This document shows positions 1-64,000 of a stretch of 64,000 nucleotides of DNA, one piece after another. How positions within the stretch are numbered: position 1 is the first letter of the stretch; every line of letters starts with the position of its first letter. The stretch is from Trichosporon coremiiforme (lineage: Eukaryota > Basidiomycota > Tremellomycetes > Trichosporonales > Trichosporonaceae): contig BCJJ01000044.1 of the NCBI GenBank assembly GCA_039545355.1, forward strand, positions 1-64,000, given 5' to 3'. Below the pieces are notes generated by a model. The model made no database searches and had not been told where the DNA came from. It saw nothing but the letters and a program-made list of their open reading frames with translations. Position numbers and translations under genes: made by a program.

Positions 1-294
1 CTCGAGCGGACATGGCGAAGCGCTCGGACGTACGCCATCGTACACTGCGCCACCCCGACATGCACAAGCGGCTCGTCCGCCGGCGACTTCTGGAGTTTGA
101 GGTTAGAAGCAGCTGCGTCCGTTTCACACGTCAGGATGGTGCACACAACGCCAGTACTTGTCGCTGGTTCGTACGCCAGTGTCTTCTCGGTCCTAAAACT
201 TGTAGTTCCGACGATCATGTGGTCACCTCAAACACCATCCGCGTCCCAAAAGCCGCTTTATGCGCCCCCAGAGTCAACAAGCGACCCAAAAAGC

Positions 295-384
295 TGGAGA
301 ATCGGTGAATCGAACACCGGTTTCAGACACTCGAAGACAGGAGATGCTTGCGAAGTCCGCGTCTTACCACTAGACGAATTCCCC
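295..384 (-). tRNA. tRNA-Ala (anticodon CGC) with a 19-nt intron, copy 1
   Basis: On the minus strand the cloverleaf folds fully. The acceptor stem is GGGGAAT/ATTCTCC with the G3:U70 wobble that is the alanine identity element, and the discriminator base is A. The D arm is GTCT/AGAC. The anticodon stem is CGGAC/GTCTG with loop TT-CGC-A, and the T arm is CGGTG-TTCGATT-CACCG. A 19-nt intron lies after A37, the canonical position. A T5 run, the likely Pol III terminator, lies at 288-292 just past the 3' end. The exons match the second copy base for base; the introns differ. Confidence 0.93.
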
Positions 385-541
385 GGATCAGGGGTAGCTG
401 AAGACGTTCCTGAGCTCTGCGCCCGCCGGGTGGATCTTCTCCGGCTTTCGAACTGAGTGCCCAGAGTGAGAAGAGGCGTCTGCGATCGCTTGTAAAGGTT
501 CGGGTAGAAGAACAGCCATGCGCAGAGATGGCAAAAGGTTA

Positions 542-624
542 TGGAGAATCGGTGAATCGAACACCGGTTTCAGACAATCAGCACTGGATGCGAAGTCCGC
601 GTCTTACCACTAGACGAATTCCCC
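542..624 (-). tRNA. tRNA-Ala (anticodon CGC) with a 12-nt intron, copy 2
   Basis: This has the same mature sequence as the copy 157 bp upstream in window coordinates, including G3:U70, anticodon CGC and A73. The intron after A37 is only 12 nt and is unrelated in sequence to the 19-nt intron of copy 1. A T4 run (AAAA on plus at 533-536) is the likely terminator. The only shared flanking sequence noticed is the few bases 5' of the gene. Confidence 0.93.
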
Positions 625-1902
625 GGATTTCCGGGTAGTGGATTTGATCTGTCGGCTCGGACCGGGCGGATAGATAACCAGCAATCGCTTCAAATTTTCT
701 AGAAATCGGTGTAACATCTGAGGGCTGGCGTTTGCCTGGTCAGCTTGCATCTTATGAAGAGTGCTGGAGAGTTGGAAGATGAAGGGGTAAGCGGTGCAGC
801 TACTATGTGGAGTCAAAGTGGCACTCGCTCAGCATTGGGCGTCACTTACATCTCTTTGTGAGGTGTTGGACAAACAACGCGCAACGACTTATGCACAATG
901 GCCCCCTTTGCCCCGCTGCACTTTTCGCCACACCGCCGTGCACACAGCTCGCCTCCTGGTCACGTCCTTCCAGCACACACGTACCGCTGATGTACACCTG
1001 GTGTACATCTGGCGACGCTTATAATGCGCACGCAGATGCTCTTCATGACTGGCAACGTCCAACACCTCATCAATCGCCCAGCGTGACATGGCGTTCAAGC
1101 CAAACCGTGCCAACAAGCCTACAACCGCCGCCCTGACGGTCCCGACGTGTCCTTCTTCAACCTTGTCGATCCCCGTACGGCCCCCCCTGCACACTGGCGC
1201 TGATAGCAGACAAGACGACAGTCACGGTGATGAAGTACATAGTCCGCAAAGACGGTTCGAAGGCGTTGCTTAATGTAGTTGTTGGTCAAGTCGCGTGCTA
1301 ATAACAGGTTGAACGCCTACGGTCCCTCTCGTCTGCAAGAAGTACAGGAAGGAAGCCAGGAAGTTAGTGCAGGAGACGAAGGCGCTGGTCCAGGGGTCCG
1401 GGAGGAACTCTCTCGTTGCGGAGAGCACGGAGACTTCTGGAGAGCTGTCCGACGAGAACATTGGAGCCGCGGAGGACGGGGAGAAGCAGGGAGTGAGTGA
1501 ACTGACGTGCAGGCGGAAGTGGCAAGAGCGCGAGGTCGAGGAGCGGCGGGAGCGGGAACAGCAGCGAAGGGGGAGCAAGAGGATGGTCGCTGAGGACTTC
1601 TGGCCGAAGGGGTGAATGAGGAGAAAGAGCAATGACCACAAAGCACTACACAGCGTATAGACACGAGTAGACTAGCACATGCAGTGCATGCATTCGCATG
1701 GTCCAGCAAGGGAGAGCGAGCCGCCACTGACGACTGCCACAGCTCTCCCACGCCCGCCTATTGTTGTTGACCCTCCCCGCGTTTCAGGTGACAACTCACG
1801 GGCGACCTCCACATCTCAAACCTCCACCTCAGCTCACCTCAGCTTTCTTCCTACCCTCCCTTCTCTCCGTCCTCCACGCCGACCCAACAGCAAACCGGCA
1901 CA
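625..1902. other. stretch without a resolved gene; possible small plus-strand gene at its right end
   Basis: No family was recognised. From about 1200 to 1615 the plus strand has gene-like traits. A good branch plus acceptor (gctaataacag) lies at 1297-1307. A following open frame is rich in Lys, Arg and Glu (AEDFWPKG at the C-terminus, stop 1613-1615). A second GTGAGT...CTGACGTGCAG unit lies near 1490-1510. I could not join these into one convincing protein with a start codon. The opposite strand reads as Pro/Leu/Ser-rich low-complexity, typical of antisense. From about 1750 to 1902 the plus strand is pyrimidine-rich, as expected for the promoter and leader of the next gene. Confidence 0.3.
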
Positions 1903-3054
1903 ATGCTGAACGATGTGGTCGCCTTCTTCGCCGCCCTGCGCCCCTACGCGCCAATAATAGTGATCCTCTTCGGCCCGCGCCTCCTCTCCCTCGTGCGGTC
2001 CTTCCGGACCTCATCGCCCGCCGACACCCTCTCTCCAACCCTCCTCTTCCTCCTAGCGCTTCAGACAATCTACGCAGCATACTCCATTATCCGACCGCCA
2101 TACGACGTCTTCATTTCGCACTCCCTCCCCACCCTGTCTCCCAGCCGTAACCTGGCCGAACAGGTTCTCCGCGCTGCTGGGTACACATCTCTCCCGGAGC
2201 CGGGACAGGGCGACCCAATCGCCGACCTCCTAGCCCGCCTCACAACCAAGAGCGGCCGCGAGATGTATGTCCGCTGGGGACACTCCGTGGCTGTGAACTG
2301 TGGCTGGTGTCGGTCACCGCAGGACTGGGCGGTTGCTAGCTTGCCCGGTATTCTTGGGCCGTACGCGCTCCAGGCCGCCGTCGTCGGGGCGATGGGGTGG
2401 CAGTGGCTCGCTGGCCGTCTTGCGGGTCGTCGAGCCGCTCGGTATCGTCTTCTGGCCGGTGGGGCCGTCGTCGCTGCCTGTGCCGGCGAACTCGCGACGA
2501 GGTGGTGGGCCGACCTTCGTGTCCAGAACGGGCAGATCTTCCATGTAAGTGTAGGCGCGGCCGCCGGCCGAGGCTTGGCCTAGGGTTCAAACAGAGCTCT
2601 CTCTCCAGCGCTCAACCACGCACAGAAGTTGACACCACAGCTCTCCTCCGCCCTCCACGCAGCGCGTAACGTCGTCCTCCTCCTCATCACCGCCCTCTAC
2701 GTCCTCGCGCCAGTGCGTACTGCCCCCGCCGTCTTGACGCAGGAACAGCTGAAGACGGTCCTCGAAGGGGCAGCACAAACGAACCGTCTCAACCACGCCG
2801 TCCGCGGCGCCGTCGTGCGTGAGCCAGCCCTGTTGAAGACAGCGACGCAGGGCGAGGTCGCCTTCGCCCGCGCCGAGGACAGGGCGATTGCGGACTGTGC
2901 CGACGAACTGAGGGCGACGGGGTACAGCCGGGCCGCGAACAAGCCAGGCGCGAGGGCTTGGTTGGATGCTGTTTGGGTCAAGAGCCCCTCTACGCCGAGG
3001 AGCAGGGGGTCGACACCGCAGACACAGCAGCAAGAAGCGCAGAAGGAACAGTGA
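1903..3054 (+). CDS. conserved fungal multi-pass membrane protein of unknown function
   Basis: Two exons, 1903-2544 and 2626-3054, encode 356 aa. The donor is a perfect GTAAGT. I chose the acceptor at 2624-2625 because it alone keeps frame (phase 0), and a CTCAAC branch lies 9 nt upstream of it. The start is the first ATG, after a long pyrimidine tract. Hydrophobic segments lie at about residues 14-31, 44-64, 148-165, 180-197 and at the start of exon 2 (NVVLLLITALYVLAP), with a conserved-looking R.GH......WC patch between them. The C-terminus is Gln/Glu-rich and soluble. The overall plan, hydrophobic N-terminus then helices, suggests an ER or mitochondrial membrane protein. I do not recognise a characterised orthologue. 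It converges on the RhoGEF gene with 193 bp between stops. Confidence 0.8.
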
Positions 3055-3247
3055 ACAGATAGACTTTGTATGCATTACACCCAAAGGAAGCAGGGTATCG
3101 AGTTTCCGGTCTAGCATGGATGGACATTAACGCTGGATATTTACTGTGTACAATGGTTATCTACGCTCTGCTGCCCCTACAACCTCATCCCCCCGCCATC
3201 TCCCCACCTAGCGCCGAGTAAAACCCGTCTTGGGCTCCGCCCTCGAC

Positions 3248-6200
3248 TTAGGGGAACCCATTACTCCGGCTCTGGCGGTAGTTGTACACCTGCTGCTGTT
3301 GCTGGAAAGCGTGGTCGAGTCCTCCACTGCCTCCGTGCGCTCCATGACCGGCATGGCCGTGGTTCTCCGCAGGAGTGATGCTGTTATATCCGCCATGCTG
3401 CCCATGCTGGGACCCATACGACGTCGAGCCGTGCGCGGCGCCAATACTGCCAAGCCCACTGCCGAGACCAACGGCCAGACCGCCCGGAGCCGGATACGGT
3501 CCCCCATTCATGTTCATCTGTGGAACATAAGCCGGGTTTTGGGGCATGGGCATCGGCGCGGCTGTGGGCATGTTCAAAGCCGGACTGGTCGGGAAGGCGG
3601 GGCTCTGGGGCACGTTCGCAAACGTGTGCGTTGAGCTCGAGCTGACGGATCGGCGGTCCGCATACATGTTTGCCTGGTACCCGGGGGCTAAGCCCGGTGT
3701 GCCGCCCGTGTACGGCGCATAAGACGGTCCGGCCTCGTAGGGGTCCGGCGCGGTGACGGACGAGTAGTCGAGCGGCGCGGGCGGGAAGTAGTTCGGGTCG
3801 CTTGTGTTGGCTGGATTGAGGAGTGGGTTGTTGAGGAGTAAGGTCGGGGTGAGCTCGAAGATGTGCTGCGACATGCCCCTCGCTCCTGCGCGCGTGGCGA
3901 CGCCGCCGCGACGGCAGATGTGGATCCGCGGCTCCTGCGACGTGAACTCCTCGCCCCACCCGTCTGCACCTGGGCCGCGCGTGAGCGCGTTCGCCTGCCC
4001 GCCCGTGCCGTCCCAGGTACACCGGAGGTCCTTGCCGGTGTAGATCTGGACGAGCTTGGCCGTGTCGATGTGCCGGACCTCGATGAAAGAGCGCGAGATG
4101 ATGAGCAGGAACGGCGGGTGGAAAACAATGTCCTTTGTCTCGAGCGGGCGGCCCTCCCACTCGATCGCCTGTAGGTCGCGGTTTGGCTCGCCGTGCCGGT
4201 CGACGTAGATGCCGAACGAGTCGTAGCAGAGCAGGAACTCGCCTTCCTTGGACCGGAACATGGCGAGCGGCTTGGCGCTCTCGCACTTCTTGCTGAGCTC
4301 GGCGAGCGCAGGCCGGTCGCGCACCTTGTTGGGGTCGAAGATCGGGATCGTGCCGCCCTTGAGGTCGCCGAGGTCCATGATCTCAAAGCCCTTCGTGCAC
4401 ACGATTGCGAGCTTGGACTTGAGGAAGTGCACGCTCGACGCTTCCGTGGGGATGAAGAAGTCCTTGTAGATGCGGAACCAGTCCGAGTTGCGGCTGAGCA
4501 GGTTGCCGAACGCACGGCGCTGCGGGCGCTGGTGGTCGTCCAGGTTGCGGTTCACGACGGGCTCCAGCACGCGGAATACCGAGTCGAGACCCTTGCGCTT
4601 CATGTAGAGCACGAGGGTGCGGCCCGAGATCTGGCCGACGGCGAAGAAGACGATCTCACGCACACTGAGTCGCTGCGGCGCAGCCGAGCGAGCGGGGTTC
4701 GCCGACGGCGCAGTCGGCACGAGCGCCTCGAGGTTGTACGCGAGCAGACTTTTGTCCGCGAGCACAAGGAAGATGCCAAACTCCTCAAGCACGGCGATCT
4801 GCGTGACGCCCCGCACGTGGAGTACCTTGCGTAACGAAGACGTCTCGTGGCGGATACCGATCCACACACCCTGGTCGCATCCGACCGCGATGAGCCGGCG
4901 TCCGTCAATGGTCGTGAACGGCGTTGAGCAAGTGACGGGGCCGGTGTAGTCCTCGCTGTTAGCCGGGGTCGCACCGTAGTGTGTCGCCTCGTAGAACGTG
5001 TCCAGGCTGAGGGGCGTGAACTCGAAGATCTTGATGCCCTCATTCACTGCCGCGCGAAGCACCTTGGCGTGCTGCAGCTTCTCGTGCCATTCGCCGCGCG
5101 CCTTGGCCGAGTCCGTCCACAGCGCGTACCGTCCGCTAAGCTGCCCCTCAATCATGTACGTGAAGGGGTACACTGTCTTGTCCTCTGTTTCTCCACCTCC
5201 AGCACTTCGAATACCCTTGAGGAGACCGACGGAACGGGTTTGCGGCGGAGCGTCAAACTCGCCCAGCGTCAGCAGCTCGAGCGGCGTCGGCTTGCCCTTG
5301 ATCGTCCAGCGGAGCGGGCCCTCCTTGTTCCTGGACGACGCCTTGGTCTGCTTCGCGATGACAAAGTAGTTGTCGAACAGAAACAGCTGAAGTTCGGAGC
5401 CGCTGCTCATGGAGCCTCGGCCCTCACTCTGGCGGTACACGCGGCCCTGGTGGATAAGCTCGCGCATCGGGTTCAGCAGGTCGAGCTCCTTGACAGCGTG
5501 CGGGCCAAACTTGCCCCCGTCGAGCGACGTCTTCAGCTGCCAGAGCTTGACCTTGGCGTCGTTGATGGCGGTCGCCTTGTCAATAGCCTTGGCCAGGGTG
5601 GCAACGAGATCCAAGATCTGCGGGATCGTCGAAATGTCCGGGTGGTCAGGCAGCTCGGTCTTGGATGTCTCCTTCAGAATCGCCTTGAGCAGCAGGTCGT
5701 ATCGGAGGAGACGCGCCGTGGGTCGGTTCACGAAGTGCTTCAGGCCGTGGCGGCCCGTGTTCGCCGGGTTCTTGAACACGTCCTGGGTGCATTAGTTCTA
5801 CACAACCGAAAGGCAACTCACGTTATCCATGAAATTCCTGAAGGCGGGGTTGGTAGCCCGCTCCTCATCGATCTTGGCGTTCGCGATGGGCTCGTTCGGA
5901 ACATATTCCATGTACGCCTCGTGCCAGTTGAGCGCCGCGTTCAGGATGGGCTCGGCGATGACGCCGAGCTTCGGGTGCTGCTGGACCTGGAGCTCTTGAA
6001 GGTCCCGAGCAAGTTGCCGGTGCACCTCGAGGAGGCTGCGGTAGTTGTGGAACACGTCGTGGATGAAGTTGTCGAGACGGGAGCGGTCAATGATCGGCTG
6101 CTCGGCCTCCCGGAGCGGATTGATGAAGACGGTCTCGATCGCCTCCAGGTCCGCGACGTACTCCATCTCACCCTGGATCAGCTCCCAGATTGCGTTCTGC

Positions 6201-8856
6201 CGCTTGATCTCGTCCTTTGACATGGCATCCTGGGCAGCTTTGGGGACGATCTGCCACCATTCCAGGGGTCCGCCGGGCGGCTGCGTCAGCGTCGCGTGCC
6301 ACAGCTTGAGCGACGTCAGGTTCGCGATGCTCTCGATCGAGCTCAGAGACTCGGTAAGGAAGTCAAAGTCCGGGTCGTCAGGCGAGGTGTACTCGAGGAT
6401 GCCCTGTAGCGCCTTCGGGTACTCCTTCAAGTGGTTCGCAGGCAGGTTCAGTAGGTGGCGGAGGCGGTGGTCGCCGGAAGTGGACACTTCCTTGATCCAA
6501 GCCGCGAACCGCGGACTGTCCTGCAGTGTCTCCGCCAGCAGCGCCTCGGCGCGGGGCAGGTTCTCGCTGTACACCGGGTACAGGTTGCGGAAGTCTGTCG
6601 ACGCCTCGAGCATGATGTCTCCTACCGTTTGAATCAGAGGCGACTGCTCCCTGAGTCGAACGGCAAAGTTGTCGATGATACGCCGCGACTCGCGCCGGAT
6701 CTCCTGGATGTTGCCAAACATAGTCAGCACAACCTCCTCGAGGTGGTGGTACGGCGCCAGGATCGGCGGGTTCGCCGTCATGAGCGGCGTAAGGAACGTG
6801 GTCTCCACGGTCCCCAGCATCTTCTCGTAGTTTTCCTCGAGCAGGATCGCACGCCTGATCGCAGTCTGGCGGTTGCGCTGCTGGGCCGTAAGACTAGCCA
6901 GGATGGCGGGGTCGACCTCCTCCTCCCAGTCCGTCTCGCTCTTGACGACCGCCACTGCCGTGCCACTTGGCCCAGCGTCACTCTCGGGCATCGAGATGAA
7001 CGAGTTGACGGGCGTCTTGTACGGACACCGCGGTGCATAACAGCCGGGCTCGCCCGTGCAGCTCGGCGAGTAACACTTGGTCGCGTTCGTGAGCACGCCC
7101 GACGGCAGCTCGCCCGACACGTCAATGTCCTCCATCTCGCTCATGAACTTGAACACGACGTTCTCCGAGTCGCGCACGGGCTTGTCGTCCCAGTCGACCT
7201 CGACGACCCAGAGCTGCGACTGCAGCGAGCGCGCCGTCGCCAGCGCGAATCGCCTGTCGCCATCCGTCTCTCGCGTGAACTCGGGCAGGAAGGAGCGGAT
7301 CGTGTTCTGGAAATCATCAGCTTTGGAAATGCCTGAAACAATTGACTCACCACCAGATCCTTTCCTGTAAACGTGCCAACCCAAGTTACTCCGGCCTTGA
7401 CGTGGTCGCCTCGCGGTACGCGGTCGCGCAGTTGCACCGCAACCTCACTGAGGAATGCACGGTTGAAGAACTGGATCTCGTTGACCTCAATCTCCTCCTC
7501 TTCCTCCTGCGAAGCGTACTCGTCGTAGATGCCTCCCTCCTCATCCTCGTAGTACCCGCCAGCCTCGTGCAGCAGTAACTTGGTCTGTACCCATCGCGAC
7601 GGCTCCTGCGACTGCTCGTTCCAGGACGGCGCGAGATCGCTTGGCCGGGACGTAGCCTGCGACGGCGCCGCCGACATGGGCTGGTCGTCACCGAGCGGGT
7701 TGCTTCCCGAAGCTGGCCGCTCATTGTTATCGGCGTATTGGCGTGCGTTGGGGAAGCTTACAGATCCAAAGGCGTGGTGCGTTGGCCGCGGCCCGCGCGA
7801 AGATTCGGCGGCGGGGTACGACACGTCCGAAACGTTGCCCTGCGAGATGTGCGACGTGGGCCGCGTCCTGACGGTAGAGTTGCTGCTGTCCACGCTGAGA
7901 GTGGGAGCGTTCGGGAGTTCGTTCGCGTTGTAGCTGGGCGACTCGGATGAGTAGTAGTGGTCGAGCACGGACGCTGCCGACGTTTCGTCGGGGCCGTGGC
8001 CAAACGACAGCACCTCTGACGCCTGCTGCCGGTGATTGCTGTGGGTACTCTTCCAGTCGTGCGCCGAGCTCGAAACCGAGGTCTGCGGCGTTACAGTTGT
8101 CGGTCCGCGGTGGAAGTAGTCCTGCTCGCCGTTGCTGCGGATGGTGGATGGGTGGGTCGAGAGTGAGGCTGCGGGCGACTCGATGGATACCGGCGACTGA
8201 TCGTTCACAACTGCAGGGTATGATGAGGATCGATCAAAGGCGTGCGCTTCCATGTGTGCCGGGAGGCCGCTAGCCGGGCGAGGAAGTGGTCGAGGCGATG
8301 TCTGAGGAACCGCGCCATGACCATGATGGTCCGAAGCAGTCGAGGGGTATCCGGGGATCGATGGGGCCTGATGCCCGGGGGGCGCTGCCGGGAAGCTCGC
8401 CGTGTTGCGAAGCGGGGGCGTCGGGAGAGCTGGGAGAGCTCTCGAGTAGCGATTGCGCGGTGCATTCATGTTGTACTGCTCGTATGAGCTGCTTCGACCC
8501 GGGTTGCTGAGGTGCGAGTCGTGCGATATAAAGGAGGACGAAGCGGACGAGCCCGTGTGCGCGGGCGGCGCTCCAGCCGCTGGCGGCGTCGGCAGGGCGC
8601 GCCTCATCGAGCTCATGTGGTACGCGCTGCCGTTCCCCTGCGGGAGATCGCTGACATAGCTGCCATGCTCGTCCATGGCAGGTCGCGGAGGGGGCAGAGG
8701 TGGCAAATGGTGTTGGGATGAGTCATGTCTCGCGCCGGGAGCAGCATGTGGAGGTGCGTCCATGTTGAGATGGAAGTTGAGGTCGGGAGGGGGAGACGAG
8801 GACCAGCCAGAGTCGCGGAATAAGCTCTCGTACCCTCCCGAGGTCGGGCGCTCCAT
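3248..8856 (-). CDS. ROM2: Rho1 guanine nucleotide exchange factor, DEP-DH-PH-CNH (Rom2/Rgf type)
   Basis: Exons on the minus strand are 8856-7351, 7306-5822 and 5782-3248; introns are 44 and 39 nt, both phase 0; the product is 1841 aa. It should load GTP onto Rho1 at the plasma membrane and drive the cell-wall integrity pathway. The first ~400 residues are Ser/Pro/His-rich and disordered. A DEP-like domain spans about 430-560 (VTWVGTFTGKDLV, then TARSLQSQLWVVEVDW after the splice). The DH domain runs from about 870 (ELIQGEMEYVADLEAIE) to about 1075 (VNRPTARLLRYDLLL). A PH domain follows at about 1105-1240, and a citron-homology domain at about 1248-1580 (EFTPLSLDTFYEATHYG). A Pro/Gly/Gln-rich tail ends it. 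The domain order is exactly that of Rom1/2 and Rgf1-3. Which paralogue it is cannot be told. Confidence 0.95.
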
Positions 8857-10558
8857 GGCAGGCTGAAAGGCGACTGGGAATCAGAAGTTCACCGGGTTAT
8901 AACGACGGAGGGCGGCTGGAGGGATCGTCGATGAATAGAAGCTGGATGGGCCGGGTAAGATGCGGTATGGATATTAGCGCGCGTCGCGGGCTGGCCCTGG
9001 GCGAGTTGGACTTGGTCAGGTGGTGCACCGCTGCAGGCTGCTTGTGCCGTTGGTTGTCGCTGTCTGGGCCGATTGTGAGCCGTGGAAGCCGGACGGGCTG
9101 ATAAGTGGTCGGGTGTCAGGTCTCAGCTCGTCAGGCGTCGGTTGGATTTGCAGGGTCGTATGTGCCGGGGTAGTGCGTCGGTGGCGGTGGCGATGAAACG
9201 AGCGAATGGGATATGGGGTCGCCGTTAAGCTTGGCCGAGGTTCGTGGTCATGCAAGCCGAGGATGACGGTAGAGTGGACGGAGTGCAAGTCGAAGTGTTG
9301 CAAGTTGGGAGCAGGACGAGGTGGAGTGAGGGAGGGGGTGGCTAGGGCGCGGGGTGCAAGGGTACCAAGCTGCGGCTAAGCGGTAAATGCGGCGGGGAAG
9401 GGCTGATGGCACGAGGGAGTAGGCGTAGGCCGCGAGTCCTGTCGTCTGGTCCAAGAGTCCAGTATAGCGGTGATGAACGGGGTCTAAGTGTGCTCGATGC
9501 AGCAGAGCCAACATGGAAGCATAGCAGCAACGTGCATTGGCATCGGGCGGTCAGTGGGCCTGGAGCGCGGGAGCCAAGAGGATGAGCAGAGATGTCCGCG
9601 CATTGCCCCTCTCTCTTGAGAAGTGAGGTCCGTTCGCAGCGGTGGTCGGGTTACTCGGCTTGGACCTGATGCAGTCGACATTTCGATGCATCTAGCGCAG
9701 CCCTGTGCCTCTGTTCCTGATTCCTGCCTGGCATGTCTGGGCGTATTGGCGTTCTTCTTCCAGTGGCCAGCGGCACGGCGTTTCACCACATCCATTGGGC
9801 TCAACGCGCTCTACGCTATACGTCTGCATAACTCTTCTAGCGAATCTCTCGGCACTCTGAGCTCCGTACGCTCTACGAACTCTCGTTGTCGTCGTCGTCC
9901 GCCACCCGTTGATACTCCCATGCACCGCAATCCTGCAGGTACGGCCCTCCGTTGGGTCAATGTTGTACCCAACCAGCCAACCACGCAGAGGTCCGCACAG
10001 CAATTCTTATCTGCCCATCTACCCCGCTACCCGACCCCGCCCTCGTGCCGCACCATCCATCCATCCATCCATCCACTGAACCACCCCTGCCAGGCATCTC
10101 ACATGAATGCTCGACAGTCAATGCATGACACCGTCGCCATCCACCCTTGGCTCTCACCATCAATACGTTCTCACCTAGCCTCGTTTCTTTTCTCTTGCAT
10201 CCTCCCTCGCCTTGTTTCCTTTTTTTTTTCTCACACATATAAAACATGGGTCAAAGCTTGCACTGCACATCCCCAGACCTGCAGACACCCTCGTCACGTC
10301 CCACGAACCACGAACAGCCGGCCTCGTGCCGCACACCTCAAAGCGCCTCGTCGCAGAGACGGGCCTCGAACTGCACCGCCGGCGAGCGTCAAACATCCAC
10401 CCAAGCATGCCACGGCTTACACTTGCGGTGCTCCAGCTCCGAGCGCAGCACTGCAGAGCGACAACGCGCAGAGAGAGAGAGAGAGAGGGTCAGTCGCCTG
10501 CTTGTGGGGAGGTTCAAAAGGAGTCGATCTATGCATATGAGGAGAAGGAAATCGATGC
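8857..10558. other. 1.7-kb intergenic stretch, RhoGEF upstream region
   Basis: No gene is supported. The part next to 8856 is the promoter and leader of the large RhoGEF gene. Simple repeats are present: (CCAT)5 at 10053-10075 and (AG)9 at 10470-10487. A T-rich tract followed by a TATAAAA-like sequence lies at about 10215-10245 on plus, but no convincing coding sequence follows it. Short open frames on both strands are compositionally ordinary and overlap one another. Confidence 0.5.
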
Positions 10559-11541
10559 TCAGCGGAACAGCCGTCCAACGCTGTTGCGCACCATGCCGGC
10601 TGCGAGCTGGCCGCCGAGTCCGCCAAAGCTGCCGAGCAGGCTTGCGTTCTTGCTCGCCCACCGGCGCTGCGCGTCGCGGTCCGCGTACGTGAAGCCGACG
10701 ACGTTGGAGAGGTTGAACACGAGCGCGAGCAGCACGATCGGCAGGAACCTGATGTCAGCTACACCACTAGCACGGCCAGCTTACGAGACGTTGAACTTGA
10801 GGAAAGAGACGATCAGCAGCGCCGTCCAGCCTAAGGGGTACGCGTAGAGCGCGATCCAGAACATCTTGGCGTCGATCGGGTTCGGAGGACGGCTCTGGGG
10901 CTGAGTATGTCAGTTAACGTCGTGCAGCTCTCAACTCACGTCTCGAGACTCGAAGACCCAGGCACTCTCGCCCTCCTCGTCAACCTCATTCCAATACCGC
11001 AGTCCGACGAGCGTGCGGCCGGCAACGTTCCGCGTGTTCCAGAAGTCAAGTGACAGCAGGACAACAACAACGACAATCTGGTGTTAGCTTCTCCTACGAG
11101 CACACGGAACTCTGTCTTGAGGGCAGGAAAGACACGGCCATACTAACAGAAAGAACATAGTTGTCAGTGACTGAGGTCAGCTTCATGTTCAAGTTATAGT
11201 CAACACAGCTGGGGCCTTCGTTACTCACAAAGCCCGCAAAGGACGTAGACGGCAATGGCGGCTGATCGGAAGAAGTACAGGCAGAGCAGAGCCAGGGGGT
11301 GCGAGCTCGCCTTCAGGATACCAGCCTGAACTGTTAGCTTATCCGGGTATCTACAGGCAGCTGGACTCACGATTCCGCCTTCCTCGACGTCACGCGCGGC
11401 CGTTCCTGGGACGAGGACGACGGGCTCGCTCGTGCGCGGTGTCGGCGAAGCAGCGCCGCCGATGTTGCCCGAAAGGGCGGGAGGCGCCTCCTCGTCGGCC
11501 TCAATCGTCCCTGAGAGCAGCGGCTGGGTCGAGTGCGACAT
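10559..11541 (-). CDS. TVP23: Golgi membrane protein TVP23 (DUF846)
   Basis: Six exons (minus): 11541-11371, 11325-11229, 11170-11148, 11077-10940, 10900-10785 and 10748-10559; 244 aa. Introns are 36-70 nt, and exon 3 is only 23 nt. TVP23 is a late-Golgi vesicle protein working with YIP-family partners in membrane traffic. The family signature is plain in exon 4-5 ([20 protein letters not shown], then [13 protein letters not shown]). Four hydrophobic segments are visible, one or two in exons 2-4 and two in exons 5-6. The N-terminus up to about residue 57 is acidic and disordered. I start at MSHSTQPLL. An in-frame ATG further upstream exists but would add only low-complexity residues. It lies 198 bp downstream of the NRDE-2 gene on the same strand. 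Confidence 0.93.
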
Positions 11542-11739
11542 GGCGGGTTGCGATGGCGGATGAGGGATGTTGAGACGTTGCGTGGAATATTGGCCAGCTG
11601 GTGACATGGCACGCGTCAGTGGCGGCAACGGCCCGGTGGAGGGCTGATTTGGCAGGTACGCCGACCCTGCGGGGACATGAGACACGGAAATGTAATGCAG
11701 ATGCATGCGATGTTACAATTGAGGGATTTGCTACAAAGT

Positions 11740-14700
11740 CTAATACGGTTTCAACTCCTCGCGCTCGCGCAGCATGCCGTACTCGTAGTCGCCAGTGATC
11801 GGCGCTGGCTCCTCCCCATCGCTGCCTTCTTCCTCCTCTTCTTCGTCCACCCAGAAGTTATCGGTGCCTACCCGGATGCGGATCCCTCGCTCGTACATCG
11901 ACTCGGCGATGGAGCTCAGCTCTCGAGGCGTAAAGTGGGACCGCAAGGCAGGAGAGAACGGTAGGAGATAGATATCTGATGGTTAGTTGACGTCTATGCT
12001 GCCCAAACTCACCCTTGCACCCGCCTACGGCGGCGATTGCGCGATAACAGAGTGCCTTCGCAGCGCTTGGTCGTCCCATCAGACTCTCAAACTCGATGTA
12101 GAGTGTCCACAGTGCCGCGGAGCGTTTGCCGGATGTGGTGTTGACGCTCCGGTCCAGTGCTCGGCGAACACGCTCAGCACCTCCGCCTCGAGAATCCCAG
12201 AACGTCCGAGCCGAGGCGATCGCCTCCGCCCAAACTGACCAAAGCATGGCGACGATGCCCTTGTCCTCCCCGGTGAGATCTGAGACTAGCCGTTGGATGC
12301 GGCCATACACTCGTCCACTGGCCTCACCCCAGAGGTACAGGGACAGGAACTCGGTGTTGTTGGGGTACTTGGCGATTGCGGATTCTAGCACCTCACGAGC
12401 GAGCGAGGCGGGAGTGGTGTGCCGGGACGCGTGGAAGTGGACAATCTTCACCAAGAGCTGGAGCATCTCTTCGGCTTGAGGGTGGCCGTCGGGGAGCTGA
12501 TGGATCAGCTTGGTGATATCGTCCCTGACAGCCTCGATGCCATCGGTGTAGTACGAGAAAAGGGAGCCAAGGAAGAGCTTGCTAGGGGACTCCGTGAGGC
12601 TAGACACGTAGTGCTAAGGTCAGTTCCTACCCCGCAATGTCAAACTAACTTGTCTAGACTTCAGAACTGAAATAGGGGAGGGCCGTTGAGGCTTGTAATC
12701 GGGAGTGGTGCAGGATTCTGCCGGGTCAGCGCTACGCAGACAAACTCTGAGCTCACCGATCAATTGCCGCTGCATCCCAGCAGCCATGACAAGTACTTCC
12801 AAGCATCGCTCGTCGTTGCCCTCCTCCCACTCCATTTCCGCCCAGGACGCCCACAACTCAGCCTCGTCGAGCTGGAGATTCTCGTCGTTGCTTTCCTGAA
12901 TACGCGCCATCGCCGATTGGATGGCAGTGACGTACACTTGCCGAGCAGCGGTGATCTTGCCACGTTGTCGTTCCAGTCGAGCATAACCATCCCAGAGGGC
13001 TAGATTATCTCTGTCCGATGACAGGATCTCCCTGGCCACCTTGACACCACTGGGGTCAGTTTGCCAAACACTGGGCTAACTCACGTTCTCGGAGACAGCG
13101 CAGCTTCGAACGCAAACAGGTTGAGGACGAAGGAAGGGTCGGGCACCTGCGGTCGCAGAAGGTTCAGCACGTTCCGAGCCAGGTCGACGTCGACATGGGC
13201 AACATCGAGCGCGGTGAGGTCCCGGAACCAGTGGCTGCCGGCAAACAGGCTGTCACGGCTCGACAGCCAAGACTTGACAGGGCTGGAGAACGCCGATGAC
13301 ATGAACCGCGGCGCCTCAGCCTCCATCGGCTCACCGCCGACGGTCTGCCAAGCGATGCGCTTGACACCCGGGCGGGGTGGCCAGAAAGCTGCACGCAGAC
13401 CCTCATTCTGAGCGACGGTCCAACGGAGTTGCGGATCTGTGGAAGCCGGAGATGAGGTGGGGACGTCAGGCGGCGTAAACGGCAGCCCGAGAAAGTTGAG
13501 GAAGGCAAAGATGAGCTGTAGCCGCGCTATGGGCGATTGGACCGGAAAGAGGAAGGGTAACACGTCCTCGAACAGGATGACGTGGAAGGGATCGTCGTCT
13601 GGGGCGCCCAGATCTCTCGCTCGGCCAGGTAGGGAGAAGGCTTTCTCGGCTTGTCTCTCGGATTCCAGCCATCGCTCGTGAGGAACGGAGGCGTCCGATG
13701 TGAAGTCTGGTGCCGTCGATATCGGGAAGCTAGCTTCCTCCAGAGACGCGTGCATCTCTTTCCAGCCCTTTCCGCCTGGCTCGCCGATGCGAGGTATCTC
13801 GGAGTCCCAAAAGTCCTCAAACTCTTGCAGCACGCCCGTGAACCACAGCACCCGATCAAACGGAGGCGCCGGTGCCCTAAGGTGGTCCGGTTTGAAGAAG
13901 GTGATCTCCATGAGCGCCTGGAAGGCGCCCAACGCACGCTCCGAGTAACCAGCCTGCTTCAGGAAGAGACACACGCGGAGGAAGAGGTAGACCATGTCTT
14001 CCTCGTGAGTTTCCACAGTGCGCACTGTGAGTCAGTTCATGCGCACAATTATGCAACTCACCGTCCGAGGTAGCTCGCAGTCGATCAAGGACTTCTATAT
14101 ACACGTTCACGACCTCGTCGATGCCGCCATCATTGCCACTGCTGCCAAGGCCCTGACCCTCCCTCCAATCAATGTACCCCAAATAGAGGCGAATCATTTC
14201 TTCCTCAGGAGCGCGGCTGCTGAGCTGGCTGATAACGTTCTGCCACCGCTGAGTGACCTTGTCAGCCGGCCAGAATGACTCTGCCGCGTGAAGAAAGGCG
14301 ATGTGCAGCTCGGTTGAGTAAAAGTTTGACCGGTGCGCGTTGAGCGCCCGCTCCAACAGCGACAGAGTGACCTCGGCGTTGGCTCGGGTGGTCGGCTGCG
14401 AAGCCTGGTCGACGCCGGTCTTGCGCACAGAACTCGGCTGCTCCTGCAGATGCAAAGTGGAGTACTTGATCCACTCCTTAACGTCGTCCGGGTGCTGAGA
14501 CAAGTGCCGCTCGAACTCCACTCGCTTCGCCTTCAGGCTGTCCTGCAGAGTTGTTACCTGCCCAAGCACACCTTCCAACTCGTCTTCGCTTTCTTCCTTC
14601 TCGTGCAAAATTGTTCGGTAGTCGGGCAAGTCGACAGCGGGCAGTCTCGCTTTCCGTCGATGGATGAGGGTGTAGTCGCCTAAGGGCTCGCTCTCCTCGC

Positions 14701-15693
14701 TACTTGGCCGCAACAGAATGCGCCCAAGGTGCCGCGAGGCTGAGCCCTCAAGAGGTTTGGCAGTGTACCTGGGAATCTGCTGTAAGCTATCCAACCCCTT
14801 TTGTAAGCTCACATAAGGTCGCCCCAGCTTGGCGATCTCGATACCTCTGTGCGTCCTGTCTCGCGAGTAGACGACGCGCAGCCCGTCATGGAGACCGAGA
14901 ATTCTGCCACCTGCCTGTCAGCTACACTAACTGAGAGCGAAAGCTTACCTGCATCCCGGCGGTACCTTGGTGTTGACTCAGATGACGTCAAGTTCCACCT
15001 GGCGATGTCCCGGTCTCCGACTGTATCGAGGAAGAACGCCTTCGACGGCAGAGGGGCCGCTGCCTGTTGAGCTGTCGTCCGAGCCTCGTACCACGGCACG
15101 CCGTCTTCTTCCACCCTGACGGTTTCGTTCTTCGGAGCGGCGTTTACCAACTCCTCCGCGCGCTTGCGGTCGCGGCGGCGTCGATCCTCCTTCTCCTTCC
15201 TTTGCTCGTCATCGTCGTCGTGTCGTGATGACCTCGAGCGGTCATGGAGCTTGTCCCGGGCGTCACGCTTTTCATGCTTATCCCGTCGGTGATCGAGATC
15301 ACGATCCCTCTCGCGATCACGGTTACGATCCCGGTCGCCTTCGCGATCTCTGTCACGATCCCTTTTTCGGTCCTTGTCCGTCCTCCGTCGATCATCGGCG
15401 CGTTCCCGTGACCTATCACGATCGTGGTATCTCTTCCGATCCCTATCCCTTTCTCTGTCTCTCAACCTATCCCTTCTCCTGCGGTCGTCGTCTCGGTCTC
15501 TGGAGCTGTCTCTCCGCCTCCTTTCACGGTCACGCTCTTCTGAGGGTGGACGAGACCGCTTCTTGTCGGCCGTCTTCGCAGGTCCGCTTAGGTCGATGTC
15601 CGGAAACGATGAGAAAGCCGGGGCCTTCGAAGGTCCCGCCTTGAGCTCCGGTAACTCCGGAAACGACGAGAACGACGTCGGTAGGCCGCTCAT
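11740..15693 (-). CDS. NRL1: NRDE-2 family protein (S. pombe Nrl1 type), nuclear RNA processing factor
   Basis: Seven exons (minus): 15693-14949, 14910-14062, 14024-13085, 13049-12757, 12717-12650, 12613-12013 and 11975-11740; 1243 aa. All six introns are 35-39 nt. NRDE-2 proteins bind the helicase Mtr4 and spliceosomal factors and act in nuclear RNA surveillance and splicing. Residues ~45-150 are a long Arg/Asp/Ser-rich tract, typical for the family N-terminus. HAT/TPR-like helical repeats follow (for example DDVKEWIKYSTLHLQ, and a block with LALWDGYARLERQRGKI). The block DDDPFHVILFEDVLPFLFP matches the conserved NRDE-2 core. The C-terminus is acidic. The start is the first ATG; the frame is open a little further upstream but has no ATG. 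Confidence 0.9.
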
Positions 15694-15773
15694 GCTCGTG
15701 GTTGATGAATGCACAAAATCGGCTTGGACGGTTGTTGTCACTGACGTCTAGAAGTGGAGGGTGGGTGGCGGGT

Positions 15774-15779
15774 CACGTG
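15774..15779. promoter_or_regulatory. CACGTG E-box upstream of the NRDE-2 gene
   Basis: A palindromic CACGTG, followed by GATGTCATCA, lies 81 bp upstream of the NRDE-2 start codon. It is the core site of bHLH factors (Cbf1/Pho4/SREBP type) in fungi. Function here is inferred from position only. Confidence 0.3.
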
Positions 15780-15901
15780 ATGTCATCATTTGCAGACCTT
15801 CCTCAAGTGCTGCTGGGAGCGCGAATTGTTTGCGTTATCTGTGGTTGGATGCATGGAGTACAAGTACAGGTGTGGTAAACTAATAAGAGCTCTATGTTTG
15901 C

Positions 15902-16906
15902 TTAGACAAGAAGAACAGAGTTGATGCAGCCATCGTTCTCGGGGTTGTTGGTGATCTGGGCGTATTCTGACAGTTAGCAGTGAAGCGGAGCTTGTAACTC
16001 ACTCGACCAAACGACCTTTCCTCCCGTGGTGACCATACCAAGCTCGCTGACGTTGACCTCGATGATGGTACCCTTCGTGAGAACACCAAGAGAAGTGTAC
16101 ATCGGCGACTGGGGGTTCTTCTTGACACCGAGAATCGGCAGCTGGAACGTCGTCTTGAGCTCGGCTGAGCAGAGTTAGCACTTCCGTGGGGCTTAAACTC
16201 ACGATGCGTGACGTTGGCCTTGTTCATACGAAGGGCCATGGGGCGGATGAAGCGCTCGAGCTTGACAGGCTTACGGGTAAAGCCCTCACCAACAAACGTG
16301 TGCTTGTTGACCATACGCTTCCAGCTCTTGCCCTTGTGCTTTCCAGTCTTGATGACCTTGAACATCTCCTCCTCGGCAATACCACGGACCTTGGGCAGGG
16401 GAACGGAGTACTTGGCGGCGCGGTCCTTCCTGCGGTCCTTGATGGCGGAGGAGAGCGCCTTGGCGTCCTTCTGGCCCTCACGGTCAAGCAGATAAGCGGG
16501 AAGCGCACCCTCCTTGACGGCGCCGTCGTCCTTCTGCTTGACGTTGCGCTCGTCGTGGGCCTTGAGCTTCTTCTTCATCTGCACCTTCTCGGCGTGTCGT
16601 CGGGCGTGCATCATCTTGGCCTTGTGACCGACCATCTTCTGCATGGTCGCCGACTGCTTGTGGACCTCACGCGCCTCACGCTTGCGCCTGCCGTTAGCAA
16701 ACTTTCAGCGGGTCTCGGACCTACTTCTTCTCCTCATAGTCCATACGGCGACCGTGCCGCCTACGGTGCTCATCCATGTAATCGTTCTGTGCGCGAGGTT
16801 AGTTCCCGAGCGAAGGTGTGATCGGCGACCCGCGACCGATATCGGTAGAAGTACGAACCTGAGGCTGAGGAAGTTAGCATGCACATATACGCATCCGGCT
16901 CACCAT
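15902..16906 (-). CDS. NSA2: ribosome biogenesis protein NSA2 (60S precursor factor)
   Basis: Six exons (minus): 16906-16904 (only the ATG), 16864-16859 (6-nt microexon encoding Pro-Gln), 16786-16725, 16687-16203, 16164-16003 and 15966-15902; 260 aa, the normal family length. NSA2 joins nuclear pre-60S particles and is needed for 27S rRNA cleavage; its C-terminal half resembles ribosomal protein S8e. The conserved opening MPQNDY is only produced if the microexon is included. [16 protein letters not shown] and the C-terminus [10 protein letters not shown] also match the family. The start-codon exon is followed directly by GTGAGC. It shares a 220-bp divergent promoter with the G-patch protein PXR1, another ribosome-biogenesis gene. 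Confidence 0.95.
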
Positions 16907-17126
16907 TGTGAATTATTCTCGCTGTAGGTGTAGTGTGTAGTGAGTGGATGCCCTGGTGAGAGCGACGTAGTGATGAGGAAGGAACACCTGCGATAATGGG
17001 TGGCGGGGCCGGGCGACTGACGTTCGGCGTCAAAATTTCTGATCCCGGAGGTCCACCTACGAGATTGAGATTTCGGACCACACGACCAATGTTGAAATCT
17101 GTCAACAATTCACCACCGGCAGTACC
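16907..17126. promoter_or_regulatory. divergent NSA2/PXR1 promoter with RRPE-like core
   Basis: This is the 220 bp between two head-to-head ribosome-biogenesis genes. AAAATTT at 17032-17038 matches the core of the yeast RRPE element, and a GTGATGAGG about 60 bp away resembles half of a PAC site. A CCAAT lies near 17090. No TATA box is evident. Regulation by a ribi programme is an inference from these motifs and the gene pair. Confidence 0.4.
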
Positions 17127-18361
17127 ATGGGTCTCGCGCAGAGGAAAGAGAAGCGTGAGTGCATGAATGGGAGCGTTGCTCACCCCAGAACGCATCGGGT
17201 ACGACCCGCGTAACCTGACATGGGCGAACGATAAGGACCGCTTCTCCCTCAAGCACATGAGCAAGCTCGGATGGGAGGAGGGCTCCGGAATCGGCAAGGA
17301 CGCGACCGGTCGTTCGACTCACATCGCCGTCATGCGAAAGATGGACAACACTGGTATCGGTATGGGCCGCGCCAAGAAGGAGGGCGACGAGCTCAGCGCC
17401 GGTGCCGGCCAGGCCGGAGCTGGTCTCGAAGACGTCCTCAAGCGGTTAGCGTCGAGGAAGAATACCCCGTCGACCACTGCCGAGCCTTCTCCCGTCTCTA
17501 CGCCGACTGAGTCAAGTCCGGGTCCGTCGTCTATGCGCAACAAGATGGCGTGAGTAACCCTGCATGCTGCTTATTGCTAACTATAGTTCTCGCCAGCGCC
17601 ACCTCCACTCCAAGCGGTTAGCTTCCCAGTCTCCTGCCGCGCTCGCCGAGATCCTCGGTGTCCCGGTGTCTTCGCTCCCTGCGACTCCGACTGAGTCGCC
17701 TTCGGCTTCTGGCGCTTCTACCCCGGCCGCGAAGGAGTCTTCGCCCGAGGCCAGCACGCCTGCCGAGACCACGCCCGCCGAGACGGATGGCGAGCCCCAG
17801 CGTCTCTCGCTCGAGACCATCACGACCTCCAAGATGTCCGTCTCCGACTACTTCCGCCAGAAGCTGCGTGAGAAGGCCCTTGCCCGCCAGGCCGCGAGCG
17901 GATCAAGTACGCCGGCACCGACGCTTTCCGCGGGCAGCCTCGCGGTCATGGAGGACGTCAAAATCACGCAGGATGGCGTCGGATGGGAGGGAACGAAGAT
18001 GAAGTTCGAGGATGTCGAGACCGAGCTCGCGGACCTGGGACCGAACTACGAGCGTCCGGGAGAGGAAAGCCCGTCCTCGTCATCTGCCGAGTCAACGGAG
18101 GAGCCCAAGAAGGAGAAGAAGTCGAAGGGCAAGGAGAAGGCGTCGAACGACGAGAAGGCGGCGAAGAAGGCGCGCAAGGAGGAGAAGCGCGCGAAGAAGG
18201 AGGAGAAGGAGGAGAAGCGCCGGCGGAAGGAGGAGAAAAAGGCCGCAAAGGCTGAGAAGGAGGCTAAGAAGGAGAGCAAGGACAAGAAGAGGAAACGCGA
18301 CGACGAGAAGGACGGCGAGGACGACGGCAAGAAGCGCAAGTCCAAGTCGAAGAAAGACTAG
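17127..18361 (+). CDS. PXR1: G-patch protein PXR1 (PinX1 homologue)
   Basis: Exons 17127-17154, 17189-17549 and 17587-18361 encode 387 aa; introns are 34 and 37 nt. PXR1/Gno1 activates the DEAH helicase Prp43 in rRNA and snoRNA processing in the nucleolus and can restrain telomerase. The N-terminus MGLAQRKEKQRIG and the G-patch (about residues 12-57, DPRNLTWANDKDRFSLKHM, then LGWEEGSGIGKDATG) are diagnostic. The segment VSDYFRQKLREKALARQ matches the central conserved helix. The last ~85 residues are a Lys/Glu/Arg-rich nucleolar tail (KKE/KKD type). The first splice restores the family's QRIG sequence, which supports the 28-nt first exon. Confidence 0.95.
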
Positions 18362-19752
18362 GCGCTCGAGGGAGGGGGTTCTGGGTATCACATCTGTTAC
18401 TGTATGCATATTCTGGGATAATCGCGCAGGTTACTGACGCCACCTGACATGCTCGTTACTCGCTCTCACTGCAGGTATGCCCGTACAGCCGAGGGCCCCG
18501 TCCCACCCCGCGCACGGCCGAGAGTGAGGACGCTCGTAGGAGATGACGGACAATTCTTGAAACCTCGACACGAGGAATCACGCAGGTACGCCGGGAGCCG
18601 GACCGACGGACGACCTTGCACTATAGGAAGCGGGGACCTGGGGCAAGACCATCGTGTTGAGCGCTATCGGCGTTGGGCGTCGGCAAGTGCGGCGGGCGTA
18701 GGGCCGAATGGACGGGCGTATGGTCGAGCGCGGGCGCCAGTGGCGGATCCGGCTTGCGTCCCGGCTTGGCCAGGAGCGTCTCGGCTCTACCGAGCGCGCC
18801 GAGCGCGTGTGCTCTGGGAACGCTGCGCCCTGCTGGGTCGAGAACAATGAACGAGGGTGAAACCGGGATACGCAGGCACCTCGTGCACACTGTCTGGACA
18901 GGATATACTGGTCGGCCCGGCGAGGCGCCCAAACGCGAAGAGCGTGCACGAGGAACGAGCGCAATGAGGGCAATGAAGCAATTAGGGGAAGGAGCTGGGC
19001 GCCCATACCCCAGTCTCATACCTGTCGGGGACCCGACTGCTCGCTGACAGAAGATAGGTGTCAAGCTAGGCAAACAACGGTCAGTGCGCGTCAGTGCACG
19101 CCAGGGAAAAGTAGGGCAGAGCAGGGCGAGACGGGGCACGATAGGGGGCGCCGAGCGGTGAGTACTCGCCGGCACGCCACGCGCGGGGGCCATTGCAGAT
19201 AAGACCACGGGTCGCGCGTGTTGACGGGTGCTTGGGCGGACACAGGGATGGCCAGGGGTGAATGGAATGACAATGGCCTAGGTATTCCCCGCCCAAGGAA
19301 GCGCCAAACATGCGCCAGATGAACACGTTGGGTACGTTGGGGGCCTGGGACATGGCGCCTCCTCCGCCGCCTCCGTGCACCGCTTCTCGGAACGCTTTCG
19401 GAATAGTGAGGGACTGTGAGGGACTCACTGGGACTAATGCGCCGATTGCTGCTCGCTGCTGGCCGGATAGAGGGTAAGGGGACTGCATGGTATCGATGGT
19501 AATGGATACAACCGAAGTGGGAGGGGTCGAGGGCGAATGGAGAAGGGCAGAAGTCTCAGACTCGTGACTGGGTCATGACTCAGACCAGATGCTGATCGGA
19601 CACCAGACGACCTTGCTGTGGATGGGCTTTTAGGGGTTATGAGGGGTTATTGGGCTCTCAGGGCCAGAACTCTTTGGAGATCAGACACAACCAGCGTGTC
19701 CCCGAGCGCAGGGCGTGGACCTGCGCCGCTCTGCGCCACTCTCTCACTCTCT
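18362..19752. other. intergenic stretch, no supported gene
   Basis: Open frames on both strands are short and overlapping. The only one with some character is on minus at 19081-19488 (135 codons). It has a Gly-run and NVPNVFIWRMFGASLGGEYLG, with GTGAGT near its start, but no family, no second exon and no supporting codon pattern were found. The remaining sequence is GC-rich and unremarkable. Confidence 0.4.
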
Positions 19753-19922
19753 CTACTCAAGGATCAGGATATCGTAGCAGTAGACGCAGCGCCAGCTGTC
19801 CTCGTCGTACGGGACCCACTCGCACGGGTCTCGGTGTCAGCGCTGTCCATCATTTCGCCATCGCCAGGTCGTCGAGACTCACTTCCGCGGTTGTAACCGG
19901 TAGCGTCGCCAGCGCAAGCCAT
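19753..19922 (-). CDS. microprotein 1, C-x-Y-C type, 38 aa (novel family)
   Basis: Two exons (minus), 19922-19883 and 19829-19753, flank a 53-nt phase-1 intron (GTGAGT donor, GCTGACACCGAG acceptor region). The product is 38 aa and ends in SWRCVYCYDILILE. Cysteines lie at positions 3, 16, 29 and 32. Key features are a W-V pair four residues after the splice point, then eight residues, then C-x-Y-C. The upstream region on the coding strand is a long pyrimidine-rich tract, typical of promoters here. A second gene 0.5 kb away shares intron phase, intron size and motif spacing, which is the main evidence that both are real. The paired cysteines suggest a minimal zinc-binding knuckle (inference). 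No known family was recognised. Confidence 0.6.
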
Positions 19923-20417
19923 TGTTGATACTGAGTGTGGTGGTTCGGAGAGAGAGCTGAGTAGGAGAAGAGGATGAAGTGAAGTTCAAAGCGAAGCGCG
20001 AAGTCGAAAGGCGAAAGGAAGAGAGGGACTGATGGTCCGGGTCGGTCGTTGGGAGAAAAGAGATTAAGGACGAAAGGAGGTTGAGAGTTGGGAATCATGA
20101 GACCGGCTGGATGACCCCGCCTTTTACCTCTTACTGCTCGATGGATGCACACAACTTTTTTTGGGCACTGCATCGTCGCCCTCCTCTAAGTGCGTAGTTC
20201 ATAGCTCCTCAGAGCACCCAGAGCACACCTAAACTGCTTCACGTTTCACACTCGCGCTGCACGCTCGCAAGCACGCAAGCTCGCACTCTCGGTCTCTTCG
20301 CGTGAACCTCCATACGCCGCTGCCACACGCCCACACTCGTCACGCCATCTCGTCGTCGCCCGCTGAGAGCAGCGTTAGAGTGCGAAATCTCTCCGTCCGC
20401 AGTTCATCACAGGCCCC
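19923..20417. promoter_or_regulatory. upstream region of microprotein gene 1
   Basis: On the minus (coding) strand the first ~150 bp are strongly pyrimidine-rich. Further upstream is GTAAAAGGCGGGG at about 20115-20130, a weak TATA-like site. No coding sequence is seen. Confidence 0.3.
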
Positions 20418-20595
20418 TCACACGGCGAACCGACAGTACGTGCAAGTGTGTAAATGCGTTGACTCGTTCCAGACCCATGCGTGTCGGTCTGCGCCTTCAG
20501 TTCGGTGAGATCTCATCTCGCACCAATCTCGCTGACTCACCTCCAGAGTTGCTACCGTCGCCATTGCCGAAGCAGAACACATCCAATGCACACAT
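20418..20595 (-). CDS. microprotein 2, C-x-Y-C type, 41 aa (paralogue of microprotein 1)
   Basis: Two exons (minus), 20595-20541 and 20488-20418, flank a 52-nt phase-1 intron (GTGAGT; branch GAACTGAAGG; GCGCAG acceptor). The product is 41 aa, begins MCALDVFCFGNGDG and ends HTCTYCRFAV. As in its neighbour, four residues separate the splice junction from a W-V pair. Nine residues then lead to C-x-Y-C close to the C-terminus. The reading frame, intron phase, intron length and tandem same-strand placement agree with duplication from a common ancestor. A Gly/Asn/Ser linker precedes the splice site. It lies 355 bp downstream of the REX1 stop on the same strand. Confidence 0.55.
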
Positions 20596-20950
20596 ACACG
20601 GGAATGAGAGCAAGTGAAAGGTGACGGTGTGTGGGTCACCAACGTACAGCACCGTTGCACACTCTTATGCACTCGTGGACGCTTGGCGCGCTCTCCGGTT
20701 CGGAGTTTGCGAGCTATGCGAGACCGCGTTGTAAACAATGAGCTGAGACACCGGATACGGACCGGCGGTCACCGGCGACGCCAATCAATCGTTATCGGCA
20801 CCGACAAAACGCGACAATACGGACGACTAGAGTACAGCATAACATACGGTGTATGATGGAGGTATATCAATGCGGGGTTGCAGTGGAGCACGTCTATTTT
20901 CCTTGCTTGACCTGTACAGTGCGCGACTTGTCTTGCCATTCCTTGACCTG

Positions 20951-23101
20951 CTAGCTGGCGAGCTTCTTGACACAAAAGAATCCCATCCCTTCCCTGGTCT
21001 TGCCGACCTCCACCTCCAGGGCGCGGTCGTCCTCAGTCGTCCACTGGACGTCGTGGTCTCCCTCGGGTCCCTTCTCACGGTAGCTCTTCTCCCACCGTTG
21101 CCGGCGAGCAGCAAGCTGCAACATGGGGCGAGGGTCGCTGTGACCAGTGAGCAGGATCAGGGCCGAATTGTCAGGCAGAGCAGCATGGATGCGGCTGAGA
21201 CGCTCATCGAAACGTTTCAGAGCAGCTCCGACTTCCTCCTCAGGAGCATCGCTGTCGTCGTTCTCGCCATCCTGCGAGTTCCCTATGGTTGTTAGTGAAA
21301 TTTGTTTCAGCACAACTCACAATGCTGAACCTGGCTGAGCTCCGTCAGACGAGCGAACGTGTAATCGTACTTGACAACACCCGAGACAATCGCATCGGTG
21401 ACCTCGTCGTCTGTCTTGCAGGGCACAACATCAGTCGCACTCGCGCCAAACCATGAGCGCGGATTGCCGTAGTCCGCCACAAGAGAAGTGCGTTTAGGGC
21501 CCTTCGGGTTGGATGAGTAGCGGCTGAGGCGCGTGAAGATGGACTCTGTGTCAACGGACGGGTCCCCAAAGTCAGGACCTGTGGTCAGCCTCATGCGTTT
21601 AACTGTCAGACTTACCATGAGCCAGTTTCATCTTCACGAGGTCAACGCAGGTCCTCGCATCCTCCTCAGAGTCGTGTCCGCCCGCGTCATTCTGGATTGT
21701 CTTTGCCAGCCAGCGCTGCGCTAGCCACTTGAGACCAGGTTTGTACGGCGGTCCCCTGGCGTGGCGGAAGATAACTGTGGTGTCGATGACAAGAGGGTGA
21801 CGGATCTTGAGCGCAGCAAGGTCGCAGTCCAGAGAGTGACCCAGAAGAATGGTATGCGGCGTGATCAAGGGGTTTTCTCCGGTGACGAGAGCCTCTTGGA
21901 CAGTCTCCAATGTGTGCGAAGCTGTGGCAAGACGCTCCGGCGTGATGCCACTGTACTGCGTCAGGTGGTCCGTCACAGGCTTGGGAGGGGTGACGAGTTC
22001 GTCAAAGACAACCTTTCCCTCCAGGTCCACAATGGATACACGGGCAAGCTCCTGGCCGTCCTCGCTCAAGCACATCTCACAGTCGATGGCAAGAACGGGG
22101 TACTGTCCTCCAGGAGGTAGGCCCTTGGCTTGAGGGGTTTCGACCCAGCCCTCCTCACCGCGAACATTGCCCCTCCTCCTGCGACCCTGCTCATCAACAA
22201 TGACAGGGCGCGGGCCTCCCAACGACGCTCCAGCCGTTGAGAAGTCGCGTGCGTCCACGATCTGAGGGCGAGATGCGAGTGACTCCTCGACCTCAGCCGG
22301 AATCTCTCCCGGAACATAAACGTCGTCGGAAGCCTCTACATAGGAGGGAAGGCGATACCCATTGGCAAGCATCTGGTTCGGAGTGCAGAGGTACAAGACA
22401 GGGGTGGAGTTCTCCCTGGACGCCTCTGAAGAGTCAGCCAAATACATCGAGAATCACTTACCCAGAACACGCTTCGCGTCCGCGTCCCTCTTCCGCTTCA
22501 TATACTCTGGTAAGGGGCTCTGCAACAATGTGCCCATAACACTGTGGAGCTTTCGCTGGTCTCCAGGCGCCCGGACGGGGCAACCATACATGAACAGTTT
22601 CGGAATCGTTGGCACTTGAGCTGATGGCAGTTCTCCCGGGGCAAACGATGACGGTCGCGTAAGGAAAGGCAAAGAAGCCGCTGGGCTCATAGTTGGGAGT
22701 CCGAGGTGGGAAGGAAGCAGACCCGTAGCAAGCACGACAACCGTATGGGAGACATAGGAGGGGTTCTGAGGTCAGCTAGAGCAGATCACTATAACCTACG
22801 TCAACAACAATCCAGGACGGCTTCTGAGCGTCGGCTGCAATGTACAGCGACAGGTCGCGGATGTGCTGAACGTTAGCTGAGCTCTCAACCTTTGAAGCTA
22901 CAGGTGCGTTCGGTTACTCACTGCTATACCAATCTTCTTCCCTGTCCTGAAATAGCTCGTATCGTATTGGAACTGAGGGCGATGCTTGTCGAGACGCTTC
23001 TTCTTTCGCTTCTCCACCTTGGTGAACCCGTCATCCAAGGGCGGAGTCGCCGACGGAGAGCCAGTAGGAGCTGCTTTGCGCTTTAAATCAAGCCTCTCCA
23101 T
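20951..23101 (-). CDS. REX1: RNA exonuclease REX1 (RNH70), DEDDh 3'-5' exonuclease
   Basis: Six exons (minus): 23101-22922, 22865-22800, 22765-22462, 22425-21616, 21578-21321 and 21282-20951; introns 34-56 nt; 649 aa. REX1 trims 3' ends of 5S rRNA, tRNA precursors and snRNAs in the nucleus. The exonuclease core starts near residue 295 with AIDCEMC (catalytic D and E). GHSLDCDL carries the second Asp and HDSEEDA the His/Asp of the DEDDh set. The block SGITPERL is also typical. The N-terminus has a basic KRKKKRLDKHR stretch, a likely nuclear signal. The acidic C-terminal part contains GMGFFCVKK at its end. It is divergent from MGS1. Confidence 0.94.
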
Positions 23102-23297
23102 ACCGCGTTCGATGTAATGTAGTGAGGGAAGGTGGTTGCTTTGGAGCGGTCGATTGTCAACATGAAGTGGCCCGACATTCTGCGAATGCACGTGATCGGT
23201 GGCGGCATGTTCGGTTAAACTTCGGAGATCGGTGGCCAAGGAGGTTGACGCGACTGACGCGTTCATGTTCTGGTTCTCATACTCTCTCAACATCAAA
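23102..23297. promoter_or_regulatory. divergent REX1/MGS1 promoter
   Basis: This is the 196 bp between two start codons pointing away from each other. A CACGTG E-box lies at 23189-23194 near the middle. No TATA box was seen. Confidence 0.4.
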
Positions 23298-25281
23298 ATG
23301 GGCAAGGGTGAGCTGGCCAGGGCGGTCGCTTCCGAGCGCAGAGCTGACGATCTAGTCAATTGCCCCATATGCGACGCAGTTGTCGAAGAGTCCGACATCA
23401 ACCTGCACATCGACCTCCTCTGCCGCGGAGCACCAGGTGACGATGGAGGGCGAGATAGTCAGCAGACTCCGAGCCAGAGACAGAGCAGCCAGAAGAAGGA
23501 GACCCTCCACAGCGATCCGATAGTGATTGACAGTACGCCTCCTCCTTCACGTTCTCGGCCAGCTGCCCGCCAGAACTATAGTAACGGAAACGGCATGTTC
23601 GGTAAGCGACCAGCCCCAGACGACAGCAAACCTGATAAGCGGCAACGGGTAAACCCTCTGAAAGCCAGTGCTCCGTGAGCAGTAAGGGTCGCTGCATCAG
23701 CTAACTTCAGACTTGCTGAGCGGTCCCGACCATCGTCACTGGACAAGTACATCGGCCAAACAGATCTGGTCGGGCCAGGCAGTCTCCTTCGCTCACGGAT
23801 AGAGGCTGGAGAAGGTGTGGGTAGTTGCATCCTCTGGGGACCGCCCGGCTGTGGAAAAACGTAAGCCACGTTCGGTTGCTTGAAGCTAACTTCAGTACCT
23901 TGGCTCGCCTGATTGCCCGTACAGCAAATGCAGACTTCAAGGAGCTCAGCGCTACGAGTGCCGGGGCGGCGGACGTGCGTCTGGTGTTCGAGCAGGCGAA
24001 GAACGGACTCACGTTGACCGGACGGTAGGCAGCAGATCATCCATGTAGTGCTAACGAACAGCAAGACCATTCTCATGGTGGACGAGATCCATCGGTTCAC
24101 CAAACCCCAGCAGGACCTGTTCCTTCCTTATGTTGAGAACGGCTGGGTGCAGCTGATTGGAGCAACGACTGAGAATCCAAGCTTCAAGGTCAACGGCGCT
24201 CTTCTGAGCCGGTGTCAGTGAGTATTGCGGCCGCAGATTTCGACTAATTCACCACAGAGTCTTTACTCTCTCCTCTCATACACCAGCGGACCTCGAAGCT
24301 ATCCTTCAGAACGCTGTTGCCTCACTGGAAGACCCACCAGAGCTTCCGTCGAAGCTGTTACCCTTCCTGGCCGAGGTCGCGGACGGCGATGCGCGTCAGG
24401 CACTCAACGGGCTTGAGCTTGCACTCAAGGTGTGCGAGTCGCCGCCACCAAGGCAGACGACGCTGAATGAGACAGAGGAAGAGGCGCGGGAGCGGCGCGA
24501 CGAGCAACTCATGGAGGCTGTCCGACGTGGCTTGCGAAAAGGTTACGATCGATCGGGCGAGGAGCGGTACGACATGATATCGGCGTTGCATAAGTGTCTG
24601 CGCGGTAGCGACGGGTCTGCGGCGATGTACTGGCTCGCGCGTATGCTGACAGGCGGTGAAGACCCGCTGTACATCGCCCGTCGGCTTGTGGTCATGGCGA
24701 GCGAGGATATTGGGCTCGCGGACAACCACGCGATGCCTCTGGCAATGGCGACGTACCAGGCATGCCAAGTTATCGGTATGCCAGAGTGTCGTATCAACCT
24801 CGCGCACTGCGTCGCATATCTCGCCGAGGCACCCAAGTCCACCCGCGCGTACAAAGCGTACAACCGCGCCGAGGCATTGGCGTCCAAGCCCCCGCTGCCC
24901 GGTGTGCCTCTTCAGGTGCGCAATGCCCCGACGAAGCTCATGAAACAACTGGGATACGGCAAAAGCTACAGCTACAACCCAGACTACGCACACCCGGTCA
25001 TCAATGATTATCTTCCGACTGAGATCGCTAACATGTCCTCGCACGCGCCGGACAAGTCTCAGCACATTCTGAAGACGCCGGAGGAAGACAGCAAGGACAA
25101 GGCTTGGGACGAGAGCAGGCTGCTCGACTGGGAGGCGAAGGTGAACCGACTCAACCCTTGGGAAGGACGAAAGGAGCGTGATGGCAAACCTCTACCTCGG
25201 TCAAAGCCAAGCAGCGGCACGGCGGAGGACATCGAGAGAGAGCTTCAAAGAGGCAGCGAGTACGTCCCTCGACGGGGCTAA
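23298..25281 (+). CDS. MGS1: AAA+ ATPase MGS1 / WRNIP1 with UBZ4-like finger
   Basis: Exons 23298-23674, 23711-23860, 23896-24024, 24062-24217 and 24258-25281 encode 611 aa; introns are 35-40 nt. Mgs1/WRNIP1 is a clamp-loader-like ATPase that acts at stalled replication forks and binds ubiquitinated PCNA. A UBZ4-type finger is at residues 22-42 (C22, C25, H37, C42). The AAA+ core has Walker A GPPGCGKT, Walker B MVDEIHRF and sensor GATTENPSF. The C-terminal clamp-loader-like region includes [15 protein letters not shown] and [12 protein letters not shown] start at the ATG in a good context just before the finger. An in-frame ATG lies 33 bp upstream and would add 11 residues. Confidence 0.95.
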
Positions 25282-25353
25282 TGTGCCTTCAAATGTTGTA
25301 ATACCACCAATTAGAAGTATTGTAATTGGCCGCAGGCACAGCATTAGCATGGA

Positions 25354-25375
25354 CCCGGTCAGGCACGTGACCGGG
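25354..25375. promoter_or_regulatory. 22-bp palindrome containing CACGTG upstream of MDM12
   Basis: Perfect 8-bp arms CCCGGTCA/TGACCGGG flank GGCACG, so that a CACGTG E-box lies across the right arm (25364-25369). It sits 121 bp before the MDM12 start and 73 bp after the MGS1 stop. It could be a dimeric factor site or a hairpin in the MGS1 3' end; neither is shown. Confidence 0.35.
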
Positions 25376-25496
25376 CCGGACATGAGCCATTCCTGTTCAT
25401 CGGCATGAAAACACTGATGATCCGCCCTTGTCGCATTCACCTCCACACCCAGATCTAGCACCTTCGCATTCCTCCGGCCAGAGAAATGGGGAGACC

Positions 25497-26792
25497 ATGT
25501 CGGTAGACATAGACTGGTCTCTCCTGTCCCTGCCCTCGCTGTCGGGGCCGTCGCTGAGCGACCGGCTCATCGTCGCGCTCAATACGGCATTCAACAACGC
25601 GTCAAGACCCAGCTTCCTCGGCCCCGTGACGGTTACGACGTTTGATTTCGGAGACGCAGGACCAGACGTCGAGATCAAGGACGTGCGCGATGTGTGGCGT
25701 GCCTTCGACGAAGGAGACGACGAGGGAGATGCGATCCTGCAAGCTCGAGAAGAGGAAGAGCGACAATCACAGTTCGACCAGTTGGAACTGAACCAAACGT
25801 TCCCTCCTTACTCGCCGCCGCTAAGTGTGCAGTCGGGCTATATTCCAGGACACGAGGGATCTGGAGGACATGGACACCGGTTCGGACATGGCCATGGTGG
25901 AAGACCAGCGAGTCTCAGCATAAGCGGTCCACTGAACGGGCTGTCGCTCCCGCACGGCGGCGGACCCGGCCTCGCGGGCGCAGCGGCGCTAGCGACCGGA
26001 CCCTTCGGACGGCGGCCGCGCATGTCTCGTGCAACACCCAGTGCCCCAGTCACGACGGCTCATGCCCCACTACACGGAGATCCCGACGACGATGACGAGC
26101 AGCTGGACCCGCGCGTAGACGAGGACGCGGGCTCTGTGCACTCTGGCCTGTTCAGTGGAAGGCACTCCGTCGCGTCTGTCGGTATCGGTCTGGGCGGCTT
26201 GGGTCTTACGCGGCAGCGGCCCTTCCTCTCCGTCCCCGGCACACCCGGGACCCCGCCGCGGTATGCGCCCTCCTACCTCGGCGTCAGCAAGCCCATTGTT
26301 CCCGTCGCATCCTCCCCGCCCGCATCGCCGCCAGCTCGTCCCGCAGGCTTACCAGAGCAGCGCCCGAACCCGCTCCCGAGCGTCCAGATCCACATGCGCC
26401 TCGAGCACAAGGCCGACATCAGTCTGACATTGAACACGTCGCTGCAGGTGAACTACCCCTCTACACTCTTCATGTCTCTCCCGCTCCGACTCGTGATCAC
26501 GGGCATGACGCTCGCGACGGACGCAGTCGTGGCGTACTCGGGCCAGAAGCACCGTATCTACGTCACACTGGTCGACACGGACGAAACCCCGACACCGGCA
26601 GGCACGCCAGCGTGGGCAGCCGTCGGACAGCGAATCCTGCCCGAACTGCACATCGAGAGCGAGATTGGCAGCGCGGACGCCCACGTTCTGAGGAATGTCG
26701 GCAAGGTCGAGCGCTTCATTGTCGATGTCGTGCGCAAGACGCTCGTCAGCGAGCTCGTCTTCCCCAACTTCCAGACTATCGCGCTTGCGTGA
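25497..26792 (+). CDS. MDM12: ERMES complex subunit MDM12
   Basis: A single exon of 431 aa. Mdm12 is the cytosolic SMP-domain subunit of the ER-mitochondria encounter structure, which tethers the two organelles and passes phospholipids. The family opening is present (MSVDIDWSLL), followed by VTVTTFDFGDAGPDVEIKDV. The C-terminal half of the SMP domain follows (LRLVITGMTLATDAVVAYSG, then NVGKVERFIVDVVRKTL and ELVFPNFQ). A Gly/His-rich and Pro-rich insert of roughly 200 residues separates the two parts, as in other basidiomycete Mdm12 proteins. The frame is open 69 bp further upstream with another ATG, but the family N-terminus fixes the start used here. Confidence 0.95.
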   Translation: MSVDIDWSLLSLPSLSGPSLSDRLIVALNTAFNNASRPSFLGPVTVTTFDFGDAGPDVEIKDVRDVWRAFDEGDDEGDAILQAREEEERQSQFDQLELNQTFPPYSPPLSVQSGYIPGHEGSGGHGHRFGHGHGGRPASLSISGPLNGLSLPHGGGPGLAGAAALATGPFGRRPRMSRATPSAPVTTAHAPLHGDPDDDDEQLDPRVDEDAGSVHSGLFSGRHSVASVGIGLGGLGLTRQRPFLSVPGTPGTPPRYAPSYLGVSKPIVPVASSPPASPPARPAGLPEQRPNPLPSVQIHMRLEHKADISLTLNTSLQVNYPSTLFMSLPLRLVITGMTLATDAVVAYSGQKHRIYVTLVDTDETPTPAGTPAWAAVGQRILPELHIESEIGSADAHVLRNVGKVERFIVDVVRKTLVSELVFPNFQTIALA

Positions 26793-27122
26793 CCGTATGC
26801 TGAGGCTGCGGCTGCGAGAGCGATATTGTACCCTAATCACTTCAGTTAGCATTCAGATACAGCAGAAATGTACCACATTAGCATTGTCACAAGAGCATGT
26901 TCACATCGCGTGTCCGAAGTCGAGGCTCCCTTGAACGCCGCAGCGGCTTCCTCAGCTCCAAAAAGTTCAGTCAACCGCTGTTCATCTTCCTGTGCAACAA
27001 AAGCTAGTCCGTATTACAGAGAGCTGCATCTCTATGAAAATGGTACAACAAGAAGGCGTAGTTATACAAGGAGTATACTCTAATGATACCTCGAGGCCCA
27101 AAGACGTCCCAACCATCTACGT
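26793..27122. other. convergent MDM12/NOG2 3' regions
   Basis: These 330 bp between two converging genes are locally A/T-richer than the rest. They hold the two 3' untranslated ends; nothing else was seen. Confidence 0.5.
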
Positions 27123-29608
27123 CTACTTCCGCTTGCCTCCCTTGGCGCCCTTGCGGGCCTCGCGCTCAGCCTGCTTGGGCAGCTTTGGCGTCTTGCGCTC
27201 GCGGTTGCGGTTCTTGACGTTGGCGTGCGTGTAGAAGTTGGTCGCCTTCTTCTTGTTCGTCGTCATGCGCGCCTCCTTCTTGGCCTTGGGCGTGTCCTCG
27301 TCGTCGGACGCGGGCTCGGCAGCGTCGGCGGCCTTGCGCTTCGAGCCAGCCTTGCCCTCCTCGGGGAACATGTCCTCCCAGGCGAGCTCGCCGGCGTCCT
27401 CGGCGTCCTCGGACTCAGACTCCTCGTCCTCATCCTCGTCGTCCTCGTCGCCCTCGTCCTCGTCATCATCCTCCTCCTCATCGTCCTCGTCGACCTCGGC
27501 GTCCTCGGACTCCACGGCCATCTCCTCCCACTCGCCCTCGCGCTTGGCGTCGTCGGCCATGTACTTGGTCATGGTGACGATCTTCTTGATCGGCTGGTCG
27601 ACGCCCTTGACGCGCTTCTCGCCAAGAAGCTTGCCGAGTTCCCTCTCCTGGGCCTCGAGCACTTCGCGGGCATCCTCCGAAGCCTCAGTGACGGGCTCCT
27701 CGGCCGCGACAGGGTTCTCGCTCTGCTTGGCGGGAGGCGGGACGAAGAAAGGGATCTTGCCGCGGATCCAGTCGTTGAGGACCATCTTGGCCGCGGCCTC
27801 CTGGTCCGGCTCACCGCCCTTGAGCAGCTTGCCGGCCTTCTTCGCGATCGTGCTCAGGAGCACCGCCGCGCCCTCCTCGCCGTGCCAGCCGCCCTCGCGC
27901 GGCTCCAGGCCGTACGTCCGCTCAATGTACTCCTGGCGGACACGCTCGAGCATCTGAGGCACGTGCTCGGCCGGCGTCTGCAGGTTCTCTACACGCACGA
28001 CACCCTTCAGCACCGTGTCTGACTCCGAGTCCTTGGCCGACAGCGGCACCACACCGGGGCAGTCGATCAGGTAGATGCGCTTCATGAGCGTGATGTACTG
28101 CCACACCTTGGTCTCTCCCGGGATGGGGGCGACGGTGCACACCTTCTTCTTCTTGAGGGTGTTGATAATGCTCGACTTGCCGACGTTGGGGTAGCCGATG
28201 AAGCCGACCGAGATCTGCTTCTTGTCCGAGTGGAGGACGGAGAACTGGCGCAGCAGCTGGATGAGGGATCCCTTGCCGAACGAGTTGTTAATAGAGGCGT
28301 GGAACGCAATCGTCGGCGCCGAAAGCGACAGGTGCTTGACCCAACGAGCCTAGAGGTCAGCTTTCGCTCAGAAAAGAAAAAAGCTAAATTTGTGGTGAAA
28401 TGTATGGCCCAAAACCAAGGGATCCAGGCGGAGATGTGCGCGATGGCGGTCCGGATCCCAACTCAATAGTTCCTCTTACAACCTCTCCTTGACCCCTCAC
28501 CGACGACCAAAACGGGCGCCGGCTTTGTGGCCCGACTCCACCAAAACGGGGAGCACGGGTGGGGTACTGGCGGAGAGGTGCTTGTTGTTCCACTCTCGTA
28601 ACGGTCCAAGTGCGTGAAGATGATCGAAATCGTGCGCATGGCCCTGACTGGAGGGTGGGACTAGAAGAAGGGGGAAAGAAAAGTAGACTTACAGTGACCC
28701 AGGTGGGGACCAGATCGACCTTGTTGAGGACGTAGACGAGGTGCTTGTGCGCCTTCTCCTTGCGAAGGTACTCGACGACGGGCTTGCAACGGGTGCCGAG
28801 GGGGTCACGGGCGTCGAGGACGTGGATGACGACGTCGGACGAGTCGAGCACCTTGTAGAGCTCTCCCCAGATACGACGCGAGGTTCCCTTGGCATAGATG
28901 GGCTCAGAGGCGAGGGAGCGCGTGGGGTGGTAGGCGGCGGCGACGTCCTCCTCGGTGTTGAGGGCAACGCCGAGCGTGGGGTCGGGGACGGACGAGCTCT
29001 CTCCGAGCTCCTCAATGCTTCCAACATCGAGACGGGGACGCTTGCGCTGCGCCTTGGGGCCGAACGTGTTCGAGAACGGCTCCGTCTCGACAATGTGCAC
29101 CTTCTTGCCCTCCGTCTTGCTCTCGTCCTGGAGCAGGCCCATCGGGAGCTTGTTCCGCTTCAAGAGCACCGAGTACGGGTCCTCCTTGTGCTGCGCGAGC
29201 GCGGTACGGAAGTGGTCCAGTGCCGTCTGCGAGATAACTCGCGTGTTGCCGAACCATCGTCGGTCGGGTTGGATGCGGCCGGGGGTCGCCTCCTTGCTCT
29301 GGAACGCGGCGGCCTGGATGATCTTGCCGTCCTTGTCGCGCACGGCTTTGCCGCCGTTCAGCATCTTCTTGCGCGCGGCATCCTTGGCGGAAACGTAGAA
29401 GTTTTCACCTGGTTGTCAGCTGAAATCCCAAACGATCAGCAGGCCGGGAAGTTGCGGCGACTAGGTCGCACGACCCAGCGAGCAAGCGGTACTCACCCTT
29501 GATGCGCTTCATGGTGAACTCGCTCTTCTCCCCCGAAGAGGACTTGAGCTTCTGCTTTCCGAAGCCGGGGTTGCCGGCCTTGCGGTCATGGTTCTTTCCC
29601 TTCCCCAT
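27123..29608 (-). CDS. NOG2: nucleolar GTP-binding protein 2 (NOG2/NUG2)
   Basis: Three exons (minus): 29608-29497, 29408-28693 and 28349-27123; 684 aa. NOG2 is a circularly permuted GTPase of pre-60S particles that blocks premature Nmd3 binding. The permuted order is clear: G4 NKVD near residue 268, then G1 GYPNVGKSS near 328 and G3 DCPG near 372. The N-terminus [16 protein letters not shown] and the block [10 protein letters not shown] made by the first splice are family-typical. The C-terminus has a long Asp/Glu/Ser tract and a basic tail. Intron 1 is 88 nt. Intron 2 is 343 nt, about nine times the local norm, and falls just after the G4 motif. The gene is divergent from the complex I subunit. 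Confidence 0.95.
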
Positions 29609-29894
29609 GGTGAGTGAGTGTGCAGAGAGGAGGGGGGAAGGTGATAAGTTGAGAAGCACAAGTATACCGCGGCCGCAGAATTTTGTGCGGTGCCTGTTGC
29701 GTCGCACTGAAATTTCATGCGCGCCTTACGTAACAGTCTAGCGGCAGGGCTGCCTCGTGGTAGGAAGGACCATTTGCTTCCGTCGCACCGGTCATGGCTC
29801 TCAACGCTCGACGGCACTCGCTCGCTGGTGCCCAGTAGGAAACAGGCAAACGCTCATCACCACCTCCGTCTTCGTCGCCTTCACCGCACACGCC
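29609..29894. promoter_or_regulatory. divergent NOG2 / complex I subunit promoter
   Basis: This is the 286 bp between head-to-head genes. TGAAATTTCA at 29708-29717 is a perfect 10-bp palindrome and resembles the RRPE core found in the NSA2/PXR1 promoter. GAATTTT lies 30 bp away. No TATA box is evident. Confidence 0.4.
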
Positions 29895-30438
29895 ATGTCC
29901 ATCTTCCGCACTCTGGTGAGCTAAGCACCGTGAATCTCAGCTAATAACAGCAACGCCAGGCCCACCAGAACCCCGTCATCGTCTGGGCTCTTGGAATCGG
30001 CTTTGCCGGTGAGTCTGCGCTTCGAGCGGACGGACTCGACTTTCACAACAGCTCGGCGATGGCGAGCGGGCAACGGAGGAGCCAGGACATGCAACGATGC
30101 TCCCAGGCCGATTCTGAACATCCTCGGAAAGTGTGGACCGCTCCTCCGTCTCCAGCCCGCCGCGCGCCGTGTTGTGTAGTCGTTCCGCCAGCTTCATACT
30201 ACGTCAGGTCAAGCTAACCCGCAGGCCCCCTCATGGTCCTCACCGTCCCCCCCATCCGCAAGTCGATGGGCTGGAAGCCCGCCGAGAAGATCCCCACGAC
30301 CTACCCTAGTGAGTACTGTGGAGGCAGCCGCAAGGGTTGGCCGCTGGTGTTTAAGAGCTTCGACGTGCGCTAGACAATAGCTAACACACAGTCCCCGACC
30401 GGGCTCGCAGGGCAACTGTCGGCTTCGAGGACAACTAG
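29895..30438 (+). CDS. NADH:ubiquinone oxidoreductase 9.5-kDa subunit (NDUFA3-like)
   Basis: Four exons, 29895-29915, 29951-30008, 30224-30308 minus one base at its start (exon begins at 30225), and 30392-30438, encode 69 aa. This small single-helix accessory subunit sits in the inner-membrane arm of complex I. The pattern HQNP, then a hydrophobic stretch (VIVWALGIGFAGPLMVLTVPP), then IR...GW.P...IPTTYPIP is that of the fungal 9.5-kDa subunit. The second intron is 216 nt, long for this genome; the others are 35 and 83 nt. The short final exon ends GFEDN. I am confident of the family and fairly confident of each splice, because every junction keeps the conserved residues. Confidence 0.85.
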
Positions 30439-30820
30439 ATCAAACATTCAAAAGCAATGCATTAATGGCACGTGAACTGCGAGGCGGAGCCGAGCGGTGG
30501 ATACCGAGGAGGAGGGACGAGAGTCGATGCGCGGGTCGGAGGGAAGGTCGATGACTCCCAACCGAACGGCACGCGGCCGGCGAGTTGAACGGGCGACAGG
30601 CTCCCCGAGCCCTCCGAGCTGAGAGCGATCGTATGTCGGAGGAGGAGTCAGACTGGAAGCGTCGCTTTGTTGAGGAAGAGGAAGCTACGTCACTGACATT
30701 ATACTGACGCTCGCCTCAGCTAAGCTGCTTAGATGTGAGGCCTTACGCAGCACTCACTTGCGCCTGGGTTTGCTCTGTTTATCTAGCATTGGCTTCGTAT
30801 GTCTGTAGATTATATAGGAT
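30439..30820. other. convergent 3' region
   Basis: These 382 bp lie between the ends of two converging genes. A CACGTG lies near 30471. No gene was seen. Confidence 0.4.
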
Positions 30821-32669
30821 CTAAAGGTCATCGTCAAACTCCAACTCATCAAGCCCAAGATCCCCCTCTCCAAATCCCAGCTGTCCCATCAACTGCGCCA
30901 CCTCCCGGGCAGCTATGAGCCTTCGCTCATCCTCATCCTCGACATCGGCCAATTCGGCGCGGACGTTCTGCAGATGCAGGAGGAGCGGAGTCGGGTCGAG
31001 GGGGATGTTGGGTTCCCCTGAGCCACCCGAGTCCCGAGCTGTGGCAGGAGAGGGACCAAAGTCGTCCTCGAACCCGCTCCCTCCGTTCGTGCCGCTCGTT
31101 CCGTTGGCTGCGGAGGAGGGCGCAGTGCGGGTTGCACTGGAGGTAGTATTGGTGGGGCTGGAGGAAGGGTCGGATATATACAGATTGTCGAAAGAGGCGA
31201 GGGGATCTGAGGAAGACGGGAGAGCAGAAGCGGGCAAAGACGGCATGGGGCCGAGTCCGAACTCGTCCCCCAATTCTGCGGCGCTGAATCCTCCCGCTCC
31301 GTCTGCGAGTGCTCTCAACCGCCCAAGAGCGGCGAGATCGTCCCCCTCGTCCTCGAGCCAGGCATCGAGACGCGCAAACTCGTCCACGGACGGTTGCGCG
31401 AATTCGCCAAAGCTCCCATCCTCATCGTCCATCTGCGCATAGGCCTGCTCTCCCTCATCCTCGTCATCGGATGGCGGATCGGGATGCGGTTCAGGCGTCG
31501 GAAAGTCGCTGGCCGTTCCCTGCCTTTGAGCCGGGGGAGGGCCGGTGTGGTTCGCGAAGAGGACGGGGAAGGTCTGACGAGCAGGGGAGGAGGAAGGCGG
31601 GGAAGATGGGGAAGACGAGATGGTGATCTCTGGCCGAGGGGCGGAGCGAGATGCGGGGCCGGGGGCTGGCTTGCGAACCATGTTGGGCCACATGTGGGTC
31701 ATGAGGGTTTGGCGGACTGTCTCGAGTGCGTCGAGGGCTAGGCGTTAGCTGGTACTCCATCCGCCCAGCTTGGGTCCTTTGCAGTCCTCGACTGCAGGGC
31801 TGCCCAGAAGAGAGGAAATAGGTGATGGAGCGAAAGTTTACTCACGCCGCTCATCATCCTCATCTGCACCCCCGAGTTCATCCACGAGTTCGACCCCAAG
31901 TTCGTCAAAGACCTCTTCGTCCAATGGCCCGAGCTGCGCATTCTCCGTCAGTTCGGAGACACGCACTGCGAGCGCAATATCCGGCGGCGGGTCACGGACC
32001 ACCAGCCGTGTCAGTTCAGCAGGGAGGGGGTTCGGCGCCTGTTGTCAGCTTCAGCACGGACAAAGTCACAGCTAAGAGCCGGAGGGAAGAGGGTTGATGA
32101 GGATACAGGGGGTGAGGGAAGGAGGAGGGACGTACCTGGCCAGAGAACAAGTACAGCAACACCGGATAATCCCCCGCCACCGCCAAACTCGTCGGACGCG
32201 GCTCAAAACTGATGTTGGCAGTGTAGTACTTGTTATCGATTGTCCAGGGCACTACTGCCTCGCTGTCCCCATCATCTTGGACTTGCGTGCCCGTCAGACC
32301 TGTCGTTAGCTCGTCCGCACGTCGGCCAGCTCAGAGAAAGAAATACTCACGAGCGAGGAAGGGATGCGAATCCAGGGCCTCATCGTGCAGGACTAGCACG
32401 GCCGTGCTCTTGTCTTTGTCTTCGAGCGTCATGTTGTTGATCTGACGAGATGGCATCACTGAGCTGCTTACGCGGTCATCGGTGGTGGCGACCCTCCACC
32501 GAGCCCCGGGTTGCCACCGTGGGAGACCACCCAGGGCTTGTGGCATATGCCTCCAAAGCTCTACAGGTTCGACTGCTACCTAAACCTTGGGCGTCAGTAT
32601 CCTGCCCATCCCCTTAACCTCACTCCTCGTGCCTTCGGCACTCGGAGCTGGAAACGAATTTATAGCCAT
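30821..32669 (-). CDS. alpha/gamma-adaptin-binding p34 family protein (AAGAB / Irc6-like)
   Basis: Exons (minus): 32669-32619, 32579-32472, 32441-32351, 32299-32136, 32038-31846 and 31737-30821; 507 aa. AAGAB/Irc6 proteins bind clathrin adaptor subunits and assist AP-complex assembly. The family hallmark W-T-I-x-N-K-Y-Y-T-A is near residue 102 and is followed by a Rab-like fold region (VLLYLFSGQ). The C-terminal half is acidic and disordered and ends in a helical block (RRLIAAREVAQLMGQLGFGEG) typical of the p34 C-terminus. The first two exons are less certain. No P-loop was found, and the 30-nt segment 32442-32471 is in frame and stop-free, so it may be an intron or coding. The gene starts only 76 bp from the stop of the gene upstream. 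Confidence 0.75.
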
Positions 32670-32745
32670 TCCATACTCGTATGGACTAGACAAGATATTA
32701 CATAGTTCGGGCGCTTGCAAAGCGGCCCTTCGAAGGGAAGAGAAT

Positions 32746-34732
32746 CTAGATACCGCCGTAGGCGTCCTCCTCATCAGCCTTGGGAGCAACGGGGGCGGGA
32801 GCAGGCGCCTGCGCCTGCGTGGGCGGGGTGGGAAGCGCGCGGGTCGCGGGCGGCGCGGCGTGCACCGGGCCCGTGACTGCCGGGGCGAGCGAGGCCGTCT
32901 CGCTCTTCGGCGTGGGGAGCTCGGCGAGCGGCGTCAGCGGCTGGCCGTGCACGTACGGCTGGGGCGGGAGGCGGGTCGCCTCCTGCACGCCCTGCTCAGC
33001 CGAAGGCTGCGGGACACCGGCGTAGTTCGCGACCTCGTTGTACATCCGGTCCATCTCGTCCGAGGAGGGCGAGCTGTGGTGGGCGTTAACGGGAGCGGCA
33101 GTGGCAAGGTTCGAGGGCTGGCCGTGGCCGTGCGCAGACGACTGCTGGTCGACGTCAACGAGGGGCATAAGGGGGCTCATCGGGCGAAGCTGGGGCAGAG
33201 GAGTCGGGTCAGGCATGTGGTGCTCGTCAGACGAGGCAGTCTCGATGAGACGAGCCTGCTCCACCTGCTGCTGCTGCTGCTGCTGCTGCGGTTGGCCCTG
33301 GTGGGCGGCAGCAGCGGCGACACCAGTGGCGACGGCGGCGGGCATGACGGCGGCGGCGGAAGCGTGCTGAGCGGGGAGGTGGTCATCGGCATAGCGGTCG
33401 TCGGCGTAGGCCTCGGCCGCAGCAATGTCATCGTAGGTCTGGGGAGCCTCGGGGCGGCCAAGAGGGACAGGAGCGGGGACAGGAACAGGGACACCGCCGG
33501 CCCCGTAAGCCTGGCCGGGTCCAACGAGCTGGCGCGGGCCAGAGTGGTCGTTGAGCTGCACGAGCTGCGCGTCGTCCTGGTACTGATACTGGTCATGGAA
33601 GGGGTTGTCCTGGTACGGGCCCTGCTGCTCCGAGAAGTGGTGCGAGTGGGGCGTACCGGGCTGCTGAGCCTGAGCGGCGGGGTAGGGGCCGTACGAGCGT
33701 CCGGCGCCGTAGCCTGCAAAGTTGGGGTTCATGGCCGTCGAGTCGGGGCGGGGCGTGCCGTCGGCGTAGAACGCGTTCTGGCGCGCGAGCGCAAGAGCAC
33801 GGTTGCTGCCGATGACGGGCGCGTCGTTGTCGCCGTAGTAGTCGTCGGGTTTCTCAGTGTAGGCCGGGAAGGGCGTGATATTGTCGTCCGACGAGTTGTT
33901 CATGCGGCCCCAAGGGTTATTGACCTGGCGCTCCTGGCGCTTCTTCTGGCGCATGTACCAACCTGCGATGATGGCGACAGCGGCGACACCAAGCAGAACA
34001 GCAATGACGATACCAGCAACGGCACCGCCAGACATGCCGGACGACTGGGCCGCCTCAGTGGCCGCGGCAGAGCTGGCCGCAACAGGCTTGTAGGCCTTGG
34101 TGGCAGCCGAGTTGGAAGGCGAGGCAGTCAGAGAGCTAGAGAGCTTACGGTCAGCGCTCGTGACACGGGTCGCGGAAGGAGAAGGAGACTCAGCCTCCAC
34201 ATCCTCGGAAGGGGTGCTGACCGGAGAACGGTTCGTCGAGGGGGTAGCCTTGTCCTCAGTCGAGGGGGTGTTCTCCTTCTCATCAGTTGACGGTTCAGCC
34301 GACGAGGGTGAGTCGGCCGAAGGCGCGGCTTTGGTGCTGGTCTGCGAGGCGGGGGGCGCGGCGACGTTGGCACTCGGCTTCTTCTCGTCGGAAGAGGGGA
34401 CGGCAGCCGTGTCCTTGGCCTTGGGTTCGGCCGAGTTGGGGACGGCAGCCTTGCTGATGTCGGCTGCCTTGGTGGGCTGAGCAGCGGGGGTCGTGGCGGC
34501 AGCCGTGGTGGAGGGACGGGCCATGGTAGGGTACTTGTTCGAGTCGTCCTTCGGGGCGCTCAGCGTATGGCCGGCAGAGAGGGCAGACTGACGGGCAGCG
34601 GCCTGTACATTAGTCTCGATTCGAAGTCTCGCAACTTACGTCCTTCGAAGCCTGAGCCTGGATGGACGCGAGTGCGTCGGGATCCATGCGCGCCGCGAGG
34701 CGGTGAGCCTTGGAGCGGACGTTGAAGTGCAT
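32746..34732 (-). CDS. single-pass membrane protein with Ser/Thr-rich ectodomain-like region
   Basis: Two exons (minus), 34732-34640 and 34602-32746, with a 37-nt intron, encode 649 aa. Residues ~40-215 are Ser/Thr/Pro/Ala-rich with many acidic residues, like a glycosylated stalk. One transmembrane helix is at about 218-245 (AGIVIAVLLGVAAVAIIAGW), followed by the basic stop-transfer MRQKKRQERQ and NNPWGR. The ~400-residue tail is Pro/Gln/Tyr-rich with a polyglutamine run (CTG repeat on plus at about 33268-33290). This architecture resembles fungal cell-wall sensor or Skg6-like proteins, but there is no obvious signal peptide; the first exon is basic and helical. No orthologue is claimed. Confidence 0.75.
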
Positions 34733-37355
34733 GGTTGTTCAAGAAGAAAAAGGGAGTGACGAAGTTTGAAAAGAAAGTGGGGTCGCTTTAATGAGCGGGA
34801 GGTGGTTTCGCTACAGTTGTCGAAGGGAACGTCGAGGCGAAGACCGGGACAGTAGGAGGAAGATGTTGTGGTGCGCTGAGCGGCGTCGTGTGGATGGCGA
34901 AAGTAGGTGGTGGTTGGTGGTGTAACAGAGGTCCGTGTCACGGTGCAGACGAAAGAGGCAAGGTAATCGTCAGAGCTTCGGTTCGTCTGTGTGTGTCGAT
35001 GTCGATGCTGTCGAGGCTAGTCGAACAGTCGGGGTCGGTGGTCGGGTACTTCTGTGGTCGTGAGGAGGGGGTGGATGCAGTACCAGACCGCGTCGATGTC
35101 GAATGAAGTGTGAGCGAGAGAGCAAGGAAAAAAGCGTCGCACAGCACACGGGCTTGTTGGATGAAGGAGAGTGAAGTGTGGGTGGGAGGATTGAGAATGT
35201 GGTGGTTTGAGGGAGGGGTGGGAGGGGGTTGTCGGTGGGTGTCGGGGTCGTGGGTAGGGGGAGGGCGCCGTGGCTGTAGGGTCAGCCGGAGGAAGACCCG
35301 CCAGTAAGTCACTCCAGAGTTGGAGCAGACGCTAGCGGTTGCGCGGTTGACGCGAGTGCATGATTGCTTTTCCGGAAGCTGCCATCCCGTATCGTGCACT
35401 CCATGTATGCAGCGAGCAGACGCGCTTCAGGGTCGACGGACCAGGGAACCCGGCCTCCCAACGCGGCACGCGCGCCCTAACCCTGACCAAGTGCTCGGCG
35501 GGTGTGCCCTCCACAGGCCAAAAGGGCCAAGCACGGGCCCACCACTGCGCTACTCGGGGCTCTACCATGAGTCCTCTGGTGCCATGCCCCGACGCGAAGA
35601 CCTTACCGGCACCAACCCTGAACATGCCCCTGGATTTAGGCTCGCATGGGCCTCCCGGTTCCTCTCTCGTGCTCCTCCGCCCTCACACGCTTCACCACAC
35701 TCCGACCATCGCGCTGCCCATCGCTCCTCCTCGCTCGCTCCCTCCGTGCTCCGTCGCCGTTCCGTCTCGCATTTCTCGCGTCTCGCAGTATCTCAAAGCC
35801 AGACCCAATGTCCTGACGTAAACGCCCTCGCCCGCAATCGACGAGCGAATAGCAAGCCCCTACGCTCGTTTCAGAACACAGGCGCCAATCACTTCTGGGG
35901 TACTGCGTACTCCTCTCTGTCCTGCTAGGATGATGAAAGAATGCGCGGAACCGTCGTGGCGAGAGTACGATGCACCTTAGAAACCCATGTCTTGTCGCAG
36001 AGTTGCACAACCGCACTACCGCACGGCCAGCACAATGTCGTGGTTGGAGCCCGGCGGCTTGGCTTGGTGTGCTTGGTATGCGGATATGAGCTGGCGAGCT
36101 GCGAGCTGCGAGCTGAGGAAGAGAGGGTGAGGTGACCAGGGCTCTTCTCGTTGGGTCCTATTGTCCCGCCCTACGTGCTTGCCCCTTCAGGCAACCTCGA
36201 GCCATTGGAAGCCCTCTAAGCGGCTTTGCCTCGAGGTCAGACAATTGATGCTGTTAAAGCCACGCGAGCCAACGAGAGAGTTTACCTACTGAGCGCAAAG
36301 GACGGTCTTGGGACAGTCTGAAAGGGAAGCGCAGATGCAGCAATCTCGGGCTGGAGCCTGTAAGAAGAGGTCGTGGAGACCGCCGCAGACCCAGACTTAG
36401 ACGCGTGCATGAGACTCAGAGGAGTACGCAGAATGATCGCCGCGCGCGCATGCGCGCATTAGGTTGCGACATTACGATATGCATACCCGCTGGCCCCATG
36501 GCCCCCTGCAAGACCGTGATCTGTCGCCAAGCTGGCAGCTGGTCAAGCCTGGACCCAGTGTTCGTGCCGCTGTCGAAGAGGCCGATCAGGTCGCTGGGAG
36601 CGGCACGGAAGCTCACTCTTCACTGTTCACTCTCCACTCTATAGGCGTGCTGAGCATATCAAGTGTGGAGAGCGTCACGAGCCCACAAGCCCACGAGGAC
36701 TCGCCGAGAGCATGGACAGTGAGGACGCCATAGAGCCCGTTCCGTCAGTTCGGACGTGGCGCTCGGACCACTCTCATCTCCGACTCATCCGGTCTGCGGA
36801 GGCAGCAGCTGCGATTAGAGCGAGTGACTATGGACATTAAGGCTCGATCACAATTGCTGTGCTCTCTCCACTCCGGATACCACACACGCCCGACGGCCCC
36901 GAAGCAGACTGCCATAGAGACCCGGATTCAGTCCCCCGGACCTTGCTGAGGCTGGCCGGGGTCGTTATCACAGCTGTGACCCGGTCGAACCGGTTGGAAG
37001 TCTGTGCCACATGTCATGTCAGTTGCAGCTTCGGATGACCCATGTTGACTTTCATTGCCTTGACCACATTGGACGGGGTAGGTCGTGTGCCTCGCTATCT
37101 TCTGTTTGGGCCAGGCTGCGTTTCAGCGTTGCTTATTGTCGAACATGTCTCTGTGCCTCGTGGCTTGCAACTGAGCTCCTGCAGACCTGGTCGCTCTTGA
37201 GGGCTGAGTATCACATGACGAGCTCACGTGGGAGACACGTCGCGCTCCAGGCACAACTACAACTGCTCCGTTCTCCATTCTCGAACGCGACATTCTCGCT
37301 TCGCCCGAATGCCGCTGTCGCTCGGTCCAATACAATCTGCATTCTACTCTATGAC
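34733..37355. other. 2.6-kb stretch without a recognised gene
   Basis: The first ~600 bp are the promoter and leader of the minus-strand membrane-protein gene and are purine-rich on plus. From 35.3 to 37.3 kb there are only short overlapping frames on both strands (longest about 200 codons, 35320-35928 plus, Pro/Arg/Ser-rich). None has splice-linked continuation or a known motif. A CACGTG lies near 37214. I see no RNA gene. Confidence 0.4.
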
Positions 37356-39030
37356 TTAGACGATCTCGTACTTGTCGACGGTGATGATCTTTTCCTGGCT
37401 GAGGGGCGCTTCGGATCCGTCCGCGAGGCGGGCGCTCTGGACGTCGACGCCGGCCAGGGAGCCGGAAGCGGCAAACCCGACGTTGGTCGGGAAGAAGGTG
37501 TCTGCGTCTCCGTCGCAGCGGAACTCGAGCGAGCCCGAGGGCGCGTCGGCGTCGACCGTGTCGATCGTCCACTGGAAGAAGCCGCGGTCGGCCGTCCACT
37601 GCGCATCGGCGTCCGAGACGACGGGGAGCGCACCCACCGGAATGGGGATGGAGATGACCACATTCTTCAGCGTCAGGTTCTGAGCCTCCAGCTCGTACTC
37701 GACCGCAACGTCCGACTGGCCGCCATTCGGCTGCGGCCAGACTGTCACCGTCAGCGGGACGTGGGACTCGTCCTTCGTGTTCATCCGCCACTTGAGCACG
37801 CCGAGGTTCTGGTTCACGGGGAAGCCCTGCGAGTCGTTCTTGAGCGCGATCACCTTGGGGCCGCCACCGAACTTGACAAACTTGGGGTGCTGCTTGAACT
37901 GCACGTCCGCAAAGTCGGCGGGCGCGAGCTCGAGCTTGACCTTTGAGCAGTCCGCGTCGTTCACGCGAATGTCCAGGTCTCCCTTCAGCTCGTAGTTCTC
38001 CAGTCCGCCGTCGCGGAGCATCGTAACGGACAGGTCCTCCTTGACCGTGACGTGGACACTGAGGTCAGTTAATGAAGTGGCTGCCCAACTTACGCATCCT
38101 GGTCCACCCGCTCGAGAACGTCCGCCGAGACCGCAACCGCGGGTTCCGGCTCGGGCTCCGGGATGGGCTCCGGCTCGGGCTCGTACGCCTCAGAGCCGAG
38201 GGCGGAGAGAAGGTCGGTGTTGCGGCCCTTCTTCGATCCGAGCTTCATGCCGCTGCCCTTGAACGCAGGCTTGGACGAGGCGGCCGCGGGGCTCGGCGTG
38301 CGGTACTCGGGCGTGGGCGCCTCGAACCGCGGTGTCGTCGAAACGGGGTTGTAGCCTCCTCCCATACCGCCGCCAAAGCCGCCACCGGCACCGATGCCCA
38401 TGCCTGACCGACCGGCCTGGGCGAGCCTCTGCTGCTCGCGCCGCTGCATCTCGAGCTGCTTGGCGCGGCGCTTGAGCTCCTCCTTCGCCTCGGCCTCCTT
38501 GTTGCGCGCAATGATCTCCTGGATCTTCTCCTCGTGCGACTCGCCCTCGAGCACACTCCGGACGGTGCTAAGCGTAACGTTCTCCTTGTATCCGAGCGAC
38601 ACGACCTCGTCGAACGCACACAGCAGGTCGAAGGCGTGGTGCAGAATGGCGGGCTCCGTCATCGCGGGCGTGAGGGACGAGATCAGACGCACAAGCAGCT
38701 GAAGCGTGTTGATGTCCTGCAGGATGTTGCTGCCCTTGTTCGTGATCAGGAGCACGTACAGTTCCTCGAAGGGCTGGTAGACGAATCGAACATCGTTAGT
38801 CTCGACCGTCGTGTGTTGCGAGTTGGCGGGGATGAGCTTGGGGAAGGACGCGAGCAGGCTGTCAATGCGGGCGCGGGGAATGGGCCGGAACTGCCTGCTA
38901 AGCAGGGCTGCGAACATTAGCTGTGTACACCGAACGTAGAAGCTACTCACGCTTTCCACTTCGCGTGCAGATGGAAGCGGCGAGAACGACCTGCACCGTC
39001 AGCTGGATACTTTCGCGTTTGGCTTACCAT
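37356..39030 (-). CDS. RET2: coatomer subunit delta (delta-COP, archain)
   Basis: Exons (minus): 39030-39028 (only ATG), 38990-38951, 38907-38094 and 38058-37356; introns 35-43 nt; 519 aa. Delta-COP is the medium-chain subunit of the COPI coat for Golgi-to-ER traffic. The longin-like N-terminal domain begins VVLAASICTRSGKPLLSRQF and contains EELYVLLITNKGSNILQD. A coiled, Gln/Arg-rich linker (about 165-200) and a Gly-rich hinge follow, then the mu-homology domain from about residue 285 to the end. The start-codon exon is followed at once by GTAAGC, as in NSA2. The hinge carries a Glu-Pro repeat at about residues 255-272. Confidence 0.95.
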
Positions 39031-39290
39031 GGTGCTGTGTGCCGCCTTGCTCGCCGTAGGTAGTGGTGACGAAAGTGACTTTAGTGGTCGTGAATGGACG
39101 TGGAGGGTTCGCTGATCGCGACGGCCAATGGCGTGGAAGTTTAAGGGGGTGGTCATTTAAGATTACATCACTCAGTCACCACTGTCGGGCGGCTGCAATC
39201 CGTCTGTCGCAAGCTGCTAGAGTACATCTCATGCATACATAGAAAAACATACTGCGAAGAAATTGGGTATCACGAGACGGGTTGTCTGGC

Positions 39291-40940
39291 TTAAGGAAGC
39301 TCTTGTTTTACAGGCGACAGTGATACGCGCTTCACGGGGGAGGCACTGCGCGACTTGCTCCGCGACTTGGACCGGATGCTAGTGGCAGACCCAGACCGCT
39401 TCACGGGAGCACTCTCCGATCCCACTCGTCCTCTCGAATCCGCAGACCACGCCGGCATCGATCCGGCGTTCCCTCGGTCCTCCGCTCCAGGTTCAGGCGT
39501 CTTCGGACCGCCCAACCGTAACTTGATGCCGAGCGACGACATCGGGGCTGGGGACGCGACTTCGGCTGGCGTCTGCGGCTGCTGCTGGCTGAGCTTGACG
39601 CGCAGCGGCTTCACGTCCCCGGCCGTACGAGGTGCCACTGCACCCTCCACAGACTTGACGACCTTGCGGCCCGACGGCAGCCGTCCACGTGCGCGCTCGG
39701 CACCCTTGGGGCCAGAGTCCCAAGTGGCATGGAACAGGCATTCCGTTTCGTCCTCGATCGCCTTGCCACGGGCTTTGGCGAGAGCCGCATCGTCGGCTCC
39801 ACGCACTGCCTCGCCGTAAAGAATGGGGCCTTGGTCGTTTGACTGAGGCTGAGGAGGTCGGAGGGATGTAAGGCGCTCCAGGAGAGGACGCCGCAGATAG
39901 GGTGTTCGAATCTGGTGAATGAGTGACGTGATGATACCATCCTTGTTCGGATTGACGGGCAAGAGGCGCGGAGGCAGCGACTCGTGGTGACTCGGGACAA
40001 TGGGCGACACGTGCGGGGGCGGAACGGGAACGGCCATCGTGTCGACGGGGCTGAAGACTTCGGGGTTGCCGATGGCGAGACGGAACATGTCCGCAGCTTG
40101 TCGTCGGCCGTCAGTCTGGCGGAGAGCCACGGACGGCTCCTTCTCCGTGGCAGCGTAGGTGTGCAGTAGAGACTGGAACGAGGACGTCGGTTGCGGTAGC
40201 TTGTCGACAGCGGCTTCTGGCGGATCCGTCCAGGTGTGCGTTTCCCGCAGTTGGGAGGCGTTGTAAGCGATCGGCTGCCTATACCGATCGACGATGGACT
40301 GAGGTTCAGTCGTGGTGTCGGCCATGATTGCGGCAGCTCCGGGGGCTGTCGGGAGCGAGCTCTCCGTGGGAAGAGGCGGCAGCCAGGACATATCCGGAGA
40401 GTGCGGCCGATAGGAGACGCGGGGAGCTGATTGCCCCGCCTCCATCTCGTCCACGTCCATCTTCTCATCCTCTTCTTCCTCCAATCCTTCTTCATCCGCC
40501 TCGCTCTCGCTCTCGTCGGTGTCCCCGTCCTCGTCCTGGACAGGTGCATACTGCATGTCGATTCCTTCCGTGATGTTCAACCCGTCACGAAGGTAAGCTA
40601 TTCGTCAGCCATATCACCACGGGCGCGCCTTACCTGACAAATCCTCCAACTTGCCACCGGTGAACGACACCTCCTTGTCCAAGTCTGCTGTCCATTCCTG
40701 CAGCTCAGAGACACCGCCGACGCCCATATCCTCGAGTGCATGAACAACATCGACCGCAGCGACCTTGGATCGACCAGCGAGGGCGGCCCGTTCCGTGCAT
40801 GTTGCTGCGACGACCGAGAGGTATTGTTGCAGCACGCCCGTCAGTGTGACCGACGCTGCACGCGAGGTCGACGCGAACCCGGCTTGCGCTAGGGTGTGAA
40901 GGGCAGCCAGATGCAGCACGGCCTCTGGTGACGCTGCCAT
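39291..40940 (-). CDS. BTP histone-fold protein, TFIID subunit TAF3/TAF8-like
   Basis: Two exons (minus), 40940-40634 and 40597-39291, with a 36-nt intron, encode 537 aa. Residues ~5-100 form a bromodomain-associated (BTP) histone fold: three helices with LQQYLSVVAATCTERAALAGR and VAAVDVVHALEDMGV. Such folds pair with TAF10 in TFIID/SAGA. An acidic tract (EEEEDEKMDVDEME) and a Pro-rich W-L-P-P-L-P motif follow, the latter recalling TAF8. The C-terminus is a Ser/Arg-Lys repeat tail (SIRSKSRSKSRSASPVKR). No PHD finger is present, so TAF3 and TAF8 cannot be separated. Confidence 0.8.
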
Positions 40941-41683
40941 GGCGGTCGAGTCTCCTTGTGGGAGGTGATGGTGGTCGTCAGACTAGTAGGAGATCGATGA
41001 CTTCGAGCCCGACACTTGAAACGAGAACAACATGACGCGAGGGCTGATGTTGTGGTGCCCACGTGGTGGATGCCACAGGGTCGGCGATCTCCGGCGTTAG
41101 TGCAGAAGTGCATTCTCAGGTTTGCTTCATTCAGCAATGGGGCCTATGCTGGCCAGTGGCTGGTGCGAAGGGACGGCAGGCCAAGTATGCAAAACATGGA
41201 GGAACAGCGTGACAAGGGAGGTGGGCCTTCTGGAAACACGTAGAGACGAGAAAATGTACAGATGCAAAGTTGAGAAGACGATGAAAACGGGTGCCAAAGA
41301 GGAAGTAAGAAGCCGACGTCGACGAGGCTGACCACACATAACACGGACGTTACACCTCCGGGACTCAGTCCCATGACGCATGAACAGCCAGACTCTGAAT
41401 TACCACTTTCCTAGGTGCCACAAAAGGCCTCGGAAATGCGGGAATTGATCTTTTTTGTTCCGTAGGCGGGCGGGTCAGTGGGCCCATACAAACGGTCTCG
41501 TGTGCGGGGCATTGGGCGCTGCACCAGCCCCTGCCACGCACCGTAGCCCACGCGCCAGTAACATTTCTCTGTCACTTGCGCAAATCTTACATCTCTTCAA
41601 CCTACCTTCCACCTGACAACTAAAACCAGTGCGTGTGCAGGCCACCACACACAGCGAGGACGACAATCTGACCCTCACAGAAA
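40941..41683. promoter_or_regulatory. divergent TAF-like / eIF5A intergenic region
   Basis: This is the 743 bp between two outward-facing start codons. The last ~140 bp before eIF5A are strongly pyrimidine-rich (about 41545-41680), the usual core promoter and leader style of highly expressed basidiomycete genes. No TATA box is evident and no coding sequence was seen. Confidence 0.4.
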
Positions 41684-42625
41684 ATGTCTGACGACGAGCA
41701 CCACGAGACCTTCGAGCAGGCCGGCGCCGGCGCCTCGCTCACCTACCCCATGCAGTGGTGTGTATCCGCCCCGATCGAGAATCACGGCTCCGCATCGGAA
41801 ACACATGTCTGACCTACCACAGTTCCGCTCTCCGCAAGAACGGTCACGTCGTCATCAAGGGTGAGCGCGGGCGCCTGAAAGAAGGGACGAAGAATGGAAA
41901 CTGACGTTCAGGCCGTCCCTGCAAGATCGTCGACATGTCCACCTCGAAGACCGGCAAGCACGGTCACGCCAAGGTCCACCTTGTCGCCATTGACGTGAGT
42001 GCACCGTGCACGTGTGGACGGCTCGCGTGGAACGCCCGCTGACCCGCTCAGATCTTCACCGGCAAGAAGCTCGAGGACATCTCCCCCTCGACCCACAACA
42101 TGGACGTCCCCAACGTCCGCCGCACTGAGTACCAGCTCCTTGACATTGCCGACGACTTCCTCTCGCTGATGGACTCGGACGGTGGCTCCAAGGGTGAGTT
42201 TTAGATCCCGCCACACCTCCACCGCCACCACCACCACCACTTCCACACTCTCCACCAAATCTCATTCCACCACCCCGTCACACTTCTTCATCGTTCTCAC
42301 GACTCTACTTCTCAATTTTCCTCCTTGTTTCGGGCGCTGACAGCTTGAGACGACGTCAAGAACCCCGAGAACGACGTCGGAAAGGAGATGTGAGTGCTTG
42401 AGAGTTTTCTGGGAGTCTTTTGGTCATCGGTGGGCTGAGATCGACCTTTTGGTCAAGTTCTTCGATTCCCTCCAGTCTTCCTAACTCTTCGACATACTTC
42501 TGGACATGAAATGCTTACCCAACAGCCAGCAGGCGTTCGACAACGGCAAGGACATCATGGTCACCATCCTCACCGCCATGGGCGAGGAGCAGGCCGTCTC
42601 CTGGAAGGAGGCTCCCCAGTCGTAA
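41684..42625 (+). CDS. TIF51: translation factor eIF5A (hypusine protein)
   Basis: Six exons, 41684-41757, 41823-41860, 41912-41994, 42052-42193, 42350-42389 and 42526-42625, encode 158 aa, the standard length. eIF5A relieves ribosome stalling in elongation and termination. The hypusine site is Lys53 in [12 protein letters not shown]; the N-terminal core [19 protein letters not shown] and the C-terminal OB-fold are fully conserved. Introns 4 and 5 are 156 and 136 nt, longer than average, while the first three are 51-65 nt. The acceptor of exon 5 (CTTGAG) is not a CAG but is fixed by the conserved DDVK.PE sequence. High intron density fits a highly expressed gene. Confidence 0.96.
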
Positions 42626-42746
42626 ACATCGCCTGTTTATTCGAGACGACGATGCAGACTTGATTTCGCTAGGAGAACCGTTGCGGATGGGCATGAGCTT
42701 GTCCTCTATCGGTAAGCATCGCATGTTTATTAGAGACGATGCAGAT
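42624..42746 (+). repeat. imperfect direct repeat at the eIF5A 3' end
   Basis: A ~35-bp unit containing CATCGC-TGTTTATT-GAGACGA-GATGCAGA occurs at 42624-42659, starting within the stop codon, and again with a few changes at 42713-42746. It looks like a local duplication of the 3' untranslated end. Confidence 0.6.
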
Positions 42747-43660
42747 ATCATGGCCTGGAGAAGTTTGAGCGACCCGAGCTCGAAGAAACTGGCTAGGGGT
42801 GGATTGGGGGATCAGCCACCACCACGTGATTATCCGGGCCCACCGATATCACTTACCACGGCGTAGGGTGCATCCTCGCGCTATCTCGCTTTGTCCCTGC
42901 CGAGCCCTCGCAGCTACACCAGGTACGATCGGCACGAGATCAGCCCCGATAGGATCGACAGGATATCAGGGGACCTAGGCGTCGCGACCGCTGGCCTGTG
43001 CCCACGCCTACCGCCCTGCCTGCCTTTCTCGCTAGGGGAGCGACCGGCATGCCTGACTGACCCCAACCCGCTCGCTCGTCGACCAGTGCACTTTCTCTGG
43101 ATCTAACTCATCACAACTAACTGTACTCACTCTGTCTTCCTCTACTTATCCTCCTCGACCGTTACCTCTGGGGCGGCTTCGACAACGTAATGGGTAAGTG
43201 ACACCACACAATCTGTTCTGTTTAAGTGTCCACCCCCTCCCACAATGTTCGCTACCTTCCTCGTTCCCTCTTCAGGTCGTTGACTCAACTGGAGAGAGCG
43301 TTATGAGAGGAAGACCGCCCGACCACTTCCCCCGCAAGCCACTCGCTTCTCGATTTCTCGCCACCTGCAACAGACTGCCCGCAGCGCCGGGACAAAGCAG
43401 CCCTGCGAAGCCAGCGATCATCAATTGAGGTCTATTGCCTTCCCTCCACCCTTTACAGCGCTCGCAAGTGCCCGGTGGCGAAGAATCTTCCAGCTACAAC
43501 CATGATCGTCCCCACGCCCCTGTACGAACGCGTGTCCCTGCCGAGGTCTATTAACTGATGTCTACAGCGACATGTTCACTTCAGTCCTGCAACCACGTCT
43601 GTCTTCCCAGCGCTACTGGATACCTGCACCACCTCATAACCCGGCAAATCGGTCGTCATC
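42747..43660. other. spacer between eIF5A and the finger/OTU array
   Basis: No gene is supported. The plus strand has some splice-like pieces (GTAAGT near 43192, a pyrimidine tract and TTCAG near 43272). The region 43,440-43,660 may hold an eroded start of array copy A, but no similarity to the other copies could be read before about 43,690. A CACGTG lies near 42826. Confidence 0.35.
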
Positions 43661-45371
43661 TTGAGGCAGTGGCGACTCTCCAACTCGTCTGATGCGTCCG
43701 CATGTGTGCGCTACAGAAGCTTCTCAGGAGCGAGCAGCCATCCACTCGCCGTGTCTCTGGCGGCGCATGCTCGCCACCGGCAGCCCATGCGGGTCAATGA
43801 CGATGGACGCACGAACCACACAGTGGAGCTCTGGATCGTGAACCGGTTCCGTACGAGCTGGCGGTGGTCTACGCTGCTGCACGTGCTCGGATGGGTCCAG
43901 CCCTTGCTGCAACACACGATCAACGTGCTCTCGGACCGCGGCATCTTTTAATGCCACCCTGTCGGACGAGTTCAGGTCGACGCCGGCAGCGGAGCGCATG
44001 GCAGTTCAACGGGCTGTCTAGTCTCAAGATCGCATTGCTCCGACCGACGCTGCTGAGTGAGATCGAGGCGCGTGCGACCACATTCCAGCCCAAGGAAGAG
44101 GAGCGCAGGCTCAGCGCTGTGGTGCCCTATCCAGCGACGCCTACCTGCGATGGGTGCGCCAGCGTTGTGGAGGCAGACCGAACGACGTGCCTGGCTTGCA
44201 CGCGCCATGCCAACAGCACTCGGCGGCACGACACTACTTTCGCGCGTCTGACGCGAGCGCAGGCCCAGGCGACCGCCTCTGCGCTGGTCCCCGTACCCGA
44301 GCCACCACAACGGTTCGCTCTGCCGACGCCCTTCCCCGATATGGCCCTCCTGAGCCCCACGGAGCGCTTCTGCCTCGGAGTCTCCTCACTGGACGCTGAT
44401 AGTCTGCCGCCGGTCATGGGGGACTACTCCACATCTTGCATAAATTGCGGAGACCACCTCTTCATCCGTAATGGTGGGATGGGTCGTGCCTGCACGAGCT
44501 ACAAGAGGGCCAAAGGGGAGGATCGCCCCGAGGAGCTGCACGTCATTTTCATCGGACCGTGCCGCGTCTGCGGACAGCACACGCGCCTCGCGAGTCGGCA
44601 CCTCCCCTGCCACGACTGCTGCCGGAACGAAAGGAGCTTCCAAGATCCGACCGCCCCCAAGGTCTGCGCAGCGTGCGGCAGAGGTGAGAAGCGCATCAAG
44701 ACCACGGGCTGGCTCTACGTGTATGACGGCAAGGGTGGCTTGGTCAGTCTACCCTCCTCTCGCGGAATGTGACACTGACCAGTAGCACTGCGACAGCTGC
44801 TTCCATCGCATCCATTACTACGGCCGCCCGCCCGTCCGACTTCCCGACATCCCACACGTCGATCCCGGCACGATCTGTCGTTGCGGTGAGACGATTGTCA
44901 ACTCGTCGGTCTCGATTGGGCTTGAACGGCGAGTATGTAACGCTTGCGCAGCATACGAAGGCCGCATGGGCGTTCCACGGCCGCCCCGTCAGTTCAAGAC
45001 CGCCATCACCGACTGCCCCAACTGTGGCGTCGAAATTAAGCGTGGGCGCAAAGGTCGCTGGGACGGGTACATTGCCAAGTATCTCGTCGGCAACCCACCC
45101 ATCTGCCGCACATGTAGCGGGTACGAGCGGTACCCCAAATGTACTCGCCTGCTGGACTTCATCAACCGATGGACGCTTAACAACGGCATACCACAGCTTG
45201 CGGCGTCACCTGTATGCGTCTTCGGCCCGACTTCGACGGTCCCGGTCACGCACGCTTCCGGATGGTTCCAGGCATCGACCGTCCCTTGCAGCTCCGCCAA
45301 TATCAGGAGCCAAGCGCGACCGCGATGGCGCGTCGTCGGCGCCGCCGGCTAAGCGCAGGAAGAAGGTGGCC
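43661..45371 (+). pseudogene. array copy A, N-terminal part: beta-gamma-delta modules and GATA-like fingers 1-5
   Basis: Beta is in the frame 43661-43951 (FSGASSHPLAVSLAAHARH, RTSWRWSTL) and ends at a TAA that overlaps the next ATG (TAATG). Gamma, delta (CDGC, then DRTTCLACTRH) and the first fingers are in the frame 43951-44741. A likely intron (GTCAGT ... CACTGACCAGTAG, 44742-44784) then leads to HCDSCFHRIHYYGRPPV and fingers 4 and 5 (CNACAAYEGRMGVPRP, CRTCSGYERY) up to about 45200. Another frame change occurs between about 45210 and 45310. Copy C reads through the equivalent of the beta-gamma join without a break, so at least one lesion here is probably real. Alternatively, undetected introns remain. 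Confidence 0.6.
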
Positions 45372-46475
45372 ATGATCCACGTCCCCGATGCCGAATGCCG
45401 ATGCGGGGGGTCTATGCGCCGCGGCCGCAAGCCCTCGTTATTCTACCCCGAAAACGTGTGCTCATCGTGTGTGAGATATGAACGGCTACAAGGTGCTCCG
45501 CGGCTTCCCCACCTGTGGAAGGGTGCCATCACTCCCTGCGCCAACTGTGGTGAGTTTGTCCACCGCGACCCGCGCCAGCGGAACGAGTGGGCGGGACATG
45601 CCTCCAAGTTCATGGAGGACAGCCCGCAGGTCTGCCGTACCTGCAATCCGTGTGAGATGGCGGAAAAAAAGCTCCGTCCGCTCGAGGACATCTACAAGTG
45701 GCGGGAGGATGGCCGCCGCCGCCGCCTCGTCATAGGGGAATTCCCTGGCGATGGAGATTGTGCTCTGCATCCCGTCAAGCGCGTTCTCCCCACCTTAACG
45801 GACTCCGTCGCCGATGTCCGGGCCAACTTGGCCTCGCACCTGCTCGCCGACCTGCAAGAGGTCGAGCTCTACCCTATCACGGTGGCAGAGTACGAGCGGA
45901 AGGGAGAGGATATCGATGCCTTGTCGAAGGCTGAGCGCAAGCTGCGCAAGCGGCTCGGCAAGTACCGCCGACCTGGTCCTAGGGGTGAAAATTGGATCGA
46001 TAACAAGACGGTCGTCGGGATCGCCCGCCACTACCACATGGACGTAGTGATCCTGAACCCAGACGCGAGCTGGACGGTCGTTGAGGAGATATCTGGGCAG
46101 GCGGTGCCACGCCGTGCTCACGTCGCTTTGGCGGGAGAGCACTACCGACCCCTGCTCCCAGCGCCGACCACCGACCACGGGATTGACATGATCTCATCTG
46201 CTCCTCTTCCTTTCCTCGACGACGTCTCGATTCAGCTCGACCAGCGCCGAGCTCGCCTTCAAGCTGTGGCTCGGGGGACTGACCTCGTCACCGGACTCGA
46301 CCCCATCGATCGACTCGACTTCTCCGCCGCCGCGCCCAAAAGTTCTGCTGCCATGCGAGCGACGGCGCAGAGTCTGATCCAGCATGTCTCGGCCGCACGA
46401 GACCGACTCGAGCTCGCCCGCGCCCTCGCGCCCGAACCCCACCCCGTCGCCCCCCTCCTCGCCACCGCAAAATGA
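45372..46475 (+). CDS. array copy A, intact ORF: two GATA-like fingers plus OTU-like protease domain
   Basis: An uninterrupted 367-aa frame from an ATG just after a basic PAKRRKK motif; the frame is also open upstream. Residues 1-110 hold two C2C2 fingers (CRCG...CSSCVRYERLQGAPR; CANCG...CRTCNPCE). An OTU-like cysteine-protease fold spans about 118-265. GEFPGDGDCALHPVKRVL has the D-G-x-C catalytic loop, then a helix (VRANLASHLLADL), WIDNKTVVGIARHYHMDVVI, and HVALAGEHYRPL with the expected C-terminal His. The tail begins QLDQRRARLQAVARGT (theta) and continues in frame beyond the stop at 46521-46745 (LEPTDDILFPGFDPLL). Function is inferred: a nuclear, possibly DNA-binding deubiquitinase-like protein. 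No exact family is known to me. Confidence 0.6.
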   Translation: MIHVPDAECRCGGSMRRGRKPSLFYPENVCSSCVRYERLQGAPRLPHLWKGAITPCANCGEFVHRDPRQRNEWAGHASKFMEDSPQVCRTCNPCEMAEKKLRPLEDIYKWREDGRRRRLVIGEFPGDGDCALHPVKRVLPTLTDSVADVRANLASHLLADLQEVELYPITVAEYERKGEDIDALSKAERKLRKRLGKYRRPGPRGENWIDNKTVVGIARHYHMDVVILNPDASWTVVEEISGQAVPRRAHVALAGEHYRPLLPAPTTDHGIDMISSAPLPFLDDVSIQLDQRRARLQAVARGTDLVTGLDPIDRLDFSAAAPKSSAAMRATAQSLIQHVSAARDRLELARALAPEPHPVAPLLATAK

Positions 46476-46757
46476 CGACGACAGCTTCAACGCGCGGTAA
46501 GGGCCGCAGCAGCACCGGTCGTGACCGTGGAAGGGCCGGTCGAGGTCGAGGTCAAGGTCGAGGTCGAGGAGGAGCTCTCGACCCGCATCCGTGGGTGGCT
46601 TGAGGGCAACCACCCCCATCTCGAGCCTACCGACGACATCCTGTTCCCCGGTTTCGATCCGCTCCTTCAAAAGGCGGAGAACCTCGCGGACCGCGTTTCG
46701 GCCATGCATCCCTGTGGTGACAAGCGCTCTCAAATCTTCCTGTAGCGCAGCGGCCGT

Positions 46758-47338
46758 GTGGCGCCATCACCTTGGCATGCCCCCGGGAATGTCCACGTGC
46801 CCTCTTGGGCTTTGAACTGGGCCAAGGGCGGCACGATTGAAAGTGACATCCCGCTCGTGATGCTCGCAATCCGGCTGCGTCAGGCGGGCTGCTCAACACT
46901 CGGCATCGCCGGTCTGCTCCGTCTAACCGCAGCTTGCGCGCGGCGTCGATGTGCCGTGGATCTCCCAACGATGAGGACAAGCTCGCGGATGGAGGATCGA
47001 GACCGGTTCAGTCGCTTCCTGTCGAATGTCCATAGGAACGATCACGAGTTCAAGTGGATGGTACCGCTCCCCGAGCCCAACATCGAGCGCATCATTCGCG
47101 GCTATTGCTATAGGGGCGAAGTCTCGCCGGACCATCTCGACGAGCTGGAGCACGAGGTACTGGGGATGCTTCGGGAGATCGATCGTGTTGAGAAGGAGTA
47201 CCCAAATGCGACGCCCCTGATGAGGAGCGGGGACCGCTGTCCCACACTCTTCTTTCAGAGCAAGACGCCGACCCGAGCCATGGTCCTGCTGCTCGCGCTG
47301 ATGCGGGGTCGTGTCGAGGAGGAGTGCGACAAAGCGTT

Positions 47339-47385
<47 letters not shown>

Positions 47386-47935
47386 CTCAATCCGCGCAAC
47401 AACGAGCTCAACACTTTCCTCGACCTTGCCCGTCCCGCTCTCCGCCATGGGTACCGCAGGTCGGCCGATACAGTAGGGTTCCTCGACGCCGTTACGGGTC
47501 TACCGGGGTGTTTCTCCAGCGACACTCACCACCCCCTCCATGTGTCACTGGCCGCACACGCCCGCCACAACCAGCTCATGCGGTTCAACACTGGTGTTCA
47601 CACCAATCACTGCGTTGATTTGCTCGCTGGTTCGACGCGGTGTTTTTCCAGCCTGTGGACTGCCCGATGAGCTCGAGCCATCGTCGCAGCTCCGCGACAC
47701 GTGGAGCGAGATTGCGCTGTCGTGGGACGAGGTCTCTCGTCTGCGCCCTTCACTTCTGGAGGACTCCGCCCTCCTCAGGTTTGTCGGCGCTGTGGGCAGT
47801 ATGAGCGATACCAGGGCATCGGCTGGCCCCTGCATGTGATCGACAATTACAAGAAGAGGAGGGGTTACCCGCGATCACGAGCCCACCTCTCGCGGTCGTC
47901 TCCGCCTCGCACAACGACCCCAGCGCTGTGAAGCA
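46758..47935 (+). pseudogene. array copy A', truncated: alpha, poly-C tract, beta, gamma, finger remnant
   Basis: Alpha is at 46980-47340 (EPNIERIIRGYC, PDHLDELEHEVL, GDRCPTLFFQ, EECDKAF). The FPPDP segment of other copies is replaced by a 43-nt C run. Beta follows at 47450-47630 (GYRRSADTVGFLDAVTGLPG, HARHNQL), but one frame away from alpha. The rest of beta is lost, gamma is a short remnant (DTWSEIALSWDEVSRLRPSL), and the copy ends with half a finger (CRRCGQYERYQGIGWP) near 47780-47840. This is a deletion derivative. Confidence 0.6.
47340..47382 (+). repeat. poly-C homopolymer tract, 43 nt
   Basis: A run of 43 C residues, followed by T and more pyrimidines, lies exactly where other array copies encode F-P-P-D-P. 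The frame before it (alpha) and the frame after it (beta) differ by one base. The length may also be an assembly or sequencing artefact. Confidence 0.9.
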
Positions 47936-49107
47936 TGCACCCAGATGCCACGCCGGTATTTAGTACGCCTATATTCGGCGAGACTCCCACTCGCAGAAGT
48001 AAGAGCACGTAAACACCCTACTCGTTCTGCATGCCGAGGACCACTCCGACACAGCTGAGAACCGTTTGTGGCAGAAGAGCCCTGTTTTTCGCATTTTACA
48101 AGTTCGTGCGTAGGTTTTGACATGAACAGCAGTTTTCGATGTCTACACGCGTGGTCTGCGGGTGAAAACTTACGTGACTCAAGCCAATGTGAGCCCTCGG
48201 CATTCCAACAAGGTAGACCCTCCGACTCCGCTAAGCGGTTACTGGTGGCGTCCACCAGCTCGTCCGGTTCATGATGTGCCAGCGCTGCGGAGCGACCGCG
48301 ACGCACAGCACGCATGGAAAGCCTTGGCCATGGCACCTCAACCGAAGGTTCGGCTTCAGCACTCTACGGCAATTGCCGTAGTGTGGAATGCGGGGAACCT
48401 ATGACCCTGAGACGTTGACAACGTGCTGCCCTCCTCTCCCTGGTGCTTTATCACAGAAGTACACCTTCCCTCGCAGCTTTCTTAATTCTACCTCATCAGT
48501 CAGCTAGCCCCAGATCTCCGTTCCAAGCATGTTTCAGTTGGTTGAGGTCAATGCCAGCAGACACCGGCTACCCTATATTTCAATCACAAGCTCTTCCGGC
48601 TCCGAACCTCACATCTTGAGCGTGACCTGGCGGCCCAGGCGGGGAGGATGCCGCGGCAAGGTATAGAGTGGAACAGGCCATGGCGTGCGTTAGTGACTGA
48701 GACGGTGCAACATTGCGTGTGAGGCGCCCAATTTGCCGACCAGAACCTCCGCGGTGGGCTAGTTGTTGTCACTCCAGGGCGAGCTAACAGTGTAGCTGAA
48801 CAACCTGGGAGCGGCCCAGCTTTCTGTGCTGCTGACAGCAGTTACCGTTTCAGCGGACGTCCGTTGACCCCCACATTACCACCCCTTTCGGAGATTCTCC
48901 CTGACCTAGACCTCGCACTAGAGCAGCGCGGTGGATGTGCTTCTGCCGCTCCAAGTTAAGTCGGGCCTGCGTTTAGGGTGGTCTGTCGGCCACCGTCTGG
49001 AAGCCCAGCCCTTCTCAAGACGAAGTGCAGATGGTCTCGTGAGGATTTAAGTACGTTCTCGACGTCTCGCGACTGACTTTTTATCGACTTCTATGCTCAA
49101 CTGAGAA
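47936..49107. other. spacer inside the array
   Basis: No array module could be read here and no other gene was recognised. Short frames on both strands are ordinary. It separates copy A' from copy B and is the only sizeable non-repetitive gap in the array. Confidence 0.4.
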
Positions 49108-49179
49108 TTGATCACTACACACCCTGACAAGCTTCCGCTCACCACCACTCCCTCCTTCATCGCTCTCCAGCCCAAGTTC

Positions 49180-51186
49180 ATGACCGACTGTCCAATATGT
49201 CGCTACCTAACCTCACCTACGCCCGCCTCGTCGCTCCGGCGACTTCACACACGGCGTCCCTTTCCGCCCACAGCCGTCTTCCCCGCCCAGATCGCTGTCC
49301 CCCAACCCATCACCGAGTCCCAGACCGTGTGTGTCCTGTTGAAGAACACCACTCACACGTCCAGGCCCAGGACGACCAATCTGATGCAGTTTTGAGCGAA
49401 AGGACCGTTACGACCCGCCGCCGCCGCGCGCGCAGCCCCGAAGCTGTCAGCCCGCCCTGCACCCAGGCGGCTGTAGCGTCTCGCGTACGTTGCATGATAA
49501 GGATACCACTGACTCGCCAGGCGCGCCGCATCCCCTCCCCCCCGCCCCACCACCACCCCCACGCCTGCCTCCGTCGCCACCACGGTACGTTGCTACCCCC
49601 AGCTTGCCACTGACACTCCCAGGCGCGCCGCTGCCCCGCCCCACGCCCCACCGCTGTCCAGCGCAACCCATCCCCCCTCGCCACCACGGTACGTTGCCGC
49701 TCCCAGCCTGCCACTGAGATCCAGACCACTTCGCCCGCCGGTGCAACCGTTGCCCCGTCCGCTCTCCCTTCTCGCGCGGCGCCGGACACTATCCCCAGGC
49801 TGTGCCGATCCCCTCAACCCCATACCTCGCCTACGCCAGTCCCGCCAGTTGGCTCGCCGCCGCCCTCTCCCGCCCACCGCCACAAGCGAGCTGGTCGTAC
49901 GTCTCCGCCACCCGTCGCCTCAAGTACGCCCGAGCCTTCTGCCCAGCCTGCTCTGACCCGTGCCTCTGGATCTGGCGCCGTCCCTACTGTTGCCTCTGCG
50001 GCTAAGCGCAGATCGAACCCAGTGAGTGCCTGCCTCTTGACAAAAGTTGTGCAGAGTGAGTTGCGCTAACGCGTCAGGACCAGAGCACGCTGTCTTGGCA
50101 ATTGCGCCAGACGGCGCATGTGCATGGGTACTGCATTGTGACGTACCGGGAAAGGGCAGTTGTGGGCTGCACGCGCTCAAGGCTAGCGTCCCCGAAATCG
50201 AGGACCCGATCGACGTCATGCGCCGCCAGCTCGCTGATCACCTGCTCGCCTCGCTGAGCGACGGATCAACGGAGCTGCTGCTGGCGGTCGAGGCCAACAT
50301 GGCACCGGACGCCGAGTCGGGCACCGAGAGCATGGACACTGGTGGGGCGTTGAACGACCTCACGGAGAAGTACAACGCCTACCGCCCATTCGGCGTCAAT
50401 GGCGGCAAGGGTGCCTGGGTCGACCTGCACGCGCTGGTAGCCCTGGCGAAGATCTACCGTGTAGACTTTGCAATCCTCTACCCCGACGCCTCGTGGACAA
50501 TCATCCGCGAGCGTGACGGACACTCAGCACCAAACTGCGCCCGCATTGCGCTGTTGCAGACGCCAGCTCGGCTCGCCAGCAGACGGGGTCGTGAGTCTCG
50601 CGAAGGTCGCTCGCCGAGGCTCAACCACACTGCGTCGGAGGAGCTGAACAATGGCTCCGGCCACTTCATGGCGTTGCGACTTCTCGGGTCGGACGAGGAG
50701 CCGCCTTCGGTGACGACGTCACACGGTCCGAATCAGTCAGCAGCATGCAATCCCAGCTCGACCGACGCGCTGCTCGGGTTCGGGCGGTTGGGAGCGGCAC
50801 GACAACGATCGCCGAGATGGACGACTTCGATCGCCTATCGATCGAGCGCGCGCTGATTATGGCTGAGCTGATGACTCAGGCTCGTTCGATCCCCTCCTTG
50901 CGTGATAAGTGGCGAAGTTGCCTCCTCCGAGACTTCGAGACGGTCGAGGATGACCGCACCCAGGTGGCCATTCGTGCCCTCCTCGATGACCCCAGCGCCA
51001 CCTCAGCCAACCTTCCGCAGGCGTTCCAGTCTGCTTAGCATGCAGACTGGACCGAGTGGTCCGAGGAGGCACTCACCAATTGTCTCAAGGACTGGCTGCA
51101 AGTTCATATGGAGCGGCTCGAGCCGTCCGACGACACGGTGTCCCCCGGCCTCGGCCCCCTGCTGCCGCGAGTCAAGAACGTCAAGC
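49180..51186 (+). pseudogene. array copy B: Pro/Ser-rich leader, OTU-like domain, theta module
   Basis: The copy may begin at the ATG at 49180, after an intron-like pyrimidine/CTCTCCAG stretch (MTDCPICRYL, a CxxC). Then come 0.8 kb of Pro-rich low complexity with local tandem repeats, and SAAKRRSNP at about 50010, equivalent to PAKRRKK of copy A. The OTU-like domain is open from 50047 to 50856: CDVPGKGSCGLHALKA (catalytic Cys loop, with K in place of the first acidic residue), WVDLHALVALAKIYRVDFAI, and a C-terminal SGHFMALRLL with His. Theta follows in another frame at 50745-51038 (QLDRRAARVRAVGSGT), and LEPSDDTVSPGLGPLL comes before 51197. Alpha to zeta are missing. Frame changes suggest decay or unrecognised splicing. 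Confidence 0.55.
49497..49730 (+). repeat. short imperfect tandem repeat, about 105-bp unit
   Basis: The elements CCACTGAC...CCAGGCGCGCCGC and CCACCACGGTACGTTGC recur at about 49500, 49610 and 49710 (third copy partial). The sequence is Pro-coding on plus and Gly/Trp-coding on minus. It sits in the leader of array copy B. Confidence 0.55.
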
Positions 51187-51196
51187 TCTACTACTA

Positions 51197-52636
51197 GTAA
51201 AGCTGACGACCATATCGGAGGGCTCCTCTGCCGGACGGCTGCTATCCGAACGGCGTCAATACACCGCGCATTCGTCGTTGTCCAGGATAAGAAGGACTTT
51301 GTGGAGGACTACTCAGAGCTTGATGAGTTCGTGGCTGGCCACCGCAACTGGTGCCAGTGGCTGAGTCTTCTGGCGCTGCCCAACATCGAGCGATTCATCA
51401 GGAACCACTGCACAACTCGCGCCAGTACGCCCGAGGAGCTCGATGCCTTGGAGTACGAGCTGGTGCGTATCATGCCACAGATCGACCAAATCGAGGCAGA
51501 CCATCTTCGGCGCTACCCGTCGGCAACGCCGCTGATGCGCAAGGGGGACCGGTGCCCGACGCTCTTCTTCCAGGCCGCCACTCGCACTCGCGACATTTTG
51601 CGCCTGCCGATATGAGTTCGTTCGCGGTTTAAGATGGAGTGCGACAGGATGTTTCCTCCGGACCCACACAATCGGAGAGGTACATCCTGCTGGACCTTGT
51701 CCGTGTCAGCCTGTCCAGCGCGCGACCGACATTGTCGGCTTCATGGACTCGGCAACCGGTCTGCCGGGATGTTTCTCCGGGGCTGCCTCCCATCCTCTCG
51801 CGGTCTCGTTTGCCTCGCACGCCCGACACCGACAGCCAATCCGAGCGAACGCCGGTGGCCACACCAACTACTGCGTGGAGTTGTGGCAAGTCAACCTCCT
51901 GCGCAAGTCGTGGAGGTGGTCGACGTTGGTGAATGCCCTGCAGTCAGCGGCGGATGTGCTTGGCAACCTGCTCGCCGTTCTCGTCAAGCATCGCATTGTC
52001 GCACCAGGCACGGAGCTGCAGTTCCACCCTACCCGAGAGCTGTACGATGCGTGGTCCCGCAATGGCCTCTCCAACGAGGGGTTCGTCCCTCAGCGTCCAT
52101 CTCTCGCTGGCCAGCAGCTCACCGACGCGTATTTGGACGAAGAAGCCGAGAGTCTCGGGCAGGTGACGGTGGCATCATCCGACGAACCGGCTTGCGACGT
52201 GTGCGACAGGGCCGTTGACGCTGATCGATCTACCTGCGTCCCGTGTGCTAAGCATGAGTTGTCTGCGCGACGCTACGAGAACACGATCGCTCGCATCGAG
52301 AATGCCGCTCGGCGCGTCTGCTGCTTCAGTGACCTACCTCCCCTGCTCGTTTCGGTTCCGACCTTTGTCCCGCCGCCGCCTATCCTACAGCCATCCACGC
52401 TCGTCCCCACCGACCCGACCAGCTTGCGACTGGGCTCGACCCCCGGAAGTCGGCGATCTCCCGCAAGTCGAGCCAACTCCGCGCGAATCTTAGGCGGCTC
52501 ATCCCCCACTATCAGGTCGGCCTTCCTTCCCCCCGAACACTTCGAGCAGCTCGAGGAGCAGCTCCGTGCCGTGTTGGCAGAGATCGACAGCTTCGAGATG
52601 GAGTACCTCCGCCTTCACCCATCAGCTACCCCCTGA
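51197..52636 (+). pseudogene. array copy C: alpha-beta-gamma-delta, fused to the next copy's alpha
   Basis: Alpha is at about 51280-51660 (LPNIERFIRNHC, PEELDALEYELV, PSATPLMRKGDRCPTLFFQ, ECDRMFPPDP), with a TGA at 51613-51615. Beta to delta are one clean frame from 51743 (MDSATGLPGCFSGAASHPLA, HARHRQPIRANAGGHTNYCVE, CDVC...DADRSTCVPCAKH). After a Pro/Ser linker the frame passes straight into alpha of copy D (EQLEEQLRAVLAEIDSFEME, HPSATP) and stops at 52636. All fingers, the OTU domain and theta are absent, as expected after recombination between two copies. The 297-codon chimeric frame 51743-52636 is intact and could still be expressed. Confidence 0.6.
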
Positions 52637-55173
52637 TAAGGAATGCCAGTGGCTGCCCGGTCCCCTTCTTACCTCGGCCGACGAGCACACGGGACATGCT
52701 TCACCTCTTCCGCTGCATCCGTGCGCGGATCGACGAGGAGTGCGACCGCGCGTTCCCGCCAGACCCCGGCAACGACGAGATGGCAATCCTCTGTCAACTC
52801 GAATGAGTTGCTTTGAGCCAGGGTTATCATCGCTCGGCGGACCTCGTGGGCTCTGTCGACCTCGCGACAGGTTTGCCAGGGTGCTTTTCCGGTGCGTCAT
52901 GGCTCCCGCTTCAGGTTTTGCTTGCCTCACACGCAAGGCACCACCAGCTCCTGCGCCTGAATGCAGGCGCCGAGACAAACCACGCGACTGAGATTGGGCT
53001 CGTCAATCATTTCCGCAAAGCCTGGCGTTGGCCGGCGCTCGTAAATCTCCTCGAGTCCGCCTTCTCTGGCTCCAGTCCTGGAAGCGCTCGTGCGCCATGG
53101 CGTTCTCTTTGCCTGCACCTTGCCTTCCTTTGAGCCAAGCGCCGAGCTTCGGAGCGCATGGCTGCAGAATGGTATGTCGTGGCAGGAGATCGCTGCAACG
53201 CACCCGTCGTACCATCGGTACGTTCGGGATCTGGAGGCTACGTTCCAGGCGGAGGAAGAGCACCGCATCGCACAAGTTCAACCTGCGATCTGGATGATGA
53301 ACAGCGCATCGTGTGCGGCGTGGCTCTGCGTGCCGATCAAGATCGAAACATGTGTGCACCCTGTCGGCGTCACAACCATTATACGAGGCAGCACAACCGC
53401 ACGCTCCAGAGGCTCAAAAGCGCTGCTCGTGCTCGGCCAGCTGCGTCCCTCTCCCAGACTGCAGCACCACAGTCGCTCTTCACCCCCCCTCCTCTCCCTG
53501 ACGCTCTTCATACCACCTCGTCTGTGGGGTTCAGGAGCACGCATGCTTCGGAATTGGGGCTGACGACACCTACGACTTGCCGTTCGTTCTTGTCTCGCTT
53601 CCTGCGCTCAATGTAGGAGATCATCTCCAGGAATGCCGAGTGTGTAAGGACAACCGGTACCTACTGAATGGTGGACTGTGCAGTACTTGCGACGACTATG
53701 AGAAGCGGTACGGAGTGCCCCGACCGGAGTGCCTACATCCGCCGCCGTTCGGAGTGCGTCTCGTCTGTGGGGTGGAGAAGCGTCTCGCGTGTCTGGACTG
53801 TCACCCAGTCGAGCAGACGCGCATGAACCGCGATGCTGAGAGGCGATGTGCAACATGCGGGAGAAGGGAAAAGCCCATCCAGACGAGTGGATGGACGAAA
53901 GCCTATGATGGCAGAGGCGGCTGGTGAGATTTGCTGCCACTGACCGATAAAGCTGACAGATAGTATTGTAACTCCTGCCGGAAGCGAAGGCGCAACGAGC
54001 TTCCTATGGTGCCCCTCCCAGATCTTGACCATGTTCCTGTTGGAACGGTGTGTCGGTGCGGTGTTGTCATCACAGGCAACGCCAGTGTCTCGCCGTCTCT
54101 GAACGAACGCGTCTGTCAGCCCTGTGGGCGCTATGAGGCGCGAGAAGGAGTGCCACGACCTCGCCACCTCTTCCAGGGCGTTGTCACCCCCTGCGCGGTG
54201 TGCTAGGAACGCATCGAATTCTATGAGAAGGACAAAGGTCACTGGCAAGGCTAGCCGTCTCAGTATCTGCCCGGTCGGCCACAGATCTGCAAAACATGTG
54301 GTCATTACGACAAGAAGGGGAAGCTCCGATCGCTGCGGATCATCAACCAACGCCGCGAGCGTCTCAGACTGGCCCTGCTGACGGCGTCGCCGGCCAGTTT
54401 GTTCCCGCGCCCTGTCGCCGCGGACCCCGGCGGCTACGTGCGGCCTGCTGTTGCGACCGGCACCGCCCTGCTTGCCTCACTTGCCGTCGCCTTGGTCTAG
54501 CCCGCTCCAATTGCACTGTCGCTCCCGCCCTCGGTGCCAAGGACGCAGACCGCTCTCCATGGTCGCGTCCGCCTGTCTTTCTCCCTGGATCTGCGATTTT
54601 GAGCCTGGCTTCGCCACCGCCCCCTTCATCAAGTCCTAATCGGACCGCAAGGGGAGCGTCGAGGGCCCGCCCAAATCGGCCGCAACCCCCTCGTGCCTCC
54701 ACTCCCCGCCCCTCCGCTCGCCGCGGCACCAGCGCCGCTCTCCCGCTCTTGGTCCGCTCTTCCAGCTCGTCTCCAGAGCCGATCTCACCGATGTCGCCGA
54801 GGTCGGCCCCAGGCCTCTTGAGCCTCCACCCCGCAGCCAGCTAAGCGACGCCGCTCGTCCTCGTCGCAGCCAAACCCCAACTACAGCGCCTCGCCTTCGC
54901 CGAGCCACAGCCAAGGGCAGGAAGCGGGCCAGGTCACCACCGTCCAACTCGCCAGCTCCAAGTCCTCGACTGTTGACTCCAGCGTCCCGCCGTGCTCGCG
55001 TGCAGCGCTCTACAAAGCGACCCGAATCTTATGCCGATACGCCGCCAGACCAGTTGGAGGAGGACAATTGCGACACAGATGCTGATCCAGAAAACGGCCC
55101 AGGATCCTCTGATGCTGAAGGGCTCCCAGATGCATCCCACCGAGATGGTCTTGACCTCGAGTATTCGTGGTAG
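52637..55173 (+). pseudogene. array copy D: alpha remnant to fingers, no OTU domain
   Basis: Alpha ends at 52740-52806 (DEECDRAFPPDPGNDE). Beta follows in the same frame after one TGA (GYHRSADLVGSVDLATGLPG, HARHHQLLRLNAG, WRWPALVNLL). Gamma (LRSAWLQNGMSWQEIA) and delta (NMCAPCRRH) are in different frames. Fingers run from 53620 (CRVCKDN, CSTCDDYEKRYGVPRP) to 54340. The fifth finger contains two TAG codons (54204-54206, and one near 54252) between CAVC and CKTCGHYDKKGK. The remainder is Pro/Ser/Arg-rich with AKRRR near 54850, ending in an acidic tail and LDLEYSW at 55173. The OTU and theta modules are absent. Confidence 0.6.
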
Positions 55174-55421
55174 CTGTTGCGCCGATACATAGCTCATGCA
55201 CTACTATGCTTGCTGCAAGCTTCGACTGCGATACACTCTAAGGTGGAAGTCTGGATGATTTTCGCGGATGAGAGGCTAACGCCCACTATAGCATGTCAAA
55301 GGACCAGAGAAGACGAAGAAGATGCGTGTAAATGAGTAGAGATCTCGCGAGTGGGTGGCAATGCGTTGCAGGTTGGTCCTGAAGTCCAGACCCCACCTGT
55401 GCTACGAGCTCTATTAAATCT

Positions 55422-56105
55422 CTAGTACTTCGCCTTCTGTCCCTCTCTCGCCGCCTTGGCCTCGGCCCGCTCCCGGAAGAACGTCGTCCAGGCCTCCAAG
55501 TCGTCGCGGGGAATAACGTGACCGCCCCTATCGTCAGCTTCCACTCAACACCACTCCTCACAGTCCACGGAAACTCACGAGTGCACGATAAGATCCGGAT
55601 TCCTAAACATCTCACTCAAACTCTCACTAGCCCTAGGGGGCACAATATCGTCTGTCTCTCCCCAAACGTGCAAACTCCTCCTCCCAAACCCGGGGTTCCC
55701 TTCCTCATAGTTCCGCCTCAGTTCGACGTCCCTCGCCTTGAACCCGCCAATAATCACCCCGAAGTCGAACTTTTCTCTGAATTCGGGCATGAGGCAGAGC
55801 AGCGAAGTGACGACTGCACCCTGGGAGAAGCCCAGAACTCCATCAAACGGGCCCTGCTTGTCGAGAATGTCGTGCAGGTACGTGCGCGACTTGGGCCAGC
55901 CCTCGTACACGGCATACTCGGACTCGGGGATGTCCTGCGATCGCCACCAAGCGAACCCGGGCTCGACGGGGAAGGGCGCGTCGACGAACGTGAAGCTCGC
56001 CCACGGGGCCGAGGCGTCGACGACAGGGGCGAGTTGACGCGCGAGACGCGCCGCGGAGGACGTGAAGCCGTGCAGGCACAGAATCCTGAGTTTGGACGCT
56101 GCCAT
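55422..56105 (-). CDS. FSH1: FSH1-family serine hydrolase (OVCA2-like)
   Basis: Two exons (minus), 56105-55579 and 55527-55422, with a 51-nt intron, encode 210 aa, the usual length. This is a small alpha/beta hydrolase of unknown natural substrate. Motifs: LRILCLHGFTSSA (oxyanion region), GFSQGAVV with the nucleophile Ser near residue 101, ETDDIVPP with the acid, and SGGHVIP with the His supplied across the splice junction. The splice is fixed because it completes the catalytic SGGH. The C-terminus is a charged helix. The frame is open upstream of the chosen ATG, but that part is Pro-rich leader. Confidence 0.92.
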
Positions 56106-56775
56106 GCTGGGTGTGGTTCGAGTGAGGAGAGACGGTTGGACGGTAGATGGAGTGGACAACGGTGTGGGCGGACACGGCGGAGGCCGATCCGGATATCTCG
56201 GCAACTTGGGCCCTTGCCGGCTAGGCACAAGTACACGCCATTCTGGTCGAACACTCAGCCGCGTGTTTGTGCGAGCGCGTCTTCAGAGAGTCCATTGGGG
56301 ACCATGTCTGAGGAAGGAATGGAAGCGGCTGCAAGCATGGCAGTGGAGTGGAGATAGACGTGTGACTGGCACGCATCTTGGGATCTGCCCCTCGGAGGGC
56401 GAGATCTGGCACTGTTTGATCACCTGGCCTAGATCGAGACTCGAGCCCCACGGGGCGCCCCAGTGAGGTGCTGTCTACCTCCTTTGCAACCGCTGTACTC
56501 CTGTGGTCTGTACACTCCCACTCGGTCCTGCTCGCTCGCTGCGCTCGCTACCAGGACTTTTCACGTTAATCATTCATGGCAGTGTATATCTTTATAGTAG
56601 TACGTAGTGTATAGCGTCTTTACGCGCGGGGTATATCGGTCTTCTGTCAACTTTCAAAACAACTGTTGGTAAACTCCTGGGCTCCCAAAATGGCGACTGT
56701 AAGGGCGAAAAAAGTGACGGGTCGTCGGAAGAAGGAATAGGCCGGTGAAGGCGTGGAGCAGAGGAGTGCCAGAGT

Positions 56776-56814
56776 GGTCAATGGCCAATGGTGGGAGACC
56801 ATTGGTCGTTGACC
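56776..56814. repeat. long inverted repeat (hairpin) with CCAAT motifs
   Basis: GGTCAA-TGG-CCAATGGT, a 5-nt loop GGGAG, then ACCATTGG-TCG-TTGACC. The outer 6-bp and inner 8-bp arms are perfect, with a 3x3 internal loop. Each arm carries a CCAAT/ATTGG. It lies in the upstream region of the FSH1 gene and downstream of the ArfGEF. Confidence 0.7.
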
Positions 56815-56889
56815 TGAGCGGTTTGGTCCACCCCCTGTGCACTACACGCCAGCCCTCGCTGCGCTCGGACTGGCTACTCGTCCTCGCTC

Positions 56890-56918
56890 GCCGCTGCCTC
56901 GCTTCGCTCGGCAGCGGC
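56890..56918. repeat. second perfect inverted repeat, 9-bp arms
   Basis: GCCGCTGCC, an 11-nt centre TCGCTTCGCTC, then GGCAGCGGC. A related CTCGCTGCGCTCG palindrome lies 30 bp upstream, near 56532, and again near 63420. It may form the 3' end hairpin of the ArfGEF transcript (stop at 56964) or be a DNA element. Confidence 0.6.
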
Positions 56919-56963
56919 TCACTCTAGACTCCACATATACTCGAGCACACCTCTGAACTCGCT

Positions 56964-59900
56964 TCACTTGCCCGGCTGGGCGGCCTTGCGCTCCTGCTGC
57001 TTGAGCATGCGGAGGCTGATGGCGTTGCGTAACGCCTCGACGTACGTCTCATACTTGAAGATTTCCGAGTGAATGTAGCGCGATTTCGCGGTCCAGTTTT
57101 CCCGCGCCTTGCCGAAATTCTTGCTCCCCGGCGTGTACAGCCTGGACATGGGCTCCTCGATGCTCTTATGCTGGTCCAGCTCCTCCTTCAGACTCTGTAC
57201 GTACATCAGCAGCGCCTCGAGCTGCGCCTCCTCGTCCAGGTTTGACGGCATCGTCGCGTGCGGCGGGGGCTTCCACTCGACAATGGTCATCTTGTCGAGG
57301 TTTTGCGAGCCGCGCGAGCGCATCGCGCCGAGTCGGGTCATGGAAGGTGAGGAGCGTGAGGAAATGACGCTGGGCGCCTCGGTGGCGTCGCCGTTTTCAT
57401 CCAGCACACGCGTCCAGCCGTACTCAATGTTGGACACGCCGCCGACGAGCGGTTGCCGCGACTTGCGCGCGGCCCAGTAGTTGCACGTCGCGACCCACTC
57501 GGCGACCAGCTCCTCGGTACCCGCCTGGTACACGCTGATCTCGCCGGTTGGGAACGTCACCGTGAAGCAGTACGGCCGCGAAGCGCTGTAGCCCGGTTTC
57601 GGCAGCGCCATGGCCATGGCGTGCATGAGCGAGTACTCGCCGGTCGTTTTCGCGTTGGACAGCCAGTTGCCGCCGCCCATGCCGCCCATGCCCATGCTCG
57701 GGCCCTTGGAGCCCTTCTCGCCAAATACAAACATGTGCAGGTCGCCCTTCTGGATGACGACAAAGTATTGCTTCCAGTCTTTCTTCTGGTGCTTCTTGCC
57801 GGCGGCCTCGACCTGGATCTTGCGGGAGAGCAAACCCTCCTTGGCCCAGGGGGCGCCGAGCAGCGCGAGCTCGTCGTCGCTGAGGGGCTCGAGGGTGACG
57901 GTGGACTGGTTGCTCTTGATGCTGTGGGCTTCGTCTTCCTGCTCGCGGATCACGGTGTGCGACAGATTGCCGGCGAAGCCGATGGCCGGGGCAATTGTGG
58001 CCTAACGTTAGCGTGCTGGGGAAACTATTGTGCGGCGAGAGGGGTCCTGTGTGGCCTGCTTGGCACTGTGTACCCAGGGGGTATCATTGGCAACCGCCTC
58101 GGACGCGCTAACTCACCTCTCCAATCGAGTTCGCGTACGACGGCGTCGGCGACAACCTGCCGTCCGAGTGCGCAAACACGCCGCTGCCGTTGTAGGGCGA
58201 GTCGCCCTTGACCGAGGAGCGCTTGAGGGGCCCGATACCGCGGCGGTTGTAGCTGTTGAGGGACAAGGACGACTTGTCAGCGGATCCAATCGGCAAGAGG
58301 ATCTTCTCGTTGCGGACATTGCTGTAGATCTCCTTGAGCGCGGCTTCCGCTTCCACCTCCCACTGCTTCGTGTACGTGAACGAGTTGACTGTCGTCGACG
58401 ACGCGGCGCGGGATCGCAGGTCCTGGCTCGAGGGAGAGGAGAGCTCGGACGCAGGAGCCAACGAGCCGCTCGCGTTGCGGCTGTTAGCGGGCTGGCGGAG
58501 ACGGGTAATTGACGAGGTGGATTGGGCCGCAGTGGACGTGCCGTCGACTCCGCGGAGGGATCCACTGTCGTTGTGCGACTCGAGATCCTCTGGCATCGAC
58601 TCTTGGATCGCGCGCATCGCGTTGCGAACAAAGTCTGCCCGCGACATGTGCTTCTGCAACTCGGCAATGTGCAGGTCCGTGTTCAGCATGAGCATGGCGG
58701 CGGTAACCGTATGCACGACGCCGGGTGTGCCGAACACCGTGTTCGGGTTGCAGTCAAAGTATCGCGCCGAGAAGCCCTCAATGATGCGGTCAATCTCCTG
58801 CGACTCGGCCTTCAGGTGCAGTTTCGCACAGAGGTCGCGGAACGCCTGGTCGAGCTTGCTGCCGCGCATGTCAAAGTGCTGCATGTAGTGCCGGAGCGTC
58901 GCCGTGTTGACAGCCTTGGGCCCACCAAGGAAAATCGCGACCTTGTCGGTGGAAACGTGTGCCGAGTCGCCCTGGTAAAACTCGCGGGCGAGCTGGTGGG
59001 CGCGCTCCTCGTCGTCGGCTGGTAAATCATCGAGACTGGTCGTCGACTGGTGCGGCGACTGGGTCACCTCGATCGCAATGTTGTCGTCGTGTCGTGTCGG
59101 GACCATCTTGATCGTCGGCTCGCCCTTGACGGGGACCGGCGGGGGCACGAGGTCCGTGTCCGAGTTGTCAGCGAGGGCGGACTCGATCACGGCAGTTCCC
59201 TCGGGGGCCTGGGCGTCGTCGTAGCGGCTCGACTGGGTGGAGGAAGCAGAAGATTTGCCAGAGACCGGAACAGGAGCAGCGTCCGGAAGGGTCGTGCTGT
59301 CCTGATTGGCGGGCGACAAGGGTGACGCAGAACGCTGCGAGTAGCGGGAGGGGTCAGGTGACACCTGCAGGTGCTCTGTAGTCTCAGGACCCATGCCCAC
59401 TCCGACGGGGGGGTCGCCGTGGCTGATCCGATCTAAGAGGCCAGTCACATCGTCAGAGAACGAGGTGCTGGCTCGACGTGGCGGTTTGGGCTCAGCCTCT
59501 GCCGTGGAGCGACGCGACGTCGAGCGCTCCTCAGTGGCGCCGCGCTGGAGCATGTTATGCACCCGGGTCGAGGGCTCCTTGCCGGGATCCTGCGGATCGA
59601 CAATGACCTCTTGTGCGGAGTGAGCCGAAGAAATCGAGATGCGGCTTGGCTCGTGCGGCTCAGCCATACCAGGGACCAAGCCACCGGAATGGCGCTGAGG
59701 AAGAGGCGGACGCGCGTTGCCATTGGACTGGGGCGACTCGAAAGTGAACTGGGCGTTGCCAGGGAACTGGGGCGAGAATGACGAGGGCAGCTGGGGAGAG
59801 ACGTTGGACTTTGGCGAACTGACCTCGGCGTTGGACCTGGTGGAGAGGCTCAGCTGAGAGGGCGAGTTGAGGTTGGGTGGAGAATCCCGGTCTTTATTGT

Positions 59901-61520
59901 TAGAGCCAAACATGCGTCCGAACACGCCCTTCTTGCGCTACAGTCAGCAGAGTTCCTATGCAAACGCACCTTTCCGTCATCGTTGAATGACTGCTTGCGG
60001 TGGAGCGAGTCGTTTTCGGCGATGGTTTGCATGTGCCGCTGCGAGTCGTTGGGAAAGTTGTGGCCGTGCCAGGCACCGCGTTGCGCGCTAGAGTCGGACG
60101 GGGCCTCGTGGCTGCGCCCGCGCGTCAGCGAGCTAGTGGACCCAGACATGTGGTGGGTCGTGAACTGGGAGGAAACCGCCGTCGTCGAGCTCGCGGGGGT
60201 CGACGACTTGCCCTGGCCCATGGCATGCTGGGACACGTTGCCGGCCGAGGAGTTCTTCTGGGCTTGCTTGCCCTGCTGGGGCTTGCCTTTGCCTCTGATA
60301 AAGGTGGTCAGGTCGGGGGTGCTGGCGGTGCCGGTGGTGCGGAAGATGGAGCGGCGCTTGGGCTGCTGGGCAGCGTCTTCGGCCTTGATTTCAGCTAAAC
60401 GTTGAGTTAGCGAAAGCCATCGCATCATTTAGTCGGAGAGCGTGAAGGAGTGTTGGTTGATGTTTAGGAGGATGGGCGGGGTACCATGGTGATCCTTGCG
60501 AGGTGGATGGATGGAGGAGCGTTCCGGCGCTCGGACCACTTTTAGAGACGGTGCTGTTGTGTTCGGGGCGTCAGGTGGCCAGGTGGATTGTACCCCTGGC
60601 GTCCCCGTACCGAGACTCCGCGCGTAACATCCAATGCCCAAAGCGGAAAGTTGTAACGCTCCCAAACACGCTAATTCATTGCAACTCCGACGTTGCATGT
60701 ACTCACCGTCAATGCCCAGGCTCATCTGCTGCGCCATCATCATCTTGCGCTGTTGCGCTCTGTGGTTTGAGCTGCGTCCCGTCGAGTCGTTGGATACTAA
60801 CGATTCACGCCTCTCTCCGGGGACGGGGATCGGGTTGCCGTTCTCGTCGACTGCGGTGGCTGAAGACGCAGACGCCTGGCGCTGCTCGCGGCGCTGCCGG
60901 GCAGCAGCAGAGGAAACACTCCGCGGCGACGAGCCGGGAACGTTGTCAGCGTCCACGTCGAGCGCGTCGTCGTGCTCGCGATCACGGTGCCGCGGGAGCA
61001 TGGCGCTCGGCGGGGTCGACGGCGGCGAAGACTGTTGCGCGAGGTGTTCGTGCGCGGCGAGCGCCGAGTCGTGCTCGTGGCTTTCGAGCTCGTCGTCCGC
61101 AAGCTCGTACTGCTCTCGCTCGTACCCGTCGTACTCGTCCACGGGCGTCGCGGGCGTCACCGAGGTGGACACGTGCTCGCCAGTATCCTCAGAGGGCACG
61201 TAGACGACGTCGTTGGCGCTGCGGCGGGGAGTGGTCGCCGGGTCAAAGTCCTTGTCCTTGACGCGTCGCGGGGGCGGGGTCGGGGGGTGGTTGGGCGGCA
61301 AGGGGAAGCGGGGCGACGAGAGAGTGGATGGGGAAGAGGGTGATGGCGGAATGGTGGTAGTCGCTGCCGATGGCGCCGAGGTCGGTGGGGGCGTGTTCAG
61401 AGTGGGGCCTTGGCCAGGTGTAGGACTAGTACCAGGGAGAGGGAGTAGCGCGATGGATGGAGAGATGGGCGATATCGGCTGCGGCGCTAGTTGTTCTTGT
61501 TGCTCTTGCTGGAAAGGCAA
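56964..61520 (-). CDS. Sec7-PH Arf guanine nucleotide exchange factor (Syt1/EFA6-like); start codon not found
   Basis: Exons (minus): 61520-60707 (5' end unresolved), 60394-59970, 59937-58117 and 58001-56964; about 1365 aa from 61520. Introns are 312, 32 and 115 nt. The Sec7 domain (about 720-860) has the Glu finger as KAESQEIDRIIE and the second motif AAMLMLNTDLH, so exchange on Arf is likely. A PH domain follows at about 1070-1210 (WAKEGLLSRKIQVE, KKDWKQYFVVIQKGDLHMFVF), then a helical C-terminus. RKKGVFGRMFGSNNK near residue 414 is a conserved membrane-site motif of this fungal group. The N-terminus is Pro/Ser-rich. No in-frame ATG exists between the 5' end and a Met near 61000, and no ATG at all on this strand from 61521 to about 62070. 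A non-AUG start, a distant first exon, or a start near 61000 are the options. Confidence 0.85.
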
Positions 61521-64000
61521 GGAGCGCGGAGATGGGGACGCGAGAGGGAGGGGAGGGAGGGGCCGAGAGGGGAGAGGCCGAAGGGTGGGTATCGTTGGAA
61601 CGGGGATAGGGGGGAACGGAGCCTAGCTCGTGAGGGGCCTGGGCTTGGATCTGGGTGGTCGTCGGATGGGTGGTTCAGGACGGGTCGAGTAATGTTGGTG
61701 ATCCAGAGGTCGGTCGCAAGCTAGCGGCGAGGTGATGGTGATGGCGGATGGTCCCCTTCCACTCTAGTTCTCGGTGTTGGTAGATGGTAGATGGGTGGTG
61801 AGGACAAAAGGATGTATGCAGTGGTGATCGACTGAGTGATGGATCCAACTAAGCAGGAAACCAGGGTACTTGCTCGATTGATGACTGATTGGTTCTTTGT
61901 TTCGAGGAGAGTCGATCGACAGCGTCCAGGCGTGGGATGCGAGTTGAATAAGAATATCCGGCAAACGTAATGTGCGCGTGTAAGGACCCCTCCCTCCCAG
62001 GATGGTCGTGTAAAGTGGTGTGCAGTCTGATGTCAAGATCGCCTTTGCGCTGATCACCACTGCCCCCGTCCCCGCATCCCCGTGTCCCCCGTCCCCCGTG
62101 CCGAAGCAAAAACGCGGCAACATGGTGTTGAGATTCTGCGGAACACGGCCTGACACGGTCTGCGCTGACCTAGGAGCCGGGGGGCGGGACGAGGCAGGAC
62201 CACAATTAAAGTTGGCAGCGACTTGTCAGCCGTTGTCTCTCCTTCGTTCTTTCAATTGATGCGGACTGATGCATGTCCGTGCTTTGCAGCATTGCAAGGT
62301 GACACCCGCTGGCCCAAGACTATGCTCCTTGTGTGTGTATGCGTGGTGACTCCCGGACACCGCCTGACATCATCCACCGGTATCCTTGCGCCCGACCGTC
62401 AGCCATAAGAGTTCCACGTATCCAGCCATGGACGCGGGTTCTGGTCGCGTCCACGGTGCGCCATGCGCCAGCAGTGGCCCAGTGGCCACAGTGGGTCGGG
62501 ATGTATGCATACGTTCGCCACGGCGTCCTCTTCCACATCGAAAAGAACGGAAAGCGCTGCGTGCTGTCCCAGGGTTGCGAACTCAGGACAAGTCGCCAGC
62601 GAAAAGCCTGGAAAGACCAGGGGACGCATAGGGAAAAGTACTTTAGTGCAGGGTTGGATAGCCGAAGATATCCCGCCCAATCTGCAAGGACGTGTCCATC
62701 CGCAGCCCATCGACCTGCGTATCGAGCACAGAGAGCAATGTACGAAAGGGAACTCACAGGGAGAGCAAGGGAGACGAGCGTTCGGGGCCATGTCGGGCCG
62801 GTCGGGAGACGCCACTGCTTCAATGGGTCCAAGTCGTGCGCGTGCGCTGGAATACAACGTCCTTAGACTCTCCTTTTTCCACGGTGCGCAAGTGAGTGAC
62901 CGCTGGGCCGTTGTAGGGCACAGAATTCACGGGACCGCACGAAAAGACGTACGAACTGCCTAGTCAATGGACCCGGGCCGTACCCTGTTCGGGCTTCGGT
63001 TCGGGCCAGTCGGCAGTCTGTGCAGCTGAGCTGTCATGTCTGCCAGTGAATCCCAGGAAGTCCGCAGTGAGTCAGAGGTGACTCCCCGCTAGCCCCGCTT
63101 CACCCAGCGTGAGCATAGGACTAGGTGGGCAAGCGAACTGTCTATTCCGAGCAAAGTCTCAACGTCAGCCAGACCAGACCAGAGCACCGGGAGAGGGGCA
63201 GCGGCGCGTGCCTTGCGCCAGAGCGAAGAGCACTCAATTGCTAATGTCCCCCTTCGGTGCGGAGCAGTGGAGGCAATGCGGGGACGGCAGTGCTTCTGTT
63301 TCGTGCTGCCAACTGCAACAGCTCCATGCTCCACAAACTGCCCAGTCTCATATTTTGCTTACTTGCATACCGGTTGCAGTGGGTTCTTGGTGTTCAGACT
63401 GGTGGTGGCAGCGGGCTCGCTGCGCTCGCGCTGCAGCTGACTATCCAGTGATTCGGAATACGTCGATCGGCATTGACGACCAGCGCTAGGGGACGGCCTA
63501 ATGTCATCCCCTCCCCTCACCAACTGGCGACGCGCCTTGCGCGCCTTGCCGTACGACTTCGGTCACTTCGGTGCCACGGTGGGCACGTTTCTCCACGCAT
63601 TGCACCATAGCTCCCTCTGCGCTCTGCCATCTGCAGTGGGCACAGTGCATGCAGAACAACACGTAACATGACCGTCACGTTCCTCCATGTCGTTCCTGTT
63701 CCTGCAGCCTTGTCACACTTCGGGGCCTCATTGGTATGATATACGATGATGAGCCTTGGTGCAGCACAGCAGCTCGCAGAAGATATGGGGGCCAGACGAC
63801 ATGGGGCAGAATGCCTGCCGTTGCTGCCGTCATGTCACTCGCCTAGTCACTGCTATGGTGCAAACTTTACCCACCCTGGCACGTATGTGGACCTGGAGGA
63901 AGGCGCAATGTGCAAACCTTGTTCGTGCTGCCCGGGTCTGGGCCACTCACAGGCTTGCGGTGTGCCTTGCGCCGACTCCGCCCTGTCCGTGCTCGGCGCT
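61521..64000. other. terminal 2.5 kb without a recognised gene
   Basis: The part next to 61520 is purine-rich on plus and should hold the promoter and possibly a first exon of the ArfGEF. Overlapping frames at 62333-62866 (plus) and 62320-62857 (minus) have no motif. A CTCGCTGCGCTCG palindrome lies near 63417-63430. I see no tRNA or other RNA gene. Confidence 0.4.

Follow-up and report, generated by a model that had tools for sequence, protein, structure and literature searches.

OTU cysteine proteases carry a Cys box (D-G-x-C) and a late His, and GATA-type zinc fingers are spaced C-x2-C-x17-20-C-x2-C. In PMC2836005, a zinc finger and an OTU-like protease are described together in one element, in the Ginger1 transposases, and an OTU-like domain is also reported in Helitron proteins. 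We found no described zinc-finger plus OTU family of the kind presented below, and no Pfam family matched above its curated cut-off in the family pieces scanned, in agreement with an earlier note on this DNA; the main text of PMC12820176 mentions neither OTU nor zinc finger.

Within the window (the whole stretch of 64,000 nucleotides analysed) we identify an array of six gene copies, four zinc-finger and two OTU-like. An order of OTU-like gene upstream of zinc-finger gene recurs between an eIF5A gene and an FSH1-type serine hydrolase gene. The copies were placed largely by alignment to two relatives, P0001 (A1Q2_08148 of T. asahii CBS 8904) and P0003:

41684..42626, + strand: left neighbour, eIF5A gene (Pfam PF01287, E 1.4e-8 on exon 42052-42192; extent by eye)
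43718..45184, + strand: ZF-A, zinc-finger gene copy (P0003 aa 260-620 aligned)
45372..46475, + strand: OTU-A, OTU-like gene copy (62% identity to A1Q2_08148 over 234 aa)
46557..47860, + strand: ZF-B, zinc-finger gene copy (74% to P0003 aa 1-221)
49197..51038, + strand: OTU-B, OTU-like gene copy (P0001 aa 238-370 and 555-614 align)
51060..52444, + strand: ZF-C, zinc-finger gene copy (P0003 aa 68-490; T2 match 51060-51182)
52514..54404, + strand: ZF-D, zinc-finger gene copy (P0003 aa 137-614; end from module self-matches)
55575..56282, - strand: right neighbour, FSH1-type serine hydrolase gene (Pfam PF03959, E 1.3e-33)

The earlier note had read the same modules as recurring in one order on one strand, and had called for a self-comparison of 43-56 kb. 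Using stop-free frames of at least 25 aa, we obtained 33 protein-level self-matches at E<1e-3 within 43,000-56,000, 15 of them at E<1e-8. As controls, three stretches of 13 kb from this window yielded 0, 0 and 6 at E<1e-3 and none below 1e-8, and each of 20 shuffles (3-base blocks) gave 0 or 1 at E<1e-3. The modules all lie on the + strand in consistent order, as had been claimed; minus-frame matches also occur, nearly all opposite the same places. DNA-level likeness between copies is slight, amounting to four short direct-repeat families of at least 25 nt in 40-60 kb, two of them about 100 bases apart inside one Pro-rich stretch. Relatives support array matter from about 43,718 to 54,404. The extent first proposed, 43661 to 55173, is too long at its end, no relative matching beyond 54,404.

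Tandem duplication with rearrangement, as the earlier note proposed, is supported. ZF-A comprises M2, M2b, M3, fingers F1-F2, a predicted intron (44743-44785, GT..AG bounds read from sequence) and finger F3, which is 48% identical to F3 of ZF-D; its 5' part is unsupported, and it is frameshifted near 43949 and 43983 relative to P0003. In ZF-B the order is T2, M0, M1, a 43-nt C run (47340-47382), M2, M2b, an internal deletion and a possible finger end (47773-47859, E 0.0016). One TAG (46743-46745) falls within the part matching P0003 aa 1-221, the reading frame changes at the C run and again near 47626, and P0003 aa 297-326 are missing. ZF-C holds T2, an M0 remnant, M1, M2, M2b and M3 and is truncated before the fingers, with a TGA at 51613 and frameshifts near 51673 and 51714 (against P0003). 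ZF-D begins inside M1 and continues through M2, M2b, M3, F1-F2 and a 40-nt GT..AG stretch (53924-53963) to an F3 carrying two TAG; relative to P0003 it has a TGA at 52804 and frameshifts near 52628, 53059, 53336 and 53524. OTU-A is an open frame of 367 aa from ATG in which finger F4 (45384-45704) is joined to the OTU-like domain (45726-46175) and then to tail T1, which is broken by a frameshift near 46449 relative to P0001. OTU-B has a Pro-rich N-terminal region, a predicted intron (50022-50077), an OTU-like domain (50128-50700) and a tail ending in TAG at 51036-51038. It is frameshifted near 50138 and 50848 against P0001; its N-terminal alignment to that protein, from aa 1, is weak and of low complexity, and meets a TGA at 49611 unless this is spliced out.

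Protein searches, each scoring 7,992-7,997 candidates, returned six relatives altogether, one assigned to T. asahii. This one, A1Q2_08148, is OTU-like and has a UniRef name beginning 'OTU domain-co...'; its last 60 aa align at the C-terminal end of OTU-B, and it differs from OTU-A in being open over 614 aa and in having no finger before the OTU. P0003 is a zinc-finger protein without OTU. Both it and P0004 follow the module order of the array (M0/M1-M2-M2b-M3-F1-F2; P0003 runs from M0 to F2), but they differ from the array copies in that their frames, 620 and 534 aa long, are open and contain no OTU. A single ancestral gene of 4-5 kb, from which the earlier note had derived the array, was rejected, since the OTU and zinc-finger parts sit in separate relatives. 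The proposed combination of fingers with OTU survives only for copy A, where F4 and the OTU-like domain share one open frame. P0006 matches OTU-A at 90% over 45699-46043 and so keeps the linker into the OTU, but its start lies immediately past the final finger cysteine, and a finger-OTU fusion elsewhere is therefore not proven. P0003 found no relative in prokaryote contigs, and a prokaryote source was rejected on that basis for the zinc-finger protein. A viral origin was also rejected: viral contigs held no relative of P0003 or P0001 (two of the eight scans), and phages none of OTU-B.

The motifs GDGDC and GEHY in P0001 and OTU-A are like the Cys and His boxes of OTU cysteine proteases. OTU-B has GKGSC, in which another residue stands for the Asp; by eye it also has a GHF, which is not aligned opposite GEHY. 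Profile matches to the nairovirus L OTU and OTUD3 are weak (E 0.011 and 0.098), and the Pfam OTU model gives no match at E<=10. An AlphaFold2 model for the OTU fold and a second structure model were of unusable quality (pLDDT 44 and 40). The OTU identity thus rests on motifs, the UniRef name and weak profile matches, and cleavage of ubiquitin is a prediction. The OTU-like gene was located only in the array, so the zinc-finger/OTU pair may be local.

A profile made from five finger pieces matched GATA-4 chains in the PDB (8vg0, E 1.2e-4; 2m9w, E 1.3e-3), and also ribosomal L31 and topoisomerase I at E 0.015-0.04. The description of the fingers as GATA-like therefore holds for profile similarity but not for the Pfam GATA model, which gives no match at E<=10, nor for the spacing: F3 and F4 open with C-x-C, and the loop of F1 in ZF-D has 11 residues. 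We regard the GATA likeness as weak. Together with a SAP match at the dispersed locus L036 (E 0.0016, below Pfam's cut-off), the GATA-4 match gives hints of DNA binding.

Pooled over 897 codons of the array copies, mismatches at the three codon positions are 0.40/0.33/0.63, and four-fold sites are 72% different. Alignment to relatives with GT..AG introns allowed shows frameshifts or stops in six of six copies, some of which could be assembly errors; five of the six are truncated or internally deleted. No intact finger-bearing copy was seen, whereas an ordinary host family should have one. Because protein modules persist over near-saturated silent sites while every copy is disrupted, long constraint followed by decay is the most likely history as read from the sequence. 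The copies are old, so nothing indicates the ongoing shuffling that had been suggested. Could the locus instead be working, with copies expressed and the frame changes representing introns or assembly errors? We think this very unlikely. The predicted GT..AG introns of ZF-A and OTU-B and the open OTU-A frame with its Cys and His motifs are in its favour, but stops and shifts interrupt conserved modules in all six copies even with such introns allowed, ZF-B has internal deletions, ZF-A, ZF-C, ZF-D and the OTU-A tail are truncated, and a neighbouring 609-aa frame is open.

The array is not the only place where the family occurs: a P0003 search of the assembly found the zinc-finger protein core, in parts, at ten further fetched dispersed sites, and the idea of an array unique in the genome was given up. 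An extra weak P0003 match lies at C3:1297938 (E 0.093). Several sites have frameshifts or stops in spliced alignments, which identities of 25-45% make unreliable. At L039 a frame of 443 aa stays free of stops across one predicted GTAAGT..AG intron; this intron was picked from two candidates, and the P0003 alignment puts another intron, along with a frameshift, in that place. With L039 stop-free over the core, the view that all members are broken was abandoned. T2 adjoins M0 at L035 and at L038 (there in a different frame), and stands beside it also at L032 and L034 (from aligning these two loci, and by eye). None of these four loci has an OTU match, and we therefore assign T2 to the zinc-finger protein.

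The source is likely a hybrid Trichosporon with two subgenomes. At the homeologous loci L036 and L040 the family gene is 71.7% identical beside a 91.5% stretch with SDH1; 150-nt windows of the gene mostly score 0.66-0.80 against 0.41-0.63 for surrounding DNA, so that the gene is the better kept. One exon of 144 codons has position mismatches of 0.19/0.13/0.44. The frame 5081-5770, at 0.36/0.36/0.34, lacks any codon-position signal, and the majority of indels have lengths not divisible by three. At L034, about 3.65 kb separates flanks that are adjacent in the homeologous site L045, an absence that could reflect deletion rather than insertion at L034. In L034 2601-6700 the motif TTATATG occurs at the two edges and nowhere else; the empty site L045 has it a single time. 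By Pfam, the neighbours include eIF5A (array), a complex I 75-kDa type protein (L033), NDH2 (L034), a succinate-dehydrogenase flavoprotein (L036/L040), uL14 (L037), a dihydrolipoyl-dehydrogenase type protein (L038) and eEF1A (L039); L032, L035 and L041 have no housekeeping neighbour. A link with housekeeping genes, at seven of ten independent loci, is no more than an impression.

Such dispersal raises the possibility, the less likely one in our estimate, that the copies are what remains of a DNA transposon, or of a similar mobile element, not described so far. Its mobility protein would be the core (T2-M0-M1-M2), with the fingers and the OTU-like part as accessories, as in the OTU-containing Ginger1 or Helitron proteins. 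The core parts at ten sites, several apparently disrupted, and the L034 segment with TTATATG at its edges and its absence from the other homeolog are consistent with this. However, no transposase, integrase, reverse transcriptase or helicase was matched by Pfam in the pieces scanned (covering five of the ten dispersed loci), bearing out the earlier impression that no mobility enzyme is visible; the ends of the L034 insert share no common inverted 10-mer; and for two stretches of the array no second place was found by DNA. Moreover, L036 and L040 carry the gene at homeologous sites, indicating that there it stayed put through the split of the parents. The family differs from Ginger1 in having no matched DDE integrase core in the pieces scanned and no convincing terminal inverted repeats, and from Helitron proteins with OTU, likewise dispersed elements with an OTU-like domain, in having no matched Rep/helicase protein there. 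No inverted pair of at least 25 nt joins the array ends; there are 30 pairs of at least 14 nt in 42.6-55.6 kb, and among the 25 longest a single chance-like one spans both ends (43466-43483 / 54609-54626, 18 nt, 83%). The eIF5A gene, the Sec7 gene and the gene at 39-40.6 kb have no close second copy in the assembly, hence there is no readable empty array site.

On balance we lean towards seeing the array as an outpost, now in decay, of a gene family that is lineage-specific and evolves fast, expanding through tandem duplication and probably through insertion at new sites as well. As in other such tandem families, paralogous copies lie on the same strand; the family is likely one of Trichosporon-type yeasts, and it probably spreads around the genome by some route. 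Carrying GATA-like or SAP-like attachments, the core would be located on DNA or chromatin, and there the OTU-like partner would remove ubiquitin. Unequal exchange may have truncated copies and, in copy A, joined the finger to the OTU-like domain, and the array copies would have decayed once whatever drove the system was lost. A selfish drive or conflict pair, in which the zinc-finger and OTU-like genes acted jointly and burnt out in this lineage, seems to us highly improbable. The fixed order of the pair, T2 similarity beginning about 20-35 nt downstream of the OTU-B stop, the lower identity of the L036/L040 gene than of its neighbouring stretch, the patchy presence (L034 against L045) and the decay of all array copies would suit it, but there is no direct evidence of drive and the relatives of the two genes are listed on contigs of different lengths.

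More speculatively, and unlikely in our judgement, T2-M0-M1-M2 could be a mobility protein not described before. The OTU-like gene and the zinc-finger gene together would then be the complete, two-gene state of a novel class of mobile element in Trichosporonales, one that brings along a deubiquitinase and inserts next to housekeeping genes with strong expression. What these genes contribute is a hitherto undescribed protein core with fast turnover, whose attachments are interchangeable (fingers, a SAP-like part or none), along with an OTU-like partner, probably in a genus of opportunistic yeasts. Because one site is occupied in one subgenome of the hybrid and empty in the other, the choice between gene family and mobile element is directly testable.

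Translated self-comparison of the 43-56 kb stretch returned far more protein-level matches than control stretches did (window 1-13000, one such control, gave six weak ones), and the modules all lie on the + strand. This bears out an earlier note's claim that the same modules recur on one strand. The array comprises six broken copies of two genes, one encoding a zinc-finger protein (ZF) and one an OTU-like protein (OTU), in the following order:

43,718-45,184, + strand: ZF-A, first
45,372-46,475, + strand: OTU-A with finger F4, second
46,557-47,860, + strand: ZF-B, third
49,197-51,038, + strand: OTU-B, fourth
51,060-52,444, + strand: ZF-C, fifth
52,514-54,404, + strand: ZF-D, sixth

Protein relatives were sought among 5.8 billion proteins by scoring only the candidates with most words in common, so that distant relatives may escape. 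The copy A frame retrieved P0002 and the Trichosporon asahii protein A1Q2_08148 (614 aa; 62% over 234 aa), a zinc-finger composite retrieved P0003 and P0004, and an OTU profile added P0005 and P0006. A1Q2_08148 lacks fingers; its C-terminal end and that of P0005 coincide with the TAG of OTU-B, and its N terminus aligns weakly with OTU-B. The open frame of P0003 spans 620 aa, reaching from module M0 through finger F2, and its end falls roughly 18 nt inside the position of the copy A intron. Module T2 comes after OTU in the array. Since T2 adjoins M0 at the dispersed loci L035 and L038, and by spliced alignment and by eye also at L032 and L034, and an OTU match sought at these loci was found at none, T2 is assigned to the zinc-finger protein. 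A single 367-aa open frame in copy A joins F4 to OTU. Linker and OTU are 90% identical in P0006 (130 aa), whose match begins at 45,699; the final cysteine of the finger, at 45,651, lies before that start, and P0006 therefore does not show this fusion outside copy A.

Spliced alignment, with frameshifts and introns permitted, found every one of the six copies disrupted at least once. ZF-A has two frameshifts, OTU-A one (in its tail) and OTU-B two. ZF-B carries a TAG, deletions, one shift at a stretch of 43 C residues, a second near 47,626 and a self-compensating pair at 46,932/46,988; the C stretch (window 47340-47382) falls at the FPPDP motif of P0003 and is either an expansion or an assembly artefact. 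In ZF-C a TGA joins two shifts, and the weak end adds a third. ZF-D has a TGA and four shifts, a fifth in the weak start, and F3 of this copy contains two TAG; removing the ZF-D GT..AG stretch that corresponds to the copy A intron would, as read from the sequence, break the frame. That the array is a working locus appears improbable. Across 897 aligned codons from pooled copy pairs (overlapping, hence not independent counts, and excluding F3/F4 within copy A), mismatches at codon positions 1/2/3 were 0.40/0.33/0.63 and 72% of four-fold sites differed. This suggests prolonged protein constraint, with decay later.

Searching the same genome with P0003 led us to fetch eight loci beyond the array (best E per locus 1.1e-15 to 0.0136); L039 as query added C20 and C17, and matched array M0 (E 0.006) and L034 (2.5e-9). 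These counts are lower bounds. L034 has frameshifts relative to P0003 and, by eye, a cysteine-rich C terminus. L039 (5520-4108, - strand) is stop-free for 443 aa given one of two candidate introns, a frame holding the core without fingers; its alignment to P0003 placed a different intron and a frameshift. L039 lies a few kb from eEF1A. The array itself is flanked by an eIF5A gene (window 41684-42626) and an FSH1 hydrolase gene. Translation or respiration housekeeping genes neighbour the family at 7 of 10 independent loci (the eIF5A side of the array, L033, L034, L036/L040, L037, L038 and L039).

The window opens a 98-kb contig (bases 1-64,000), which belongs to a 42.0-Mb assembly of 134 contigs. 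The genome is probably a hybrid, because two of the places examined, L036/L040 and the NDH2 gene (93%), have homeologs elsewhere in the assembly. A hybrid of Trichosporon type is likely, given the T. asahii relative and the Trichosporon hybrids already described (PMC6642101). For the tested genes flanking the array (window 39291-42700 and 58108-59937) no close second copy was found in what is otherwise a hybrid-looking assembly.

L036 and L040 share a family gene (3387-5609 and 5626-3429) that is 71.7% identical, far under the succinate-dehydrogenase stretch beside it (91.5% over 2.7 kb). Most 150-nt windows of the family gene are 0.66-0.80 identical, and the DNA on either side less so (0.41-0.63). 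Position mismatches show constraint in one exon (0.19/0.13/0.44); across the frame taken at 5081-5770 they are even (0.36/0.36/0.34) and show none. The length of most indels is not divisible by three. The family gene itself was scanned against Pfam at 5 of the 10 dispersed loci; a SAP-like stretch in L036 (E 0.0016) fell under the cut-off.

At L045, the homeologous NDH2 site, the flanks of L034 are adjacent, and about 3.65 kb (L034 2832-6489), containing the family member, is absent. Within L034 2601-6700, TTATATG occurs at the two edges only, and once in the empty site; it may simply be a TATA-like element. In this one pair either an insertion or a deletion would fit. We consider a transposon possible but rather unlikely.

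The fingers weakly resemble GATA fingers. Cys and His boxes are present in the OTU-like part, which also gave weak profile matches to viral and human OTU; a Pfam match to it was sought and none was found. A burnt-out conflict pair seems to us the least probable reading. We lean, with modest confidence, towards a lineage-specific family of fast turnover, which may have a role on chromatin.
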